Shown here piece after piece: positions 1-64,000 of a stretch of 64,000 bases of DNA; the first letter of the stretch is position 1, and each line of letters opens with the position of its first letter. The translations under genes and the position numbers were made by a program. Below the pieces are notes generated by a model. The model was not told where the DNA came from, searched no databases, and was given only the letters and a program-made list of their open reading frames with translations. The DNA comes from Muricea muricata (Eukaryota > Cnidaria > Anthozoa > Malacalcyonacea > Plexauridae): contig OY979716.1 in the NCBI GenBank assembly GCA_963855995.1, positions 41,873,818 to 41,937,817 of the forward strand, in the 5' to 3' direction.

Positions 1-741
1 GTTGGTGGTGTTCCAGCAGTTCTTGTGTGATCCAGGCAATGCAGTGCATAGCATTGTCGTGTATCCATTTGTCCATGCCTTTGGTTGTCGATGGTAAGGA
101 CTTGGTGGTGAAAATCTGGATGTGCCTGGCGACGTTTTGATCTTTATCTCCAAAGTCAAGAACATTGTTCGACGTGATGTAATAGGGACTGTTGTTTAGA
201 ACTTGCCTTGGTTCCCCGTGCTTGACAGCGGTTACCATCCATCCGCCTTGCAGAATTGTTTTGGCCAGGTGGGAAGTCATCATTTGACAAGACCACTCGT
301 CCACTATAACCAACTGAGTGTCTTCTCTGATCATTGGGTGGCGCGACACGATGGAAGACGTTAGCCCAGCTCATTTTTCTAGAATCTCGTAGCCCAACGA
401 CTACAAGTTTTCTCACTTCGTGCAGCATCTTTGAGGCGAGCAAACACTGGTAAAACTTGTTGAGGAAATTGACTCTGATGACAAACGAATTGAGTATGGC
501 ATCTCTGAAGTAGCCGGGCTGTGGTGGAGTCGAACAGTCGTAGGGAACGTAGGCTCTGGGCGAGATCGCATAGCATAACCTTGTGAATGTCTTTTATTAA
601 AACTGCAAGTTGGTTGGTTGCCGTTTCGGGTGGGTCCGCCGAGCATACGTCACGTGATGCATCCATAATCACGACAAGTCCATCGGAGCGAAGTTTGTCG
701 CAAGCTCGGTGCAACCTTAAAAGATGAAGGTGCAATATCAA
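1..741 (-). pseudogene. Degenerate P-loop ATPase (SF3-helicase-like), C-terminal part, runs off window
   Basis: Read on the minus strand, the stretch holds a degraded Walker A (GLRDSRKMS, where GxxxxGKT/S is expected) near 370-400. A good Walker B, LVIVDEW, follows near 305-325. Next comes a block with PYYITSNN and DFGDKDQNV, then a Trp/Cys-containing tail that reaches the window edge. A frameshift between Walker A and Walker B (about 325-345) and the altered Walker A suggest a dead copy. The order P-loop, DE box, ITSNN resembles superfamily 3 helicases of small DNA replicons and their genomic relatives; that assignment is by motif only. A possible splice acceptor lies near 715. It may be an old virus-derived or transposon-derived gene. 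Family confidence is modest; coding-like character is fairly clear. Confidence 0.5.
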
Positions 742-1949
742 TATCTGACCAGTTTCAATTATCAGTAAATAACCAATATAATTTACGTAATAATTGCACT
801 ATGCTAAAACTAGCAAAACCTAGAACGCACGCATTGAAACGAAGTTTTAGCTACCATGCAGCTAAAACCTGAAATAAACTGCCAACTGATCTGAAAAATC
901 TAAGTATATCTGATAAGGTATTCAAACATAACTTACAAGATTTCACAAATGAAAATCCTTCGTTTGTAAATAACTTTTCAAGTTCTCTATAATTGCTAAA
1001 TCCTTATATGTATCCTAGTTTTATGATTATTAATTATTTGCTTTATATAAGCAATCCTTATGTAATTAATTCTTGTATCTTGACGCTTTTATCTTAATAT
1101 CTCTACACGGCCTTATAAAAAAGCAACCTTTTTTTCTTATCCAGTTAATAATATTGTGCTTGTAGCAGCTTTCAGCTTGATTGAGCATAACAGGAACATA
1201 TATCTAATTAGTGCTTATGCATGACGCAGTAACTAGTTCCAATTTGGGACAGGTAAAACTTTGCGCAAATGTTGTTTTAGGGCAGTTGGTTATGTGCATT
1301 CATCGAGAAAACTTAAACCAGTAAATTCGTAATGTTTCGAAAGTTTTCGCAGTTTTCCAGCTGTTTGGACATCGCAGTTTGTGCATCGATCGCCTCGACA
1401 AAGTGGGACTGTTATGTAAGTTTATTCTTTAACAATTGTTATTTAGTTAGTGCATGCAGTTGATTTAGATACCAATTGCTCTTTAGGTAATTTGCATGAC
1501 AAATTTGACTTGTTTCTCGTTTTATGCGTGTTAAATTTATATATTCATCCTTGTATATCAGTTTTTTACTATAGCTTATCGTATATCTTGTGTAACACAT
1601 ATTCGTATTTAGTTTTCGTGCTTTCTGGGCCTTATGTATAAAATTGCCTGGAAACGTATTTTCTTGTTAAGGAATGTTCGGAATGTAGTGTATGGTCTTT
1701 AGTTTATTGTTTCATGTATTTGACATTTTAGTTTACGACAACGTAAGACAACGTATGAGAGTTTGTGAGAAAGAATATTAAAGTTGCCCATAAAATATAT
1801 CCTCACGTTTGTTTCTTCGAACTAATTCAACGCGTCGTGACGTAAGTGAATCGTCGACTCGAACTCTCAAGCTTGCGCAGCGACCGTTACAGTACTTCTT
1901 TTTATCTTTATCTAGATATGTTGATAAGTTACCGTGTATAAAGAATTTT
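742..1949. other. AT-rich stretch without recognised gene
   Basis: No ORF with recognisable motifs, no inverted repeat and no RNA gene was seen. It lies between two minus-strand exon-like blocks and could be an intron of a degraded gene. Confidence 0.4.
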
Positions 1950-1972
1950 AAATAATAATAATAATAATAATT
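1950..1972. repeat. AAT trinucleotide microsatellite
   Basis: About seven AAT units lie immediately intronic to the putative splice donor of the minus-strand exon at 1975. Confidence 0.85.
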
Positions 1973-1974
1973 AC

Positions 1975-2345
1975 CTTTCGCCAAATTCCCTCTTGTTCAC
2001 TATGACCTGCACGCAAGGAACCATTGGCAAACGTGTCGGATGTATTTCGTCCTCTGAGCTGCCGTCAGCGTTGCTTTAACAATAAACATTGGAAATGTCC
2101 AACATTTCTTGAATGGTTGGATTGTTGTGGTCTTTGACAACTTGGAATAGCTGTTTGGCAGCTTTCTCTATTTGGTTTGAGCTGCACACTCGAATTGGAG
2201 CAATTTCAGGCTCTATGTCATGATTGTGCATCGCCGCGAACAGAAGGTTTTCGTTGCATGTCTGCGTTTTGCGATACACGATGAAATAGGCAATGGCTGG
2301 GTAACTTTGCCGGGCCCTTGGTACTTGCGACGACGACCTTGCATT
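1975..2345 (-). pseudogene. Upstream exon-like fragment, probably of the same degenerate ATPase gene
   Basis: The minus strand reads open from about 2345 through a segment containing YRKTQTCNENLLFAAMHNHD and NNPTIQEMLDI. It meets an in-frame TAA near 2075, then continues open to a canonical donor (AAAG|GTAATT) at 1974/1975. Orientation and spacing match the ATPase-like block at 1-741, so it may be the upstream exon of the same gene, with the stop marking decay. No domain was recognised. The link between the two blocks is inference. Confidence 0.35.
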
Positions 2346-2999
2346 TGACGCGAGAATATGTTTTATGACTGCCTTTTATATTTGCCGAATAGCATACTCA
2401 ACTTTTAGCAATGTCATTATTTAATTATGTGTCAACGGTGACTCAACGCGTAGGATAGAAATTTTTATCGATATGCAGTATAAAAGCAGCATAGTAATAT
2501 CAATTCGTGCAGCAGTATATTCGATATCATTTTGGTAGCTGTATTTTAACTAGCTAGAAATGTTTAGATGATATTAAAGTAACCATATGATATGTGTGGA
2601 GACATACTGTGGAGGCAATATTTTAATTGTTACATGGCCCTTTATGTTAATGCGACAGACTTTATCATATCACTGATATAGATGTATAATGTTGCCTTCA
2701 GACAACGGCCTTCGGGGTCTTTTTATCGCATAATCCCTAGCTCTCATCAATTCAACTTTTTTACTACGTAAACAGTAGTGATACAGAATATACTGTATGT
2801 TAACACTAATCCTGAAAAAAGAAAGCTATTTTCGCACATGCCTGTGTTTCATTTTGTTATTAATCTGATGAGTCAGTTAGTGCGTTGATATGCAAAAGAC
2901 TTGTTAAATAGATAATTGTGGGTATTTGACTTGATTCATAGATTTAAATTAATGTCATGCCACTAGTTATTTTATACTTCCTATGTTTATATCATATAG

Positions 3000-3870
3000 A
3001 ATACTGTGAGTAAGAAACATATAGCATGTTTGAAATTTGTTGAATCATTCTTTCTCCATTCATGCATTAAATCTAAGATAATCATCAAAAAGCTCGAAAT
3101 TTAATGGAATCTGTCACATTTACAAGTACATTTACGTATTATGACAGTGTTTGCGCAATGTAAATTGGTATGTCGTGAATCTGCATAACTGGGGGCTCTC
3201 TTGGGGGCTGATCTGTATCCTGCTTGCAGCCTGAAATTTCGAAAAAAGAATATTATCCAATTTCAGTAGGCTAAGGTAACAAATACATTCAGTCATGTAG
3301 AAAAATTTTCACTCTTAGTCACAAAGTACTAATCCAATAACAAGGATACAAATGTGTCTTAAGGCTTGAATCCTACTGGAGGATCTTAAATATCGACATG
3401 TCTATAATTTCCCCTGATATAAATACGTTACGCCCACATATTAAATATTTTTACTAAACTCATTAATAATTCTTCTGGAAAAAAATACAAAGGAAATCAC
3501 AACCGTGGCAGAGGTTTTAAATCGGCAAGACATTTGCGTTGATTTACACCAACTTTGATTTTCTCGCTTTTGAGAAGGTTTATTTTGAAAATAACTTTGC
3601 CAATCAACTCAGAAGATCATATTCGTTTTATAAGCACATTAAAAGACTCGCAGTTCGATCTTTATCCGATTCAAAACTCTCGCGTTCCGCTCGAGTTTTA
3701 AAGTCGGATAAGGTCTCCTGCTCGTCTTTTAACTAGTACATAGAAATAAATATAATATACATATGACTACTTTTACAGTTGAACTATGAGCATTAATAGA
3801 AGATTATCGGGTGAGATAGTGACCATGGCTACGGACTGGATTCATTCAAACACTGGCTTGTGTAATTTAA
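3000..3870. repeat. Dispersed repeat, copy related to 7228-7830
   Basis: Long blocks recur in the same order and orientation at about +4.24 kb, for example the block starting TTGAATCCTACTGGAGG at 3366 and 7610. The block CATATGACTA near 3760 recurs near 7715. Identity is interrupted by indels, so the duplication or transposition is old. No coding capacity was seen. Confidence 0.7.
3641..3735. repeat. Short hairpin (MITE-like) inside the dispersed repeat
   Basis: An imperfect palindrome pairs CTTTATCCGA with TCGGATAAG and AAAACTCTCG with CGAGTTTT around a GTTCCG centre. It is absent from the matching place in the 7.2-7.8 kb copy, so it looks like a later insertion. The design resembles the hairpin at 31742-31848. 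Confidence 0.5.
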
Positions 3871-3963
3871 GAGGAGAATTTTTTCTATGTCGCGTAATAC
3901 GCATTCAAAACCCATGACGTCGTTATCAATGAATTTTTCCAAAATGGCGTCTGTCAAAGAGCA

Positions 3964-4605
3964 GTGTTCGTTTTGTTCTACTATGAACATTTAAAAACAA
4001 AGACGTATACGGTAATTTACATGGAAAAAATTGAATTAATTAATAAATGCATCCACATTCTTAATGACTTTTGCAATGGTAACAAATTTCTCCAGAATGT
4101 CTTTCATGTACATTATTTTCTTATCTCCAATTATCTCTGTCTCTATTACTTCCTTACAGCTCAAACAGCATTTAAACTCAAGCAACAACGGATGAAAAGC
4201 TACCCCCAACTTGTATTTTGTGTTTCTAGAATGAGAAATGTCTGTGAGATTGTATATCTTGAAAATTTGGATTCTTCTGAATTGGTTGGAGAACATATGT
4301 CAAATACGTCTGAAAACAAGGATAAAGAAAACTGTACCATTCATGATTAAAATCTGAACTCTGACACAGAAACTGAGAACAATTCTGAAGTTAATGAGTT
4401 ACAAATTTTATACAATGCTGCAATGATTCTTCATGAAAAAGTCCAAGAAATACCAAAACTAAATCTTCCTTGGCCACCATGGGCATATGATTTGACAATG
4501 GATAATGTGCAAAAAGTAGTTCCATGTGAACATTATAATATGTTGGCTTGGACTTGCGGACTCTTCAGAGCCAACTTTAAGCGAGTATGTGCCAATCGAG
4601 GGTAA
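3964..4605 (+). pseudogene. Unrecognised ORF broken by one in-frame stop
   Basis: One reading frame is open from 3964 to 4605 except for a TAA near 4348, about 210 codons in all. After the stop the frame keeps a normal protein-like composition, including LYNAAMILHEKVQEIPKLNL and PWPPWAYDLTMDNVQKVV. An acidic stretch surrounds the stop. No domain or catalytic motif was recognised. It could be an exon of a degenerate mobile-element or host gene. A GT donor lies near 4601 (CGAGG|GTAAGA), which would suit an exon end. Function unknown. Confidence 0.35.
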
Positions 4606-5010
4606 GAACAGCACCAAACAAACATCAATTGAAATTCAAGATTGGTATCCATGGAACAGACTTGTGATAGATGGAATGCACAAAAAAATATAACTTAAAG
4701 CCTGGGACAAACTGGGAAACATTGTTGCGTGAAAATGTTTGTCGTACTATTTATATTCGTGTTGTGCATTATTTATTCATTTTTAAATCAATTGTTTTTA
4801 CAGCCCGCCCCTGCGTCAAATAATAGGAAATCCTTTTTCTTTCCACGACAAAGTTAAGCTGAGGATTTAGTTCATCGAAATATTTAATTTGTTCCTTGAT
4901 CGTGAGAATTGTATATATATTTATTATTTATAGTTGTATGTATATTTATTTACCATGCATCCTGTTTGATACATGTGGGTTTTTACCTCACACAAATTTG
5001 TATTGAATTA

Positions 5011-5432
5011 GGGACTGGTCATAAAGTATGGGGGGGGGGGCTATGAAAATTGAGGGGTGGGTCATGAATTTTTCAAGTCACGAATAGGGGTGGGTCATGA
5101 AAATTTTAAGGATATACTGGGGGGATATTTAAGGATTTCTAGTGCCAAATAGGGGGTGGGTCATGCATATTTTGTAGGAAAATCAGGAGTGAGCCACAGT
5201 AGCGTAGCCAGCCCGAGGATTTAGTCGCGCTATGCAAATTTCAAATCATTACAATTATTCATTTCTTTAGAAATTGTTGTTTTTACAGTCAATGAACACG
5301 AAAATATTTGCATAGCGGGACTAAATCGTTGGGCTGGCTACGCTACTGGTGGGCCACACAAAATTAGCCTTTTAATAATTAAATTTTTATAGCCCCCCCC
5401 CCCCCCCCCCCTTATACTTTATGACCAGTCCC
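5011..5432. mobile_element. MITE with GGGACTGG termini and TTA target duplication (PIF/Harbinger-like)
   Basis: The left end GGGACTGGTCATAAAGTAT is matched by its reverse complement at 5413-5432. Both are followed inward by long G or C runs. The 3-bp TTA duplication lies at 5008-5010 and 5433-5435. A GGG terminus plus a TTA/TAA duplication is the usual signature of PIF/Harbinger non-autonomous elements. It carries a nested hAT-like MITE at 5197-5348. No ORF. Confidence 0.85.
5197..5348. mobile_element. hAT-like MITE nested in the 5011-5432 MITE
   Basis: The termini CAGTAGCGTAGCCAGCCC and its complement flank a 152-bp element. The flanking 8-mers are GTGAGCCA (5189-5196) and GTGGGCCA (5349-5356), an 8-bp duplication with one mismatch. 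CAGxGGCGTAGCCA ends with 8-bp duplications are typical of hAT MITEs. Confidence 0.85.
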
Positions 5433-6689
5433 TTAGAATGTTAAAACCAATATTTCAATAAATCAATGGAAATAATTTAGCATACAAGCAAGCGTAGTTT
5501 TCAGTGCGTTCTGGGAAATATTTAAGAGCGTGTGTTTATTTGTTAATATTACAAATTTTGAGCTCTATTCCGTGTCTTTTATTTGTGGTTTTAACATAGT
5601 AAATGGGGGAAAACCCACAGGGAAAATCCATTTTTGTTAAATGCGCGTGCGCAGTGGGAGTTTGGATGACGTGCGCATGCGTATTTGTCACCAAAACAAT
5701 GGCGGTTCGAATATTTCAAAGCGCGAAGTTAACAAACCTGTTTCGCTTGGGGAGCAGCGGGTTCTAATAAAGTGAGTTTTTATCTATCCATTCGTGTGAA
5801 AATTATGCAGTTCCACGAGGGGTGCAACGGAATTGCATCTTTTGGATGCTCATCCTATGGCCTAGGGGGTCTGGGTTAATCCCCAGGCAATTATCAAAGA
5901 AAAAAATAAAATATTTGGCCCTTATGACCATATAGGCAATTTTGTTTTGATGTCAACATGCTTGGCTTCTTGAGCCTGTCTTGTGTCTTTACTAATAATG
6001 CATGCTGCCTCAGTTGACTGTCAGGCCCTGCTTTATGACCAGTCCTGGTTCAGCAACCTTCCAACCAGATTGTTGCATCCATGATGCTGATTATATAGCA
6101 TATGGCATGAAGTTGCATACTGAATGCCTGTAAATGAGTAAAAAAACTGAATGCCTGTAAAATCAGTAAATTGAAGTAAAGGGATTTAAAATTACAAATA
6201 CTCAAATCTTCCTTAAAAATGCAAAATCCTTTAAAATTTTCCATGTACTTATGTTATTAACGAGTTGTGAACAAGCTGATCATCATTCAGAGGACGAAAG
6301 CAGTGGCTTTCAATCAGTTTTATTATTAATTTAAAATAGCAGATAATTTTGCAGCTAAAATGTGCTCACTCCTGAGTCAGATACGTGTGCAGATTAACAT
6401 AATAATAATTCAAATAGCGTCCATTAAATACGATATTATACTTACCACGTTATCCTTCTTTATACTTAGCAATGTTTTGCCTCATGACATAACCAAAAAT
6501 CCAGTAAAATTCTGTTTTTCTTTGCAAATATTTTTGGAAAACGTTCAAAACAGAAGATGGCGGCAGAGCATTTTTTCACAAAGGCTTGGTCGCTAAGTTT
6601 TGAGCGGTTTTCGCAAAAAGTACGTGACTTTCTAAAAAATCTCCTTTTAAACATTGCAATTTTGCCATACCAAGCCAAGGAGGTTATTA

Positions 6690-9050
6690 TTAAAGAAACA
6701 TTAGCTAATTACATATTAATCAATTTGCCAATCCAGTATTAAAAGAAGAATTTAACAACACGTCAACAGCGTGTTACAGAAATTGTGAGTTGATATTTGC
6801 ATCATCTAAATGTACTTTTAGACTTGCCAAAGTCATTCTTTTAGCTAATTCCTGTTCTCTGTACATCAAATTTCACACTCATGCACGCTAATATACAGTT
6901 GTGTGTTCCTTGTACCTGGGTCTGGTATTATATGAAATTTTCGCTCAACGTACTATTAGCTGTTGTGATACATTGCATTCACATATATGTTGCCAGTTTT
7001 AATGAGGAGAAATTGAAATGTGTCAGATAAGTATCACCAAATTTTCGCAAAGGAGATAGTTAATAGAGTAAGTTTGAAAGACAATCACCGATCAATCCTA
7101 TACAAAGACATGCATGCAAATATTATTCCATTACTTTAATTTTATTTCTAATTGGCTCTAAAAAAGAAACCCTTTTCAATGAGCGAGAAAACATTTACCA
7201 TGATTAACCAGTCCAATGAATCCCAGATAATCCTAAAAAAGCTCAATATTTTAATTGAATCTGTCGCTGTGCAATAAATTTATGTATGTTGGCAGTGTTC
7301 CCATAGTGCAGATTGGCTTAATAATTAGTCCTATGTCGTGAATGTGCGTATTTGGGGGCTCTGATCTGTATCCAGCCTGAAAATTAGAAAAAAAGAGTAT
7401 TGCCTAATTTCAGCATAGGCTAAGCAGGCTAGTTATTTTCAGAACAACTTTATTGCTTTTGTAGAACTTAAAGATAACAAATATCACCGTTACTAATACT
7501 AAATACTAATCCGATCTCTAACGAAAACTGCCATAATAATTACAGGATGTATTAATTATGATTTCACTCCATGCTGAAGAATTTTAACGGATATAAATGT
7601 GTCTCAAGGTTTGAATCCTACTGGAGGGTCTTAAATATCGACATGTCTATGATTTCCCCTGATATAAATGTTACGACCATGTATTAAATAGTTATGAAAA
7701 TAAATATAATATACATATGACTATTTTTACAGTTGAACTATGAGCATTAATAGCAGATTATAGGTAAGATAATGACGCGATGGCCACGGATTTGATTCAT
7801 TCAAACACCAGTTTGCATAATTTAAACATAACAATTTTACTATACCAAGAGGATGCATATCGATCAAGTAACATTAGCTAATTACTCGTATTAATTTGCC
7901 AATCCAGTACTGAAAGAGGTATTTAACCATAGCTTTTTACTATAACTCGACAATGGCTGTAATTTTCATCCAGAATTACGAGTTGATATTTCTAGAAAGG
8001 TATATTTCAGGTTGTATGAATACAACTATTGCATCACCCGAATTTACTTTTAGACTTGCCAAAGTTATGCTTTTGGCAAATTCCTGTTCTCTATATCAAA
8101 TTCCACATTCGTGCACGCTAACATACAGTTGAAAAAAAATTGTAGCTAGTTCCTTGTACGGTTGTACCTAGTCCTAGGTCTTTTGTTATATATGAAATTT
8201 TCGCACAACATACTATTAGCTACTGCATGTGATACATTGCATTCATATATATGTTGCCAGTTTTAATAAGGGAAAATTGAAATGTGTCAGATTTACAAAG
8301 GAAATGGAGTAAGAATCAAAGCCTGATTATACTTTCATTTTGTTTCTTATTGGCTGTAAAAAGAAACCTTTTCCAATGAGCGAGAAAACATTTCCAACAT
8401 CAACCAGTCAGGAACTTGTTGAAAACGCCATGTGTATCGATCATCTACCCTTCTACATAATGTTGAACAAATGCAGCCTTCAGGCTACATGTAGTTGTTA
8501 CTTATATCAGGTAAATGGTTATCTATTCTAAAAATAAAAATAGCAGTTGATAACATTGATATCATAGAAGACGCGAAAGCTTTACCCCTTACTTATGGTA
8601 ACGTACAGGCAACTGTTTTTTGTGAAAAAGTTTAGCTTTTATCACCAGCATGCTTTGATTCCCGCATTACACATGTTGGTTGAATGCCGATCATGGGGTG
8701 CATGTTCAGTAACAGCTGCTACACGTTAAATGTGTCATATTAGTATCGCAAATTCATGCAAAGGGAATTGACAACCACAATGCATCGCGCAAGTTAAAAT
8801 TAAAAGTATATCCTTGATAGGTTGCTTCAAGCGAACTTGATGCGGCGGTGAAATGAATTTTAAAAAATTGATCAAATGGAAACCCCTGTTTAAAAAGACA
8901 CTGTTCAAATGTAATTGAAATACTGTATGCAAGCATATGCAAATATTCTATCATTTTTTGTTTCTTCTTGGCTTAAAAAAAGAACCTTTTCTAAAAAACG
9001 TGAAAACATTTCCATGACTGACCAATCAGGAACTTGTTGAACAAGAACGA
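6690..9050. repeat. Diverged direct repeats with ~1.2-kb offset
   Basis: Blocks at 6690-7030 recur at about 7868-8290, an offset near 1180 bp; an example is GACTTGCCAAAGT followed by TTCCTGTTCTCT. The block around 7130-7210 (GAGCGAGAAAACATTT) recurs at about 8322-8410 and, more diverged, at 8940-9045. 7228-7830 also matches 3000-3870. The array looks like an old tandem duplication of an AT-rich unit. No gene was recognised inside it. Confidence 0.65.
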
Positions 9051-9207
9051 GCCAATAAACTCTTGCACAAACACAAATGCGCATTTGCGTGGCAAATATG
9101 AGAATGATACACGCGTACAAGCCACTAAGGGTATATATTTGCTATCTGCATGTGAAAGCGTTAGTACTTTATAACAAGTTCGTTGCTGCAACATCGCTTT
9201 TTGCAAA

Positions 9208-10205
9208 ATGGCTACAAATGCAAAATGTATAAAACCACGTCGCCTTGTTTTTCCTAACGAAGAAAGTACAACAACAAACGATCCTGTTTCCTACACTAAA
9301 GCACTACCGAGCTATTTGGCGGTACGTAATATAAATTGTTAATCGTGTATGACATGAAAGATTTCGTATGTTGGGAATTACTAGAATTTCTGCTTATGAT
9401 CAATGCTTACAGAATATGTTTTGTTCTTTCATAGAAAATCTCAGAATCTAAACATGAAACGACAACAGGCCAAAAAGAACAAAACGTACGCGTATATGAT
9501 GATCACAAGGAATCGATACGATTAGAATTCCTAACATACACACTTGCTTAGTATACGTATATGAGGTCATATTCTTATATTAATATTCATGTGTAGTAGG
9601 AAATCATGCAACTGTGGTTCAAACGTGATGTTATTAGCACGAGGGACCAAGTGCGTTGAAGCACTCCTTTGTCCTAATGTATCTTTACCGCGTTATTTCA
9701 CATTTGCGCGCTTTTCGCTTGATTGGCTTAATAGGCTTGGAGGTCAAGGGTTAATTGATGATCAAACAGCTACCTGAAATTGTGGTGATTTCTTATATCC
9801 TGTTCAATAACTGGCCATAATAGCACGCACGCACGCTGTATATATTTGTTCCAATATCTTACTGCTATATTTAGGGTCCTTCCTTGGCATGCACCAACAT
9901 GCCTAATGTCAGTAAACGTGCACAGGTAAATCACTTTTAATTTCTTTTACACTAACGTATCCATGTCAAGCGGCAAAAAAGAATACGTATATCTGATTGA
10001 AGGGAAAAAAGTATGTACAACTGTGTGGCTTCGGTGTCATGGTATCAGTAAATGGAGGTAGGTGTGTGCAAAAAACACATAGCAATTTACATTTGCATTA
10101 TGTAAATGAAACTTTTTCTTTAGATTTTATTACCTGAAGAAAGAATACAAGGCTGGCCAAAGATCACCTGAAAGTGCTAGAGCCGGGTCAAAACTGAATT
10201 GACGA
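9208..10205 (+). CDS. Possible small multi-exon gene, function unknown
   Basis: A good ATG context (CAAAATGG) at 9208 opens 38 codons ending at a consensus donor GCG|GTACGT (9321). A pyrimidine-rich acceptor TTCTTTCATAG precedes an in-phase open exon from about 9435, which runs either to a donor AAC|GTACGC near 9486 or to a stop at 9551. A further phase-0 open exon lies at about 9874-9925 between TATATTTAG and CAG|GTAAAT. Another acceptor (TTTCTTTAG) is at about 10124. Phases are mutually compatible for the first three exons. The product would be small and hydrophilic, with no recognised domain. Chance alignment of splice-like signals in AT-rich DNA is a real alternative. Confidence 0.3.
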
Positions 10206-11054
10206 TGCACTATTCATGCCGAGCTTTGGTTTAAGAGATACGTAAACGTGCTTGCTGACCGAATGCCTGACACTGGCTACTATAATCTGCCATCTTGCCA
10301 AACAGTAGAAGGGATTTACCAAACCTACCGACAGGAGATAATGGCAAAAGGCGCATGTCATCCCGTCTCTCAAACTCACTTTAGAAGAATGTGGAAAAAT
10401 TAATTTAGCAAAGGGGTCATTCCAAAGGTTGGCTTGGTTATCCCTTTAGTATTAATTAGCCTCATAACTATAAAATATCGAGTAATGTTTGCTCGCTCAT
10501 TTGTTTTCATCAGTATTTCCTGAGAAAATAAATATTCCTTAGATTTTTTACTTTTTCATCTGCCATTCTTTCAATCGATATAGCGTAGTAGGTTTTCAAA
10601 ATGTGGTGTCTGCGTTCTGCTAAAAGAGCACCTAATGAAGACAACAGACAAACGCAAACGGGCGACATGGCTAGAGCAGAAAAGACGTCATATTAACCAG
10701 CCGAGGTATTCTTATACAAAAAGAGCACTTGCTTGTGATAGTGGTATACATGTCCACGTGGTTCATACGTTTTTAATTCTATATATACAGACGAGTTTAT
10801 ATTTGTTTAGTAAGAAACATTGCATACATGTGAATATTTAGCTATAACAAAATATTAACCTACATATTACAGGCATTGTGGTTTTATTTCTATTAGAGAG
10901 GAAAAAAAGAAGTACTAAAGCCATATAAAGAAGAGTGTCTCCAATCCTGAAAAATATTTAAGCATAATAATTGATGGAATGGACCAAGGAAAATCGCATC
11001 TCCTACATTTTGTCCAAAAATCAAAGGTTGGTCTTCATAAGTGTATAGGAATGG
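10206..11054. other. No recognisable feature
   Basis: Only short ORFs without motifs are present, and there is no clear inverted or tandem repeat. It ends where similarity to the 3' region of the Utopia-like LINE begins (about 11055). Confidence 0.4.
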
Positions 11055-11486
11055 ATGTGTGTGTGTTGTCCGGGGGCTGAGCATTGCACTCGCTCCCGTG
11101 CCGGGTGTGCTCCCTTTTGTTTGCCATCTAAAGAAGGAGTATTGCTTTGGGCTTGCTTCTTGGATGGTGTAGTAGGTTGCGTCAGTCATCCGAAATTGTC
11201 AATATGTCCTATTATTCGTCGATATGTCTTATTGTTCGTCGATATGTCCTTTTGTCCTATTGTTTGTCAATATGCCCTATTGTTCGTCAATATGTGCCTG
11301 TCTTTCCAATAGTTTTTGCCCTTTCTTTTCTTATCACCCTACGTGGTACATGTGGGTACATGTTTCTTATTTCTTTTTCCAGTTCTATGTTTGTTTTGTG
11401 TTATGTGTTATTTTTCTCCAAGTGACCTTTTTTGTTTATATAGTGAATGGATTGGTCCCATCACTTTGGTTATTCATTTTAAGAAC
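11055..11486 (+). mobile_element. 3' end of a Utopia-like (RLE) LINE, 5'-truncated
   Basis: This matches 41260-41705, the 3' UTR of the large Utopia-like copy. Shared segments include CTGAGCATTGCACTCGCTCC, the GTCAATATGTCC repeat tract, the CACGTGGTACATGTGGGTAC-like block and the terminus TTTTAAGAACT. It stops exactly at U2 snRNA sequence (11487 on), the same 3' junction as the other copy. Only the untranslated tail remains. Truncation at the 5' end is normal for target-primed reverse transcription. Confidence 0.85.
11200..11305 (+). repeat. Short tandem repeat in LINE 3' UTR (TTCGTCAATATGTCCTATTG-type)
   Basis: Roughly five imperfect units built on GTC(A/G)ATATGTC(C/T) with TATTGTTC spacers. 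The same tract with more copies occurs at 41395-41550. Confidence 0.8.
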
Positions 11487-11547
11487 TCTGTTCTTATCAG
11501 CTTAATATCTGATATGTTAGGCAATGCCTAATTCATATATTAAACTG
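11487..11547 (+). ncRNA. U2 snRNA gene fragment (about nt 39-98)
   Basis: The segment starts TCTGTTCTTATCAGCTTAAT and continues ATCTGATATG, matching the most conserved part of U2 downstream of the branch-site element. A self-complementary GTTAGGCAATGCCTAA follows, occupying the place of the next U2 stem-loop with different bases, and then TATATTAAACTG. It is cut at 11547 before the Sm site. The preserved stem suggests this was a genuine U2 gene and not a LINE-encoded mimic. As it stands it is only a fragment. Confidence 0.85.
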
Positions 11548-11820
11548 CTGTTCATGTTGACGCCACAATCGTCAGTTCCATCTGTCCTTACCATTCACCA
11601 TCATAGGTTAGGGACCCCCGGGCAGGCGGGCCCTTTTGGCCCAAATGCCCCGGCCGTTCACGGTTGTCATCATGGCACGGGGGAGGGGATCATACCCCCT
11701 GAAGGTCTGCGTCGCTAAGTAGCGGCCCCCTGGGTATGGCGATATCACGGGGTCCAGGCTCCATTGCACCGTCGGAGTCAATAAGTCCCTCGTCGTGTCA
11801 TCCAAAATAAGATCAAGTGT
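11546..11820. repeat. 275-bp repeat, copy 1 (partner 60503-60778)
   Basis: Near-identical to 60503-60778. It starts TGCTGTTCATGTTGACGCCA and ends at AAGATCAAGTGT. Both copies carry an open minus-strand frame with TVQWSLDPVISPYPGG, but high nucleotide identity means this is not evidence of selection. Here it abuts the U2 fragment. Nature unknown; it may be part of another U2-associated element. Confidence 0.75.
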
Positions 11821-12069
11821 GTCGGAACTCCCCTCGCACTTCGGTCTTGAAAAGAGGGTGCCCTTTGCACACTTATACCCGACTGGCAAAACTACCTGCT
11901 TTAGCAGCGAAATTGCGGACGGTATAAAGGGCTCATCGAGCTGCACAGCGATTAAATCTTGGATCACATTGAAAATTGTTGCACACCCCAAGATTCAAGT
12001 GACAAAGCAATTCGATGTATGGCTTCATTGCATCGCTGGTTGTGGCTTCCAGCAGTCGTCGACGCCCCT

Positions 12070-12101
12070 ATCGATCTCGCCTTAAAAGGAGATCAAGTGT
12101 A
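12070..12101 (+). ncRNA. Diverged U2 snRNA 5' end (target-site flank)
   Basis: ATCGATCTCGCCTT, a changed loop, then AGATCAAGTGTA aligns with U2 nt 1-35 (ATCGCTTCTCGGCCTT ... AGATCAAGTGTA) with a few differences. It ends exactly where LINE A-family sequence starts. The other side of the insertion shows GTATCTG (12587), which continues U2 at nt 36. This supports insertion between U2 nt 35 and 36. Confidence 0.55.
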
Positions 12102-12586
12102 AGCTTGTTTCGGAGAAGTAATTCCAACTTGATCTGTTGGTTTATAGGCTCTGCACATCGTGTACGGCTTGTGGGACAACTTGGAAGAAGATTGGGATAT
12201 TCGTGACGAGAGTGTGACGAGTCGGGCAGGAGCCAAAGACAACTAGTGGGTGAGTGTGTGCGGTGGAACGCTCCCTAGCCCGAGGCCAAAGGGAAGAATC
12301 GAAGCCCTTTTATGAATTGATGTCATATCTGAACTGATTTTCTCTTGAATAAGAGTAGAACTTATTTTGGGGACATATTAAAAGTAGGAATAAGGAACGG
12401 ACAACTTAGATATGTATAGACATAGTAACATGGAACTATTAGGATCATACCTAGGCAAAGGACAAGAAATGAGAAGAAATGCATGGACCTTTACATAGTT
12501 TAAGGAAGGAAAATATCAGAGTAATAGAAGTTTATTGTTTGTAAATAGATCCAATTGTGAATAAAGTCTTTTAAATACAAAAAAAA
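12102..12586 (+). mobile_element. Internally deleted LINE A-family copy (5' UTR joined to 3' UTR)
   Basis: The first ~200 bp resemble the 5' leader of the family; GGTGAGTGTGTG and CTCCCTAG match the leader at 43561-43600. The last ~250 bp resemble the 3' UTR of the full copy; GTGAATAAAG followed by an A-rich tail and GTATCT also ends the copy at 17708. Both ORFs are missing. It sits between U2 nt 1-35 and GTATCTG. It may be a deletion derivative or a short non-autonomous relative mobilised by LINE A. Confidence 0.6.
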
Positions 12587-12848
12587 GTATCTGTGATCTT
12601 AGTCGCCGAGAAAACTCCAGTGGAAAGTGCCAGTGAAAGTTCCGGATTCAACCTGGACTCTGGATCTGCTATATCTATTGGAAACAGTTTAAAGGGGCAG
12701 GAGCCTGAAAACAACACAGGGGTGAGTTTGGACAGTGAGGCGAGTACTAGCTGCAGGGCAGGGACCACAAGGAACCTTTAGGGGACCGCATGGCACCCCC
12801 TCAGCTGTATCACCAAACCGCTGACCCATACCTTACTCTGGACAAGCA

Positions 12849-13938
12849 TGGCGAGACCACGCTCACTGCAACTCATTGTGGATGATTTACCACCGGAGGC
12901 CACCGCAGATGGACCGGCCGCACTCAGAGTGACAATTTTCAACAGTTTACGCAGGTCTACAACGGGAAGACATCGACGACATTGAGTGCCTCAGCAAGAA
13001 ATTAGGGTTCATTGTGTTCAAAAAGAGTCAAGATATGTGAATGGCTACAGATAAAGAGATTATGGTGCTTGGGAAAACTGTCCAACTTAAGTCCACAGAA
13101 AGACCTAGACCACCGAAACCAAGATTTATTTACGTTAAACTCTTTGGTTACCCTTTGGATATCGATCCGGAGATACTGTCTAAGAGTATAGGAGTTTATG
13201 GGGAGTTGCTCGAAATACGGGACGATATCAATCATACGATTAACATTAAAACGGGCGTTAAAACGGCAAGATTTGCGAGTCTAAAGGAAGCGATGCCGTC
13301 ATTTATCTACGCAGGGAGATACCACATTCGGACGGCGTACCAGGGGCAACCTAAAACGTATAGGAATTGCTCAAAAACGGGACACATAGCTAAAGATTGT
13401 ACCGCTGGGAAGGTGTGCCGCACATGCGGGGAACCCGATCACAACAAGGGAGACTGTCCAGAAAGGCGTTGCTTTTACTGTAAAGGCCACGAACAAGTAA
13501 ATTGTGGAAAATACCAAATAGACTTTCCAAGCGTTATCAACGGCAAACAAGAAACCGAATCTTCCAACATAGTCGAAGACAGCCAAAATCATTTCGACCC
13601 TCCGCAATCCACGGAGTGGGGGGTAACGATGAAAACTGGCGGCCCCCGGACAGCTAACAACAAACCACAACATGGATACGGAAACGCCCATCTTACCCCA
13701 CTCAGAGAACCACCAGGCAGAAGACGGAATCGCACCCAACCTCACCGAACTCAACAACCAGGCCCCTGGAACCCTCAATCCTGATTCCTCCCTTACGACC
13801 AAGAACGTCAACCCCGCGACGGAGACCACTACGTCCACCCCGGCAACGACCCTTATACCTAGTGGCCCGGCTCCTACAACAACAATGGAGACATCCCCCC
13901 GTCCGGTGGGAAAGCCACACAGAGAGGAGCCACGTTAA
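12849..13938 (+). pseudogene. LINE A ORF1 (CCHC zinc-knuckle gag-like protein), frameshifted
   Basis: ORF1 proteins of this LINE group bind RNA and form the ribonucleoprotein needed for retrotransposition. The start MARPRS at 12849 parallels MARLRS in the relative at 43702. The frame breaks near 12950, resumes at 13041-13784, and shifts again near 13690-13780. The middle frame has an RRM-like region and two zinc knuckles near 13365-13485, beginning CSKTGHIAKDC and CRTCGEPDHNKGDC. In the first knuckle the leading Cys pair is altered (YRNCSKTGH). A Pro/Thr-rich tail follows. A third Cys cluster (CFYCKGHEQVNC) follows closely. Confidence 0.75.
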
Positions 13939-14115
13939 ATTTACCACCACTGCTGCACGACAAAATGGAATCCTCGGATGGAGAAGAGGAACCGCCTCTT
14001 AAGACATTAAAGACCACACAAAAACAGCAGAAACATCAGAGCAATCGGAAGAAGAAAGGAAAACACCCGGCTCTTAACGTGGCCGGGGGAAGAACTGTAA
14101 CCCTTTTACTCATTA

Positions 14116-17100
14116 ATGTACGAGGGTATCAGTCTAAATGTTAATGGCATAGCAGAAAAACCAAAGAGAGACCGAATTTTTGACTTTTTCAGGAACTTCA
14201 AAGCTGACTTTTATTTATTGCAAGAGACGCATAATGATACGGACAGACACGAAACGCAATGGACAACGGAATGGGGAGGGCAATGCATGTGGAGCCGGGG
14301 AACGAATAGAAGCAGAGGGGTGGCAATTTTGCTGCCGCCCGGCTCCAACAAGCATGTGAACAACATTCGACGAGATACGGAGGGAAGGGTGCTGTCAGTA
14401 ACCCTGACAGACCCTGACAAAGACACACAGATGAACATTATTAACGTGTATGCACCGAATAACCCACGAGAACGGCAGGTGCTTTTTGAAAACTTATGGC
14501 AATACAAGTCCGGGGAGACAAATCTAATTCTCGCAGGGGATTTTAATTATATTAAGGCGCCCGAGCTAGACAAGCAAGGGGGCAATCCGTCCGGTGGCTC
14601 GCAAGGCATAAGGGAATTAAACCAGTTCGTGGACAGTAATGATCTCATTGACACATGGCGAAAGAGCCACCCGCAAGATCGTGTATACACTTGGCATAGT
14701 AAAGATTTTACGCTGCGCTCCCGTCTGGACCGTTGGTACGTGCCGGGGAGAGTGCATCCGCAGGCTAATTTGTGTGTGAGGGCCTGTCCACACTCGGACC
14801 ATTCAGTGGCAGAGGTAACTTTGAGGCTGGATGACCACAACGTCCGAGGTAAAGGAGTGTGGAAACTCAATAATGCATTGCTAATGAACGGAGCATTTCT
14901 CGATGAAATCCGTGCATTCCTCGAGTTTTGGAAGGACAAGAGAGGCGAATTCCAGGACCTGTACCAGTGGTGGGACGAAGCAAAAGTCCAATTCAAAGAA
15001 GTTGCCATAATCCATGCGGTCAGGGCAAACAGAAACCATCGACGTCAAGAAGTGCAATTAACGCGAGATATTACCGAACTGAAAAATATGCCAAACCCGG
15101 ACAAAAAGAAAATTGACTCACTAGAACAACAGATCATAGATATAATAAACAAACGCCTTGAAGGGGCTAGAGTCAGAAGTCGAGCAGCGTGGATGGAAGA
15201 CGGTGAGAAACCAACGAAGTTTTTCTTCGACCTTGAACGGAAAAAACAAGCGGCGGCGTGCATTACAAAATTGATATTCGGAAACAGAACAGTTAGTCTA
15301 GACAGAGACATTCTTGACGTAGCACAAGCGTCCTACCAAGAATTGTATACAGATGAGCCGGTAGATATAGCCCTGCAAGATAAATTATTGGACCGATTAG
15401 AAAGCGCCTAAGCAACAATGAGCAACTAACCTGTGAAGGACCGGTGACACGGCCGGAATTGGGCGCCTCTATCAAAAAAATGAACCTGAATAAATCACCG
15501 GGACCAGATGGTCTAACCACAGAGTTCTATTGGACATTCTGGAACGAACTGGCTGACGACCTGTGTGATATTTATAACTCAGCTTATGAAAAAGAACAGT
15601 TGTCCGATTCGCAAACGACATCTATTCTAAGGCTACTGTTTAAGAAAGGGGAACGGCACTTCTTACAAAACTGGAGACCTGCTGTGTTACTTAACATGGA
15701 TTATAAGATCTTATCCACCACTATAGCCAACCGACTCCGACCCACCCTTCCGCAGGTGATTGAAGACCACCAAACCTGCGAGATTCCTGGACGGACGATT
15801 TTCGATACCACCCTGACATTGAGAGACATCACCCATGACATTAGATCACGAGGCACGGATGGCATCCTGATAAGCTTGCATCAGGAGAAGGCATTTGATA
15901 GGGTTAACAGACCGTTCCTAGCGTGCATCCTGGAAACACTGAACTACGGACCTAGCTTTCGGATGTGGATACGTACACTGTATACCCGTTCAAGTTGTCA
16001 AATCATTAATAACGGCCACCTGTCCGCACCAGTAACCCTGCATCGAGGAGTGAGGCAGGGTTGTCCCCTGTCACCCTTACTATATGTCATAGTCATCGAA
16101 ACCCTTCTTGTATCCTTAAAGAAAAACCATCGAATACACGGCATCAGTACCCCAGGAAACAATAACGGTCACGAAGTCGACGCATACGCGGATGATGCAA
16201 CCTTGACTCTCCAAGACGACACCTCCGTGATACATGCCTTTGATACCATAGAGGAGTACGAACGAGCGAGCGGGAGCAAACTCAACAAAACCAAAACCGA
16301 AGGGCTTTATATCAGTAGACAAGCAGGGTGCACAACAGGACCTGTCCCCATCACATGGAAAACAGATACATTAACTATCCTCGGTGGACAATTCGGTAAT
16401 AATGAAGTGCAGGGTTGGGCTAAACCAGTTAAGAAACTTGTTGAAACACTCAAGCAATGACAAAAACGTCACCTCACTGTTCGAGGGAAAGCAGTTCTCA
16501 TGAAGACATACGGGCTCGCAACTATTTCTTACCTTGCTTCGATATTTCCCCTCCCGGACCAAGTATCCAGCAATATACATAAGATCATATTCCAGTTCTC
16601 GTGGAACAAAAAGAATGAACTGATTTCAAGAGCAACTTGCCACCTTTCTTTTTGGAAGGGGGGACTGGGAATTCCAGACCTTCATTTGGCTGCACAAGCG
16701 TTGCTGGCAAAATGGATGCACACAATTACTGACTCAAATGAGGACGCAATATGGATTCGATATGGACGGGCCTATCCCTAGGGCTTATAAAACCTGGATG
16801 GGCATGGCTAAGATCAAACCTAACACCCCACACGGGGACCCGAACAATATACCCACATGGTATATAATCGTTATCAATATGGCACAAACCCATCGTACCC
16901 GCCTAGCCAAAACCGAACAGCAGCAATTGTCAACGAGAACCTTCATGTCCTGGCAAGCTGACTACTGGGAATCACGGTGTGTTGAGGAATGGAGGCGTTA
17001 TGTCCGTACCCCAATCGACATGGTAACCAAATGGGAATTCCTATGGGCATCTGCTGCAAATAATAGGACCAAAGAAACCATTTGGAAACTAATGCACAGA

Positions 17101-17493
17101 GTTCTCCCGACGAAAAGTTACATTGCGACCTGGGGTGTGCGCATCAATACGAGGTGCCCATACTGTCCGGGTCGCGAGGATATCTACCATGCCCTCATTG
17201 GTTGTAATCGTGCACACCACCTTTGGGAACAGCTTCAGCCTATGCTGACGAGGATCGTGGGAACTCGGATTTCCATCCTCGTGGACACAGTTGCGCTTGG
17301 AAATCACCTCCCAAATAATGCCGAGGCGAAAGCCTTGTGTTTTTACCTTTTGACCCTTGCGACGGCGCTCTTATGGCAAAACCGTAACAAAAAGATCTGG
17401 AAGAAAGAGTACCAGGAACGTGACCTATACGAACAAATGATGGATGCAATTAGATCTCGACTGAAGAAAGAAACACTCATTAACGAAAGTTAA
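14116..17493 (+). pseudogene. LINE A ORF2 (APE endonuclease + reverse transcriptase), broken
   Basis: The first frame (14116-15411) holds the exonuclease/endonuclease/phosphatase fold: SLNVNGI, LLQETH, AGDFNYI, SRLDRWY and SDHSVAEV. These are the metal-binding and catalytic blocks of APE endonucleases that nick target DNA. The reverse transcriptase (15444-16460) shows NKSPGPDGL, NWRPAVLLNMDYK, HQEKAFDRVN, RQGCPLSPLLY and the catalytic YADD at 16185-16196. The C-terminal part (16738-17493) has the PTKSYI-W and CPYCPGREDIYHALIGC zinc-like block. Three defects are visible: a frameshift near 15405, an in-frame TGA near 16458 where the family would be expected to have Trp, and a frameshift near 16775. 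All domains are otherwise present, so this is a fairly recent but inactive copy. Confidence 0.85.
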
Positions 17494-17708
17494 ATGTCAT
17501 ACATGTGGAATTACCGAGATATACTGTGTACATATGCAAGCGGAACAGTAGACATTCATATTTGAGAAGCAACCAGTTAGTACGTAAATAAGATTCTAAT
17601 TGTAAAATAAGACTCCTAAACGGACAGACATTTCAGCAAGCTATGAACGATCTGAACCATCTGTAAATATGTAAACATTGTGAATAAAGACTTTCAAAAA
17701 CAAAAAAA

Positions 17709-17727
17709 GTATCTTATCAGCTTAATA
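17709..17727 (+). ncRNA. U2 snRNA fragment between two LINEs
   Basis: GTATCT joined to TATCAGCTTAATA corresponds to U2 nt 36-59 lacking five bases. LINE A ends on its left and the Utopia-like LINE begins on its right. One U2 copy therefore received both element classes. Confidence 0.75.
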
Positions 17728-18679
17728 GATTTGACAGTACTGCACTTGATCCAATCCTGGTTATCTATACATCAAATTGAATCTAAGGAGTTCAAGAATC
17801 TACTGGTCTGGTTTATTTTTGGCAAGCGCCTTGTTTTTAGCTTAATTTTGGTGTTTATTTCTGGCTGTTTTCGCCACTCCTGGTCGCCATCTTTTGGTTG
17901 CTATATTTTTTGTTCCTGTTGGTTTTATCTGGATTTTATTCTTATTTTGGCTGTATTTTACTGGTATTTCATTGCGTTCTTGGTTTGGAGATTAACCATG
18001 TGATTTTACAAGAGTTATTAGTATTTGAATTTCGCGCCGATCCGGTTTTTGGTCAATTTACGGGTTCTCGTTATCTGATATTTGGACTGCAGTTGGTGCT
18101 TATAACTATCTCGCGGTCTACGAAGTTTCGTGATCGTCGGCTTTGCCGTTTTTAAATTATCGGCGTTTTTCCTTAAAACCGTTGGTCGCTACCTGTTGCC
18201 TGGCAACAAGAATTTGAATTTCTTGTGCCCAGTTGAAGCGATTTTCATTGGTTTTTCGTGTACATTTGTATGTATTTATTCATTTGGGATTATTCTGGGA
18301 TTGTTTTGTTTGTTTCCGCATTATTTGGACTGTGTTTTGGCCCTTATTTTGGCCTTTATTTTATATATTTACGTTATTCCGCGATCGTGGTTGGTGCTTC
18401 CACTTGCGGATTGCTGCCTCTGTTAATTGGAGCGTATTTTGTGGTTTACATTGTGTTCTACTTCGTTGGTGGAGCTGATTTTTTCTGGGTATATTCCTAC
18501 TGGTGCCACTGTTACATATTTGGTGTCCGACTGAAAATTTACACTGCTGACCGCTGTCTGGGTTCTAGCTGTGTGCAGGCTCAGATTTTGTATTTTCCTC
18601 CAATTTCACGGAGTTTCAGCGTTTAAGTTGAAATTTTTTCGTGTTCTCTAATTGTGTTTATTATGCCGCGGTGCTAACA

Positions 18680-21600
18680 TTGTGACGTGGATTTTCGGAC
18701 CCTAACCCTAACTCTAACCTTATTGACCACCTGACTGAGCATCATCCTTCTGGTACCCCTGGTGCTCGAGAAGTCCCTGCCGTTCATGAGCTGGAAGTCC
18801 TCATTGGTCGGCCGAAACAAACTCTGTTTTCTCCCTACCCCTACTGCCTCTACCTTGTTAAAGATGTGGCGTCTACCCAATCTCTGGCTAGACATTTTGT
18901 GCAAGATCATCCTGACCATGACATTGTGTTTAAATTCAAGTGTGCCGGTGTGACTGTCCTGTTGCAACTGGGGATAGATTGAATCACGTTTGTGGTCTTG
19001 TTGCTTCTGGGAACTGCGCTCCTGAACCTGTCTCGGATGGTGTCAATATCAGTTTGGTTGCTGGTGACGATTTTGCGAGTCAACCTGCCTCGGGTTGGGC
19101 TGCAATTGGCTCCCAACCCTCGGTACCGTCTTCCCTCTTCTCCTCCGGGTCTGGCCTCTCCATCAACAATTCCTTCCACCCCCCGTAACAACTCCCCCCT
19201 TTTCAGCCTTCAAGGAGCCCGGTTCGTGCTGGTTGCTCATCTCCTTGCAGTTCGGTGTGCTCTTCCCCTTATGACATTCCTCCCAGTTCATCTGTCCGAT
19301 TGATATCCCCAACAAGCTCGTTCAATTCCTCGGTTGAGGTCTCCCCTCCCATCAACCGGCATCGGATGTTGTTCATCCTACACCACGCCCTTTCTCCTTG
19401 GAGGTCAAAGCTGCTGTGTCTCCACCTGGGTCACCGTGTTTGTCTGATCCTCTGGCCGATTGTACCCCGGCGTCGAACTATTCTGATTTCTATCCACCTG
19501 TGTGCCAGTTGGATTGGTCTGATGCTGTTAAATCCTCCTCTGCAGTTTGTGGTTCTTTGTTCACCGACCCTCCCTCTACAACTCCTCCTGCACCCTCCTG
19601 TCCTTTGGACCTGCCTGTCAGTCCTGATTTACCTCCTTCCTCTCCTGCCTCTTGGCTCTCGGTCTGTCCCAGTGATTCGCCATCGCAGCGCCGATTATTG
19701 ATTGGTCCATCCCCTCCGCCCGCAGTTATTCCACCTGACGCAGAGCCTCTGTCTGGCCGTCCTCCCCACTCCCTGCATTTCTCTCGGCGAGTTCTCCCAA
19801 AATCCTCCCTTCCTGCAACTAAGCGTTTGTCCCGACAGCGTTTGTCTCGAAAGCATTTGTCTCAAAAAAACCTCCGCCACCGCCTAATTGATGTCTGACG
19901 TGTTCTTATCCGAGATTCCCCTTGACCGCCCTTGCCTGTTGTGGTTCCCTCCTCTTCACCTTCCTCTCCACGTCCAGCTGATAATTTGGCCATTGATGAG
20001 AATGCTCAATTTGCCTTAAGGGTCCTACGCGGGACCTTCCACGACCACTCCCCTGGTCCCCCCCCCCCCCCGCACGTGCTCCTTCTACTGCTGGGTCAGC
20101 CCATTCTGGTGTGAATTGTGAAAACTTGACTGCATCTCCCATCTTGTTTGACAACCCTCCTTCCACTTCTACCCGTCCACCGTCCTCTGTGGCCACTCCT
20201 CTCCCTGTTTCAAAGCAGCTCCATCCTGCTCGTTCCCTGTTTCATCCCTGTTTCTCATCGTCGTGTCTCTGCTGCTAATGGCGTGCCTTGCCCATCTGTC
20301 TTGGGTATGGTTGCTGGCCTACTTAACCAAATTCGCAGAGAGAGTCCTCCAGCTTCTCCTGCTGCTGATGGCGCTGACAGTGTTGTGGCTACTGGTAAAA
20401 ATGTTGGCGTTGATGACACTGAGCTCGACCCTATCCCCTCCGCCCAACCCCGTCGTCCGGGGTTCCCTGACGTTGCTGCTGATCCTCCTGCTCGCCCTGA
20501 TCCACCTCCTCCTGACCCTGATTTGATGGACGATCTTGATACATCTCAAGACTTGATCGGCTAAATGAGTTCCGTGCCTTATGGATTGAGCGCTTTAACA
20601 GTGATAATTCCTGGGAAGAGTTCTCGGTGCTATGTGAACGTTTCGCTGTTGAAACCAAGGAAATGGCTCAGTCTTTGTCCAACTCTATGGTGCCGAAACC
20701 TTCGAGTGATCAATCCAATCCTCCGCCTCCACCCCCTCCTTGTCGTCTTTTTCCCCATGGTCGTGCTTTCAACCCATTCAACCCTGTGCAAGCCCGCCAA
20801 ATTCAGGGGCTATATTGCCACTCTCAAAAGCGAGCTGCTCGCAAGTTGCTGTGCGATACGGCTGTTCAGTACTCCGGTTCTATTGATGTTGCTGAGACCT
20901 ATTCTGAGGACGTTTTGGGTGAGAAGACCTGCAACACTAATCTCCTATGTGAAGCCCTCTGTGCGGACGTCCCGACTGCCGAGGATGCTGCGAACACTCG
21001 TGATCTCAAGAATGAGGTGTCTGCGAGCGAGGTTGCTGCCAAATTATGATCGGCGGCTAATACGGCTCCGGGCTTTGATAAAGTCGAGTACGCCCACCTG
21101 AAACGAATTGACCCCTCCGCCAAGATCCTCACCCCTATGTTTAATAAATGCCTCCAGGCCCAGGATGTGCCGGTGATCTGGAAACAGGTCGTGACGGTCT
21201 TAATTTACAAGAAGGGTGATGCCTCCGACATTAGTAATTTTCGACCCATTGCGTTAATGTCGTGCATCTACAAACTGCTCATGGGTATCTTGCAAAGCGA
21301 CTGATGCGGTGGTCCATCAATGCGGGGATCCTCTCCCCTGAACAGAAATGTGCTCGGCCCACTGAGGGCTGTTACGAGCACACATTCACTCTAAAGTCCC
21401 TGGTGGGACAGGCACGTCTGAATATGAAAAAGTTATCTGTGGCGTGGCTTGACATCCGCAACGCCTTTGGGAGTGTCCCCCATGCCACCATCTTCAGTAC
21501 CCTTCGCCACATTGGTGTCCCGGCTGAACTCACATCCCTCATTATGAACGCATACTCTGGAGCTGCAATGATTTTCAAGACCCCAATGGTGATACCGGTG

Positions 21601-22376
21601 CTATCCCTATTCGTGCTGGGGTGAAGCAGGGCTGCCCGTTAAGTCCCATTCTTTTCAATCTCTGCATTGAAATGATCCTCTGGCATGTTAAAGCTGCTGC
21701 TGCCAAGCTCAAGTCGGGGAACTATGTCCACTATGGCTCCGCTCTATCCTGCCTCGCCTATGCGGACGATCTTGTTATCATGGCTCGGACTAAGGATGCC
21801 CTGCAGCAGTTGCTTGATGCTGCTTCTGAGGCAGCTCACATCGTCGGTTTCCAGTTCCGACCGGATAAATGTGCATCGCTAACTTTAACATCTACTAAAC
21901 AGCGTGCAACATTTGTTACAACAGAAGATTTCACCATCCAGGGCAATCACATCCCTGCCTTCGCTCAGGAGGAATCCTATCGGTATCTCGGTGTGCCTAT
22001 TGGTTTGATCCACAATATTGATGATCTCCCGAGTATAGTTCCTCAACTGATTAAGCATATTGAGCTCATTGGTGCCTCGTTACTAGCATCGTGGCAGAGG
22101 CTTGATGCTCTACGCATGTTTGTTCAGCTGTGTCTCTCGTATGTTCTTCGGGCTGGAAATCCGGAAATGCAGTCGCTTGACCTCTACAAGTCTACGTTGG
22201 TTCGAACGCTCCGTGACATTTGTAATCTCCCCAACCGTGCTTCGGCCTCCTACTTCTTTTCACGCAAACGCTGTGGTGGGTTGGCATTCAAGGAACCACG
22301 TACTGAGTGGGACGTTATGGCAGTTGCTCAAGCGGTACATATTTTATCATCTTCTGACCCTGCTGTTGCGACTATA
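18680..22376 (+). pseudogene. Utopia-like ORF, N-terminal and RT part, multiply frameshifted
   Basis: The N-terminus near 18830-18940 has a Cys/His-containing segment ending ARHFVQDHPDHD, like the zinc fingers that position RLE LINEs on DNA. A long Ser/Pro-rich linker crosses frames several times (18940-20560). The SQKRAARK block is at 20820-20850. The RT begins near 21055 with APGFDK, FRPIALMSCIYKLL and WLDIRNAFGSVPH, then RAGVKQGCPLSPILFNLCIE. The catalytic YADD is at 21759-21770 within LAYADDLVIMA. Clear breaks lie near 18945, 19190, 20560, a TGA near 21046, and frameshifts near 21292 and 21600. The last frame runs open into the transposon insertion at 22376. Confidence 0.8.
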
Positions 22377-22415
22377 GGGCCATTCCATTTAATATCTACA
22401 CCCCCCATGGACGAG
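22377..22415 (+). repeat. Left terminal inverted repeat of the 18-kb transposon
   Basis: 39 bp, GGGCCATTCC at the tip. Complementary to 40335-40375 with one substitution (TCT/TCC context) and two inserted bases in the C-rich part. Confidence 0.9.
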
Positions 22416-22559
22416 TTGTATAATTTTTTTAGCCCCAAGAAATGTTTTTATCGTATCTAACCCCTCGGAAATATACGACTTTCGGGCAGTCCCTCAGAAA
22501 TACCTATGGACGAAGTCAGTTTTCAATGAAACCCCCAAGAAAAATGCAGTTTTGTGAAT

Positions 22560-22669
22560 GACCCCTCGGAAATTTTGATATATTGACGTTCACCCCTCAG
22601 AAATTTTGATATATTGACGTTCACCCCTCAGAAATTTTGATATATTGACGTTCACCCCTCAGAAATTCA
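22560..22669 (+). repeat. 31-bp subterminal tandem repeat, ~3.5 copies
   Basis: The unit is CACCCCTCAGAAATTTTGAT plus ATATTGACGTT. Copies begin at about 22560, 22591, 22622 and 22653 (partial). Related CCCCTCAGAAA and CCCCCCGGAAATT motifs occur at 22456-22500 and near the right end (40237-40335). Subterminal repeats of this kind are often transposase-binding sites. Confidence 0.85.
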
Positions 22670-24030
22670 CATTTTATAACAGGGAAAGCAAAAAAGCACA
22701 ATACTTCATATATGCTAATTATTTACTTCTTATGCAGATCAGCGCTTTAAGCAAACTTGCTATCTTCCCACGTATTAAGTACCTTCCCATACCAAGTTCG
22801 TGCGTCATTCAGAACAAATATAGTTACCTTAAAAATACTATTTATGATTTACAAAAAGCTTTTACATTGCAGCAATAAATACAAATATGATAAATGAGTG
22901 TTTATATGGAAAATTGGCTGCTTTACAACTGACAGGTTACAACAGAATTACTCAATTAACTGGCATTTATCAGGTTTAATTCCTTTTTTCAGGATATTAA
23001 CATAGTTTAATGTGACCATATTTGATGATTGGTCAAAAATACTTGTCTTTCAAGGTTTACCCAGACAAATGGGCGAGCTCATTTCCGGCCTGCCGGTGAG
23101 TGTTTATAAGAACAAATTCTCATTGGCATTTTAGCAGTGCCACGTTTTACTGTAAAATCCATTGCACTGAAAGATCTTGTATTAGTGGGCTGTCACAGTA
23201 AGTGGGCCAGTCTATCTTACATATAAACACCGCTCTAGAAAGAATTAATTAAACACAATATAAATTTCATTGGAAAGCTGAGCATTTGCTATGTACCCAG
23301 TGTTCACATTTGCAGTGGCACTTTCACATTTGCAGTGGCACTTTGAAAGTTTAGTAAGTCACAGTTGATTTCTGTATCTATCCTTACTATCATATTTACA
23401 ATAAGTAATGTACAAAAGGAAATCATCATATATTTAGAGTATGATTACTTAGAGTTGTGCCAGATGAGAACTGAATTGATGTAATATTAATACAACCTGC
23501 AGTGTTAATGGAACTTTTGGAACAGTTATTTGGACTTATTATATCCTAAGTTATGCTGAAAAAATAGCATTTTACAATCAGTCTTGAATTAGAAAAATTC
23601 TTGGTGTTATTGTGATGTTTTACCTCATCGGTAACATTGTCATTAGGATGAAAGTTCAAAAAAATTAGATATTTTCTAATTCACTCTGATTTTATATGTT
23701 AAGCTTTTGATTTTTATTGCAATATTATAGGCACCAAATAACCAATCAGTTTTGTTAAGTGAAAGAATAGGCATTCAGTGGTGTAACGTAACTTCTTTAT
23801 TTACCGCTTTACTTGTCCGAATTTCAATTCTATTCAAGTATATATCGTCAATTTACTAGTTGGCTTTGCTGTGGACTATGCAACGCACCAGGATAACATT
23901 TTTAGTATTCAACTATATAGAATTTAAAATTAATACTCCTAGTTCTTAGTCTGGGCAAGCTAGAGAGCGTTAAATTAAACCACTGAGCCATTACGAGAAA
24001 ATTGGAAATAATTATCCAGAATATAAGCTT
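22670..24030. other. Transposon left internal non-coding region
   Basis: AT-rich, without a convincing gene. It includes a perfect 20-bp direct duplication (TTCACATTTGCAGTGGCACT at 23303-23322 and 23323-23342). It probably holds the 3' UTR and polyadenylation site of the minus-strand gene that ends at 24031. Confidence 0.5.
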
Positions 24031-27000
24031 TCAGGTTTTCTTTAGTCGAAGTTTACCAGAAATGAGATTTGGTATAACTGATATGGTGTACACGCTATCA
24101 GGATTTCTAGAAAATACTACATCGATTTCGTCATCATCTCGGTCAACCGATTGTACCTCAGCTGCGTACCAACCTTTCCAGCCAGTATCAGAAAGTTCGT
24201 CTTGTGACCACCGTATTTCTACCATAACTCCAATTTCGTAGAATTCCTCGTACTCTATCATTTTTCTTCTTATACCCTTAGCAAGCTTTAATTTATTTTT
24301 TTCAACTTCTTCCGCGACAACATACTTGTACGTTATTCCCTTTTCTGTGTCGAATTCTACTTCTATCATATCAGTCTCTTCAGAATATTTTACAACAGTT
24401 CCTTTGTACCAACCCGTCCTCCAGCCCGTGTCTGCTATTTCTTCTTTGCTCCAAAAGATCAACACACTGCAACCAACTACTTTTAAAGCTTCCAAATCCA
24501 AAATGTTTCTTGCAGTTTTCCCAGATTCGTTATCAACCTTTTGATAAATCGTTATTTCCAGTTCTAACGGATCCAATACTTCTTCGATTGTATCTATATT
24601 TATGTTATCTGGCACAGAAAGGAATGCTTTGCTAGTTTTTGTTGAAACAGATGCACTGTCTCTAGGTCTCTGACTGCTTAATGTGCATGACGAGGCAGTA
24701 GAAAATTTCCTTTTTTTGTATATCATTTTAGGGTCTTCTAAGTACAGGTCCTTTTGTAATCGTATTAATATGTGTGTTGCTGTTACTAAATTAATAACAG
24801 CTTCACGTTCGATGTGAAAAGCCAAATAGCTTCGGTTTGCTTTTAACATTCCCACCCTCAAAGCTAATTCATCTTTTGTTCCGCAGTCGAGAATGTTGTG
24901 AAAGCGTAAGATTTCTCGAAGCCTATAAGCGGGCATTTTCTTTACTTCGGTTATAGACTCAGAGAGAGATGCAATGTCACCATCATACGGATCAAGAGGA
25001 CTCGGTAATACTAGACCCATTTTCTCTGAAAGACGCCGGACACACTCGTGCTTTTTTCCTTCGGATGGGACACCCTGTTTTCGACACATTTCTTTTATGG
25101 CAGCCTTGTGGTAGTTCTTGTAGAGTTCGTCCTGTGACCAGTACTCTCTTTCCTTTTCGTCTGCAAACGTTTTGTCTAGTTTTTGTTTAAATTCTTTTTT
25201 AAATCTTTTGACATCTTCTACCGTGCACCAACTCAAGAAAGCGATGCATGGTAAAATGGTTTCTATTTCATGTTTAAAAACTTTACAACACAATTCAAGG
25301 ATTTTTGACGGGAGAAAAGCTCCAGGCGTATTGTCCACCACAGCAGGGAGCTTATTATTTTCCAGCTTTTCTAGTGGTAGGTAGTGTAACTCCCCACCTG
25401 TTTTAATCCACCTAACATAGTCTGGAATTGGTTGGAAGCTGCAATTTCGGTCATCTTGTTCTAGTAAATCTGGGTTAAAAATTGTTGTAGAATATTTATC
25501 AGTCCACGATGTTCGTTCTCCGTCCTCTTCCAAGCTGTTGTCAATTAATTGGTAGTCCTCCCTGTAACTACCAACGAAATTTTCATTTAGATTCCAGATT
25601 GTAGATACGTCCGTCCACAATTCATTTTGGACAGGCTGATAAATATTTTCATCTTCATTTTTGCGGCATTCAGACTTCGCTAGAAAAGTAAGTAGTTGGT
25701 CTTCATCGTTGAAAACGAAGTTTTTTTCATTTCCAATCCCACGCATAACGATGCAAGGCTTACCTCCGTACTGCGTTCGAGACAAACACGTTTTAACTTC
25801 TTGAGCCATATGCTCCATGTTTTTAAGATGTTTTTCGTCTCCTATTTGGTAGTCTTGGTGAACTGCCTTGCTTGAAAACATTTCGTTTGATAGGGCATCA
25901 TTGTGAACAGCATGAACGCGTTCGACCGGATTTCTTTTACTATGAAATTCTGCAAACGATTTCTGGGTAATCGATTTCAGTTGAAGAATCCTCGCTAAAC
26001 AAACCAACCACATTCTTACAAGCGGGTTTGACGGAGCCTCTGATGGCCCGTTGTCGACTATGAATACAAAATGTTCCTTTAATTTTCCTGTGTCAGGGTT
26101 TCTGAAAAAATTGTCAAGTGCGGGATTAGCCAGGAGTAAAAAGATCTCATTGAAGACGCGCTGAACAGTCTCGGGCTCAAAATATGAGAGATTTAACAGA
26201 GTAGCTGCTGTTCCCGTCCTTCTAACGGAAAAATGGTGATCTTCCTTTTCACTTTCGGCCACACTTAAATCCGTTTCCATAAAAAGATGACTCATGGGGG
26301 TAACAGAGTTATGCACTGTTCTATTCCAGTCATGGTCAGGCAACGTTATTTTGCGCCATGTTTTTCCTGGTTTCTGAACAGGAGAAACATCTGCATTGAT
26401 TTTGGCCTTTGCGTCCTTGGAATCAATCATAACGTTGTGTGATTGCAAGTGGGCGTAATCCATTGTAAGATTCACGTTGTGCGTTGACCAGTGTAAATTG
26501 ATAACAAATTGCTCCACTCCAGTTCGAGGGGGTTTGTGCAGTGAAAGACAAGCATTAACTCCCTTGCCAGAATGGTGCCGTTTCGCTTGATATGTCCCTT
26601 CTCTATAATTTTGCATATAGTTGAAGCAGGAAGAAAGACTTATATTGAACCGCTCTGGAGCTAGTGCCAAAATAGTTTCACGTGCATGTTTCATTATGGT
26701 ATTACTATCAGCCGCTCGGTATAGAACTGTGTCCGTAAGTCTTGGGTGACTTTCTAACCCACCTCCAGCTCTATCAATCAGATCTTCTTCTCCAAATGCA
26801 AATTCAAGGATCGCAGCGAGCTCAGGAAACCCTTCGCACTTTAAATGCCTTCCTCTTCCTCGGAAAACATGACGAAGTTTTTCTAGCTTCATTTTCTGTA
26901 GTGCTCTGTGGTTTTGCTTTCTCCTTCCTTTACCTGTCAGTGTACTATTGTCGTTCCGTTCTATTTCTTCCTTCATTTGCTCGAATAATTTTAAATTAAG

Positions 27001-29247
27001 GGCCACAAGATCCTTCGAACGTTGAAAGCTTCTCTTGTCTTGAACACCAGCTAGATTTGCCATGAAAGTGGCACTTGTAATTCTTGTCAAAATCGCTTTA
27101 AATGTATCTCTGTCCCGCTTACTGTCCATATACTTTAGTATCATATGATAATCTCCCTCAATAACTTGCTTAATTTTCTCGTTTATAATTTTTTGATCAT
27201 CTTCTTTTTTAATATTTTCAATGGAATTCATCATCTTTAAAAGTTCACCAGTTCCGTTATTTTCGGCGATGTAGCCTTTTTCTTGAATGTAAATTTGAGC
27301 TACGTTTAAGAGCTTTGATAGTATCTCTAACAGACGTGATGATTCCATACAGCCAGGATCTTTTAATCCCTTTAAATCTTTATAATGTTTTATTAAAACT
27401 TGGGTTGCGACTATTGGACCGTTCTCCAAGATGTATTTTGCAAGAGATATCATTGCGCTAAAATGTTCTTGCTGTTTCAACGAGCCTGATGAGCCAAGTT
27501 TCTCCAAAAGAACACCGATATTTTCTTCGAGGGTCCCGGAAACAGATCCCCGAACAAGGAATTTTCTCTCATTTTTTTGCATAATCACGCCGCTTGTCTG
27601 TCTCTCTTCTGACCTTAAAATGTTGGTTACCGCTTTTACTCCTCTGTCTTCATACCATGACAACGATGGTCCCAGTAGTGGTATTAACTCTTCTGGTTCT
27701 TTGCCAACACTTGAAGTTTCTTGATGTGTAGTAATCACTTCTTTACTTTTATCGTCACATTTCTTGGCTTCATCTGCAGGTTCTTTAGATGTCTCCACAA
27801 CTTTAAAAAAAGAAGAAATTTTTCCACTCGCAGACGTTTTTTCCTGTACTTGACCTAACTTTACATCGGTCTTTGCAATTGGTGCAGTTGTTGCCGGTTT
27901 CTGCTTTCGCCTCTGTACAGTTGGATGCCTCTTATACTTTCGACTACTGAACTTGGCTGCTGCTCTGTTTTTGCTAGCTGGATCCTTCGATAGGCTTTCC
28001 TTTAATGTTGGGAAATCGCCTTCAGTTATTTTAATTTTCGGTTTTTCAGTCGATGTATGAACTGATTTTGTTTCTTTCCAACATCCAGAAGGGGTAAGCA
28101 CCACTTCGACTGATGTTCTTTTGGGTTCTTTCACTTCAATCTCTGCTGCTCGTTTTTCTTTCTGTGGCTCTTTTAGTCCGATAGTCTTGGTAGCTGCGCT
28201 GCTCTTCTGTTCTTTCAACGAGCTTTCTGCTAATGTTGGAAAATCTTCTTCAATAAGCTCAAATTTTGGTGATGATGGTACCGCGTAAGTTTTTAAGTCT
28301 TCGAACTTCTCACTACCAATATCACGACGTCCACGAGTTTTGGCATCAACCTCTGTGTAACTAGGTAAATTTACGTCAAACTCGCGAATTCTTTTCACTA
28401 GCGGCACAAAATGGTTTGGTTGCCAAGAGCTGAGCGGGCATGGCGTCATTCTTGTCCAAATTAAGGAAACAATATTTGTTTCCTCGTGTGGACGACTACC
28501 ACAATCTCTGCCAACTGAGATTAATTCATCTCTGGGATGGAATACTCCGTGTAAGGTATTCTTGATTGCACGAAGTGCCTGAACATCTGGATACACGGAA
28601 TGAATTGGTCTACCAAGAACAGAAGCCAGTGCAAGAATATGAAATTGACTGGAATAAACAAACGGTTTTGCTGTTTTCTGAGCCAAAATCTCGACTGCTC
28701 GGGCAGCGTTCGCAATTTGCCCTCTGTATGTATCCTCGGCTTCTTTATCGCTCAGAAAAATGTTAAAAATTACTGGTGCACTGTAAACAGACCTTTCTTC
28801 GATTTCAGCAATTTGTGGGTGATTTGCGTAAAACTCAGAATGCGCAAATAACTCCGAAACCGTCAAAAGACGAAGAACACTGGATAGTGATTCGTTTCCT
28901 GATAACGCAATAGAGGCGGCGTTGAAAAGACAGTTACCATTTCCCGTTGTCTTTATTGGAATCCAATCCTTGAAACCAGCTGGTAGAAGAGACTTGGTTA
29001 ATGCGTCTTCACCTCTGCCTATTATTTTTTGCAAGAGTACGTTTTGTGATTGCACAAACTGACCAGAAACCAATGGCAGAAAGTTTGCTAGGATCTCTTG
29101 TGCTGCATCCTTACTTGTCAGTGCCTTCGAAAGCTCCATAATTTGCATATCGTTTAAAGGATCCATTTCTAATACTGCAATTGAATGCGCGAAAAAAACT
29201 TTGATTATTTGGCAAGCTGGACAAAGCTGTTTGAGGTTTTTGCCCAC
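24031..29247 (-). CDS. 1738-aa OTU-protease-like / DDE-like / SAP / Tudor-like protein, putative transposase of the 18-kb element
   Basis: The reading frame is uninterrupted for 5.2 kb. Residues ~95-290 resemble an OTU cysteine protease: GNGNCLFNA puts the nucleophile at about Cys106, and WQPNHFVPL puts the His at about 279; the usual GDGNC Asp is Asn here. Residues ~300-480 are a Lys/Ser/Thr-rich linker that repeats a motif of the type FPTL(K/A)ES twice. The middle (~900-1120) has three acidic residues in RNase-H-fold order: MIDSKDAKAK (Asp ~941), VFIVDNGPSE (Asp ~1065) and RNPVERVHAVHN (Glu ~1109). That spacing suits a DDE transposase core. SAP-like segments follow near 1390-1470 (KEMCRKQGVPSEGKKHE; LREILRFHNI). 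Two Tudor/Agenet-like repeats end the protein (FWSKEEIADTGWRTGWYKG; RWSQDELSDTGWKGWYA). Met28 is an alternative start. Domain calls are by eye. Confidence 0.85.
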   Translation of the reverse strand: MGKNLKQLCPACQIIKVFFAHSIAVLEMDPLNDMQIMELSKALTSKDAAQEILANFLPLVSGQFVQSQNVLLQKIIGRGEDALTKSLLPAGFKDWIPIKTTGNGNCLFNAASIALSGNESLSSVLRLLTVSELFAHSEFYANHPQIAEIEERSVYSAPVIFNIFLSDKEAEDTYRGQIANAARAVEILAQKTAKPFVYSSQFHILALASVLGRPIHSVYPDVQALRAIKNTLHGVFHPRDELISVGRDCGSRPHEETNIVSLIWTRMTPCPLSSWQPNHFVPLVKRIREFDVNLPSYTEVDAKTRGRRDIGSEKFEDLKTYAVPSSPKFELIEEDFPTLAESSLKEQKSSAATKTIGLKEPQKEKRAAEIEVKEPKRTSVEVVLTPSGCWKETKSVHTSTEKPKIKITEGDFPTLKESLSKDPASKNRAAAKFSSRKYKRHPTVQRRKQKPATTAPIAKTDVKLGQVQEKTSASGKISSFFKVVETSKEPADEAKKCDDKSKEVITTHQETSSVGKEPEELIPLLGPSLSWYEDRGVKAVTNILRSEERQTSGVIMQKNERKFLVRGSVSGTLEENIGVLLEKLGSSGSLKQQEHFSAMISLAKYILENGPIVATQVLIKHYKDLKGLKDPGCMESSRLLEILSKLLNVAQIYIQEKGYIAENNGTGELLKMMNSIENIKKEDDQKIINEKIKQVIEGDYHMILKYMDSKRDRDTFKAILTRITSATFMANLAGVQDKRSFQRSKDLVALNLKLFEQMKEEIERNDNSTLTGKGRRKQNHRALQKMKLEKLRHVFRGRGRHLKCEGFPELAAILEFAFGEEDLIDRAGGGLESHPRLTDTVLYRAADSNTIMKHARETILALAPERFNISLSSCFNYMQNYREGTYQAKRHHSGKGVNACLSLHKPPRTGVEQFVINLHWSTHNVNLTMDYAHLQSHNVMIDSKDAKAKINADVSPVQKPGKTWRKITLPDHDWNRTVHNSVTPMSHLFMETDLSVAESEKEDHHFSVRRTGTAATLLNLSYFEPETVQRVFNEIFLLLANPALDNFFRNPDTGKLKEHFVFIVDNGPSEAPSNPLVRMWLVCLARILQLKSITQKSFAEFHSKRNPVERVHAVHNDALSNEMFSSKAVHQDYQIGDEKHLKNMEHMAQEVKTCLSRTQYGGKPCIVMRGIGNEKNFVFNDEDQLLTFLAKSECRKNEDENIYQPVQNELWTDVSTIWNLNENFVGSYREDYQLIDNSLEEDGERTSWTDKYSTTIFNPDLLEQDDRNCSFQPIPDYVRWIKTGGELHYLPLEKLENNKLPAVVDNTPGAFLPSKILELCCKVFKHEIETILPCIAFLSWCTVEDVKRFKKEFKQKLDKTFADEKEREYWSQDELYKNYHKAAIKEMCRKQGVPSEGKKHECVRRLSEKMGLVLPSPLDPYDGDIASLSESITEVKKMPAYRLREILRFHNILDCGTKDELALRVGMLKANRSYLAFHIEREAVINLVTATHILIRLQKDLYLEDPKMIYKKRKFSTASSCTLSSQRPRDSASVSTKTSKAFLSVPDNINIDTIEEVLDPLELEITIYQKVDNESGKTARNILDLEALKVVGCSVLIFWSKEEIADTGWRTGWYKGTVVKYSEETDMIEVEFDTEKGITYKYVVAEEVEKNKLKLAKGIRRKMIEYEEFYEIGVMVEIRWSQDELSDTGWKGWYAAEVQSVDRDDDEIDVVFSRNPDSVYTISVIPNLISGKLRLKKT

Positions 29248-29512
29248 ATAAATATTTGCAATGGGATGTTTTTTTTTCTACAAACTCTAAGCTTATCACA
29301 TGTAAAAATAAACCAATGAAAGGAAACAATTTGCTCAATATGTATCGCTAGTTTCACTGAAGTTACCTACTTTGGGATATATTATTCTAATAACTGCATA
29401 AGATAAATAACTGTCGGGTTTTTTTGCCGGTCATTAACGCAAGTTACGGGTATTTTGTTGCAGGTCTTAAACAAGTATTAAACAAAAGAGAAACTATGAT
29501 GTCTTAGAGGCC

Positions 29513-29769
29513 GGCTCGAATTATTGATAAAATCGATAGCGAAAATCGGTATTTTTCATCGATACTATTTTGCAATATTGATGTACTCGATAGTCATAGA
29601 ACACACGTATAGCGACTTTATGGTTATCAAAGACGTGATAACATGAAGCATAGCCTGAATTTCGTGATTATGTCAAATGCCAAACAGGCGCCAAAACGCA
29701 ATTCATATCAAGTAAATTTATCGACGAAAAATACTGATTTTCACTATTGACTTATCAGTAATTCGAGCC
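29513..29769. repeat. MITE-like inverted repeat, ~50-bp arms
   Basis: GGCTCGAATTATTGATAAAA at the left pairs with TTATCAGTAATTCGAGCC at the right, and the similarity continues through ATCGGTATTTTTCATCGATA. No clear target duplication. Confidence 0.75.
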
Positions 29770-30361
29770 AAACTCTAAAACATTCACATTTAAAGGGGTT
29801 TAATATCAGCTATTTTTATTTTTGGTTTATTCTTTTTGATGTAATAATCACAAACTAAAATTACGTAGTGTGGGCAGAAGAATTTGTTTCGATTTCACTG
29901 GCCAAACCAGAACCAAAACCAGGAACACAAGTGTTGTTATAGTCGAGTTGCGAAATATATGAGCCGAAAGCAATTATGTGCATGTGCAGAACCACAATAG
30001 TCATAAATTTCGCAGGTCATTAATTTCGCGCGACAGGCGGCAAAAAAGCACCGCGATCACACCTTTAAGGCCCACACGCACTGATCATGAGATTGAGCAT
30101 TATATTTCTGCGTTATATTTCATCCGAAATGCCATAAAAAATATCGTTGCTTGTAAAATAAATTACATAAAGTGAAGGACTGCCGAATTATGTCTAGAAT
30201 TCACACTGTTTTATAGAGCTGGAATAGTTTTCATTGTGAAACATGTAGATATATAGTCGCGGGTTCTGCCCCGGTCATATTTCACTTTTCAGTATTAATA
30301 TAAAGAAACTTATATTTTGAGGTAATAAGATCTCGAGTTATCACCATGATTATATTTCTAA

Positions 30362-30555
30362 GGCCTAGTTTATACGTCGCGTTTCCGTCGCATTTAATAT
30401 AAAATGTCTTACTGTTCGGAAACGCGAAACAAAACTGGACATACAACGATTCAGATTTAAAATATCATGTCACACCATTTAGATGTCAAATTCAAGTCAA
30501 ATGAATATTTTTATATTAAATGCGACGAAATTAAATTCGACGTATAAACCACGCC
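30362..30555. mobile_element. MITE with TAA duplication (PIF/Harbinger-like)
   Basis: Ends GGCCTAGTTTATACGTCG and CGACGTATAAACCACGCC are complementary with few mismatches. The inner arms share GTCGCATTTAATATAAAA. TAA flanks both ends (30359-30361 and 30556-30558). Confidence 0.75.
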
Positions 30556-31274
30556 TAACGCACTGACAAAGCATCTCATTGGAAGCACGGACTAAACAAA
30601 ATCACTATTCTCATGGCACTGGTTTTGTCTTTTTCGCACTTAATTTGAGGACATTTACCCTCGACTTTGCTCTCGACCCTCGACTTTTGTATTCACACAC
30701 TTTATAAGTCTTTACGAAAAAAGTAGCAGACATACAAAAGTACCGACAAAGAAAATTTAGACATATTTAATTATAATAACTTTAGCAAGCATTGTGAGGT
30801 ATTTTGCGGGCTAAAATAAACAAATCATAATAACTGACGTAATAGCCAATGTATAAATAGTCGGAAGCCATTTAAGTGTAGTTGTTTTTTTGAAAAACAA
30901 AGTTAAAGTTAAACGTTAAAAGGCCTTTAAAATTATTTTAATTGTAATAGAGTTGATGTTCTTGGGCATAAATATGTTTTTGGCCCTCCTCAATCTCAGA
31001 GCTCATTTTAACGAACGTCAACTCTATTGTTATATTAATTTTTTGTAGCTAACCAAAGAATCATGCTAGCGATGAAATATACTGTCGCATCGATGCAACA
31101 AGACTTTGATTTTGCCGCAAAAAATTATCACACCTTTTATGCCCACACACCCTGAAATGATAGCATTGATCAAAGCGATGCAGCTTTTTGTTTTTAAAAA
31201 ATCTTCAAAAACTCATTAATAATTCATGAGGAAAATACAAAAGAAATTAATGCTTAATCGATGTCTCTACCGTT

Positions 31275-31370
31275 TGATAGAACACTGATTAATAAAACAT
31301 CAGTGTCTTTAAATGTGATAGAACACTCATTAATTAAACATCAGTGTCTTTAAATCTGATATAGAACACC
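31275..31370. repeat. 41-bp tandem repeat, ~2.3 copies
   Basis: Units start TGATAGAACAC at 31275, 31316 and (as TGATATAGAACAC) 31357, with CATCAGTGTCTTTAAAT in the body. Confidence 0.8.
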
Positions 31371-31741
31371 ATTATACTTCATCTACAGTAAACGTTTCAC
31401 AACTGCACTGTCGTTTCCACAACAAATACAGTCAATTTTACACATCAAAATATAGTTAAACCTGAAAAGTAAACCTACCTCTTCGTATCTACGTTTACAT
31501 TAAACGTTTTGCACAGAGGCACAGACACAGCACCCCGTGTTTCTATCGCACACATTGCAAAATAATACTTATACTACATGCAAATATGCACTGAAGGTTT
31601 TCGTCAGGTCAAGCGTGAAATGAGGAAATACAAAAGAATATTATTATCAGTTTACCTGCCGCTTATTTTCATTGCCATCAACTCTCAACGGAATGCTTGC
31701 TAGTTTATAGACAATACTAATAAACTGACGTTTTTGAAGCC

Positions 31742-31848
31742 ATTTACAAAACTCGTTAATCGAGCTTTATCGGTGTAGAAAGCCGCTCGCCTTCGGCTCG
31801 CGTCTTTATACACCGATAAAGCCCTCCAACTCGTTTTGTAAATAGTAC
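31742..31848. repeat. Near-perfect ~107-bp hairpin (MITE-like)
   Basis: TTTACAAAACTCG and GCTTTATCGGTGTA pair with TACACCGATAAAGC and CGTTTTGTAAA around a GCCTTCGGC centre. Confidence 0.8.
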
Positions 31849-32581
31849 ATATCATCCCCGTTATTAACCAGGCTAGCCCGTCTTATAAAAACATCTCCTG
31901 AGAGGCATGCATCGATCAAGCGCAACCATACACTGTTTTTTGTATATCGCCCAAGCGGACATTACATATAAGCACAATTGCAAGATATAAGAAGTCGGCA
32001 AAGGCTAATGCCGTATTCAATCAGCACGTAAAAAACTTAATTAACACCAGTTATTGGCCACTGTATACACAACCCGGACGTGCTTCAGGAATGCGACGTT
32101 TTCTTCAGTTTGCAGCGGCCAGCGTGTATGAATTCAATTTGTTTCCAAAAATTCTAACATGCGATTTGAAATATAAATCACTCTTTTACTTGAATAGAAA
32201 TCGCTCTTCACTTGAAGGCATGCACACGAAATACAATACATACGGCGTACAACCGTACCACAATAGCTAGGGTATTCAGTTTTTTTTTGTAAAGCCAAGG
32301 ATTGTCGAACATGGTTATGTATCAATCGGCATTTTATACTGCATAGTCGGATTTCAACTAATATCATTGCTATGTGTTAGAAACGAATATTCTCACTGTA
32401 ATAACTTTTTAACTGATACTGGTAAAGAATTCTTAGTCAGTGATTTCTATAAGCTTTACTCCTGCAGATGAATCGACATACTCGAAATATGCGCGACACT
32501 CGGCATTAGCTAATTATTATTTCCGCGCTCAAAATGGTAATATCAACTTGCATGTCTTTAAACACAATAAGAATAATGGTC

Positions 32582-32898
32582 AAAACGTTACTCTCGATTT
32601 CAGTTCGCTTTTGAAAAATCACTTCGAATGCTCATTTGTAAGTTCGGAATGTTCGTTGCAAAGTTCCAATGTTTATTTTGAAGTTCTTTCCGACAATTTA
32701 CGATGAGCCAGCTTTGCAAGTTCTGATTGGCTGCCATGATAAGTCAGCTAATCAAATTGCTCACTGTTCAATCATCACAAATACTCGGAACGAACTTCAA
32801 AACAAACATTGGAACTTTGCAACGAACATTCTGAACTTCAAACGAACATTCGAAGTGATTTTTCAAAAGCAAACTGATGAAATCGAGAGTAAAGTTTT
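32582..32898. repeat. Foldback element, ~115-bp arms
   Basis: The left arm (ACTCTCGATTTCAGTTCG, then TTTTTGAAAAATCACTTCGA-type sequence, GTTCGTTGCAAAGTTCCAAT) is repeated inverted at the right end (ATTGGAACTTTGCAACGAAC, then GAAATCGAGAGT). The loop is ~90 bp. It contains tandem-like GAACxTTC motifs. Confidence 0.8.
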
Positions 32899-33090
32899 AT
32901 ATGAATATAAGCGGCAAAAGATCTTATGGTTTTGCTTGCATTCAACTGCACTACCGACACTGGCACGTTTGTTCTAAATTAATAAAACTATTGATATTAT
33001 ATAATATTATGACGTACCTATGATCACCAAAATCCTTCTTAATCAAAAACAGGAAATAAACCAAAAAGTAACACGCGAAGATAATAAACC

Positions 33091-33675
33091 AGTTACAGTC
33101 AGTTTTCAGCAAACTTTACACGCTCACGTTCCGAATTATATTCGGAAATTGACAAATGGGCGGGGAATTTTGTAATTACATTTTGAAGTTCGGAAGCAAT
33201 TTCCGAACTTCGATTTGAAATTCATTCCGTTCCCCGATTCCCCGTTCCTTGTTTTACAGATAGCCAAATTCAAATTGCGTGTTTACCAAGAAACATCAAA
33301 GATGTCGCAGAAAAGAAAACAAATTTAGAACGCGAATGCAAGTAAAGTTACAAACGTTGAAAGAAAATAAATTTAGAGCACGAATGTTCTAAATTTATTT
33401 TCTTTCAACGTTTTGTAAATAACGGTCGACTCTCCTACATCTAGATGGTTTCGAAAAGAATCCATCCAATTTGGTAATTCGTCGTCAGGTTTTTTCTCCG
33501 ACATCTTTGATGTTTCTTGGTAAACGCGCAATTTGAATTTCCGAATTTCAAATCGAAGTTCGGGAATTGCTTCCGAACTTCGAAATGTAATTACGAAATT
33601 CTCCGCCCACTTATCAATTTCCGAATATAGTTCGGAACTCGAGCGTGGCTCGAGTTTGCTGAAACTGACTGTAAT
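33091..33675. repeat. Long palindrome / foldback element, ~250-bp arms
   Basis: The arms start GTTACAGTCAGTTTTCAGCA and end at a central hairpin CGTTGAAAGAAAATAAATTT / complement around 33385. The inner arms share ACCAAGAAACATCAAAGATG inverted. The right arm has an extra segment near 33405-33490. No ORF of interest. Confidence 0.85.
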
Positions 33676-34002
33676 AACAATTTTAGCTCTCAAGCTGCGG
33701 AACAGCTAATAGAGAGGGGGGCGGAAGTAGAGCCTGGCTTGCCAGTTGATGCATTTATTCTTCGCACATATTTCGTCTTGTGAGCAAAATAATTGTTTGG
33801 AAATCTTTCAAAAATCATGTGGAACTGTTCGAGGACTGTAAAGAAAAGTGTTGTGGCAGAGTCTTTAGAGGAACTTTTAAGAAAGGGTAAGTTGAATAAA
33901 GAATTGAGTGTGTCGTGCGTAAAAAGTCTTGCATAGACTTTAAACATTCTATACCAGTTTGGCTCACTAAGTTTTCATAGCTATTAAATTTTTCTTATTA
34001 AT

Positions 34003-34273
34003 TAAAGACGCTGTAAAGTCCGTTCTGTACATCGGGTCTGCTTGTAACAAAGGTGATATAAACATTGCCCAAATTTTGCATCTTTCGAATATTTTCGAAA
34101 TTATTTTTTAATTATTTAATTAATTATTTCCGGAATTAATTATTTCGAAAAGTTGTGAATTGCAACTGTGGTTTATCCTATTTATAATCACAACAAACCA
34201 GAAGAGTGATATTCAGTTAGTATGTCATGTAAACAAAGCGTTTGTTTACATAGCGGACTTTACAGCATCTTTA
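34003..34273. mobile_element. MITE, TAAAGACGCTGTAAAGTCCG ends
   Basis: The left end is complementary to CGGACTTTACAGCATCTTTA at the right. A TTAAT 5-mer flanks each side (33998-34002 and 34274-34278), although the exact boundary is ambiguous in this A/T sequence. Confidence 0.7.
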
Positions 34274-35142
34274 TTAATGGACCGTATTTTTTGAAATTCG
34301 CGTTTAATTCATGATATGGATATGATTTTATCGCATGTTTACAGAATAGGAATATATATATATATAGCAATGGTAGACTCTGAATGGTAGATTTATTATA
34401 CGTAGACAGTTTAAGCGGGTTACCCGCCAAAGCTCACGCAGCGCTGTACATAGCATATATATAAATGTTTTGTGACAAGCTCAATTTGATCTTTACCAAG
34501 AAATTACGTTCATAACGCATAAAATTAGCAAAGATCTTTCACCTGCCCGTTTACTTGTTGGCTTCTGGTCGCGTAAAATGCAATTCAGACAACGATAATG
34601 AGGCAGGTCATCATCTTTTGTTAGAATTAGTATTTGATACGACTAAAATTCGACGTGAAACTAGGATCATTTCATTAAAACAAGATCTTTCGGTTGATTT
34701 CAAACTTAAAAGTTCGTTCTAAACAATTCTATGGGTTATTTAAGATAAAATTAAGGTCTTCCACGAAACCTAATGTAACAGGGCGTCCCAAAAAACCCGG
34801 ACACTGGCATATTAACTCTAGATTCAATTCAAAACAACAAAGAATTCGTAAATTTGCTTTTTCAACACCCGTATAGCTTATAATCTTACATAGCACTCGA
34901 GTACACTACATTTACCGAAATACACTCACTCAGGGCCGCATTTGTGGATCAACGGCGCATATCCTCTAGTAGTGCAAAAGATTTAAAATTATTAGCTTAA
35001 TTTGCTAAACTGAATTGCGTCGCATTGCTTAATGACGTCCCGTTTTGTATGTAGCATGACTTGATAAATGGAAGGTCATTAAAATGCGCCCATCAGCTTA
35101 TGCCAACTTTTTTATCATTTATGCGGGTGAATATATTTATTG

Positions 35143-35357
35143 AAGGCTGCTTTCCAGTTATCCGTTTTTTATATGTACGTGCACGCACGTAAAATTTCGA
35201 ACTCTTCTAAATAGAATCATTAAACAATGCAAACGTAGGGAATGCTGAATTTCCTCCATTAAAAAAGTCGTGCACTTCAAATGTGATACTGAAATGGATT
35301 GATTTTTTTACGTGCGTGTACGTGCGTGTAAAAAGCGCGTAGCTGGAAAACAGCCTT
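35143..35357. repeat. MITE-like inverted repeat (AAGGCTGxTTTCCAG ends)
   Basis: AAGGCTGCTTTCCAG pairs with CTGGAAAACAGCCTT. Inside, TACGTGCACGCACGT pairs with ACGTGCGTGTACGTG. No target duplication was recognised. Confidence 0.7.
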
Positions 35358-35736
35358 TAGTTTGCAAAATAAACAAATCCACTACTGCAAGTTGACTTTG
35401 AAAATTAATTCCATACTAGTTTGGCTGACCAGGTTTACTATGCTGTTATAGTTTTCTTAAGAGGACCGATTTATTCGCTTTTGAAATTTTGAAAAAAGGC
35501 ACTGAACACATCTTGGAGGTCTACACACACTGATTATGACGTGAACAAAGAGATTCAAAAATCTCTTAAAGACTTAATATTGTATCCCACTGCATATTTT
35601 ATCAGCAGTGCTGACTTATTGCTTAAAACATACATGCACAGTGGCGAGGTTATACAAGATCACTCGTAATCAGTTAATCAATTCTTTTGTTCAATTCTTT
35701 GTTATTCAGGGCAACGTCAGTATACTTGGTCTAAAC

Positions 35737-35907
35737 CTGGTCACTTTAGCTTAGTTTTCTCCAAGTACGTGTGCTCAAATTTTCCAGCGGATTTCTTATA
35801 AAGAATTGAAATCTTTACGTTTCATAGTCTGCTAAATATTTTTTGTGGGTTGTCCGCTGACAATAGGAGCCCGCACAAGTGGGAGAAAACTAAGCTAAAG
35901 TGACCAG
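35737..35907. repeat. MITE-like inverted repeat (CTGGTCACTTTAGCTTAG ends)
   Basis: CTGGTCACTTTAGCTTAGTT with TTTCTCC is the complement of GGAGAAAACTAAGCTAAAGT with GACCAG. The length is 171 bp. Confidence 0.75.
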
Positions 35908-36199
35908 CGTGTTTTGCAGGACTTATAGAACATGATTACAGATTTACATCGCTAATTTCAACCTCGTACCCAGGTTCTTTACTCTACGCTCCCATCTTGC
36001 TTGAGGCCAGAAACACCCGGTTCAGGGTGGTTATGTGTTCGTTAAGATTAACGTTTATCATAATGAGAAAACATTCATGCCTTTTGAAGCGAGGAATGAT
36101 TTAATAAGCAATAGGGACATAAATTGTTCGATATTTTCCCAATGGTATATTTTTTATATATTTTAGAGCAATCGATCAAGTTCCAAGTGTTTACATAAA

Positions 36200-36640
36200 A
36201 TTATGATGATTAAGTTTCAGCCCGTTTTCCCGGGCTGAATTTTGAGCCTGGTCAAAGAGTAAAATCCTAGTAAAATATAGCGAGCAAGCAATTAACAAAA
36301 GTTGCAGCCCGGGATGAGTTTCAGTGGGCTGAAACTCAACCTGGGTTGTAATTTTATCATGTAATGGCCCTGTAATCCCTTGAGCCCGGCAAAAGTTATT
36401 TACAAACACGATAATGTAATCATGTTTAGATTGTTTTTCTAACAGTCAAGTAAAGTCAACTTTCGCACGATGAAACAAAGCAAAATATAACACCATTTTG
36501 AGACTTTATTGTTTCAACCCGGGATGAGATTTCATCCTCGCTCGTACTTAAATTTTTAACTCACCCGGGCTGAACGTGCCGTGTAATCGTGAAACAATTT
36601 TAGTTCAGCTAAGGGGGCTGAAACTCTCCCTGTGTTATAA
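36200..36640. repeat. Cluster of inverted CAGCCCGGG / GGGCTGAAACTC motifs
   Basis: Repeated short inverted segments (TTTCAGCCCG, CCCGGGCTGAA, CAGTGGGCTGAAACTCA, CAACCCGGGATGAGATTTCA) suggest two or more overlapping degenerate MITEs of one family. Boundaries are not resolved. Confidence 0.45.
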
Positions 36641-36891
36641 GCTCTATGTATCACCCTTTACAAAGCATATTTCATAGGCTTGGCGATATTGCAAAAATTA
36701 GCACCTATTACTAGTCTATTGTTTTATTGTTTGTTTTGTGCAATCCTTTGCATGTTGTAAAAGCCTGTTCGCTCTCATTTCGGTAACTTGATTAGCAAAA
36801 TGAACTAAGTACATGTCGTTGTGACATTTCTTGCATTCCTGGTCGCTTTATGTTATATTATAAACGGCCATGCTAAGAATGCAGGAGTGAT

Positions 36892-37077
36892 CAGGGGCGA
36901 AACTAGAGCGTTAATTTGGGGGAGGGGATGTATATTCATATCTTCTCATACTGCCCGACGAATTTCTTTTAAAGTCAGTTATTAGGGTTGATTTCAAAAA
37001 AAAATTTGTCAGCAGAACACGAATATGTGAATATACACCCGGGCCCCTCCTCAATTAACGCTCTAGTTTTGGCCCTG
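36892..37077. mobile_element. hAT-like MITE
   Basis: CAGGGGCGAAACTAGAGCGT at the left and its near-complement ending CCCTG at the right. The flanking 8-mers GGAGTGAT and GGAACGAT differ at two positions, as expected for an aged 8-bp duplication. Confidence 0.7.
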
Positions 37078-37697
37078 GGAACGATTAAACGATTATACTT
37101 GTGGCACGTAGTTACTGCATGTTTTTTGTGAGTTATGTTATATTTCGATGATTCGACTTGTATATAACAATGCTTGGGCCTTAGGTCCAGATATCAAACA
37201 CTTAACAGAACAGGTAGAGAAATTATTGGTGGGGAGAAATGTACTCACTCCTAGCTCTCACTTTTTAATGCTAATTAAGTTTCTTATGACGCTGCTATGT
37301 CGTAGTTTTACAAGTCTCAGAAAGATGCCACTACCAACATTCCCGCATTCTTAGCATGGTCGTTTGTATTATAACACAAAGCGACTTTTTCAAGTATATA
37401 AAAACAAAGGTTTAATATGAAAATGCTACGTTGAAATGTGAAAATTCTAATTAAGTACTTATGAAAGTTGAAGTGAGCCTACTGAGCCCATGCACAGTTT
37501 ATTCATAGTGTGTTAACGTACATAAGCATAGGCTTTCAATTTATGTTTTTCCCAATATCTTATACTTTTGTCAATTTTGCATATAATCTAGGCACTACGT
37601 ATGGATACACCAAATAGGCAAAAAAGCAGAGTTTTAATTCGCGGTAATAACAGATGTATCTGAATAATTTTTAGTACCACGAATTTTTATACTCAAA

Positions 37698-39596
37698 GTG
37701 AAACTTCTAAATAGATGCTGTATTATTTCGAAATTTTTAAGTATAATGCGGGATGAGTCAATTTGGAAAATTTTCCTAGGTCGAGAAAAGCTAGGTTTGG
37801 TTGACTCGTGTGAAGAATATAAAGCTTTTGATGAGGCAGATGGAACTGAGATTGACGATGATGAGTGTCTTTTGTCATACGAAAAAGGCGCGGTTTTCAT
37901 CATCGGTAAGGAATGGAGAGCAGCATCACAAGCTGAAGTAGCTGAAGTGCAAACGTCCATTAAATATCAACCGAAAGAAAACGTTTCAGGTATGACAGAT
38001 TTTACAAAGGGAGCAGTTCAGTGTGATGAAGGTAGTGTGCATTCGTCAATCGGATTTGAACAGCTTGAAATTGAAAAGGTTGAGGAATATAGCGATCTGG
38101 CGGACTATGAAGAGGACTCTATAGAAGAAACACAACTTGAGAGCTATGATGTGGATGAAGAGACGGAAGAAAGTCATGAATTTGGCAAGTTTTTTGCCGT
38201 CATTAAAGTGATGTTTTGATTATCATACTATTAGAGTTCTATTACAGCGTAACACTACAGTTAGAGTACTATTACAACGAAACATATTGTAATTAATGTA
38301 AGGGGTTTAAAAAAATTTTTGCCCGACAATTTGTTTACAATATTATTTAGCTCAAGATTTAATTCAAGGTTTAATTTTAAAGATAGGGAAGAAAAAGAAA
38401 AGAAAGAAAAGAAGGAACTCAAAATTGAAGTAGGGAAAAAGCGTCCTCATGAAACAGACATGTCTTCTCCAACTGTTAGCACACAAACGTCAACAGTTCC
38501 TGAATATCCAGGTTTTGTTAAGAAAGGGAAAAACGGTATGCACTGACATTTTTTTATTATGTTTATGTACGGTTCATACGTCGATAACTTTACCCTAGTT
38601 TTTTTTTAGTAAGAACCAGTTATGTTTAGCCCAATTTCAGTGTTGTTATTTTTCTTGCATGGTCAGTTGTAGCCAGAAAATGTACGTATCATGTGTTATT
38701 ATCGTAAACTCTCTTTAAGGACAAAAAAACTTAAAAATCCCAGACCACAGTTTTAAGTATTAGAATATTTAAGATTTCAGTTTTTCTCAATCTCAGTTTT
38801 GCCATTTTCAGCCTTAATGAAATTATGTAATAAAAGTGTAATGTTTATCAACACATTTGCCTAAATAATTGAAAATCAAATGAATTTCATTTCTCCCTGT
38901 ATGACTTCAGAGTTATCAACTGAGCCAGCTTCTTCAAGTACCAGACAAAGTAGTGCGACTCAAAAAACGATTACGGAAGCTTTAATGCGTGCAAACAAGT
39001 ATCACAATGCAACATTAAAAAAACTTAAAATATACACTGACGAAGAAATAGATGCAGCAAATTCTGAAATGGAAAGGAAAAGGAGGCGATTTTGGAATAA
39101 CAAAGCCGAACAAGTAGCGACACCCAAAAAAACGGCTAACCTAAAGAAGACTACTCAGATGGGTATCATTGATGTAGCGTGGACATTACGAAAAACTGCA
39201 TTTATTGAAACAGATGCAAGAAAAACTCTTGATGAAGAAAAAGTTTTATTTAGGAGGCGCGAATATGAAAGAGTAACAAAAGCTGCTCAAAAAAAAGAAA
39301 CAATTCCAAAGAACTTGGACAGAATGGCTGCAGCCCATGCAGCTGTTGAAAAAGCCGATAAAGAACTCAATGACTATCGGATGAATTTTGAAAAAGCACG
39401 GACAGAAAAAGAACGACAAGCAGCAAGACAGGAATTTGAAGTGAGACAGACATTTATGGATGGTGCTTTCACAGAACTTAAGAAAGCCCAAGATGCTACC
39501 ATTAAATCCGTTAAAGCCAAAAGAAAGGAATTAGATCAGAAATTAAATGTTACTGAGTCAGAGGAAGCATGCACATCTACCGACATAGAGGGATAA
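37698..39596 (+). CDS. Spliced gene of the 18-kb element: acidic N-part plus Lys-rich coiled-coil C-part
   Basis: The first exon is open from 37698; MRDESIWKIF at 37747 is an alternative start. It is acidic and reaches a consensus donor TTTCAG|GTATGA at 37989/37990 in phase 1. An acceptor GACTTCAG|AG at 38910 restores the phase into a 228-codon open exon ending at 39596. That exon is rich in Lys, Glu and Ala with heptad-like spacing (ERVTKAAQKKETIPKNLD; KARTEKERQAARQEFE), so a coiled coil is likely. An optional middle exon at 38352-38534 (TATTTAG|C ... AACG|GTATGC) also ends in phase 1. It is divergently oriented to the 1738-aa gene. The role is unknown; a transposition accessory protein or a captured host gene are both possible. 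Exon structure is inferred from signals only. Confidence 0.5.
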
Positions 39597-40334
39597 ATCT
39601 GCATACATTGCACTTCACACGAGGGGGTTGTTGTACCATTATTTCTAGCTTAAAGTTCAAATTTGGTTGTGTATGACTTCACATAAACCCATCCTTCCCC
39701 TAATTCACTTGGATGATTACGAAACAATGTCTGAGGCTGAACTTGATTTCTTACCATTTCAGCACAAATTCAAGGACAACCTTGACTTGAAACCATTGCT
39801 TTGTGATTATCTAAGCGAATTTAGCGAAGGTCTATTGCAGAGGATAATTTAAACTTATTCATAGATGCCTTTTAATTAACAATTTACATTAACTAACTAT
39901 CCGTGGAGTCAGTAAATTAAGTGTAGCTACGCCATTTTGTATTCAAACAACTTTACTGATCACATTGATTGTAGCTTGCAAATTTCTAAGGTGGTTTGAC
40001 CTGAAAATGGCTGCAATGGAACGTATCCTACACTAATTTTTCCACTGAACTTACGTAACAATGTCACTAGCTATAATTAATTTGATTAATCAGTTATATT
40101 CCTAAACGTTACCAAATACATAGGTAATCATACACAGGTAATGTGCATATTTTTATGTAAAGAAATAAACTCTGATATCTCCCAGTCCTTCGTATCTTTT
40201 AAAATAATTTTTGAAACATATAGCAGTCCTGAACCCCCCGGAAATTATAGTCTACCAAATTTCATCTTAGAAATTTCAATTTTTCACCAACCCCCCGGAA
40301 ATTTTCCGGGAATTTCGCCCACCCCTCAGAAAAT
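39597..40334. other. Right internal and subterminal region of the 18-kb element
   Basis: Contains a short plus-strand ORF (39667-39852, hydrophilic/acidic, no motif recognised). Near the end it has CCCCCCGGAAATT motifs at about 40237 and 40292 and CCCCTCAGAAAA at 40322, related to the left subterminal repeats and in the same orientation. Confidence 0.5.
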
Positions 40335-40375
40335 CTCGTCCATAGGGGGGGTGTGGATATTAAATGGAATGGCCC
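40335..40375 (-). repeat. Right terminal inverted repeat of the 18-kb transposon
   Basis: 41 bp, complement of 22377-22415, ending GGAATGGCCC. Followed by ATA at 40376-40378. Confidence 0.9.
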
Positions 40376-40378
40376 ATA

Positions 40379-41230
40379 GCTTGTAATGAACTGAAATATA
40401 TCGTTCGCAGATCCACGCAGTCTGAGCCGACTCCTGAGCTCCTGTCGATTTATCTATCGTCGACCCCCGATCGTCGTACGGACAAACTGTATTATACTTA
40501 TTCCAGTCTTTGGTCGCGTGTTCGACAGGCGTGTAGGGCCTTCGTGTATCGTTTCATTATTCGGAGGAGGCGACTGATGTTACCATCTCAGCGGACGATT
40601 CCAAACATATTAAATCTAACCAAGTCATCACTTTGCTCCACTGTCTCGTTCAATCTCGGTTTGGTGATGAGTTGATGCAGCTGAAAGATCAAGGCAAAGT
40701 GGCCCATTGCTTGACGGATGATCCGTATGCTAATGGGTCTACGTGGCACTGTACTGGCTTGAACTTGCGTTTCAAGGATTGGAGGTTTATTCATCGTGCC
40801 CAGCTTAATGTAGTTCCGTTAAATGCCAACAAGAGTCGGTACTCCAATGTTGATCTTGCTTGTCGCCGTTGTTTGCAGCCGGAAACGTTGCCGCATGTGA
40901 TTTGCCATTGCCGCCCACATATGGTGCAGATCCGGGATCATCACAACTCCATCGTGTCGAGACTTACGAATGCGATTCGGTTCGGGAAAATCACTACTGA
41001 TCGACCCCCTCGAGGAATTCTTTGTGTCCAAGGGTAAATCTTGTGAGATTTACCCTTTCGTGGTTGGCGCCTTGGGCTCGTGGTTCAAACAGAACAAGAT
41101 TTTATGAAAGAAGCTGGGTATGACACGTCGCTATAAATCGCTCTTTTGCAAGTTGTGTTGCTCTGACACCATCACCTTGGGTGTGACGATTCGGCCCCTG
41201 GTGTTTCATCTTCTGCTTGATTTCTCTTTA
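40379..41230 (+). pseudogene. Utopia-like ORF, C-terminal part (Cys-His motif and RLE tail), degraded
   Basis: The frame entering from the other side of the transposon continues as ACNELKYIVRRST up to a stop near 40675. A second frame from about 40633 continues with the TWHCTGLNLRFKDWRFIHRA segment. The zinc-like motif CRRCLQPETLPHVICHCRPH is the CCHC/H signature that precedes the restriction-like endonuclease in this class. After 41035 a third frame reads EIYPFVVGALGSW and KLCCSDTI, the conserved C-terminal end of RLE LINE proteins. The Asp/Lys catalytic core of the endonuclease that should lie between these was not found, so an internal deletion is likely. Confidence 0.75.
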
Positions 41231-41394
41231 GGCTGCATTGTGTGTGTTTATATGTGTTTATTTGTGTGTTGTCGAGTGCTGAGCATTGCACTCGCTCCTG
41301 TGCCGGGTGTCCTCCCTTTTGTTTGCCACCTGAAGAAGGAGTATGGCTTTGCGCTTGCTTCTTGGATGCCGTAGTAGGTTGCGTCAGTCATCCG

Positions 41395-41550
41395 AAATAT
41401 TCAATATGTTCTATTGTTCGTCAATATGTCCTCTTGTCCTTTTGTTTGTCAATATGTCTTATTGTTCGTCAATATGTCTTATTGTTTGTCAATAGGTCCT
41501 CTTGTCCTATTGTTCGTCAATATGTCCTATTGTTCGTCAATATGTGCCTG
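41395..41550 (+). repeat. 3' UTR tandem repeat (GTCAATATGTCC-TATTGTTC), ~7 copies
   Basis: Imperfect units of about 19-30 bp. Same tract as 11200-11305. Conserved in both copies at the same distance from the 3' end, so it is a property of the element. Confidence 0.85.
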
Positions 41551-41705
41551 TCTCTCCAATAGTTTTTGCCTTTTCTTTTCTTATCACCCTACGTGGTACA
41601 TGTGGGTACATGTTTCTTACTTCTTTTTCCAGCCCTATGTTTGTTTTGTGTTATGTGGTATTTTTCTGGATTGGTCCCATCACTTTGGTTATTTATTTTA
41701 AGAAC

Positions 41706-41726
41706 TCTGTTCTTATCAGCTTAATA
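41706..41726 (+). ncRNA. U2 snRNA fragment (nt 39-59) between two Utopia-like copies
   Basis: A perfect 21-bp U2 segment starting TCTGTTCTT and ending CTTAATA. It is the 3' target flank of the first copy and at the same time the 5' flank of the next. Confidence 0.85.
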
Positions 41727-43063
41727 GATTTGGCAGTGCTGCACTTGATCCAATCCTAGCTATCTATGTATCAAATTGAATCTAAGGAGTTCAAGAATCT
41801 ACTGGTCTGGTTTATTTTTGGCGAGCGTCTTAACTTTGGCTTAATTTTGGTGTTTATTACTGGCTGTTTTCGTCACTCCTGGTTGAGTTTTACTGGCACC
41901 GATATTTCTGGTTATCTCTTGTTTCTCTAAGTGCTTTTTGGATAATTTAAAGGGAAATGGCAACAAAATTTTTTATTGTCTTATTTGAAAGATAGTCTAA
42001 AAGTAATATATAAACATCTTTTGCAAAATTTCTAAATCCTAAATATCTACCTACAATCAAATATTGTTTAAAATCGTTTCAGTCGGTGCTGAAATCCGAA
42101 ACACTTACCATGTATGTTGTTATTGGAGAAGATTAATCATTGTGTCGTAAGAAAAAAAAATGCGTGATGCCAGTTGTGACGTATCATGGATATCTACAAA
42201 TATCCAAGATGGCGGACAACTAAAGATTTCAAGTCAAAATATCTCACCAAATAAAGCAGATATAAAAATTCTGTAATAGACTTCTATATATTGTTTTGGA
42301 GTCTCTTTCAAATAAGCCGATAAAAACTTTTGTTGCTATTTCCCTTTAACTTATTTTACTTATATTTTACTGGATCCTTGTTATGGTGTGGCAATATGTG
42401 ACTGACTATTTCGTTTTGAAATTCCCGCCGTTCGGCAAATTTCGGCCACCATTTTTAAGTGCGATTATTTTTGGTTGTACGCGCTCTTGGCTTACGGTTT
42501 TTGGCTGAGAGGTGTGTTCTACTTGCATCTTGTTGGATACGAAGTTTGGGCCAATTTGGTTCAGTGCTTTTTGAATTATCACCGGTTTCGTGGAAAACCG
42601 TTACGCTATTCAGTGCTGCTTAGCAACACGGATTTGAATTCGTATATCGCCATTGGTGCGGTTTTGGACAGAGTTTTGTACATTTTGTATATAGTTTCTG
42701 GTTTATCTACCATGTTTTTTATTTCCGCCACATTTGGACGGTATTTTATTGGTTTTTTGGCTCATTTTGTAGATATCTTATATTCTTGTAAGTGTTCCCA
42801 CTTGTGGTCTCGCATTCCTTTATACTAGTGGTGCCTTTTGGATCATATCTCTGGCCCTACTGGTCTGATTTCGCTCAAATTTTGTGTGGTGACGCATATT
42901 GGTGCCCTCGTTCCAAATTTGGTTATTTAGCGGCATTTTGCCCGTGTGACCGCTGACCGGGTTCTGGTTATTTACTTAATCGTAGGCTCAGATATTAGAA
43001 TTTGCTGCTTACTGCTGGTATTTGTCGTGGTGTTCCACTCTATATTCACTCATTGATCTGCTG
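41727..43063 (+). mobile_element. Second Utopia-like LINE, 5' UTR only, head-to-tail
   Basis: The sequence starting GATTTGGCAGTGCTGCACTT matches the start of the first copy at 17728. It continues with shared blocks such as GGAGTTCAAGAATCTACTGG and the T/G-rich leader. A 403-bp MITE interrupts it at 41947-42349. The ORF is absent; similarity fades before 43064. Confidence 0.8.
41947..42349. mobile_element. MITE with TTAAAGGGAAATGGCAACAA ends
   Basis: The left arm continues AATTTTTTATTGTCTTATTT. The right arm is its complement with about 45 bp of similarity (AATAAGCCGATAAAAACTTT then TGTTGCTATTTCCCTTTAA). It interrupts sequence that is continuous in the first Utopia-like leader. Target duplication unclear. 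Confidence 0.8.
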
Positions 43064-43295
43064 CAATCGTCCACATAATATTTGAGACAAACCCCCCTCC
43101 CCTATTTCAATGTTGTTTTCAAGTATAACATTGCTTAATTCTAACGTGAAACGCTAAAATTTAACTGCCAATGTGATAGCTGGAGTTTTGGAGGTACAGT
43201 ATACCCTGATAAAAGTATGCTGGCGTTTCAACATTGAAATTTGGGGGAAGGGGGGAGTTATTTATAAAAGTCTCAATATATTTTGTGGATGATTG
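43064..43295. repeat. MITE-like inverted repeat (CAATCGTCCACA ends)
   Basis: CAATCGTCCACATAATATTT plus GAGAC pairs with GTCTCAATATATTTTGTGGA plus TGATTG. C-rich and G-rich inner arms are complementary, and TTTCAATGTTG is inverted further inside. Confidence 0.65.
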
Positions 43296-43438
43296 TGGAT
43301 ATTTTTTAACTGGCCATGCCAATTTGTGCAGTTTGTTTTCGCACATTTAAAACGCGTGGAACGTTAGCCCAACATCAGCAATTATATCATGAAGGCAAGT
43401 GTGTTATGAACAGCGACTTGGTTCACACATTTGACACT

Positions 43439-44605
43439 GCACAGCACAGAATATAACCTGGGCTGTGGTCAAGTTGGTAACCTGGACTCTGCTTTTGCTG
43501 TTCCTGGGTTTTGAACGCTCTTGGACGTCCATGAGGGACAGGAACCGAAGTCAACGGATAGGTAAGTGTGTGAGTAGAAAACTCCCTAGTCTCCCGAGGC
43601 CAGGACCTTAGGGACTTGTCTCCCAGGACCCCACCTGAGGGCCGGATAGGCGGACCGCTGACCGGTAAGTTTGTTGGTGACACGTTACGACACATCATGC
43701 CATGGCACGACTGCGATCCTGGTTGCTCAACCTAGAGGGACTACCAGCCGAAGCCACCGTAGATGGCCCAGCTGTCCTCAGAAAGGTAATCTTTGATAGC
43801 CTGAAAGATGGCGGTATCCAAACGGACTTGATTGAGGGTATCGAGTGCTTCAGCAAAACGCACTGGTATGTGGTACTTAAAACACGCATAGCAAAAAGAG
43901 ACTATAAGAACAAAACGATCGAACTTTACGGCAAAACATACACACTGGCTAGCACGGAATTTGAGAGACCAAGAATACAACACAATTGGGTTCGACTATA
44001 TGGTTATCCTCTGGATACTAACAGCACGTATTTGGAACGAACGATGTCGATCTACGGAAAACTGGTCGCAGTTACGGATGAGATGGATGGTAGACTTCAG
44101 ATTAAGATGGGCGTCAAAGTGGCACAATTTAAAAGCTTGAAGGAGAATATTCGCTCGTTTGTACATGTGGGGAGACACCGCGTACGTACTTCCTACCGAG
44201 GAAAGACAAAGACGTGCCAGAATTGCCACCAAGAAGGCCACGAGGTCAAGGATTGCACGGCCGGCAAGCAATGTGGCAAACCGGGACATCCAATGCCTTG
44301 GGAGAGGCCACGAGTCCAACGAATGCCCGGAGAACTTACAGGCGTTTCCCCGATTGGGTGAAGACACCACAGAACAAATGGAACAGCAACACCAGGATGA
44401 TGATACTCTGCGCGACCAAGAATACCCCTTGCCAAACATTGCTCTAGATGGAACAATCATTGATCAACTGCGATGGGACGCACCGACCACAAAAGACCAT
44501 CCAGGGAAAGACGACAAGCAAAACGACGATGCGCAGGAAGACGACGCTCCCTCCCAAAAAAGAGAAAAAGCAGTTGCAAGTAGAGCACAGACACTAAACC
44601 CGTGA
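43439..44605 (+). pseudogene. Truncated LINE A relative: 5' leader and ORF1 (CCHC)
   Basis: The leader shares ACCTGGACTCTG and the GGTAAGTGTGTG...CCCGAGGCCA pattern with LINE A copies. ORF1 starts MARLRSWLLNLEGLP at 43702, parallel to the LINE A start at 12849. It has a nucleic-acid-binding N-part and a zinc knuckle CQNCHQEGHEVKDC near 44215-44260. A second, altered knuckle follows, with a frameshift near 44270-44290. The C-terminal tail continues in another frame to a stop near 44605. There is no ORF2. Divergence from LINE A is clear at protein level, so it is a sister family. Confidence 0.7.
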
Positions 44606-44629
44606 ACTATAATAAGTAATAAGTATCAA

Positions 44630-44890
44630 TTAGCACTATTTTATACTCTACCCATTGTTTTCAATTGTAAGACTGTTACGTTGAATAAGTGACGTCACCT
44701 AAGTTGGATGACTATTTTTCTTTTTAGATGACGTCTCCTAAATTCCAAAATCATAAGGAAAACGATTTTTAAATCTACTCTTTTACCATTTTTTGTTGTT
44801 AAGATTAGTATGACTGTAATTTGGTGCGTTTTTATTGTTTTAAGTGACGCCATCAATTGAAAACAACTTTACTCAATAGTGAATACTAAA
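44630..44890. repeat. Weak inverted repeat around TTGTTTTCAATTG
   Basis: TTGTTTTCAATTG at 44656 and its complement CAATTGAAAACAA at 44858, with TGACGTCACC and TGACGCCATC also inverted, suggest a degenerate MITE. Ends not defined. Confidence 0.4.
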
Positions 44891-45067
44891 TGAATGATTA
44901 ATAAATGTCTTTTTGGCGAATGAAGAGAGAAATTTTAAAGAATGATACAATAGAAGAGGTTTTCAACAAAGAATAAGAAATACGTGAAAAGAGGGGGGGG
45001 GGATAAAAACATTTTTATCATGCTACAGGAGATACGCATTACGAGCTGACATCATAGTTTATAATAC

Positions 45068-45549
45068 CTTGACTTTATAAAGAGTTGTCAGTTTAAATCG
45101 ATGTTTTGGACAGATAATCAAGTTGCCTGTTTCTTCATCATCATAGACAACACCTGCACGGTTTAAAATCAATTGCCATTCTAGAACAAGGTCTGTAAAA
45201 GGGAACATTCCATTTTAACTGATCAACTACAAGACAAGCTAATCATATAAAATGTATCATATATGTTAAAAAACAGACAACTGCTAAAATTAAAGGGAAG
45301 CCATCAAAAGTCAATCAATCAAAACACACCTTTAGTATTGTTTGATTCTCCTGGGCACCCTCTTGATCCTGATGCACCTGATCCTTTGAATTTCTTTTTT
45401 AGCCACTGAGTCATATCAATTTTGCAAGATAACACAGGAATCATTAATTTATCTTGTGGTGCCCAAACCACTGCACCACAAAGGTCACTATCTCCACCAA
45501 ATGAGCAGAAAGTCATAATAAAAATAATATAAACAAACATCATATACAA
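45068..45549 (-). CDS. Possible two-exon gene fragment, unrecognised
   Basis: Minus-strand exon one is open from 45549 to a donor AAAG|GTGTGT (45330/45329), phase 1, and includes LCGAVVWAPQDKLMIPVL. Exon two runs from an acceptor CCCTTTTACAG at 45192 to AAG|GTATTA at 45068. It reads open only in the matching phase, with NRAGVVYDDEETGNLIICPK. A Cys-Pro-Lys-His motif (ICPKHR) is typical of some poorly characterised cnidarian multigene proteins as far as I recall. The agreement of phase and open frame supports real exons. No function assigned. Confidence 0.4.
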
Positions 45550-46342
45550 GTTCTGATTGCTTCTATTTGTTTTACCATGTCTTGGAGACTGGAGACTAGT
45601 AACCCAGTTCCTCTTGACATTTCAAAATGGCGGATCAATGTCTATTGATTTCATCGGCAGTGTCAAGTCCAAAAGGGTCCAAAAGTGCTTTCAAGCAACA
45701 ATTATGTTAAAGGCATTGGAGTGATACTCGAATAGAAGATAACGCCGCTTACCTGTAGCCTTGTAATCTTAAAATATAATCCACAGATAAGTAGTTTGTT
45801 ACGAATATACGATATCCAGTTTAATGTCTTGAATGGCAATGTTCAGACAGTATACCCTCATAACGAACCTAGGCATGCAACTAGAACTTTAAAATAATGC
45901 CTAGATACCATGAATTGATTGTCTTTTAGTATTTTAGTATTAACAAGCAGATTGATGACATATATTTTGTGTTAATGTCTAAAATCGTGCAGTTTTCATT
46001 GTTGCTAACGAAGTAAACTTCATCCTTTGATGAGTAAATGAAGTTAGTATCATGGTTTCTGTCAAACTATCAATTTTTGTACATTGATTACTTTATAATA
46101 AGCAAAAATAAATCAAACATGCAGATTACAACTTTGTCTGAACTCATTATTATTGCAAAAATGGGTAATTATTTTTTCTACATTTTAACAAAACTATGCC
46201 CCAAAATAGCTCTTAATGCAAAAATATTAATGGATCAAATTTTTCTCGATTGATTCTCAAAGTACTTATGATGGTCTATCTCCTGGTGGGAATAGCTTTT
46301 CTGAATAGCGAGGCAGGTAAGATACAGGTAAGATTAAACATA
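45550..46342. other. AT-rich stretch without recognised gene
   Basis: Short motif-free ORFs only; it could be promoter or intron of the minus-strand exons at 45068-45549. Confidence 0.35.
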
Positions 46343-47071
46343 TGTTGAAAAGTTCCCAGATCTGGTCATTCCCGGTTTAGGGTCAGCTTTCTTGCCACTT
46401 AAGTTTGATCGCCATGGCTTGCATGTAACAAATTTAGGCCAAAAGTGTTCATGTTGCATCAGTGGAAGGGAAGCAGAAGGGATGTTAACTTTAGCAAAGA
46501 TTGTCCCTTTCCGTTTACTTTGGAAGATAGTAATTCAAGTGGGGCTAACATCTCGATCTTCAAGATAAGACTGAATTTGATTCTCTTTGACATTTTTGGC
46601 GATTCCAGATAGAAACAATTGCTTGATTGTATTTCTCTTTCTCTCAACTCCAATAAACCCATCGTCAATAACGACGGGTTTATTTGCTGGTAGTTCAACG
46701 GCTTTTGTCAGTCCGCCAGAACTATTAGGGACTGGATGTTTAGTCATTTCAGGAGCAGCGCTAGGGACAAGCTGGGAAGCCACCACTTCTGCGTATGTTG
46801 TTGGTTCAGACGTTTCTCCCATGTTTTGTAATTCCATAGCTCTTTCATCAGCTAATCGGCCATTCTTTGGAAGTTCCTCATTCCAATTGTTAACAGTGGT
46901 GTTAATTGCTTCTGCATCATAAATTTGAGCCTGTTTTGCACACTCGTTTGTTGGTGAGGTTACGGTTGACTTGTCAAAGATTGCTTTCTTTCTTGTGTTC
47001 GACCCTGTAGTGTGTGAATTATCGCCGCCGGGGAGAGAGATGTCGCCGATCTCCTCTCCTGCGCTCATCAA
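46343..47071 (-). pseudogene. Retroelement ORF1-like protein (RRM-like), broken
   Basis: The minus strand reads from MSAGEEIGDISLPG near 47065 through TYAEVVASQLVPS and DDGFIGVERKRNTIKQLFLS to a stop after YLEDRDVSPT (46535). It then resumes in another frame with QSKRKGTISAKVNIPSAS and FWPKFVTCKPWR, ending near 46345. KRxxxFLSGI...YLExRxVxPT followed by a basic, tryptophan-containing end is a pattern of ORF1 proteins of some animal LINEs. It abuts LINE C sequence of the opposite strand at 47072, which suggests insertion or recombination. Frame loss near 46535 marks it as dead. Confidence 0.55.
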
Positions 47072-47334
47072 TACTCCGATCTTTTATAGACCTTCAGTTG
47101 ACGAGCCAGAGTCACCGCCAGACTCAGTTGCCTCATCGACTGACTTTTGACCTTTCCCTGCTTCTTTGCAGGGGCATTTCGACCAATTGGTGCTTGGTGC
47201 ACCTGTATCCGACATAGAGTTGGCAAACGAGTCCAGCACCATCGACGAGATTAACTGGGCACTCCTCAGATAGCTGTCCAGTCCTGAGCTCCCACTCTCT
47301 CCGGAGTTTCTCCCCCCAACACTGGAATCAAACG

Positions 47335-49095
47335 ATGAATTTGATTTCAGTCAACATTAACGGATTAAATCACCATACTAAGCGAACTTGCACTGGTAGA
47401 TTGGCTCAAGTGCATGAAGGCTGATGTTGTGTGTCTTCAAGAGACGCACACGCCTTCACACGAATCTGCCAGAAAGTGGTTTGCAAATAGCGACTATCGC
47501 GTCGCCTCCTCTTCATTTACATCCAAGAGTGCAGGCGTCGCCATATTAGTAAGAGATTCCTGGAAGATCTCCAGGATCATAAAGGACGATCATGGCCGCT
47601 TTATACAAGTTTTTGTTGACTTTGGGGAGAATCAATTTAGTTTTCTCTCTTTATATGCTTCGAACACCAACCCGGAGCAAAATTGCTATTTTACATCACT
47701 GACACTTAATTGATCTATCGCGCCCCGTGTTTATTGGGGGTGATTTTCACTCCGTTCTTCATCCCGAAGTGGATAGAATGAGAGATACTTCTCACAATCC
47801 TGGTTGCTTTGCACACGGACGTGAGAGTGTTGCTGCTTCGGAGTCGCTCATGTCTTATACACAAACTTATCCGCTATGGCGTCAATTACATCCACGACGC
47901 GTAGCGTATTCGTGGACGCACGGATCAGGTGATTGTGCGTCGCGAATAGACATGGTGTGGGCTCCAACAGCCATGGCTGACTCGATTGAGGAATGCGAAT
48001 ACCATCCATCATTCCTCACAGACCATCAATATCTTTTGGTAAAATTCCATCTATTACCAAAAGTCGACTAGGGCCCAGGAGTGTGAAAATTCAATACTTC
48101 CCTTCTGCAAGAGCCTGGTGAGCTGTTTCTGGTCCCATTGGCAGTCCTTAGAAGATCATGAGGAGTTTTCCTCCCTTATGGACTGGTGGGACCAGGGTAA
48201 ATTTTATTTGAGAGAGGTTACTCATTCGTATTCTCGTTCGAAAGCTGCCGACCAATGCAGCAGGAAAACCTCTCTCACACGCCAAATGCACAAATTGAAA
48301 AGATCGTTCGACCAGGGGGATCGAACTGCATTTGGCAAATTATGTGAAGTCCAGCAAGAATTGTAAGGCATCGCTCTGCACGAGGAGCACGGGTGTGCGC
48401 TCGTTGCCAATGGGCCGAAAAAGGAGAGACTTCGTCTTCCTTCTTCAATCTAGAAACTCACCATAAAGCCCAACAGACGATGCACTCTATACACAATCCA
48501 GAGACTGGACTCGTACGCCACGACCCATTTGAGATCCTGGATGTGTGGCGCTCGTATTATTCGAACCTGCTTACAGCACAGGAATGCGATCCTGTTGTGC
48601 AAGACGAAATGCTCTCTCAGTTACATCGTCATCTTAGTACGGCCGAGAGAGCTGGCTGCGAAGGCAATCTTACTCTTGATGAGTGTTTTGAGGCTCTCAA
48701 GGGTATGCCTAAGGGTACAACCCCAGGTTCAGATGGCTTCCCAATGGAATTCTATCAATCATTGTGGCAAATGCGCGGCACTGACTTGGTTCGCGTCCTC
48801 AACGCAGCGTTTGAGGCCGGCCAACTCTCCACCTCACAGGGCTCGGGTTTGATTATTGTTCTTTACAAGAAGAACGATAAACTGGACACCAAGGATTGGC
48901 GTCCAATTAGTCTCTTAAATGTAGATTATAAGATCGCCACTAGGACTATATCTGGATGACTTCTTGGTGTAATGGGAAGCATTATTGGACCTGACCAAAC
49001 GTGTGGCATACGTGGCTGGTCCATTAGTGAGAATCTATTTACAATCAGAGATCTCCTTGAGTATGTTGATCGGGAAAACCTCCCCCCAGCCCTTC
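47335..49095 (+). pseudogene. LINE C ORF2, endonuclease and first RT part, broken
   Basis: Starts MNLISVNINGLNHHTK at 47335, shifts frame by 47414, and has VCLQETH. Another break follows near 47712, then IGGDFHSVLHPEVDR, SRIDMVW and TDHQYLLVKF. The GDFN block reads GDFH, changing a residue that is normally conserved in APE endonucleases. From 48393 the frame has EKGETSSSFFNLE, PGSDGFPMEFYQSLW and KDWRPISLLNVDYKI before a TGA near 48957. It then continues at lower quality to the insertion site at 49095. Confidence 0.8.
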
Positions 49096-51848
49096 TAGGC
49101 CGTTCGCCATGACCCGATATCGTTCACTTTCATTAAGCATGTCGTGGAACTGAGGAAACTTTACAGAACATAACTTTTTCAAACACGGGGAGTTCGAATC
49201 TGAAAAGTTGCCGCTCCTCCGACCCGCAGTTTTTTCATAAAATCCATTTTAATTCCACTCTTTCGAGACGCTTCAAATAATCTCCCGCCATTTCGAATTC
49301 TTTAATATTCCGTTTGCAATCGCTCAGAATGGTGATCCCTCAACTTGCGGTAAATTGTCATTCTAACCGATGGAATTCCTAAAATCATTAATTTTGTAAA
49401 CACATGGCTCCTTACAAAGGTGCTAGTCATGTTTGTGTGTGTGAAGTCCATTTCCACGGCAAAAATGGAGAAATTAGAAGGGATATTAGCAAAAATTTTT
49501 GAGACATAATAAAGCAGTGCTTACATACGTCTTTACCATAAACAGAACTCGCAAAAGTCTACTATTCAGACAAGTTTACTATATTACAAGTAACCTTTAA
49601 AGAGAGAGCTAAAGCCATCCTTGCCAATGCTGGACGAAAACGTTTGTAATAGGAAAGCAAGGGACAAATTCATTCTATTTCCAGTTCTGAAAAAGGTAAT
49701 AGATTAATTGTCCTTATCCATCTTCAAATGTTTTTCCCTAAATTTGCTCAATCTGTAAACAGCCTGGGGCTTTAGATATCACAGATATGACATTTCCATC
49801 TGGCTTTTTTCAGTCTGGGTTATCTTGAATGGAAGTTGTCACAATGCAACATAGTATCCCAGACTGTAACTATTAAAAGCGATTTCTGATTTCGCGGATA
49901 ATGTAATGATAAAAGTATAACAATAGCCAGCATAGAACTGTAGAGCTGCAACTGGTTTTTTCTGATGCAAAAAAAACTCAATTATTTTGATAAACAGGAA
50001 CAAGACATCTGCTAGAGCTTTCACTTCACCTGCCAAGAGTAGAAGAAAATGTGCGCAAGGGACACCAACAATTCCCTTTTAAAATCAGTTGTTATTAGGG
50101 TCAATTGTATATGTGATTCTAATGTAACACATAGGTTGGAAACATGTTGGAAACACCTCTCACTTCTAGATACCTTCCAGGAAAATTTAATTAGGCATTG
50201 GCTTGAGAGATACCCCTCTTGCAGCTTGTAACTGGGGGGTATTACCCCACCAGTGATATCGCAACTGCTGCAATAACACTCCATTGTAAAAACGATATTC
50301 GGTGCACTATTTTGTCACCTTGTTTATATATATTGAACAGGCATTGTTTATATATATTGAGCAGCCTCTTAGTGAAATTAATGGTCACTTACAGTAGTGA
50401 GCTATAAATTGTGTCTCTTTTATGGGAGGTTTGGATGAAAACCCCCTTTATTGAAGATTGTTCTGCCGGTTTATTTTCAACTTAGGTTGATAAGTGCTTT
50501 AGTGCATGCTACTGTTGGTGTTTCAGACCTCATGTTTCTTGTGCACTGAAGTAACTGGACACACTGAAGACAATATATATTTTATTTGTAGTTCTAATAA
50601 TATTATTGGAAAGTGAGGAACAAAACATTTAAAACAGAAGTTTCAAGCGTTAACGCTTAATGAATACATGAAAACAATTGTTGCAAAACTCTCTGATATT
50701 TAAAAATTGTCAACTAGTTATTTATCCTGGGAGGTTATGTACAGTTAATGATGAAGGTGGACTATTATTGATTTTACCTATTTTTGGTCAAAGCCAAAGG
50801 CAACATTTTTGCTGCAGTTATCAGGGGCGTAGCCAAGGGGGGGCAGTCCCAATCATCCGAGAAACCATTTTTTCAAAACGTTGAAATCCGGGTAGAAAAT
50901 TGTTGGGGGGATTATTTGATAGTGAAAGAAGACCACTTTACCAAAAAAAGAGGAAAAAACACCTGATTTAATTTATATATTTTGAATTACTAAAAAGTCA
51001 TTTCTATTTTCTATCAACTTGATGGTCTCGTAAATTCTTCTTGCCCAAACTTCCAGAATGGGGAACCCTTATTTTTCTGAATTTCAGAAACCCTATATAG
51101 AATGTTAAACTTCCTCGGTGGGGATGTCGTCTGAGAACTATTAAATGAGCTCGCCCCCCCCCCCCAAAGTCAGGGCCCTGGCTACGCCCCTGGCAGTTAT
51201 ACTTGGCTCTTAGGCACAACATTGCTGATAACTTATTATTAGTTATACTTTCCTGGTTGTCCGATGCTTTCCTCTGACAAATGTTTTCGACCAGCATTGG
51301 CAAGGGTGGTTTTAGGTCTCTCAAGCTTACTTATATTACCTGAATCGTCGACTTCTGTGAGTTTTTTATATGATAAAAATAGGTTTAAGCACTGTTTTCT
51401 TATGTCTCAATAATTTTTGCTAATATATCCCTTTTGGTAGCTCTTTTATTTCTACATTTGCCGTGGAAATGGACTTCACAACACAAACATGACTAGCAGC
51501 TTTGTAAGAAGCCATGTGTTTACAAAGTGAATGATTTTAGCAATTCCATCGGTTAGAATGACAATTTACCGCGAGTTGAGGGATCTGGGACAGAATAATC
51601 ACCATTCTGAGCGATTGCAAACGGAATATTGAAGAATTTAAAATGGCGGGAGATTATTTGAAGCGTGTTGAAAGAATGAGAATTAAAATGGATTTTATGA
51701 AAAAACTGCGGGTGAGAGGAGCGGCAACTTTTCAGATTCGAACTCCCCGTTTTGAAAAAGTTATGTTCTGCAAAGTTACCTCAGTTCCACGACATGCTTA
51801 ATGAAATTTGTTTTCTAGCCACATTTTCGAACTACGGCGAACGGCCTA
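49096..51848. mobile_element. 2.75-kb foldback DNA transposon with ~0.6-kb arms, TTC duplication
   Basis: The tips are TAGGCCGTTCGCC and its complement. Inverted arms extend from about 49096-49680 and 51200-51848, for example GTGGAAATGGACTTCACA-type and TTTCGTCCAGCATTGGCAAG-type blocks. TTC lies at 49093-49095 and 51849-51851. Deleting the element with one TTC rejoins LINE C in frame into LSLDQEKAFDRV, which confirms the boundaries. No transposase ORF is present, so it is non-autonomous. A hAT-like MITE sits inside at 50822-51192. Confidence 0.85.
50822..51192. mobile_element. hAT-like MITE with perfect 8-bp duplication
   Basis: CAGGGGCGTAGCCAAGG at the left and CCTGGCTACGCCCCTG at the right. 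GCAGTTAT is present at 50814-50821 and at 51193-51200. A young insertion relative to its host. Confidence 0.92.
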
Positions 51849-51851
51849 TTC

Positions 51852-53608
51852 TCTCTTTAGACCAAGAGAAGGCATTCGATCGTGTTGATTGGGGTTTCCT
51901 GCGTCGCATACTCGAAACATTTAACTTTGGCACAGATTTTATGAACTGGGTCAAATTATTCTACACAGACGTTGAATCTGCCGTTGTCATCAGCGGCTGG
52001 ACATCCTCTTTCTTTCGCCCCTCGCGGGATGTCCGACAGGGGTGTGCTTTGTCTCCTCTTTTGTATGTTCTTTCCATCGAGGTGCTCACCGAGTGCATTT
52101 GCAAGTCACCTAAAATCACTGGTGTTACAATACCGCACTCGATGGATCCATACACATGCTCCGCCTACGCTGACGATACAACGTCAGTTGCGACTAACGA
52201 TCAATCAATAGAGGAGACATTCAACGTCTATACTAAATTCGAACGTGCCTCTGGCGCTCGACTAAATCGCGGAAAGTCGAAAGGAATGTGGGCTGGTTCG
52301 TGGAAGGATCGCCAAGATACCCCTTATGGGTTGCAGTGGGTTAAACAACTGCCACTGCTCAGAGCGACCTTAAGCGTTGGTGATTACAGCACGCCAACAT
52401 GGGAACCAGCAGTTAGTAATTTGGAATTGCGACTTTCTGCTTAGGCAGGCCGTCAGCTGTCTTTCCAAGGAAAGACAGTCATCATCAACAGCCTGGCTTT
52501 GTCCCAGGTTTGGCATTTATGCCACATTTTTCTGGTGCAGGGTTGGACCTGAAAACGCATCCTAACGGCGGTCCGAAATTTCTTTTGATCGTGCAAAAGA
52601 GATCTTGTTGCACGTACAATGGTCAGCCTTCCCAAAGGCCAGGGTGGCTTCGGGGTTATAAACTTACGCGAAAAGGCTGATTTGTTTGCATTGCAGTGGC
52701 TGAGGTGCTTCTTTGCCCAGTTTGAGGGCAAATGGAAAGCATTCTTTATGCATTTTTACACGTCTACATTCGACATGCAGCCACGCAATGCGCTATTGTC
52801 CGAGAAGTATCGCCAGCAGATCAAACAACTTCCTGCTTTCTACCAAATCATCCATCGGGTATGGCGGACCCTGGATGGTGGCGTAGCAAATGGCGATGTG
52901 CTCAGTCTTAATGCGTCTTCTAATGTCCCAATAGGATTAGATCAAATCTCTTCATGGAATGTGTATGCCCTTCTGCCGCTCGAAACTACAAAGAGCCGCA
53001 TTGCATCCAGAAGTATCTGCCAATTTACGGTCAGTTGCACTGGTCTCAACCTGGAGCCAGTTGCATATTTGCGATCTTGACCGTAAAGTCATCGATCTTA
53101 AGTGGCAGATAGCACACAGTGTGCTTTACACAGGTGCTCGTCTTGCGCATCGCTTTGGCATGCACCACATTGAGAGTCTCTGTTTTTGTCAAGCTGACGA
53201 CGAGACTCTCAATCACCTGTTCTTCAATGCGAGCTGGCTCGCCTTCTGGTTGCTTGGGTATACTTCAACTTATATACCATCAATCCAACCGCTAGTCGGT
53301 TTACTGTTGAGGAGTTGTTGTTTGGGTTTTCGGAAGCACGTCGTCGAGCAATTCCTGCAATCATCATTTACATGCTGTTGGTTGTAAAACATACTATCTG
53401 GGTTGCTCGCTGTGACTTCCGATGTCGTCAGAGGATGGCAATTATCTCAGAATGTCTTAATAAAGTTATAGCAAAATTAAAATTCATTCTTACATTATTA
53501 TCGAAACGGTGCAAGAACCCTGCTCAAATAAGCGCGTTTGAGCGAGGGTGGCTTGCCCATGGTTCTTTAAGGCGCTTTGAGGGCCAGGAGCTTGTCTTCT
53601 CCTTCTGA
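51852..53608 (+). pseudogene. LINE C ORF2, rest of RT and C-terminal region, broken
   Basis: Continues with LDQEKAFDRVDWGFLRR, DVRQGCALSPLLYVLSIE and the catalytic YADD at 52166-52177. The frame meets a TAG at 52444 and several later stops and shifts (about 52550, 53080, 53390). The thumb and tail remain recognisable: KGQGGFGVINLREKADLFAL, then WQIAHSVLYTGARLAHRFGM and CFCQADDETLNHLFF, and finally FERGWLAHGSLRRF ending at 53608. Decay is heavier than in LINE A. Confidence 0.8.
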
Positions 53609-53844
53609 GTGTCGTCCTTTTAATAATTTCCTGATGTGACCTTAGTGTGTCACATCGTCCCATTATTTTATCATTAGTTAGATCATTATTATTGTAATTA
53701 ATTTTAATTGGTAGGGGTTTGCGTATATGTTTAGGATTGTCAATATGTACCGTTCGTAACCATGTTTGTCTTGTAAAATTAGCGCTAAATGTGGGCCAGT
53801 GCCACGTCACTGCCAAAAGAAATAGCCGGTGCCCACATTTAGTC

Positions 53845-54142
53845 GGGGTTCGGGATCATCTCCCTGGTCGTTTGCGTGCCGGTGCACACCCCGAAATACG
53901 ACATTCCATTGGACGTTCTCTTACTAGGGACGGACATGTCGTCTCTGAAATATAAACTTACCCAACGCGAGAGGCACCTTGATCAACTAGGAGGTCCTCT
54001 CAGGATGAGGCCCTTTCATTACACTAAGACTGGGTTGACTCCTACGATTACCCTTAATGTGGGTAACTTGAGCGTAGAATTTCTGCTTGTGGGGACCTGT
54101 GTTCGCGGTCGTCCCCTTCTATCTGACCTTAAAGAACTTTAA
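53845..54142 (+). CDS. Unrecognised ~100-aa ORF upstream of a U2 gene
   Basis: An open frame contains VHTPKYDIPLDVLLLGTDMS and HLDQLGGPLRMRPFHYTKTG and ends at TAA 54140-54142. Composition looks protein-like, but no domain was recognised. It begins next to a small inverted repeat (CTAAATGTGGGCCAGTGCC with GGTGCCCACATTTAG, 53783-53841). It may be a fragment of another mobile element. Confidence 0.3.
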
Positions 54143-54339
54143 TAGCTTATTTAGAAGAGTAATTGTGACTGACGAGTGCACAAGGTAAACAGACCGAGAC
54201 AGAGACAATTATAGAATGGATCGCATGACACTACTCGGTAGTAGTGACAATGAAAAAGCAGCAGTCACAGCTGCTATATACAGTACTATGTCTTGGTCTC
54301 GAACTGTCTGCCTTTGCTGTACGCTTTTAACGAAGTAAG

Positions 54340-54547
54340 TCGTGTTGCTGAATCGCCGGAAGTTTGCGCGTGATGATTAAAGCCGTAGACGGTGCCCACG
54401 CCGTGTATGCATGACGTGACCTGTGTACTCGAAACGGCCCGTTCGTGTGCTGCACGAGCAACTCTGATGCAAACTCAACTCACAAAAGCACCGCGTGCAC
54501 GCACGCCAAAGCAAGGGGTATAAAGGCTTCTCAATCCCAGGCACTGT
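54340..54547 (+). promoter_or_regulatory. Likely U2 snRNA gene upstream (promoter) region
   Basis: Directly precedes a perfect U2 5' end. GTATAAAGG lies at 54518-54526, about 22-30 bases before the U2 start, at TATA-box spacing. GC-rich segments lie further up. U2 promoters usually rely on a proximal sequence element about 50-60 bp upstream; I cannot identify that element by eye. Inferred from position. Confidence 0.45.
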
Positions 54548-54574
54548 ATCGCTTCTCGGCCTTTTGGCTAAGAT
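54548..54574 (+). ncRNA. U2 snRNA gene, first 27 nt, interrupted by LINE B
   Basis: A perfect match to the conserved U2 5' end, beginning ATCGCTTCTCGGCCTTTTGG and ending CTAAGAT. LINE B starts at the next base. The remainder (AAGTGTAGTATCTGTTC) is found at 60269 after LINE B. Confidence 0.9.
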
Positions 54575-54964
54575 ATAACTTATCCGCTGGTGATAGAGTG
54601 AAGACGAAGAACGAAGAACAAGAGCAAGACAAGCAAGAAAAGAAGACCTGACCGTTTTAGAAGATCCTGATTGAAGACTGTGACGAAGTTTTGGTGTGCC
54701 TAGCAGTTGCAGTTGGTCTCGTGTGCTGTCCAGTTGGCTTGGCCTTGGTCCTGTCCTTTGGTCCTGCCTGCTGGCCGTGGTCCTTCTTGGCCTTTCCTTG
54801 TGTGGTGGTCCAGCCCGTGTCCGTGTGGTTTTGGCTCGGCCTCTTTTGTATATATTGGTGTGTTCGTGTGTGTGCGTGTGGACTTTTTGGACAATTCGTG
54901 TTGGTTCATCCCAAATTGGGGCAAACCGTGGTAACTTTATACATTTATTTTTCTAATACTTACA

Positions 54965-56235
54965 ATGCCAATTTACGAGAACAAGAGGGCAGTGATATGC
55001 ACGATACCCTCTTTGGCACTAAAGCCAGCCCCCACCCTGGCGGGTATTTTAGACGACCTAGAGGGGCAAATTGGCTCGGAACGTATGAAATCCTTGGTAT
55101 GCAATATAATGCAACATGGAAACAAGGCTTTCCTGCTCCATCTGGCTAGCCCGGACCAGATCCCGGAATTTATCGCCCACAGGTACACCTTCAGGGGGCA
55201 TCAGCTCAACATTCAGCCGGTGAAATCAACAACCATAGTTGTGCTAGACCGAGTACCGTACGGTCTACCCTCCGCAGCGATCACGACCGCCGTGGTAAAA
55301 TACGGTACAGTGTCGTCCCTTAAGGCCATTATAAGGGGTACGGAATGTCCAAATATCGCCTTGAAATAGAACTCAAGCAAGACATTCCGAGCAGAATTAA
55401 TATTCAAGGCAACCCACTCAATGTGTTTTACAAGAACCAGCCTCGATCCTGCTTCGTTTGTCGCGAGGCAGGCCACGAGGCCCGTAACTGTCCACGTAAG
55501 GGGGGCCCTGCACGTTTCCCCGACCCACCACCCGGTACTCGCTCCTTCGCGGAGATTGCGGCTGGGGCCAAACCGCCTGTCATCCCCACCCCTACAGATA
55601 ACGACAACCCAGATCCTCCCTCGGCAGTGGAATCTAGAACGAAGTCAAAAGAAGGCGATCAACCCGAGATGGACGTGGAGGAGTCCTCTGCCACCAAGAC
55701 CTCAGAGATTGTCCCGCCTGCGGAGGGCGAATCCATACTACCTCCTCCACCCCCAGCGCCGGTCCCACCTGCTCTGCCTGCCGTGGTTCCGGAGTCCTCA
55801 TGCGACCAAACGGTCGTGCCGCCAGTCAACGATGAGAATGTGTCTCTCCCGTCGACCTTAGAATCCAGCACTGATGCACATCCCCCGCCAGTCCTCGACA
55901 TCCACATGCTCTCGATGACTGAAGTACCACCATCACCGGATCTCCTCAAACAATTCGAAAATACCCCCCCGTCCCTCCAACCCCGTCCTGGTAACGTATC
56001 TGAACCGTCAGATCCCTCTCAACTTACTATCGACCAGATGACACCCAGCCAGTTACAAAGCCTGCGATCCAAAGCCACGAAACGCAAAACCACGTCTACA
56101 AAGCGCCTGTCTCATACCCAACACGGCAGTGGACGTAACAGGACCAACCCCTCCATGATCACCAGCAGTAAGAAGAAAAAGTCTTCCACCGCCAAACGGT
56201 CCTCCCCTCCACAGACAACCGATGAGGAACACTAA
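54965..56235 (+). pseudogene. LINE B ORF1 (CCHC zinc knuckle, Pro-rich tail), one frameshift
   Basis: The first frame begins MPIYENKRAV at 54965 and carries an RRM-like N-part (TTIVVLDRVPYGLPS) until about 55345. A one-base shift moves to the frame that ends at 56235. That frame has the zinc knuckle CFVCREAGHEARNCP near 55450-55495, then a Pro/Ser-rich acidic linker. It ends in a Lys/Arg/Ser-rich tail (KKKKSSTAKRSSPP). This is the nucleic-acid-binding partner of ORF2. Confidence 0.8.
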
Positions 56236-59200
56236 AATCTTAACCTTAAACGTGCAGGGTCTGCGTGGGCAGGCCTCAAGGGATGTGCTATTTGCATGGG
56301 TTTTATGTTTAAATATCGATATTCTCTGTGTGCAAGAAACGCATGCAAACTCCATCCAGGAATTCTCCTCCTGGGTGGAGGATTATAATAATAGGGCCCC
56401 GCCGCACAAGCAATTGTGTTGCGAAAGTTCACCGGGTAGCACGCGCTCCTCGGGTGTTGCTATTCTCTTTCGCCTCCTCTTTCAGGTTAAACATGTTCGA
56501 AGGGATGACTGTGGACGCCTTATTGTTGTTGAATTTTCTGGCAACAATTTTGACTTCCAAGTCATGTGCCTATATGCGCCGAATTCTAGGGATGAAGGGC
56601 GTCAATTTTTTGAGTCCCTTTATCAATCTATTGATCCAGACATCCCAATCGTGATGTGTGGGGATTTTAATGCAACGGTCGATCCTCATGTCGATCGTTT
56701 CGGATGCAACCCTGTATCCCCCTGGGCAAACAATTGGGCCTCCACTCATCGACAGTTGATGAGTACATTCGATCTCTGCGATGCTTGGCGTGCTAGTCAC
56801 CCCAACGTCAAGGAGTTCACCTGGAGAAGGACAAATGGTTCCCAGGGTTCGCGTATCGACATGATCTGGTTGCCTGCGCGTTATTTGGGCCTGGTCAGGC
56901 AGATAGAAATTTCACCGTATCTTCGGTCTGACCATCAGTGCGTGTACCTCGAGATTGACTTCCCTTGGGGCGTCGAGCGAAGTCCCGGATTGTGGAAATT
57001 TAACGTTTCGTTACTGCAACGTGAGGCCTTTTGCACCGGCGTCGAAGAACTCTGGTGCAACCGGCGCCGCGAGAAGGGGGGTTTTCTCTCCTTTCTAATT
57101 GGTACGAGGCCGGCAAAGTACGATTGCGACGGTTTGTTGTCGACTTTTCGCGTAATCTTGCGCAGGAGAACGGCGACAAATTTGCCGGGTTAAATTCCAG
57201 GCTCGCTGAATTAGAACGACGGGTCCATCGTGGTGAAAATCTCTCCGCGCTTCTAGATAAGGCTAGGGCTGAGCTTGAGGAGTTTTTATCTCACCAAGCT
57301 CAGGGTGCTAAGTTACGGGCGCAGGTCCGGGAGGCTGTTGAAGGGGAGAGGTCAACGGCATATTTCCTCAGGAAGGAAAGAGTTCGAGGCCAGCAGAAAC
57401 TGATCAATGCCATTCAGCGGCGTGATGGGACTGTGGTCACAAGCAAAACTGACGTTATGGATGTCTGGAGTGAATTCTATTTTCGTTTGTTCTCGTCGCA
57501 GAAATTGTCTGAAGGTGACCAAGGGCTCTTTCTCGACTCCATCGAACGTAGACTCACCCCAGCCGAATCCAGGTTGTGTGAGGGGGACCTCACCATTGAG
57601 GAATGTTCGAAAGCTCTTTCGAACATGCCATCAGCTAAATCGCCCGGGGTAGACGGTCTCCCAGCCGAATTTTTTCGGCGTTTTTGGGACACGTTGGGCC
57701 CAGATTTAGTCGAAGTATACAACTCTTGTTTTCACCACGGTCGACTTTGCCAATCCCAAAGAAACGGGGCCATCACTCTTCTGTATAAGAAGGGAGATTG
57801 CCTCGATCCGGCGAATTGGAGGCCCATCACTCTTTTGTGCGTGGACTACAAAATCGCCGCTAAGGCCCTAGGGAACCGTCTTCTGCAGGTGATCGCCTCG
57901 GTGGTTTCACCCGACCAGTCCTGTGGTATCCCAGGTCGGTCCCCTGCTGAAAACGTTAGGTTGCTTTTGGACGTAGCATGTTATGCGGACCAAAACAACA
58001 TAGGAGGAGCGATCGTCTCCTTAGATCAGGAGAAGGCTTTTGACAGAGTGGAAATCTCATTCTTGATGAAAGTCTTAGAACGCATGGGATTTGGCCCGTC
58101 CTTTAGGGCATGGATTAGGTTACTCTATACCGAGGTGCACTCCGCTGTCGTCGTGAATGGTTTAGTTACGGAGCCTTTTCCGGTGACCAGGGGGGTGCGC
58201 CAAGGTTGTCCACTCTCGCCTTTGTTGTACGTTCTGGCGATGGAATCGTTGGCATGTGCGGTTCGAGCTGATCCTAAGATCGACGGCTTTCCTCTTCCGG
58301 GGGGGAACAACGTAGTGAAGCTCTCGCAATGTGCGGACGATACATCAAGCTTTGTGTGTAGCGATGCTTCTTTGCATGCGCTGTTTGGCCTGTTCGCGAA
58401 GTACGAGGGAGCCAGTGGGGCGCGCTTGAACCAAGGCAAATGCTGCGGTCTCTTGCTCAGCCCCTGGCGGACTCGTACTTCGTTCCTGGTGGATTTAAAA
58501 TGGTCTTCTAGTTACATCGAGGTCCTGGGGGCGAGAATCTCTCCGGATGGTTCTCAAGACTGGGAGCCTGCGCTTAAAGCACTAGACTGTGTTTTCGTTT
58601 CCTGGCAACACCGCAGATTATCATATCGGGGGCGCGCGTTAGTTGCATGCATGCTGGGTGTTAGTCAGTTCTGGTACTTGGGTTCCACGGTGCCTGTGGA
58701 CTCTCACCTAGCCCCTAGGATAAGCAGATCAGTTTTTTCCTTCATATGGGACTATAAGAGGGAGTGGCTCAGTCGGTCTTCGGCCTCTTTACCCCCTCCC
58801 TTGGAGGGCTGGGTGCTATTGATATTGCTTCGAAGCTGGCATCACTCCGGGTGATGTGGATTAAGCGCTTCCTTGTCGGTCGCGAACATCCTTGGAAATG
58901 CTTTTTTCGGCATTTCCTTCGCCGCGCTTTTCTTGCTGAACCAGTTGAACGTGTTTTTAGCTTCTCCAATGTGGGCCCATCTACTAGGCGACGACTTCCA
59001 CAATTTTATCAGCAAGTCTTGGACGCGGGGCTCCGACTTGGGACAATCTCTCGGGTTGAAACCGACTGGGTGGTTTGCTGCAACCGCCACCTACAAATTC
59101 CACTGGACAACCTTTCTGCACATCGCGCCTACCTTCAGTTTCGCGGGCACTCTACACCTCGTTGCGTCAACACGTTCAAGGTCTATAACATCGACTGGCG

Positions 59201-59771
59201 TTCAATTTGGAACGATCTCGATATCTATTCCATCGACAAACCAATTTGGAAAACAAATTTTCTATTAGCCCACGGTATTTTACCCACAACGGACCGCCTC
59301 CAACGGTGGGGGATGGCGATCCACCAGCCCACCTGCCACTGTGGAGATTCGGAATCTCAAACGCATATATTCGAACAGTGCCCTTTACTACTATACGCGG
59401 TTCACTGGTTCGAGGGGTTGCTGGCCCAATCAAGGCCACACCATCGCCTTTCGAACGCACACGTCCGGTTTGGTTTTCCGGCCTCGGCCGGAATCCCGGC
59501 CGGATTAAAATTCCTGCTGGCAACCCTGCGCCATTACATTTGGGTCGCTAGAAATGCGTGGCAATTTGAGGGTCTTCGTCCGGATCCTCAGGCCTTGGTC
59601 GAGAAGATCGAAGCAACGTTCCGATTTGTCTCGAGAGTCCAACAGCGAATCACTCCTGCCTCCTTTTACGAGGACGAGTGGCTCGCTGGAGGAGTGCTGG
59701 TACCTTTGTTGTCTTGGCTTGATGCTCTTGTCCCAGATGAGTGCACTCCACCCCATCTAGGGTCGGTTTAA
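56222..59771 (+). pseudogene. LINE B ORF2 (APE endonuclease + reverse transcriptase), two frameshifts, CADD
   Basis: ATG at 56222 overlaps the ORF1 stop by 14 bp. The endonuclease has TLNVQGL, CVQETH, CGDFNATVDP, SRIDMIW and SDHQCVYL. A shift near 57080 in a G-run leads into the RT frame (57031-58854). This has KSPGVDGLPAEFFRRFW, NWRPITLLCVDYKIA, LDQEKAFDRVE and RQGCPLSPLLYVLAME. The catalytic motif reads CADD (SQCADDTSS) where Y/FADD is expected. A second shift near 58780 leads to the tail (to 59771), with the zinc-like CHCGDSESQTHIFEQC block. Apart from these three changes the protein is full length. Confidence 0.85.
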
Positions 59772-60268
59772 CTATGGATAATTGGCTCGGTGGTCTGGCA
59801 ACAGGCCTGCTGCTTCGCATTCTAATTATGTAGCATTCCTGAGGGGGGATGTCTCATGAGCAACGCCTCGCTGTTAGGGGGAGGCATTCTTAGGCCGTAT
59901 TCTCTCCTTTAGGACTTGAGCGGGGGGGGAGATTTGTTTCCCTTCCCTCCTGCGTCTTTGCCGTATTTGGGGATCGCTACCTCATCCCCGGGGAGGGGAG
60001 TGGTCTACCCGGGCTCTCCTCTCTCTCAGCGTGTTCTAGTTAGGATTTTGCTTACAGCGCTTGCGCGTGTATCGCTGCTGGTCCTTCCATTTTCCAGCCT
60101 TTTTGTTAAATGTTGTGACGTCCGGTCCGCTTGGTATGCCCGGGGGTCGCCTTAGGTGGTTGTTACTGCCGGTGCATGCTGAGCACTTGTCCTGTGCTGT
60201 CCATTGTCTTGTCAGGTATGTGTTTTATTTATCTGTTTAACATGGCTTGACTAGCCACTAATATCGTG
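59772..60268 (+). other. LINE B 3' UTR
   Basis: G-rich runs and the GGGGGTCGCCTTAGGTGGTT block occur here. No poly(A) tail is evident at the junction, in keeping with several target-specific Tx1-type elements. Confidence 0.5.
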
Positions 60269-60296
60269 AAGTGTAGTATCTGTTCAGTTTTTGGAG
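60269..60296 (+). ncRNA. U2 snRNA fragment 3' of LINE B
   Basis: AAGTGTAGTATCTGTTC equals U2 nt 29-45. It is followed by AGTTTTTGGAGCA, which resembles U2 downstream of the Sm region. The stem-loop II part between them is missing, so the host U2 copy is itself rearranged. Confidence 0.65.
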
Positions 60297-60502
60297 CAAT
60301 CCCTTTCGATCATACCGTCCCGTCTCAGCATGTGTTTTCGTAGCTGATTCTATTGGCCTCGGTGATGCGGGGGTCGCCTTAACTGGTTGCACTGCCGTTT
60401 TCACCGAGGTTTTACCAAATTTTGACTGTCGGCTCGCCGCTGTTTTTTGCTGCAGCGGTCACGGCAGATTTAATGTGTTTCTTGATCTATGGTTCCCAAG
60501 GG
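60297..60502. repeat. Segment sharing the LINE B 3' UTR motif
   Basis: GCGGGGGTCGCCTTAACTGG at 60368 resembles 60139-60158, and TGCCG follows in both. Possibly the tail of another LINE B copy. Confidence 0.45.
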
Positions 60503-60778
60503 TGCTGTTCATGTTGACGCCACGATCGCCAGTTCCATCTGTCCTTGCCATTCACCATCATAGGTTAGGGACCCCCGGGCAGGCGGGCCCTTAAGGTCCA
60601 AATGCTCGGGCCATTCACGGTTGTCATCATAACACGGGGGAGGGGATCATGCCCCCTGAAGGTCTGCGTCGCTAAGTAGCGGCCCCCCTGGGTACGGCGA
60701 TATCACGGGGTCCAGGCTCCATTGCACCGTCGGAGTCGATAAGTCCCTCGTCGTTTCATCCAAAATAAGATCAAGTGT
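60503..60778. repeat. 275-bp repeat, copy 2 (partner 11546-11820)
   Basis: Nearly identical to 11546-11820 from TGCTGTTCATGTTGACGCCA to AAGATCAAGTGT. Beyond both boundaries the two copies differ. Confidence 0.75.
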
Positions 60779-60836
60779 AGACTTTTTCTTAAAGCATTCG
60801 TGGCAATGGGGAGCAATTAGTCGTTCCAGCTTAATA

Positions 60837-63800
60837 ATAATAATTATTATTAGGCAACCAGCCGTTTGACCATCAGCGCATGCGCAGTGGGGGAGGTCTT
60901 TTAGAGACACTTCACTTTGCCATTTGGTTGGCGCCGTGGTTAGGTTAGGACCGCATAGGCTTAGAACCTTAACCTACTTGGCTTGCTAATATTGGTTAGC
61001 CTTGTCAAGTGGGGGTCTAAGTCTACAGGTTGTGTGTTTAGCAGATATTGTTCGACCGCAGTTGTTCGATATTTACTAGGCGCTCTCGTTTTTAGCTACG
61101 TACGGCCGTTCTTCTTAGAACGCTTGCCCTCCATGTGAAGTGGTCTGAGCGTTCTAAGCTTTAATACAACATAGTACTCCTCTGCCCGTTCTACGGCAGA
61201 GTTTGAGTTTCAGATACTTAGTGTTCGTATCACTTGCCATGTGTTAGTCTAACGCGGTGTTTTTTCCCCAGGTGGATGGGTTTTTCTCCGCCGTGTTACA
61301 CTGACTCTGCCAAGTTATACTGCACTCGCAATCTAGACATCCCTTCTCTGAACGTTTGATTTTTCTTAAGTAAACTCTCTTACGCTGTAGTGAGTTTGCT
61401 CCTAGATTGTGGCTAAAGTTATTGATAGGCAACTAGGACACGCGCAATTACACAGTAAGTTCTCTTCGTTTGTTTGTTTTAACAGCATCTCCTTAGCCTG
61501 GGCTAAGTTTGAGTCTCCTGAAGACATTCCTAACCATTCGTGGATGACATGAACACTTGCTCAGAACAAGTCACACCGTCAGCGACACCATCGACATCAC
61601 GGTCCCTTTCTACCTGAACCTACGCCACCAGAATATCAAGTGCCCGTTGTGCAAGTCAAATCCAAAAACGTCAAGTCACCTCGGAACTTTATTTCTCATT
61701 TCTCCCGCCACCTGGGCCAATACCGGCTGAACATTGCCTACACCTGTTCAATATGCTCTGAAGTTATGCCAAGCGATGATGTTCAACACCACCTGAAACG
61801 CCACCTTGACGAACGCATGCCTCTCACCCCTACGCTCCTCCCAACGAATGACCCTGCAAGCCCCGAAGACAACGTATCATCAACCTCTGCATCAACCTCA
61901 CCTTCCACCCAATCTACTGAAGAACAAAATCCCACGATCTTGAACTTTTCCCCCTGTTCATCACCTCTACCGGATAGCCAACACCCGCTGTCCCTAACCC
62001 AATTTTCTCCCCCATGCCTCTCACCCTCGCCATCTGGTGCTGCCCTCATGCAACGTTTCCTGGACTCCTGCGAAACTCCTTGTACCCGACCAACCCAACT
62101 CCGACTAGCTGAAATTTCGCCAGCCACCACTACTAGCCCTAACCCTAACTCTAGCTTTAACCCAAACCCTAAATCCTCCCTCTCATGGTTAACATCATCG
62201 CCAACCCCGACCTCCACCGTCAAGCCCCACCGATCAGACCAAGACCAAGAGCAGCTGATTTTTTCTCCCCCACCATCGAATCCCTCCTGATGAATGACTC
62301 CCCACAAACACCACCCCATGCCCTGACGCTTCACCACCCACCAGATGCCCAAGCCCCCTCATCAAAGACCCATCCTCACAACATTTTCCTTCCCAAAACC
62401 TAGCCTCTACCCTCGAATCTTTCCGGCTCAAATATCAGTGTGAATTTGATGAACCAATTAACTTTGATACGTTTTCCACCCTCGCTGACTCGTTTGCACA
62501 AGAAGCCCTCACTTTGGCTCGAGAGTTGACAAGCCAGCAACGACCTAAACCTACCCAAAGACGACCCGACCGGCTCAGTGCTAGACCGCCTATCGACAAC
62601 CGCTGGCCAATGAACTCAGACGACTCGGCAGCACGCCGTCTCCAGCACCTCTATCGAATTTCAAAAAAGCGAGCCGCCCGGAAAATCTTTGGTGATGATA
62701 GCCCCGGTTTTGATGGCACCACCGAAGACACCACCACTTTTTTCACCAACGTGTTTGGCCCCCGATCCTGCAACACGGATTCCCTCCAGGCAGAACTCAA
62801 TGTCCACGTCCCTTCTGCTGATGTTGAGGAGACCCTATTTGACCCACCTAGCCCTGAAGAACTTGCCTCCAAACTCTGAACGATGTCCAACTCGGCTCCT
62901 GGCAAAGATCGGATCAAATCCGCCACCTTCGCCTGCTCAACCCCAAGTGCTTCATTCTTGCCCAATTATTCCAACACTGTTTCACTGCTAAGGATGTCCC
63001 AGCATCGTGGAAGACTGCAACCACCATCCTGATTCATAAAAAAGAATCCACCACCGATCCTGCCAATTTTCGACCCATTGCACTCATAAGCTGCTTGTAC
63101 AAGCTGCTCATGGCTGTCTTGGCCAAACGAATGATCACGTTCTCCATTACCAATGACCTGCTCTCCAACGCCCAAAAGAGTGCCCGCCCCAGTGAAGGAT
63201 GCTATGAGCATGCCTTCATCCTCGAATCCATCCTGACTGATGCTCGCCGTCAACCACGTCCCTTGTGCCTCGCCTGGTTGGACATCCGAAACGCTTTTGG
63301 CAGCATCCCTCACAGCGCCCTGTCCACCACATGGGTTTCCCACCAGACCTGGTCCGAATGATAACGAATGTATACAATGGCGCCACCACCGAGGTCCTCA
63401 CTTCAACAGGCAAAACTTCTTCCATTCCCATCCACTCTGGTGTAAAGCAAGGATGCCCACTCAGCGCTATTTTGTTCAACCTGTTGCTGGAGCTGGTCAT
63501 CAGAAAGTGCATTTCCGCTGCAGCCCAATCCCATCGCGGTCCACTCAAACACCACGGCCTCAGCATCCCCATTCTCGCCTACGCAGATGACATCGTTCTG
63601 TTGGCCCGCAACCCGCAAGGCCTCCAGCACCTCTTAGACGCTGTCTCCTTGGCTGCCACCACCGTCAACCTGGAATTCCGCCCAGATAAATGTGCATCGC
63701 TGTGCCTCAACAAAACCGCTCCCCGGATCCAGGGACATGAATTCCTGGTCCAAGGCAATCCTATCCTTTCGCTAGCGAAAGAAGAGCATTACCATTACCA

Positions 63801-64000
63801 TTACCTTGGCGTCCCCATCGGGCTGATCCCAAACATAACCGAAATTTCCACCCTCGTCGACACCCTCTGTGATAAACTCAAGAAGATTTGCCAGTCCCTC
63901 CTCTGCCCTTGGCAAAAACTCGACGCCATACGCACGTTTGTCCAGTCTTGCCTTACCTATGCTCTACGCACCACCGACCCAACCAATACCTCTTTCCTTG
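60837..64000 (+). mobile_element. Second RLE-type LINE family, runs off the window
   Basis: The upstream flank ends CAGCTTAATA (60827-60836), the same U2 bases that precede both Utopia-like copies, which suggests insertion at the same U2 position. A non-coding leader with hairpins (60837-61600) precedes a degenerate single ORF. The leader and protein differ strongly from the 17728 element, so it is another family of the same class. The 3' end is beyond the window. Confidence 0.65.
61640..64000 (+). pseudogene. RLE-LINE ORF: C2H2 finger, linker, reverse transcriptase; frameshifted
   Basis: A C2H2 zinc finger, CSICSEVMPSDDVQHHLKRH, lies at about 61745-61800, the DNA-binding N-terminus usual for RLE LINEs. 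A Pro/Ser-rich linker runs to 62290, where the frame is lost. From about 62400 another frame gives ISKKRAARKIFGDD and ends at a TGA near 62877. The RT follows: NFRPIALISCLYKLLMA, WLDIRNAFGSIPHSAL, then a shift near 63335 and SGVKQGCPLSAILFNLLLE. The catalytic YADD is at 63580-63591. The frame is still open at the window end. No APE domain is present. Confidence 0.8.

Follow-up and report, generated by a model that had tools for sequence, protein, structure and literature searches.

What occupies positions 22377-40375 of the window, a 64,000-nucleotide stretch of Muricea muricata contig OY979716.1, and interrupts a LINE there? The original prediction read these 17,999 bp as one very large transposon of unassigned kind with 39/41-bp inverted repeats, an ATA duplication and subterminal repeats, lying in a LINE whose frame is restored on removal of the insert; the label Utopia for this LINE comes from the same source and is to be read as Utopia-like. 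All four features were recovered (Table 1). The arms aligned with 38 of 41 columns identical, 1 mismatch and one 2-nt gap, and the termini of the mobile element are GGGCC..GGCCC. The left 30 nt had no further site on either strand of the 64-kb window at up to 8 mismatches.

Deletion of the 17,999 bp and one ATA left the LINE frame open for 98 codons past the junction, where a stop follows. A related LINE copy, L016, lies about 23 kb downstream, its matched part starting at window position 63409 and extending beyond the window end. L016 pairs the flanks as neighbouring codons, the 5' flank running to L016:3512 and the 3' flank starting from L016:3513. The joined flanks were identical to L016 at 148 of 319 positions, with 5 gap positions; each of these lies well upstream, and the junction itself aligned without a gap. 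An uninterrupted paralogue had been proposed as a check on the original prediction; paralogues showing that the 18 kb is not a single insertion were not seen. The element is a clean insertion into the LINE.

Table 1. Features of the element and its host LINE (window positions; residues are those of the predicted transposase, P0001)
Feature	Position	Strand	Basis
Interrupted Utopia-like LINE, 5' side (reverse transcriptase)	21528..22376	+	Pfam RVT_1, E 5.6e-19; paralogue alignment
Target duplication ATA, left copy	22374..22376		Letters read directly
Left terminal inverted repeat, 39 nt	22377..22415	+	Alignment to right arm; ends common to three other genomic copies
Left subterminal array, 8 copies of ACCCCTCAGAAAT-type motif	22431..22666	+	Motif scan
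Transposase frame, 1,748 codons stop to stop, uninterrupted	24031..29277	-	ORF, homologues, predicted fold
SAP domain, residues 1392-1416	25030..25104	-	Pfam PF02037
RNase H-fold catalytic core (modelled), residues 900-1200	25678..26580	-	Predicted fold
Putative triad E1119	25921-25923	-	Alignment and predicted fold
Putative triad D1075	26053-26055	-	Alignment and predicted fold
Putative triad D955	26413-26415	-	Alignment and predicted fold
OTU-like cysteine protease domain, residues 112-227	28597..28944	-	Pfam PF02338
Central stretch without long frames	29300..37600		No stop-to-stop frame above 122 aa
Second gene, frame A, 183 aa, first ATG 37746	37668..38219	+	Codon score 0.195
Second gene, frame C, 243 aa	38865..39596	+	Codon score 0.206
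Right subterminal array, 3 clear motif copies, orientation as in left array	40233..40333	+	Motif scan
Right terminal inverted repeat, 41 nt	40335..40375	-	Alignment to left arm
Target duplication ATA, right copy	40376..40378		Letters read directly
Interrupted LINE, 3' side, to first stop	40379..40672	+	First 54 residues extend paralogue alignment at next codon

The left array repeats its motif in one orientation at a spacing of 28 to 31 bp, except for one 41-bp step. The pattern CCCC[TC]C[AGT]GAAA occurred eight times in the window, always on the plus strand and about 300 bp or less from the element ends, five times at the left end and three at the right; the letters given originally, CCCCTCAGAAA, account for four of the eight. 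Arrays were present in copies 2 to 4 as well, in a comparison for which the motif pattern had been composed after inspection of these same ends.

Matches to the left 531 bp numbered at least nine in the genome, all such counts being lower bounds. Eight of them made four inverted-end pairs, the window element included, spanning 16.2-18.9 kb each, and the ninth was a lone end with no partner within 23.8 kb. The genome therefore holds at least three further end-to-end elements (18,917, 16,189 and 16,179 bp), each with matching ends and a 3-bp ATT duplication. Over the four paired copies the duplication was ATT three times and ATA once, exactly 3 bp in every case; terminal inverted repeats with a target duplication of fixed length, the hallmark of DDE transposons, were found in all four. 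The original prediction had pointed to end pairs 5-20 kb apart as its test, and to ends found solely as short solo MITEs as its refutation; no such restriction to solo MITEs was found among the at least nine matches. The end pairs and the uninterrupted LINE paralogue support its reading of a single very large transposon. The window element and copy 2 constitute family 1 (about 98% identical) and copies 3 and 4 constitute family 2 (99% identical), and between families the alignable parts were mainly the termini, the transposase gene and the second, small gene.

A somewhat unlikely alternative is that the functional element is smaller, and that the 18 kb represent an older transposon swollen by nested insertions, with cargo or debris in the middle. 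The central stretch contains several internal inverted repeats and is largely unalignable across the two families; the roughly 8 kb without long frames, the many inverted repeats mid-element and segments of about 0.4-0.5 kb that are present in copy 2 and missing from the window element all favor swelling. However, members of both families measure 16-19 kb and place the transposase toward the left end and the second gene toward the right, which argues that large size is a lasting trait. Moreover, the middle is mostly common to the window element and copy 2 at 97-98% identity, which suggests that this middle travelled with the element.

The first ATG of the long minus-strand frame, at 29166, gives a protein of 1,711 aa (P0001). 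Pfam matches were to the OTU-like family (E 2.3e-5; 25.3 bits, cut-off 23.3), with GNGNC and NHFVPL motifs recognized by eye, and to SAP (E 1.9e-5; 24.6 bits, cut-off 23.9), the latter matching 16 of 17 transposase family members at E<=1. An RNase H-fold core with a conserved D-D-E, the hallmark of DDE enzymes, was found in the predicted fold and the alignment. The triad count covered the window protein and 57 of 76 homologues, leaving out 19, and one row of the alignment had 11 residues where the others had 43, which is likely a gene-call or alignment fault. In a strict count over 131 proteins, the three motifs occurred together in 83 and not in 48; six of the 48 are OTU-only relatives, and others may be partial gene calls. 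On the basis of the predicted fold and conserved triad, we identified the putative transposase as a DDE enzyme that also carries an OTU and a SAP domain. The frame is broken in copy 2.

One family member, P0067, bears the name vertnin (VRTN) in a source. The vertebrate gene VRTN has an inactive OTU-like domain in print, and, as only a lead, it might descend from this lineage or from another OTU-bearing transposon.

In a Foldseek comparison of predicted structures, the core was nearest to Mos1/Metnase and to retroviral integrases, with TM-scores of about 0.3 over whole chains. This resemblance favors a known superfamily, for instance mariner/pogo-like, Ginger-like or KDZ, of which the element would be a highly diverged member missed by profiles; we consider that reading unlikely. 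The fold match does not place the lineage, because the fold is common to all DDE enzymes. No Pfam transposase or integrase family matched any of the 17 members at E<=1, a threshold at which HMMER filters lose most weak matches; the same holds for KDZ, for which Pfam includes a model. According to the available part of PMC2836005, OTU domains occur in Ginger1 transposases too, and Ginger1 ends are about 40-270 bp long; yet target duplication, termini or both differ here from those of Ginger1, Zisupton and EnSpm as described in the available parts of PMC2836005 and PMC12730594. The lineage, which matched none of the Pfam transposase families compared, may be of superfamily rank, and a superfamily named solely in Repbase or closed papers could equal it.

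The second gene matched nothing in NCBIfam and, in Pfam, nothing above cut-off; its frame A only weakly resembled CIDE-N (Pfam E 0.017, under cut-off). These results, together with a dS for frame A that was not computable between the window element and copy 3, lend some weight to the idea that it is a captured host gene or a set of chance frames outside the machinery. This is quite improbable, however, since place and strand were constant in four copies of two families, codon usage resembled that of the transposase, and a 243-aa frame stood at the corresponding place in all four copies. Against copy 3, amino acid identity was 62% for frame A (residues 38-84) and 51% for frame C (residues 35-242), with dN 0.41 and dS 2.6 for frame C. 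Comparison of the copies showed this predicted gene to be conserved between the two families. Within either family, where changes are few, pairwise dN/dS made no constraint visible, whether for the transposase (window element and copy 2, 1,148 codons, dN 0.0071, dS 0.0094; copies 3 and 4, dN 0.0036, dS 0.0010) or for frame C (dN 0.0052, dS 0.0134 and dN 0.0035, dS 0, respectively).

Intact genes for DNA polymerase B and capsid characterize Maverick/Polinton elements. A self-synthesizing element of that type, or a degraded virus, would share the 16-19-kb size and inverted ends but is almost certainly not what lies here. Most of the middle fails to align between the families. Apart from the transposase and second gene, no stop-to-stop frame of the window element reaches 150 aa, so that an intact one-exon gene for DNA polymerase B or capsid would not fit; the original prediction had seen neither.

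Very probably, the 17,999-bp element is a full-length and probably autonomous DDE transposon, large and two-gene, whose lineage is perhaps a superfamily. Possibly, and we propose this tentatively, giant two-gene DDE transposons of this design make up an undescribed superfamily spread across cnidarians and molluscs, coupling an OTU-type ubiquitin protease to the transposase and reading polarized subterminal arrays. From the inverted repeats, duplications and fold we infer cut-and-paste movement, although movement may instead be copy-out or replicative. The transposase would bind the subterminal motifs, spaced about 30 bp apart, and the 40-bp ends, pair the bound ends and cut at GGGCC through its DDE core. 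Joining of the ends to an AT-rich target, here ATT or ATA, would then proceed with a stagger of 3 bp, converted by host repair into the duplication. SAP, and possibly C-terminal GW..GWY-type repeats, could help to hold DNA or chromatin; a possible role of the OTU domain is to strip ubiquitin from the transposase or repair factors, and the second protein would be an accessory factor.

One- or two-gene cut-and-paste transposons are usually a few kb long. In this genome, two separate families keep a length of 16-19 kb, and their ends are intact and their genes conserved, so that an upper limit on the size at which such elements transpose can be put to the test. A widespread transposase family with no Pfam transposase match is also likely to be counted wrongly among the host genes of corals and molluscs.

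Tc1/mariner elements duplicate TA and are usually far smaller. In contrast to these (Mos1, Metnase/SETMAR), the element showed no sequence-family match, duplicates ATT (three copies) or ATA (one) and is far larger. EnSpm/CACTA elements are known for subterminal repeat arrays and large size. They share with all four pairs a 3-bp duplication, but the motifs here keep a single orientation at both ends, and the termini are GGGCC..GGCCC rather than CAC..GTG, as given in the available part of PMC12730594. The same part describes 3-bp duplications for PIF/Harbinger, with two proteins in Nuwa families, both points of likeness; however, no Harbinger transposase profile matched, and frames A and C had no Myb/SANT match in Pfam at E<=0.1, a profile absence that is not proof. 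It gives 8 bp for KDZ/Zisupton, against 3 bp in all four copies.

According to the available part of PMC2836005, Ginger1 occurs in the cnidarian Hydra and the mollusc Aplysia, and some families fuse a DDE transposase to an OTU cysteine protease; the elements, of about 2.6-7 kb, have a C-terminal OTU, a Gypsy-type integrase core, TGTNR ends and 4-bp CCGG/CCGT duplications. The OTU-DDE fusion and inverted ends of tens of base pairs or longer are shared, whereas the element here has an N-terminal OTU, GGGCC ends, 3-bp ATT/ATA duplications, 16-19 kb and a second gene; no integrase Pfam family matched its 17 members, yet the predicted fold is integrase-like. Three OTU-bearing MULE-like transposases (P0126, P0127 and P0129) have a like N-terminal OTU, 28-33% identical in the best alignments, but their remainder is MULE/Mutator-like by weak Pfam matches under cut-off, unlike the element here, suggesting that OTU is a module common to unlike transposases. 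Its joining to their DDE cores suggests that transposition has a partner in the ubiquitin system, an idea already raised in the available part of the Ginger paper (PMC2836005).

The exact ends claimed for the 18.0-kb element (c1) were borne out by alignment: its inverted arms, of 39 nt (start 22377) and 41 nt (end 40375), are identical in 38 of 41 columns, and ATA abuts it on the left and on the right. Within the 64-kb window, the left 30 nt had no second site at up to 8 mismatches. The host LINE encodes a reverse transcriptase (RVT_1, E 5.6e-19 in a Pfam search) and was labeled Utopia-like in the original prediction. Restoration of its frame was likewise reproduced: when the 17,999 bp and a single ATA are deleted, the frame stays open for 98 codons beyond the junction. 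As an empty-site control, we used an independent LINE copy of the host's kind, at 63409-64000 and continuing into L016, the genome sequence past the window end, with 46-50% protein identity to the interrupted LINE. Across 319 columns, the joined flanks are 46% identical to this copy; the 5 gap positions are all upstream of the junction, and none falls at it. Base 3512 of L016 is the last aligned to the 5' flank and base 3513 the first aligned to the 3' flank. Because an uninterrupted LINE copy aligns across the junction without a gap, the insertion of c1 is single and clean, and the alternative of separate insertions was not seen.

The genome (G000; 453,007,491 bases in 74 contigs) was searched with the left 531 bp of c1, match counts being lower bounds. 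At least nine matches were obtained, and eight of the nine are the ends of four elements, c1 included. The original prediction had proposed a search for other paired ends 5-20 kb apart; three such pairs were found (c2 to c4), and an exact 3-bp duplication flanks all four copies. The ninth match, at C1:37169326 (L015, L017-L019), is a lone end with 3 mismatches in 30 and ATT on its outside. A search of 23.8 kb inward from it gave no partner at up to 10 mismatches and no match to the transposase or the second gene at E≤1e-5.

Element copies, frames, and other features (window coordinates unless a contig, C1 or C2, is named)
Feature	Location	Orientation	Length	Duplication	Codon-usage score
c1	22377-40375		17,999 bp	ATA	
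c2	C1:22067272-22086188		18,917 bp	ATT	
c3	C1:74194344-74210532	reversed	16,189 bp	ATT	
c4	C2:14018794-14034972	reversed	16,179 bp	ATT	
Second gene, frame A	37668-38219	+			0.195
Second gene, frame C	38865-39596	+			0.206
Short frame 1	38265-38546				0.128
Short frame 2	39649-39852				0.117
U1 RNA match	53954-54117	+			
LINE	14101-17490				
LINE	56159-59768				
Tandem array 1	11198-11294				
Tandem array 2	41401-41545				

The copies form two families, c1 and c2 being 97-99% identical over almost their full length and c3 and c4 99.0% identical, and this close identity points to recent movement. Between c1 and c3, the termini align as DNA (76 bp at 83% and 89 bp at 90%), as do three stretches of the transposase gene (68-71%) and one of the second gene (68%); elsewhere, four short alignments (63-120 bp at 73-95%) are out of place or inverted. 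This is how a mobile element looks when its ends and genes are retained and the remainder drifts. The transposase frame is open over its full length in c1 and has one break in c2, which splits it into 1,192- and 579-codon frames. Both c3 and c4 have a 1,560-codon frame and, after it, two more matching segments, which we read as putative exons. At about element position 10630-11130, c2 (L009 and L010) also carries about 0.5 kb missing from c1, with inverted-repeat sequence at both edges, probably a nested small element.

The codon-usage scores of frames A and C of the second gene resemble that of the transposase (0.17), while ten other element frames score -0.20 to 0.09. Both frames were found again in c3 and c4, and each of the four copies contains a 243-aa frame. 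In the comparison between families, frame C has a dN of 0.41 and a dS of 2.6, the latter near saturation; frame A has a dN of 0.62 and 34% identity over 155 codons, its dS not being computable. Within families, there are few changes and no clear constraint is visible. The two short frames may be extra exons of this gene; neither has a match in c3 or c4.

The subterminal repeats first noticed near the c1 ends are present and recur in c2, c3, and c4, as a C-rich motif followed by GAA(A/T) within the outer 400 bp. The left ends of c1 to c4 carry 8, 7, 6, and 6 copies, respectively, and the right ends 3, 3, 4, and 5; by our count, 24 of 34 distances between neighbors are 28-33 bp. Shuffled ends contained a mean of 0.05-0.06 motifs (maximum, 2); the motif pattern was composed after inspection of the real ends. 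All 42 motifs lie on one element strand and none on the other; therefore, the element has polarity, its arrays asymmetric despite symmetric inverted repeats. We infer that the motifs are putative transposase binding sites.

Elsewhere in the window are a complete U1 spliceosomal RNA match (Rfam RF00003, 114.9 bits), either a gene or a copy, and two more LINEs with endonuclease, reverse transcriptase, and zf-RVT frames. Two tandem arrays have similar 20-bp units of the TCAATATGTCCTATTGTTCG type. Array 2 sits downstream of the interrupted LINE, and just before array 1, at 11078-11134, is a short match (19 residues, E 0.022) to that LINE's 3' side. The arrays may therefore be LINE 3' tails.

An OTU domain of c1's type is also N-terminal on the MULE-like transposases P0126, P0127, and P0129, so the domain is a module rather than a mark of lineage; the c1 transposase may have OTU activity, judging by its motifs. 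One family member, P0067, bears the source name Vertnin. Human VRTN is reported to have an inactive OTU-like domain (PMC10318531), and a common origin of VRTN and the transposase family is possible. The nearest known pairing of a DDE core with OTU is Ginger1, which, by its published description (PMC2836005), is unlike c1 in duplication, termini, domain order, and size. As described in PMC12730594, Zisupton duplications are 8 bp, in contrast to the 3 bp of c1 to c4; EnSpm termini are CAC..GTG; Harbinger-type duplications are 0, 2, or 3 bp; and the Harbinger-type Nuwa elements code for a Myb/SANT protein. Compared with these descriptions, the tested features do not place c1 in Ginger1, Zisupton, EnSpm, or Harbinger, with Harbinger kept as a possible placement, and we give about even odds that c1 represents an undescribed lineage.
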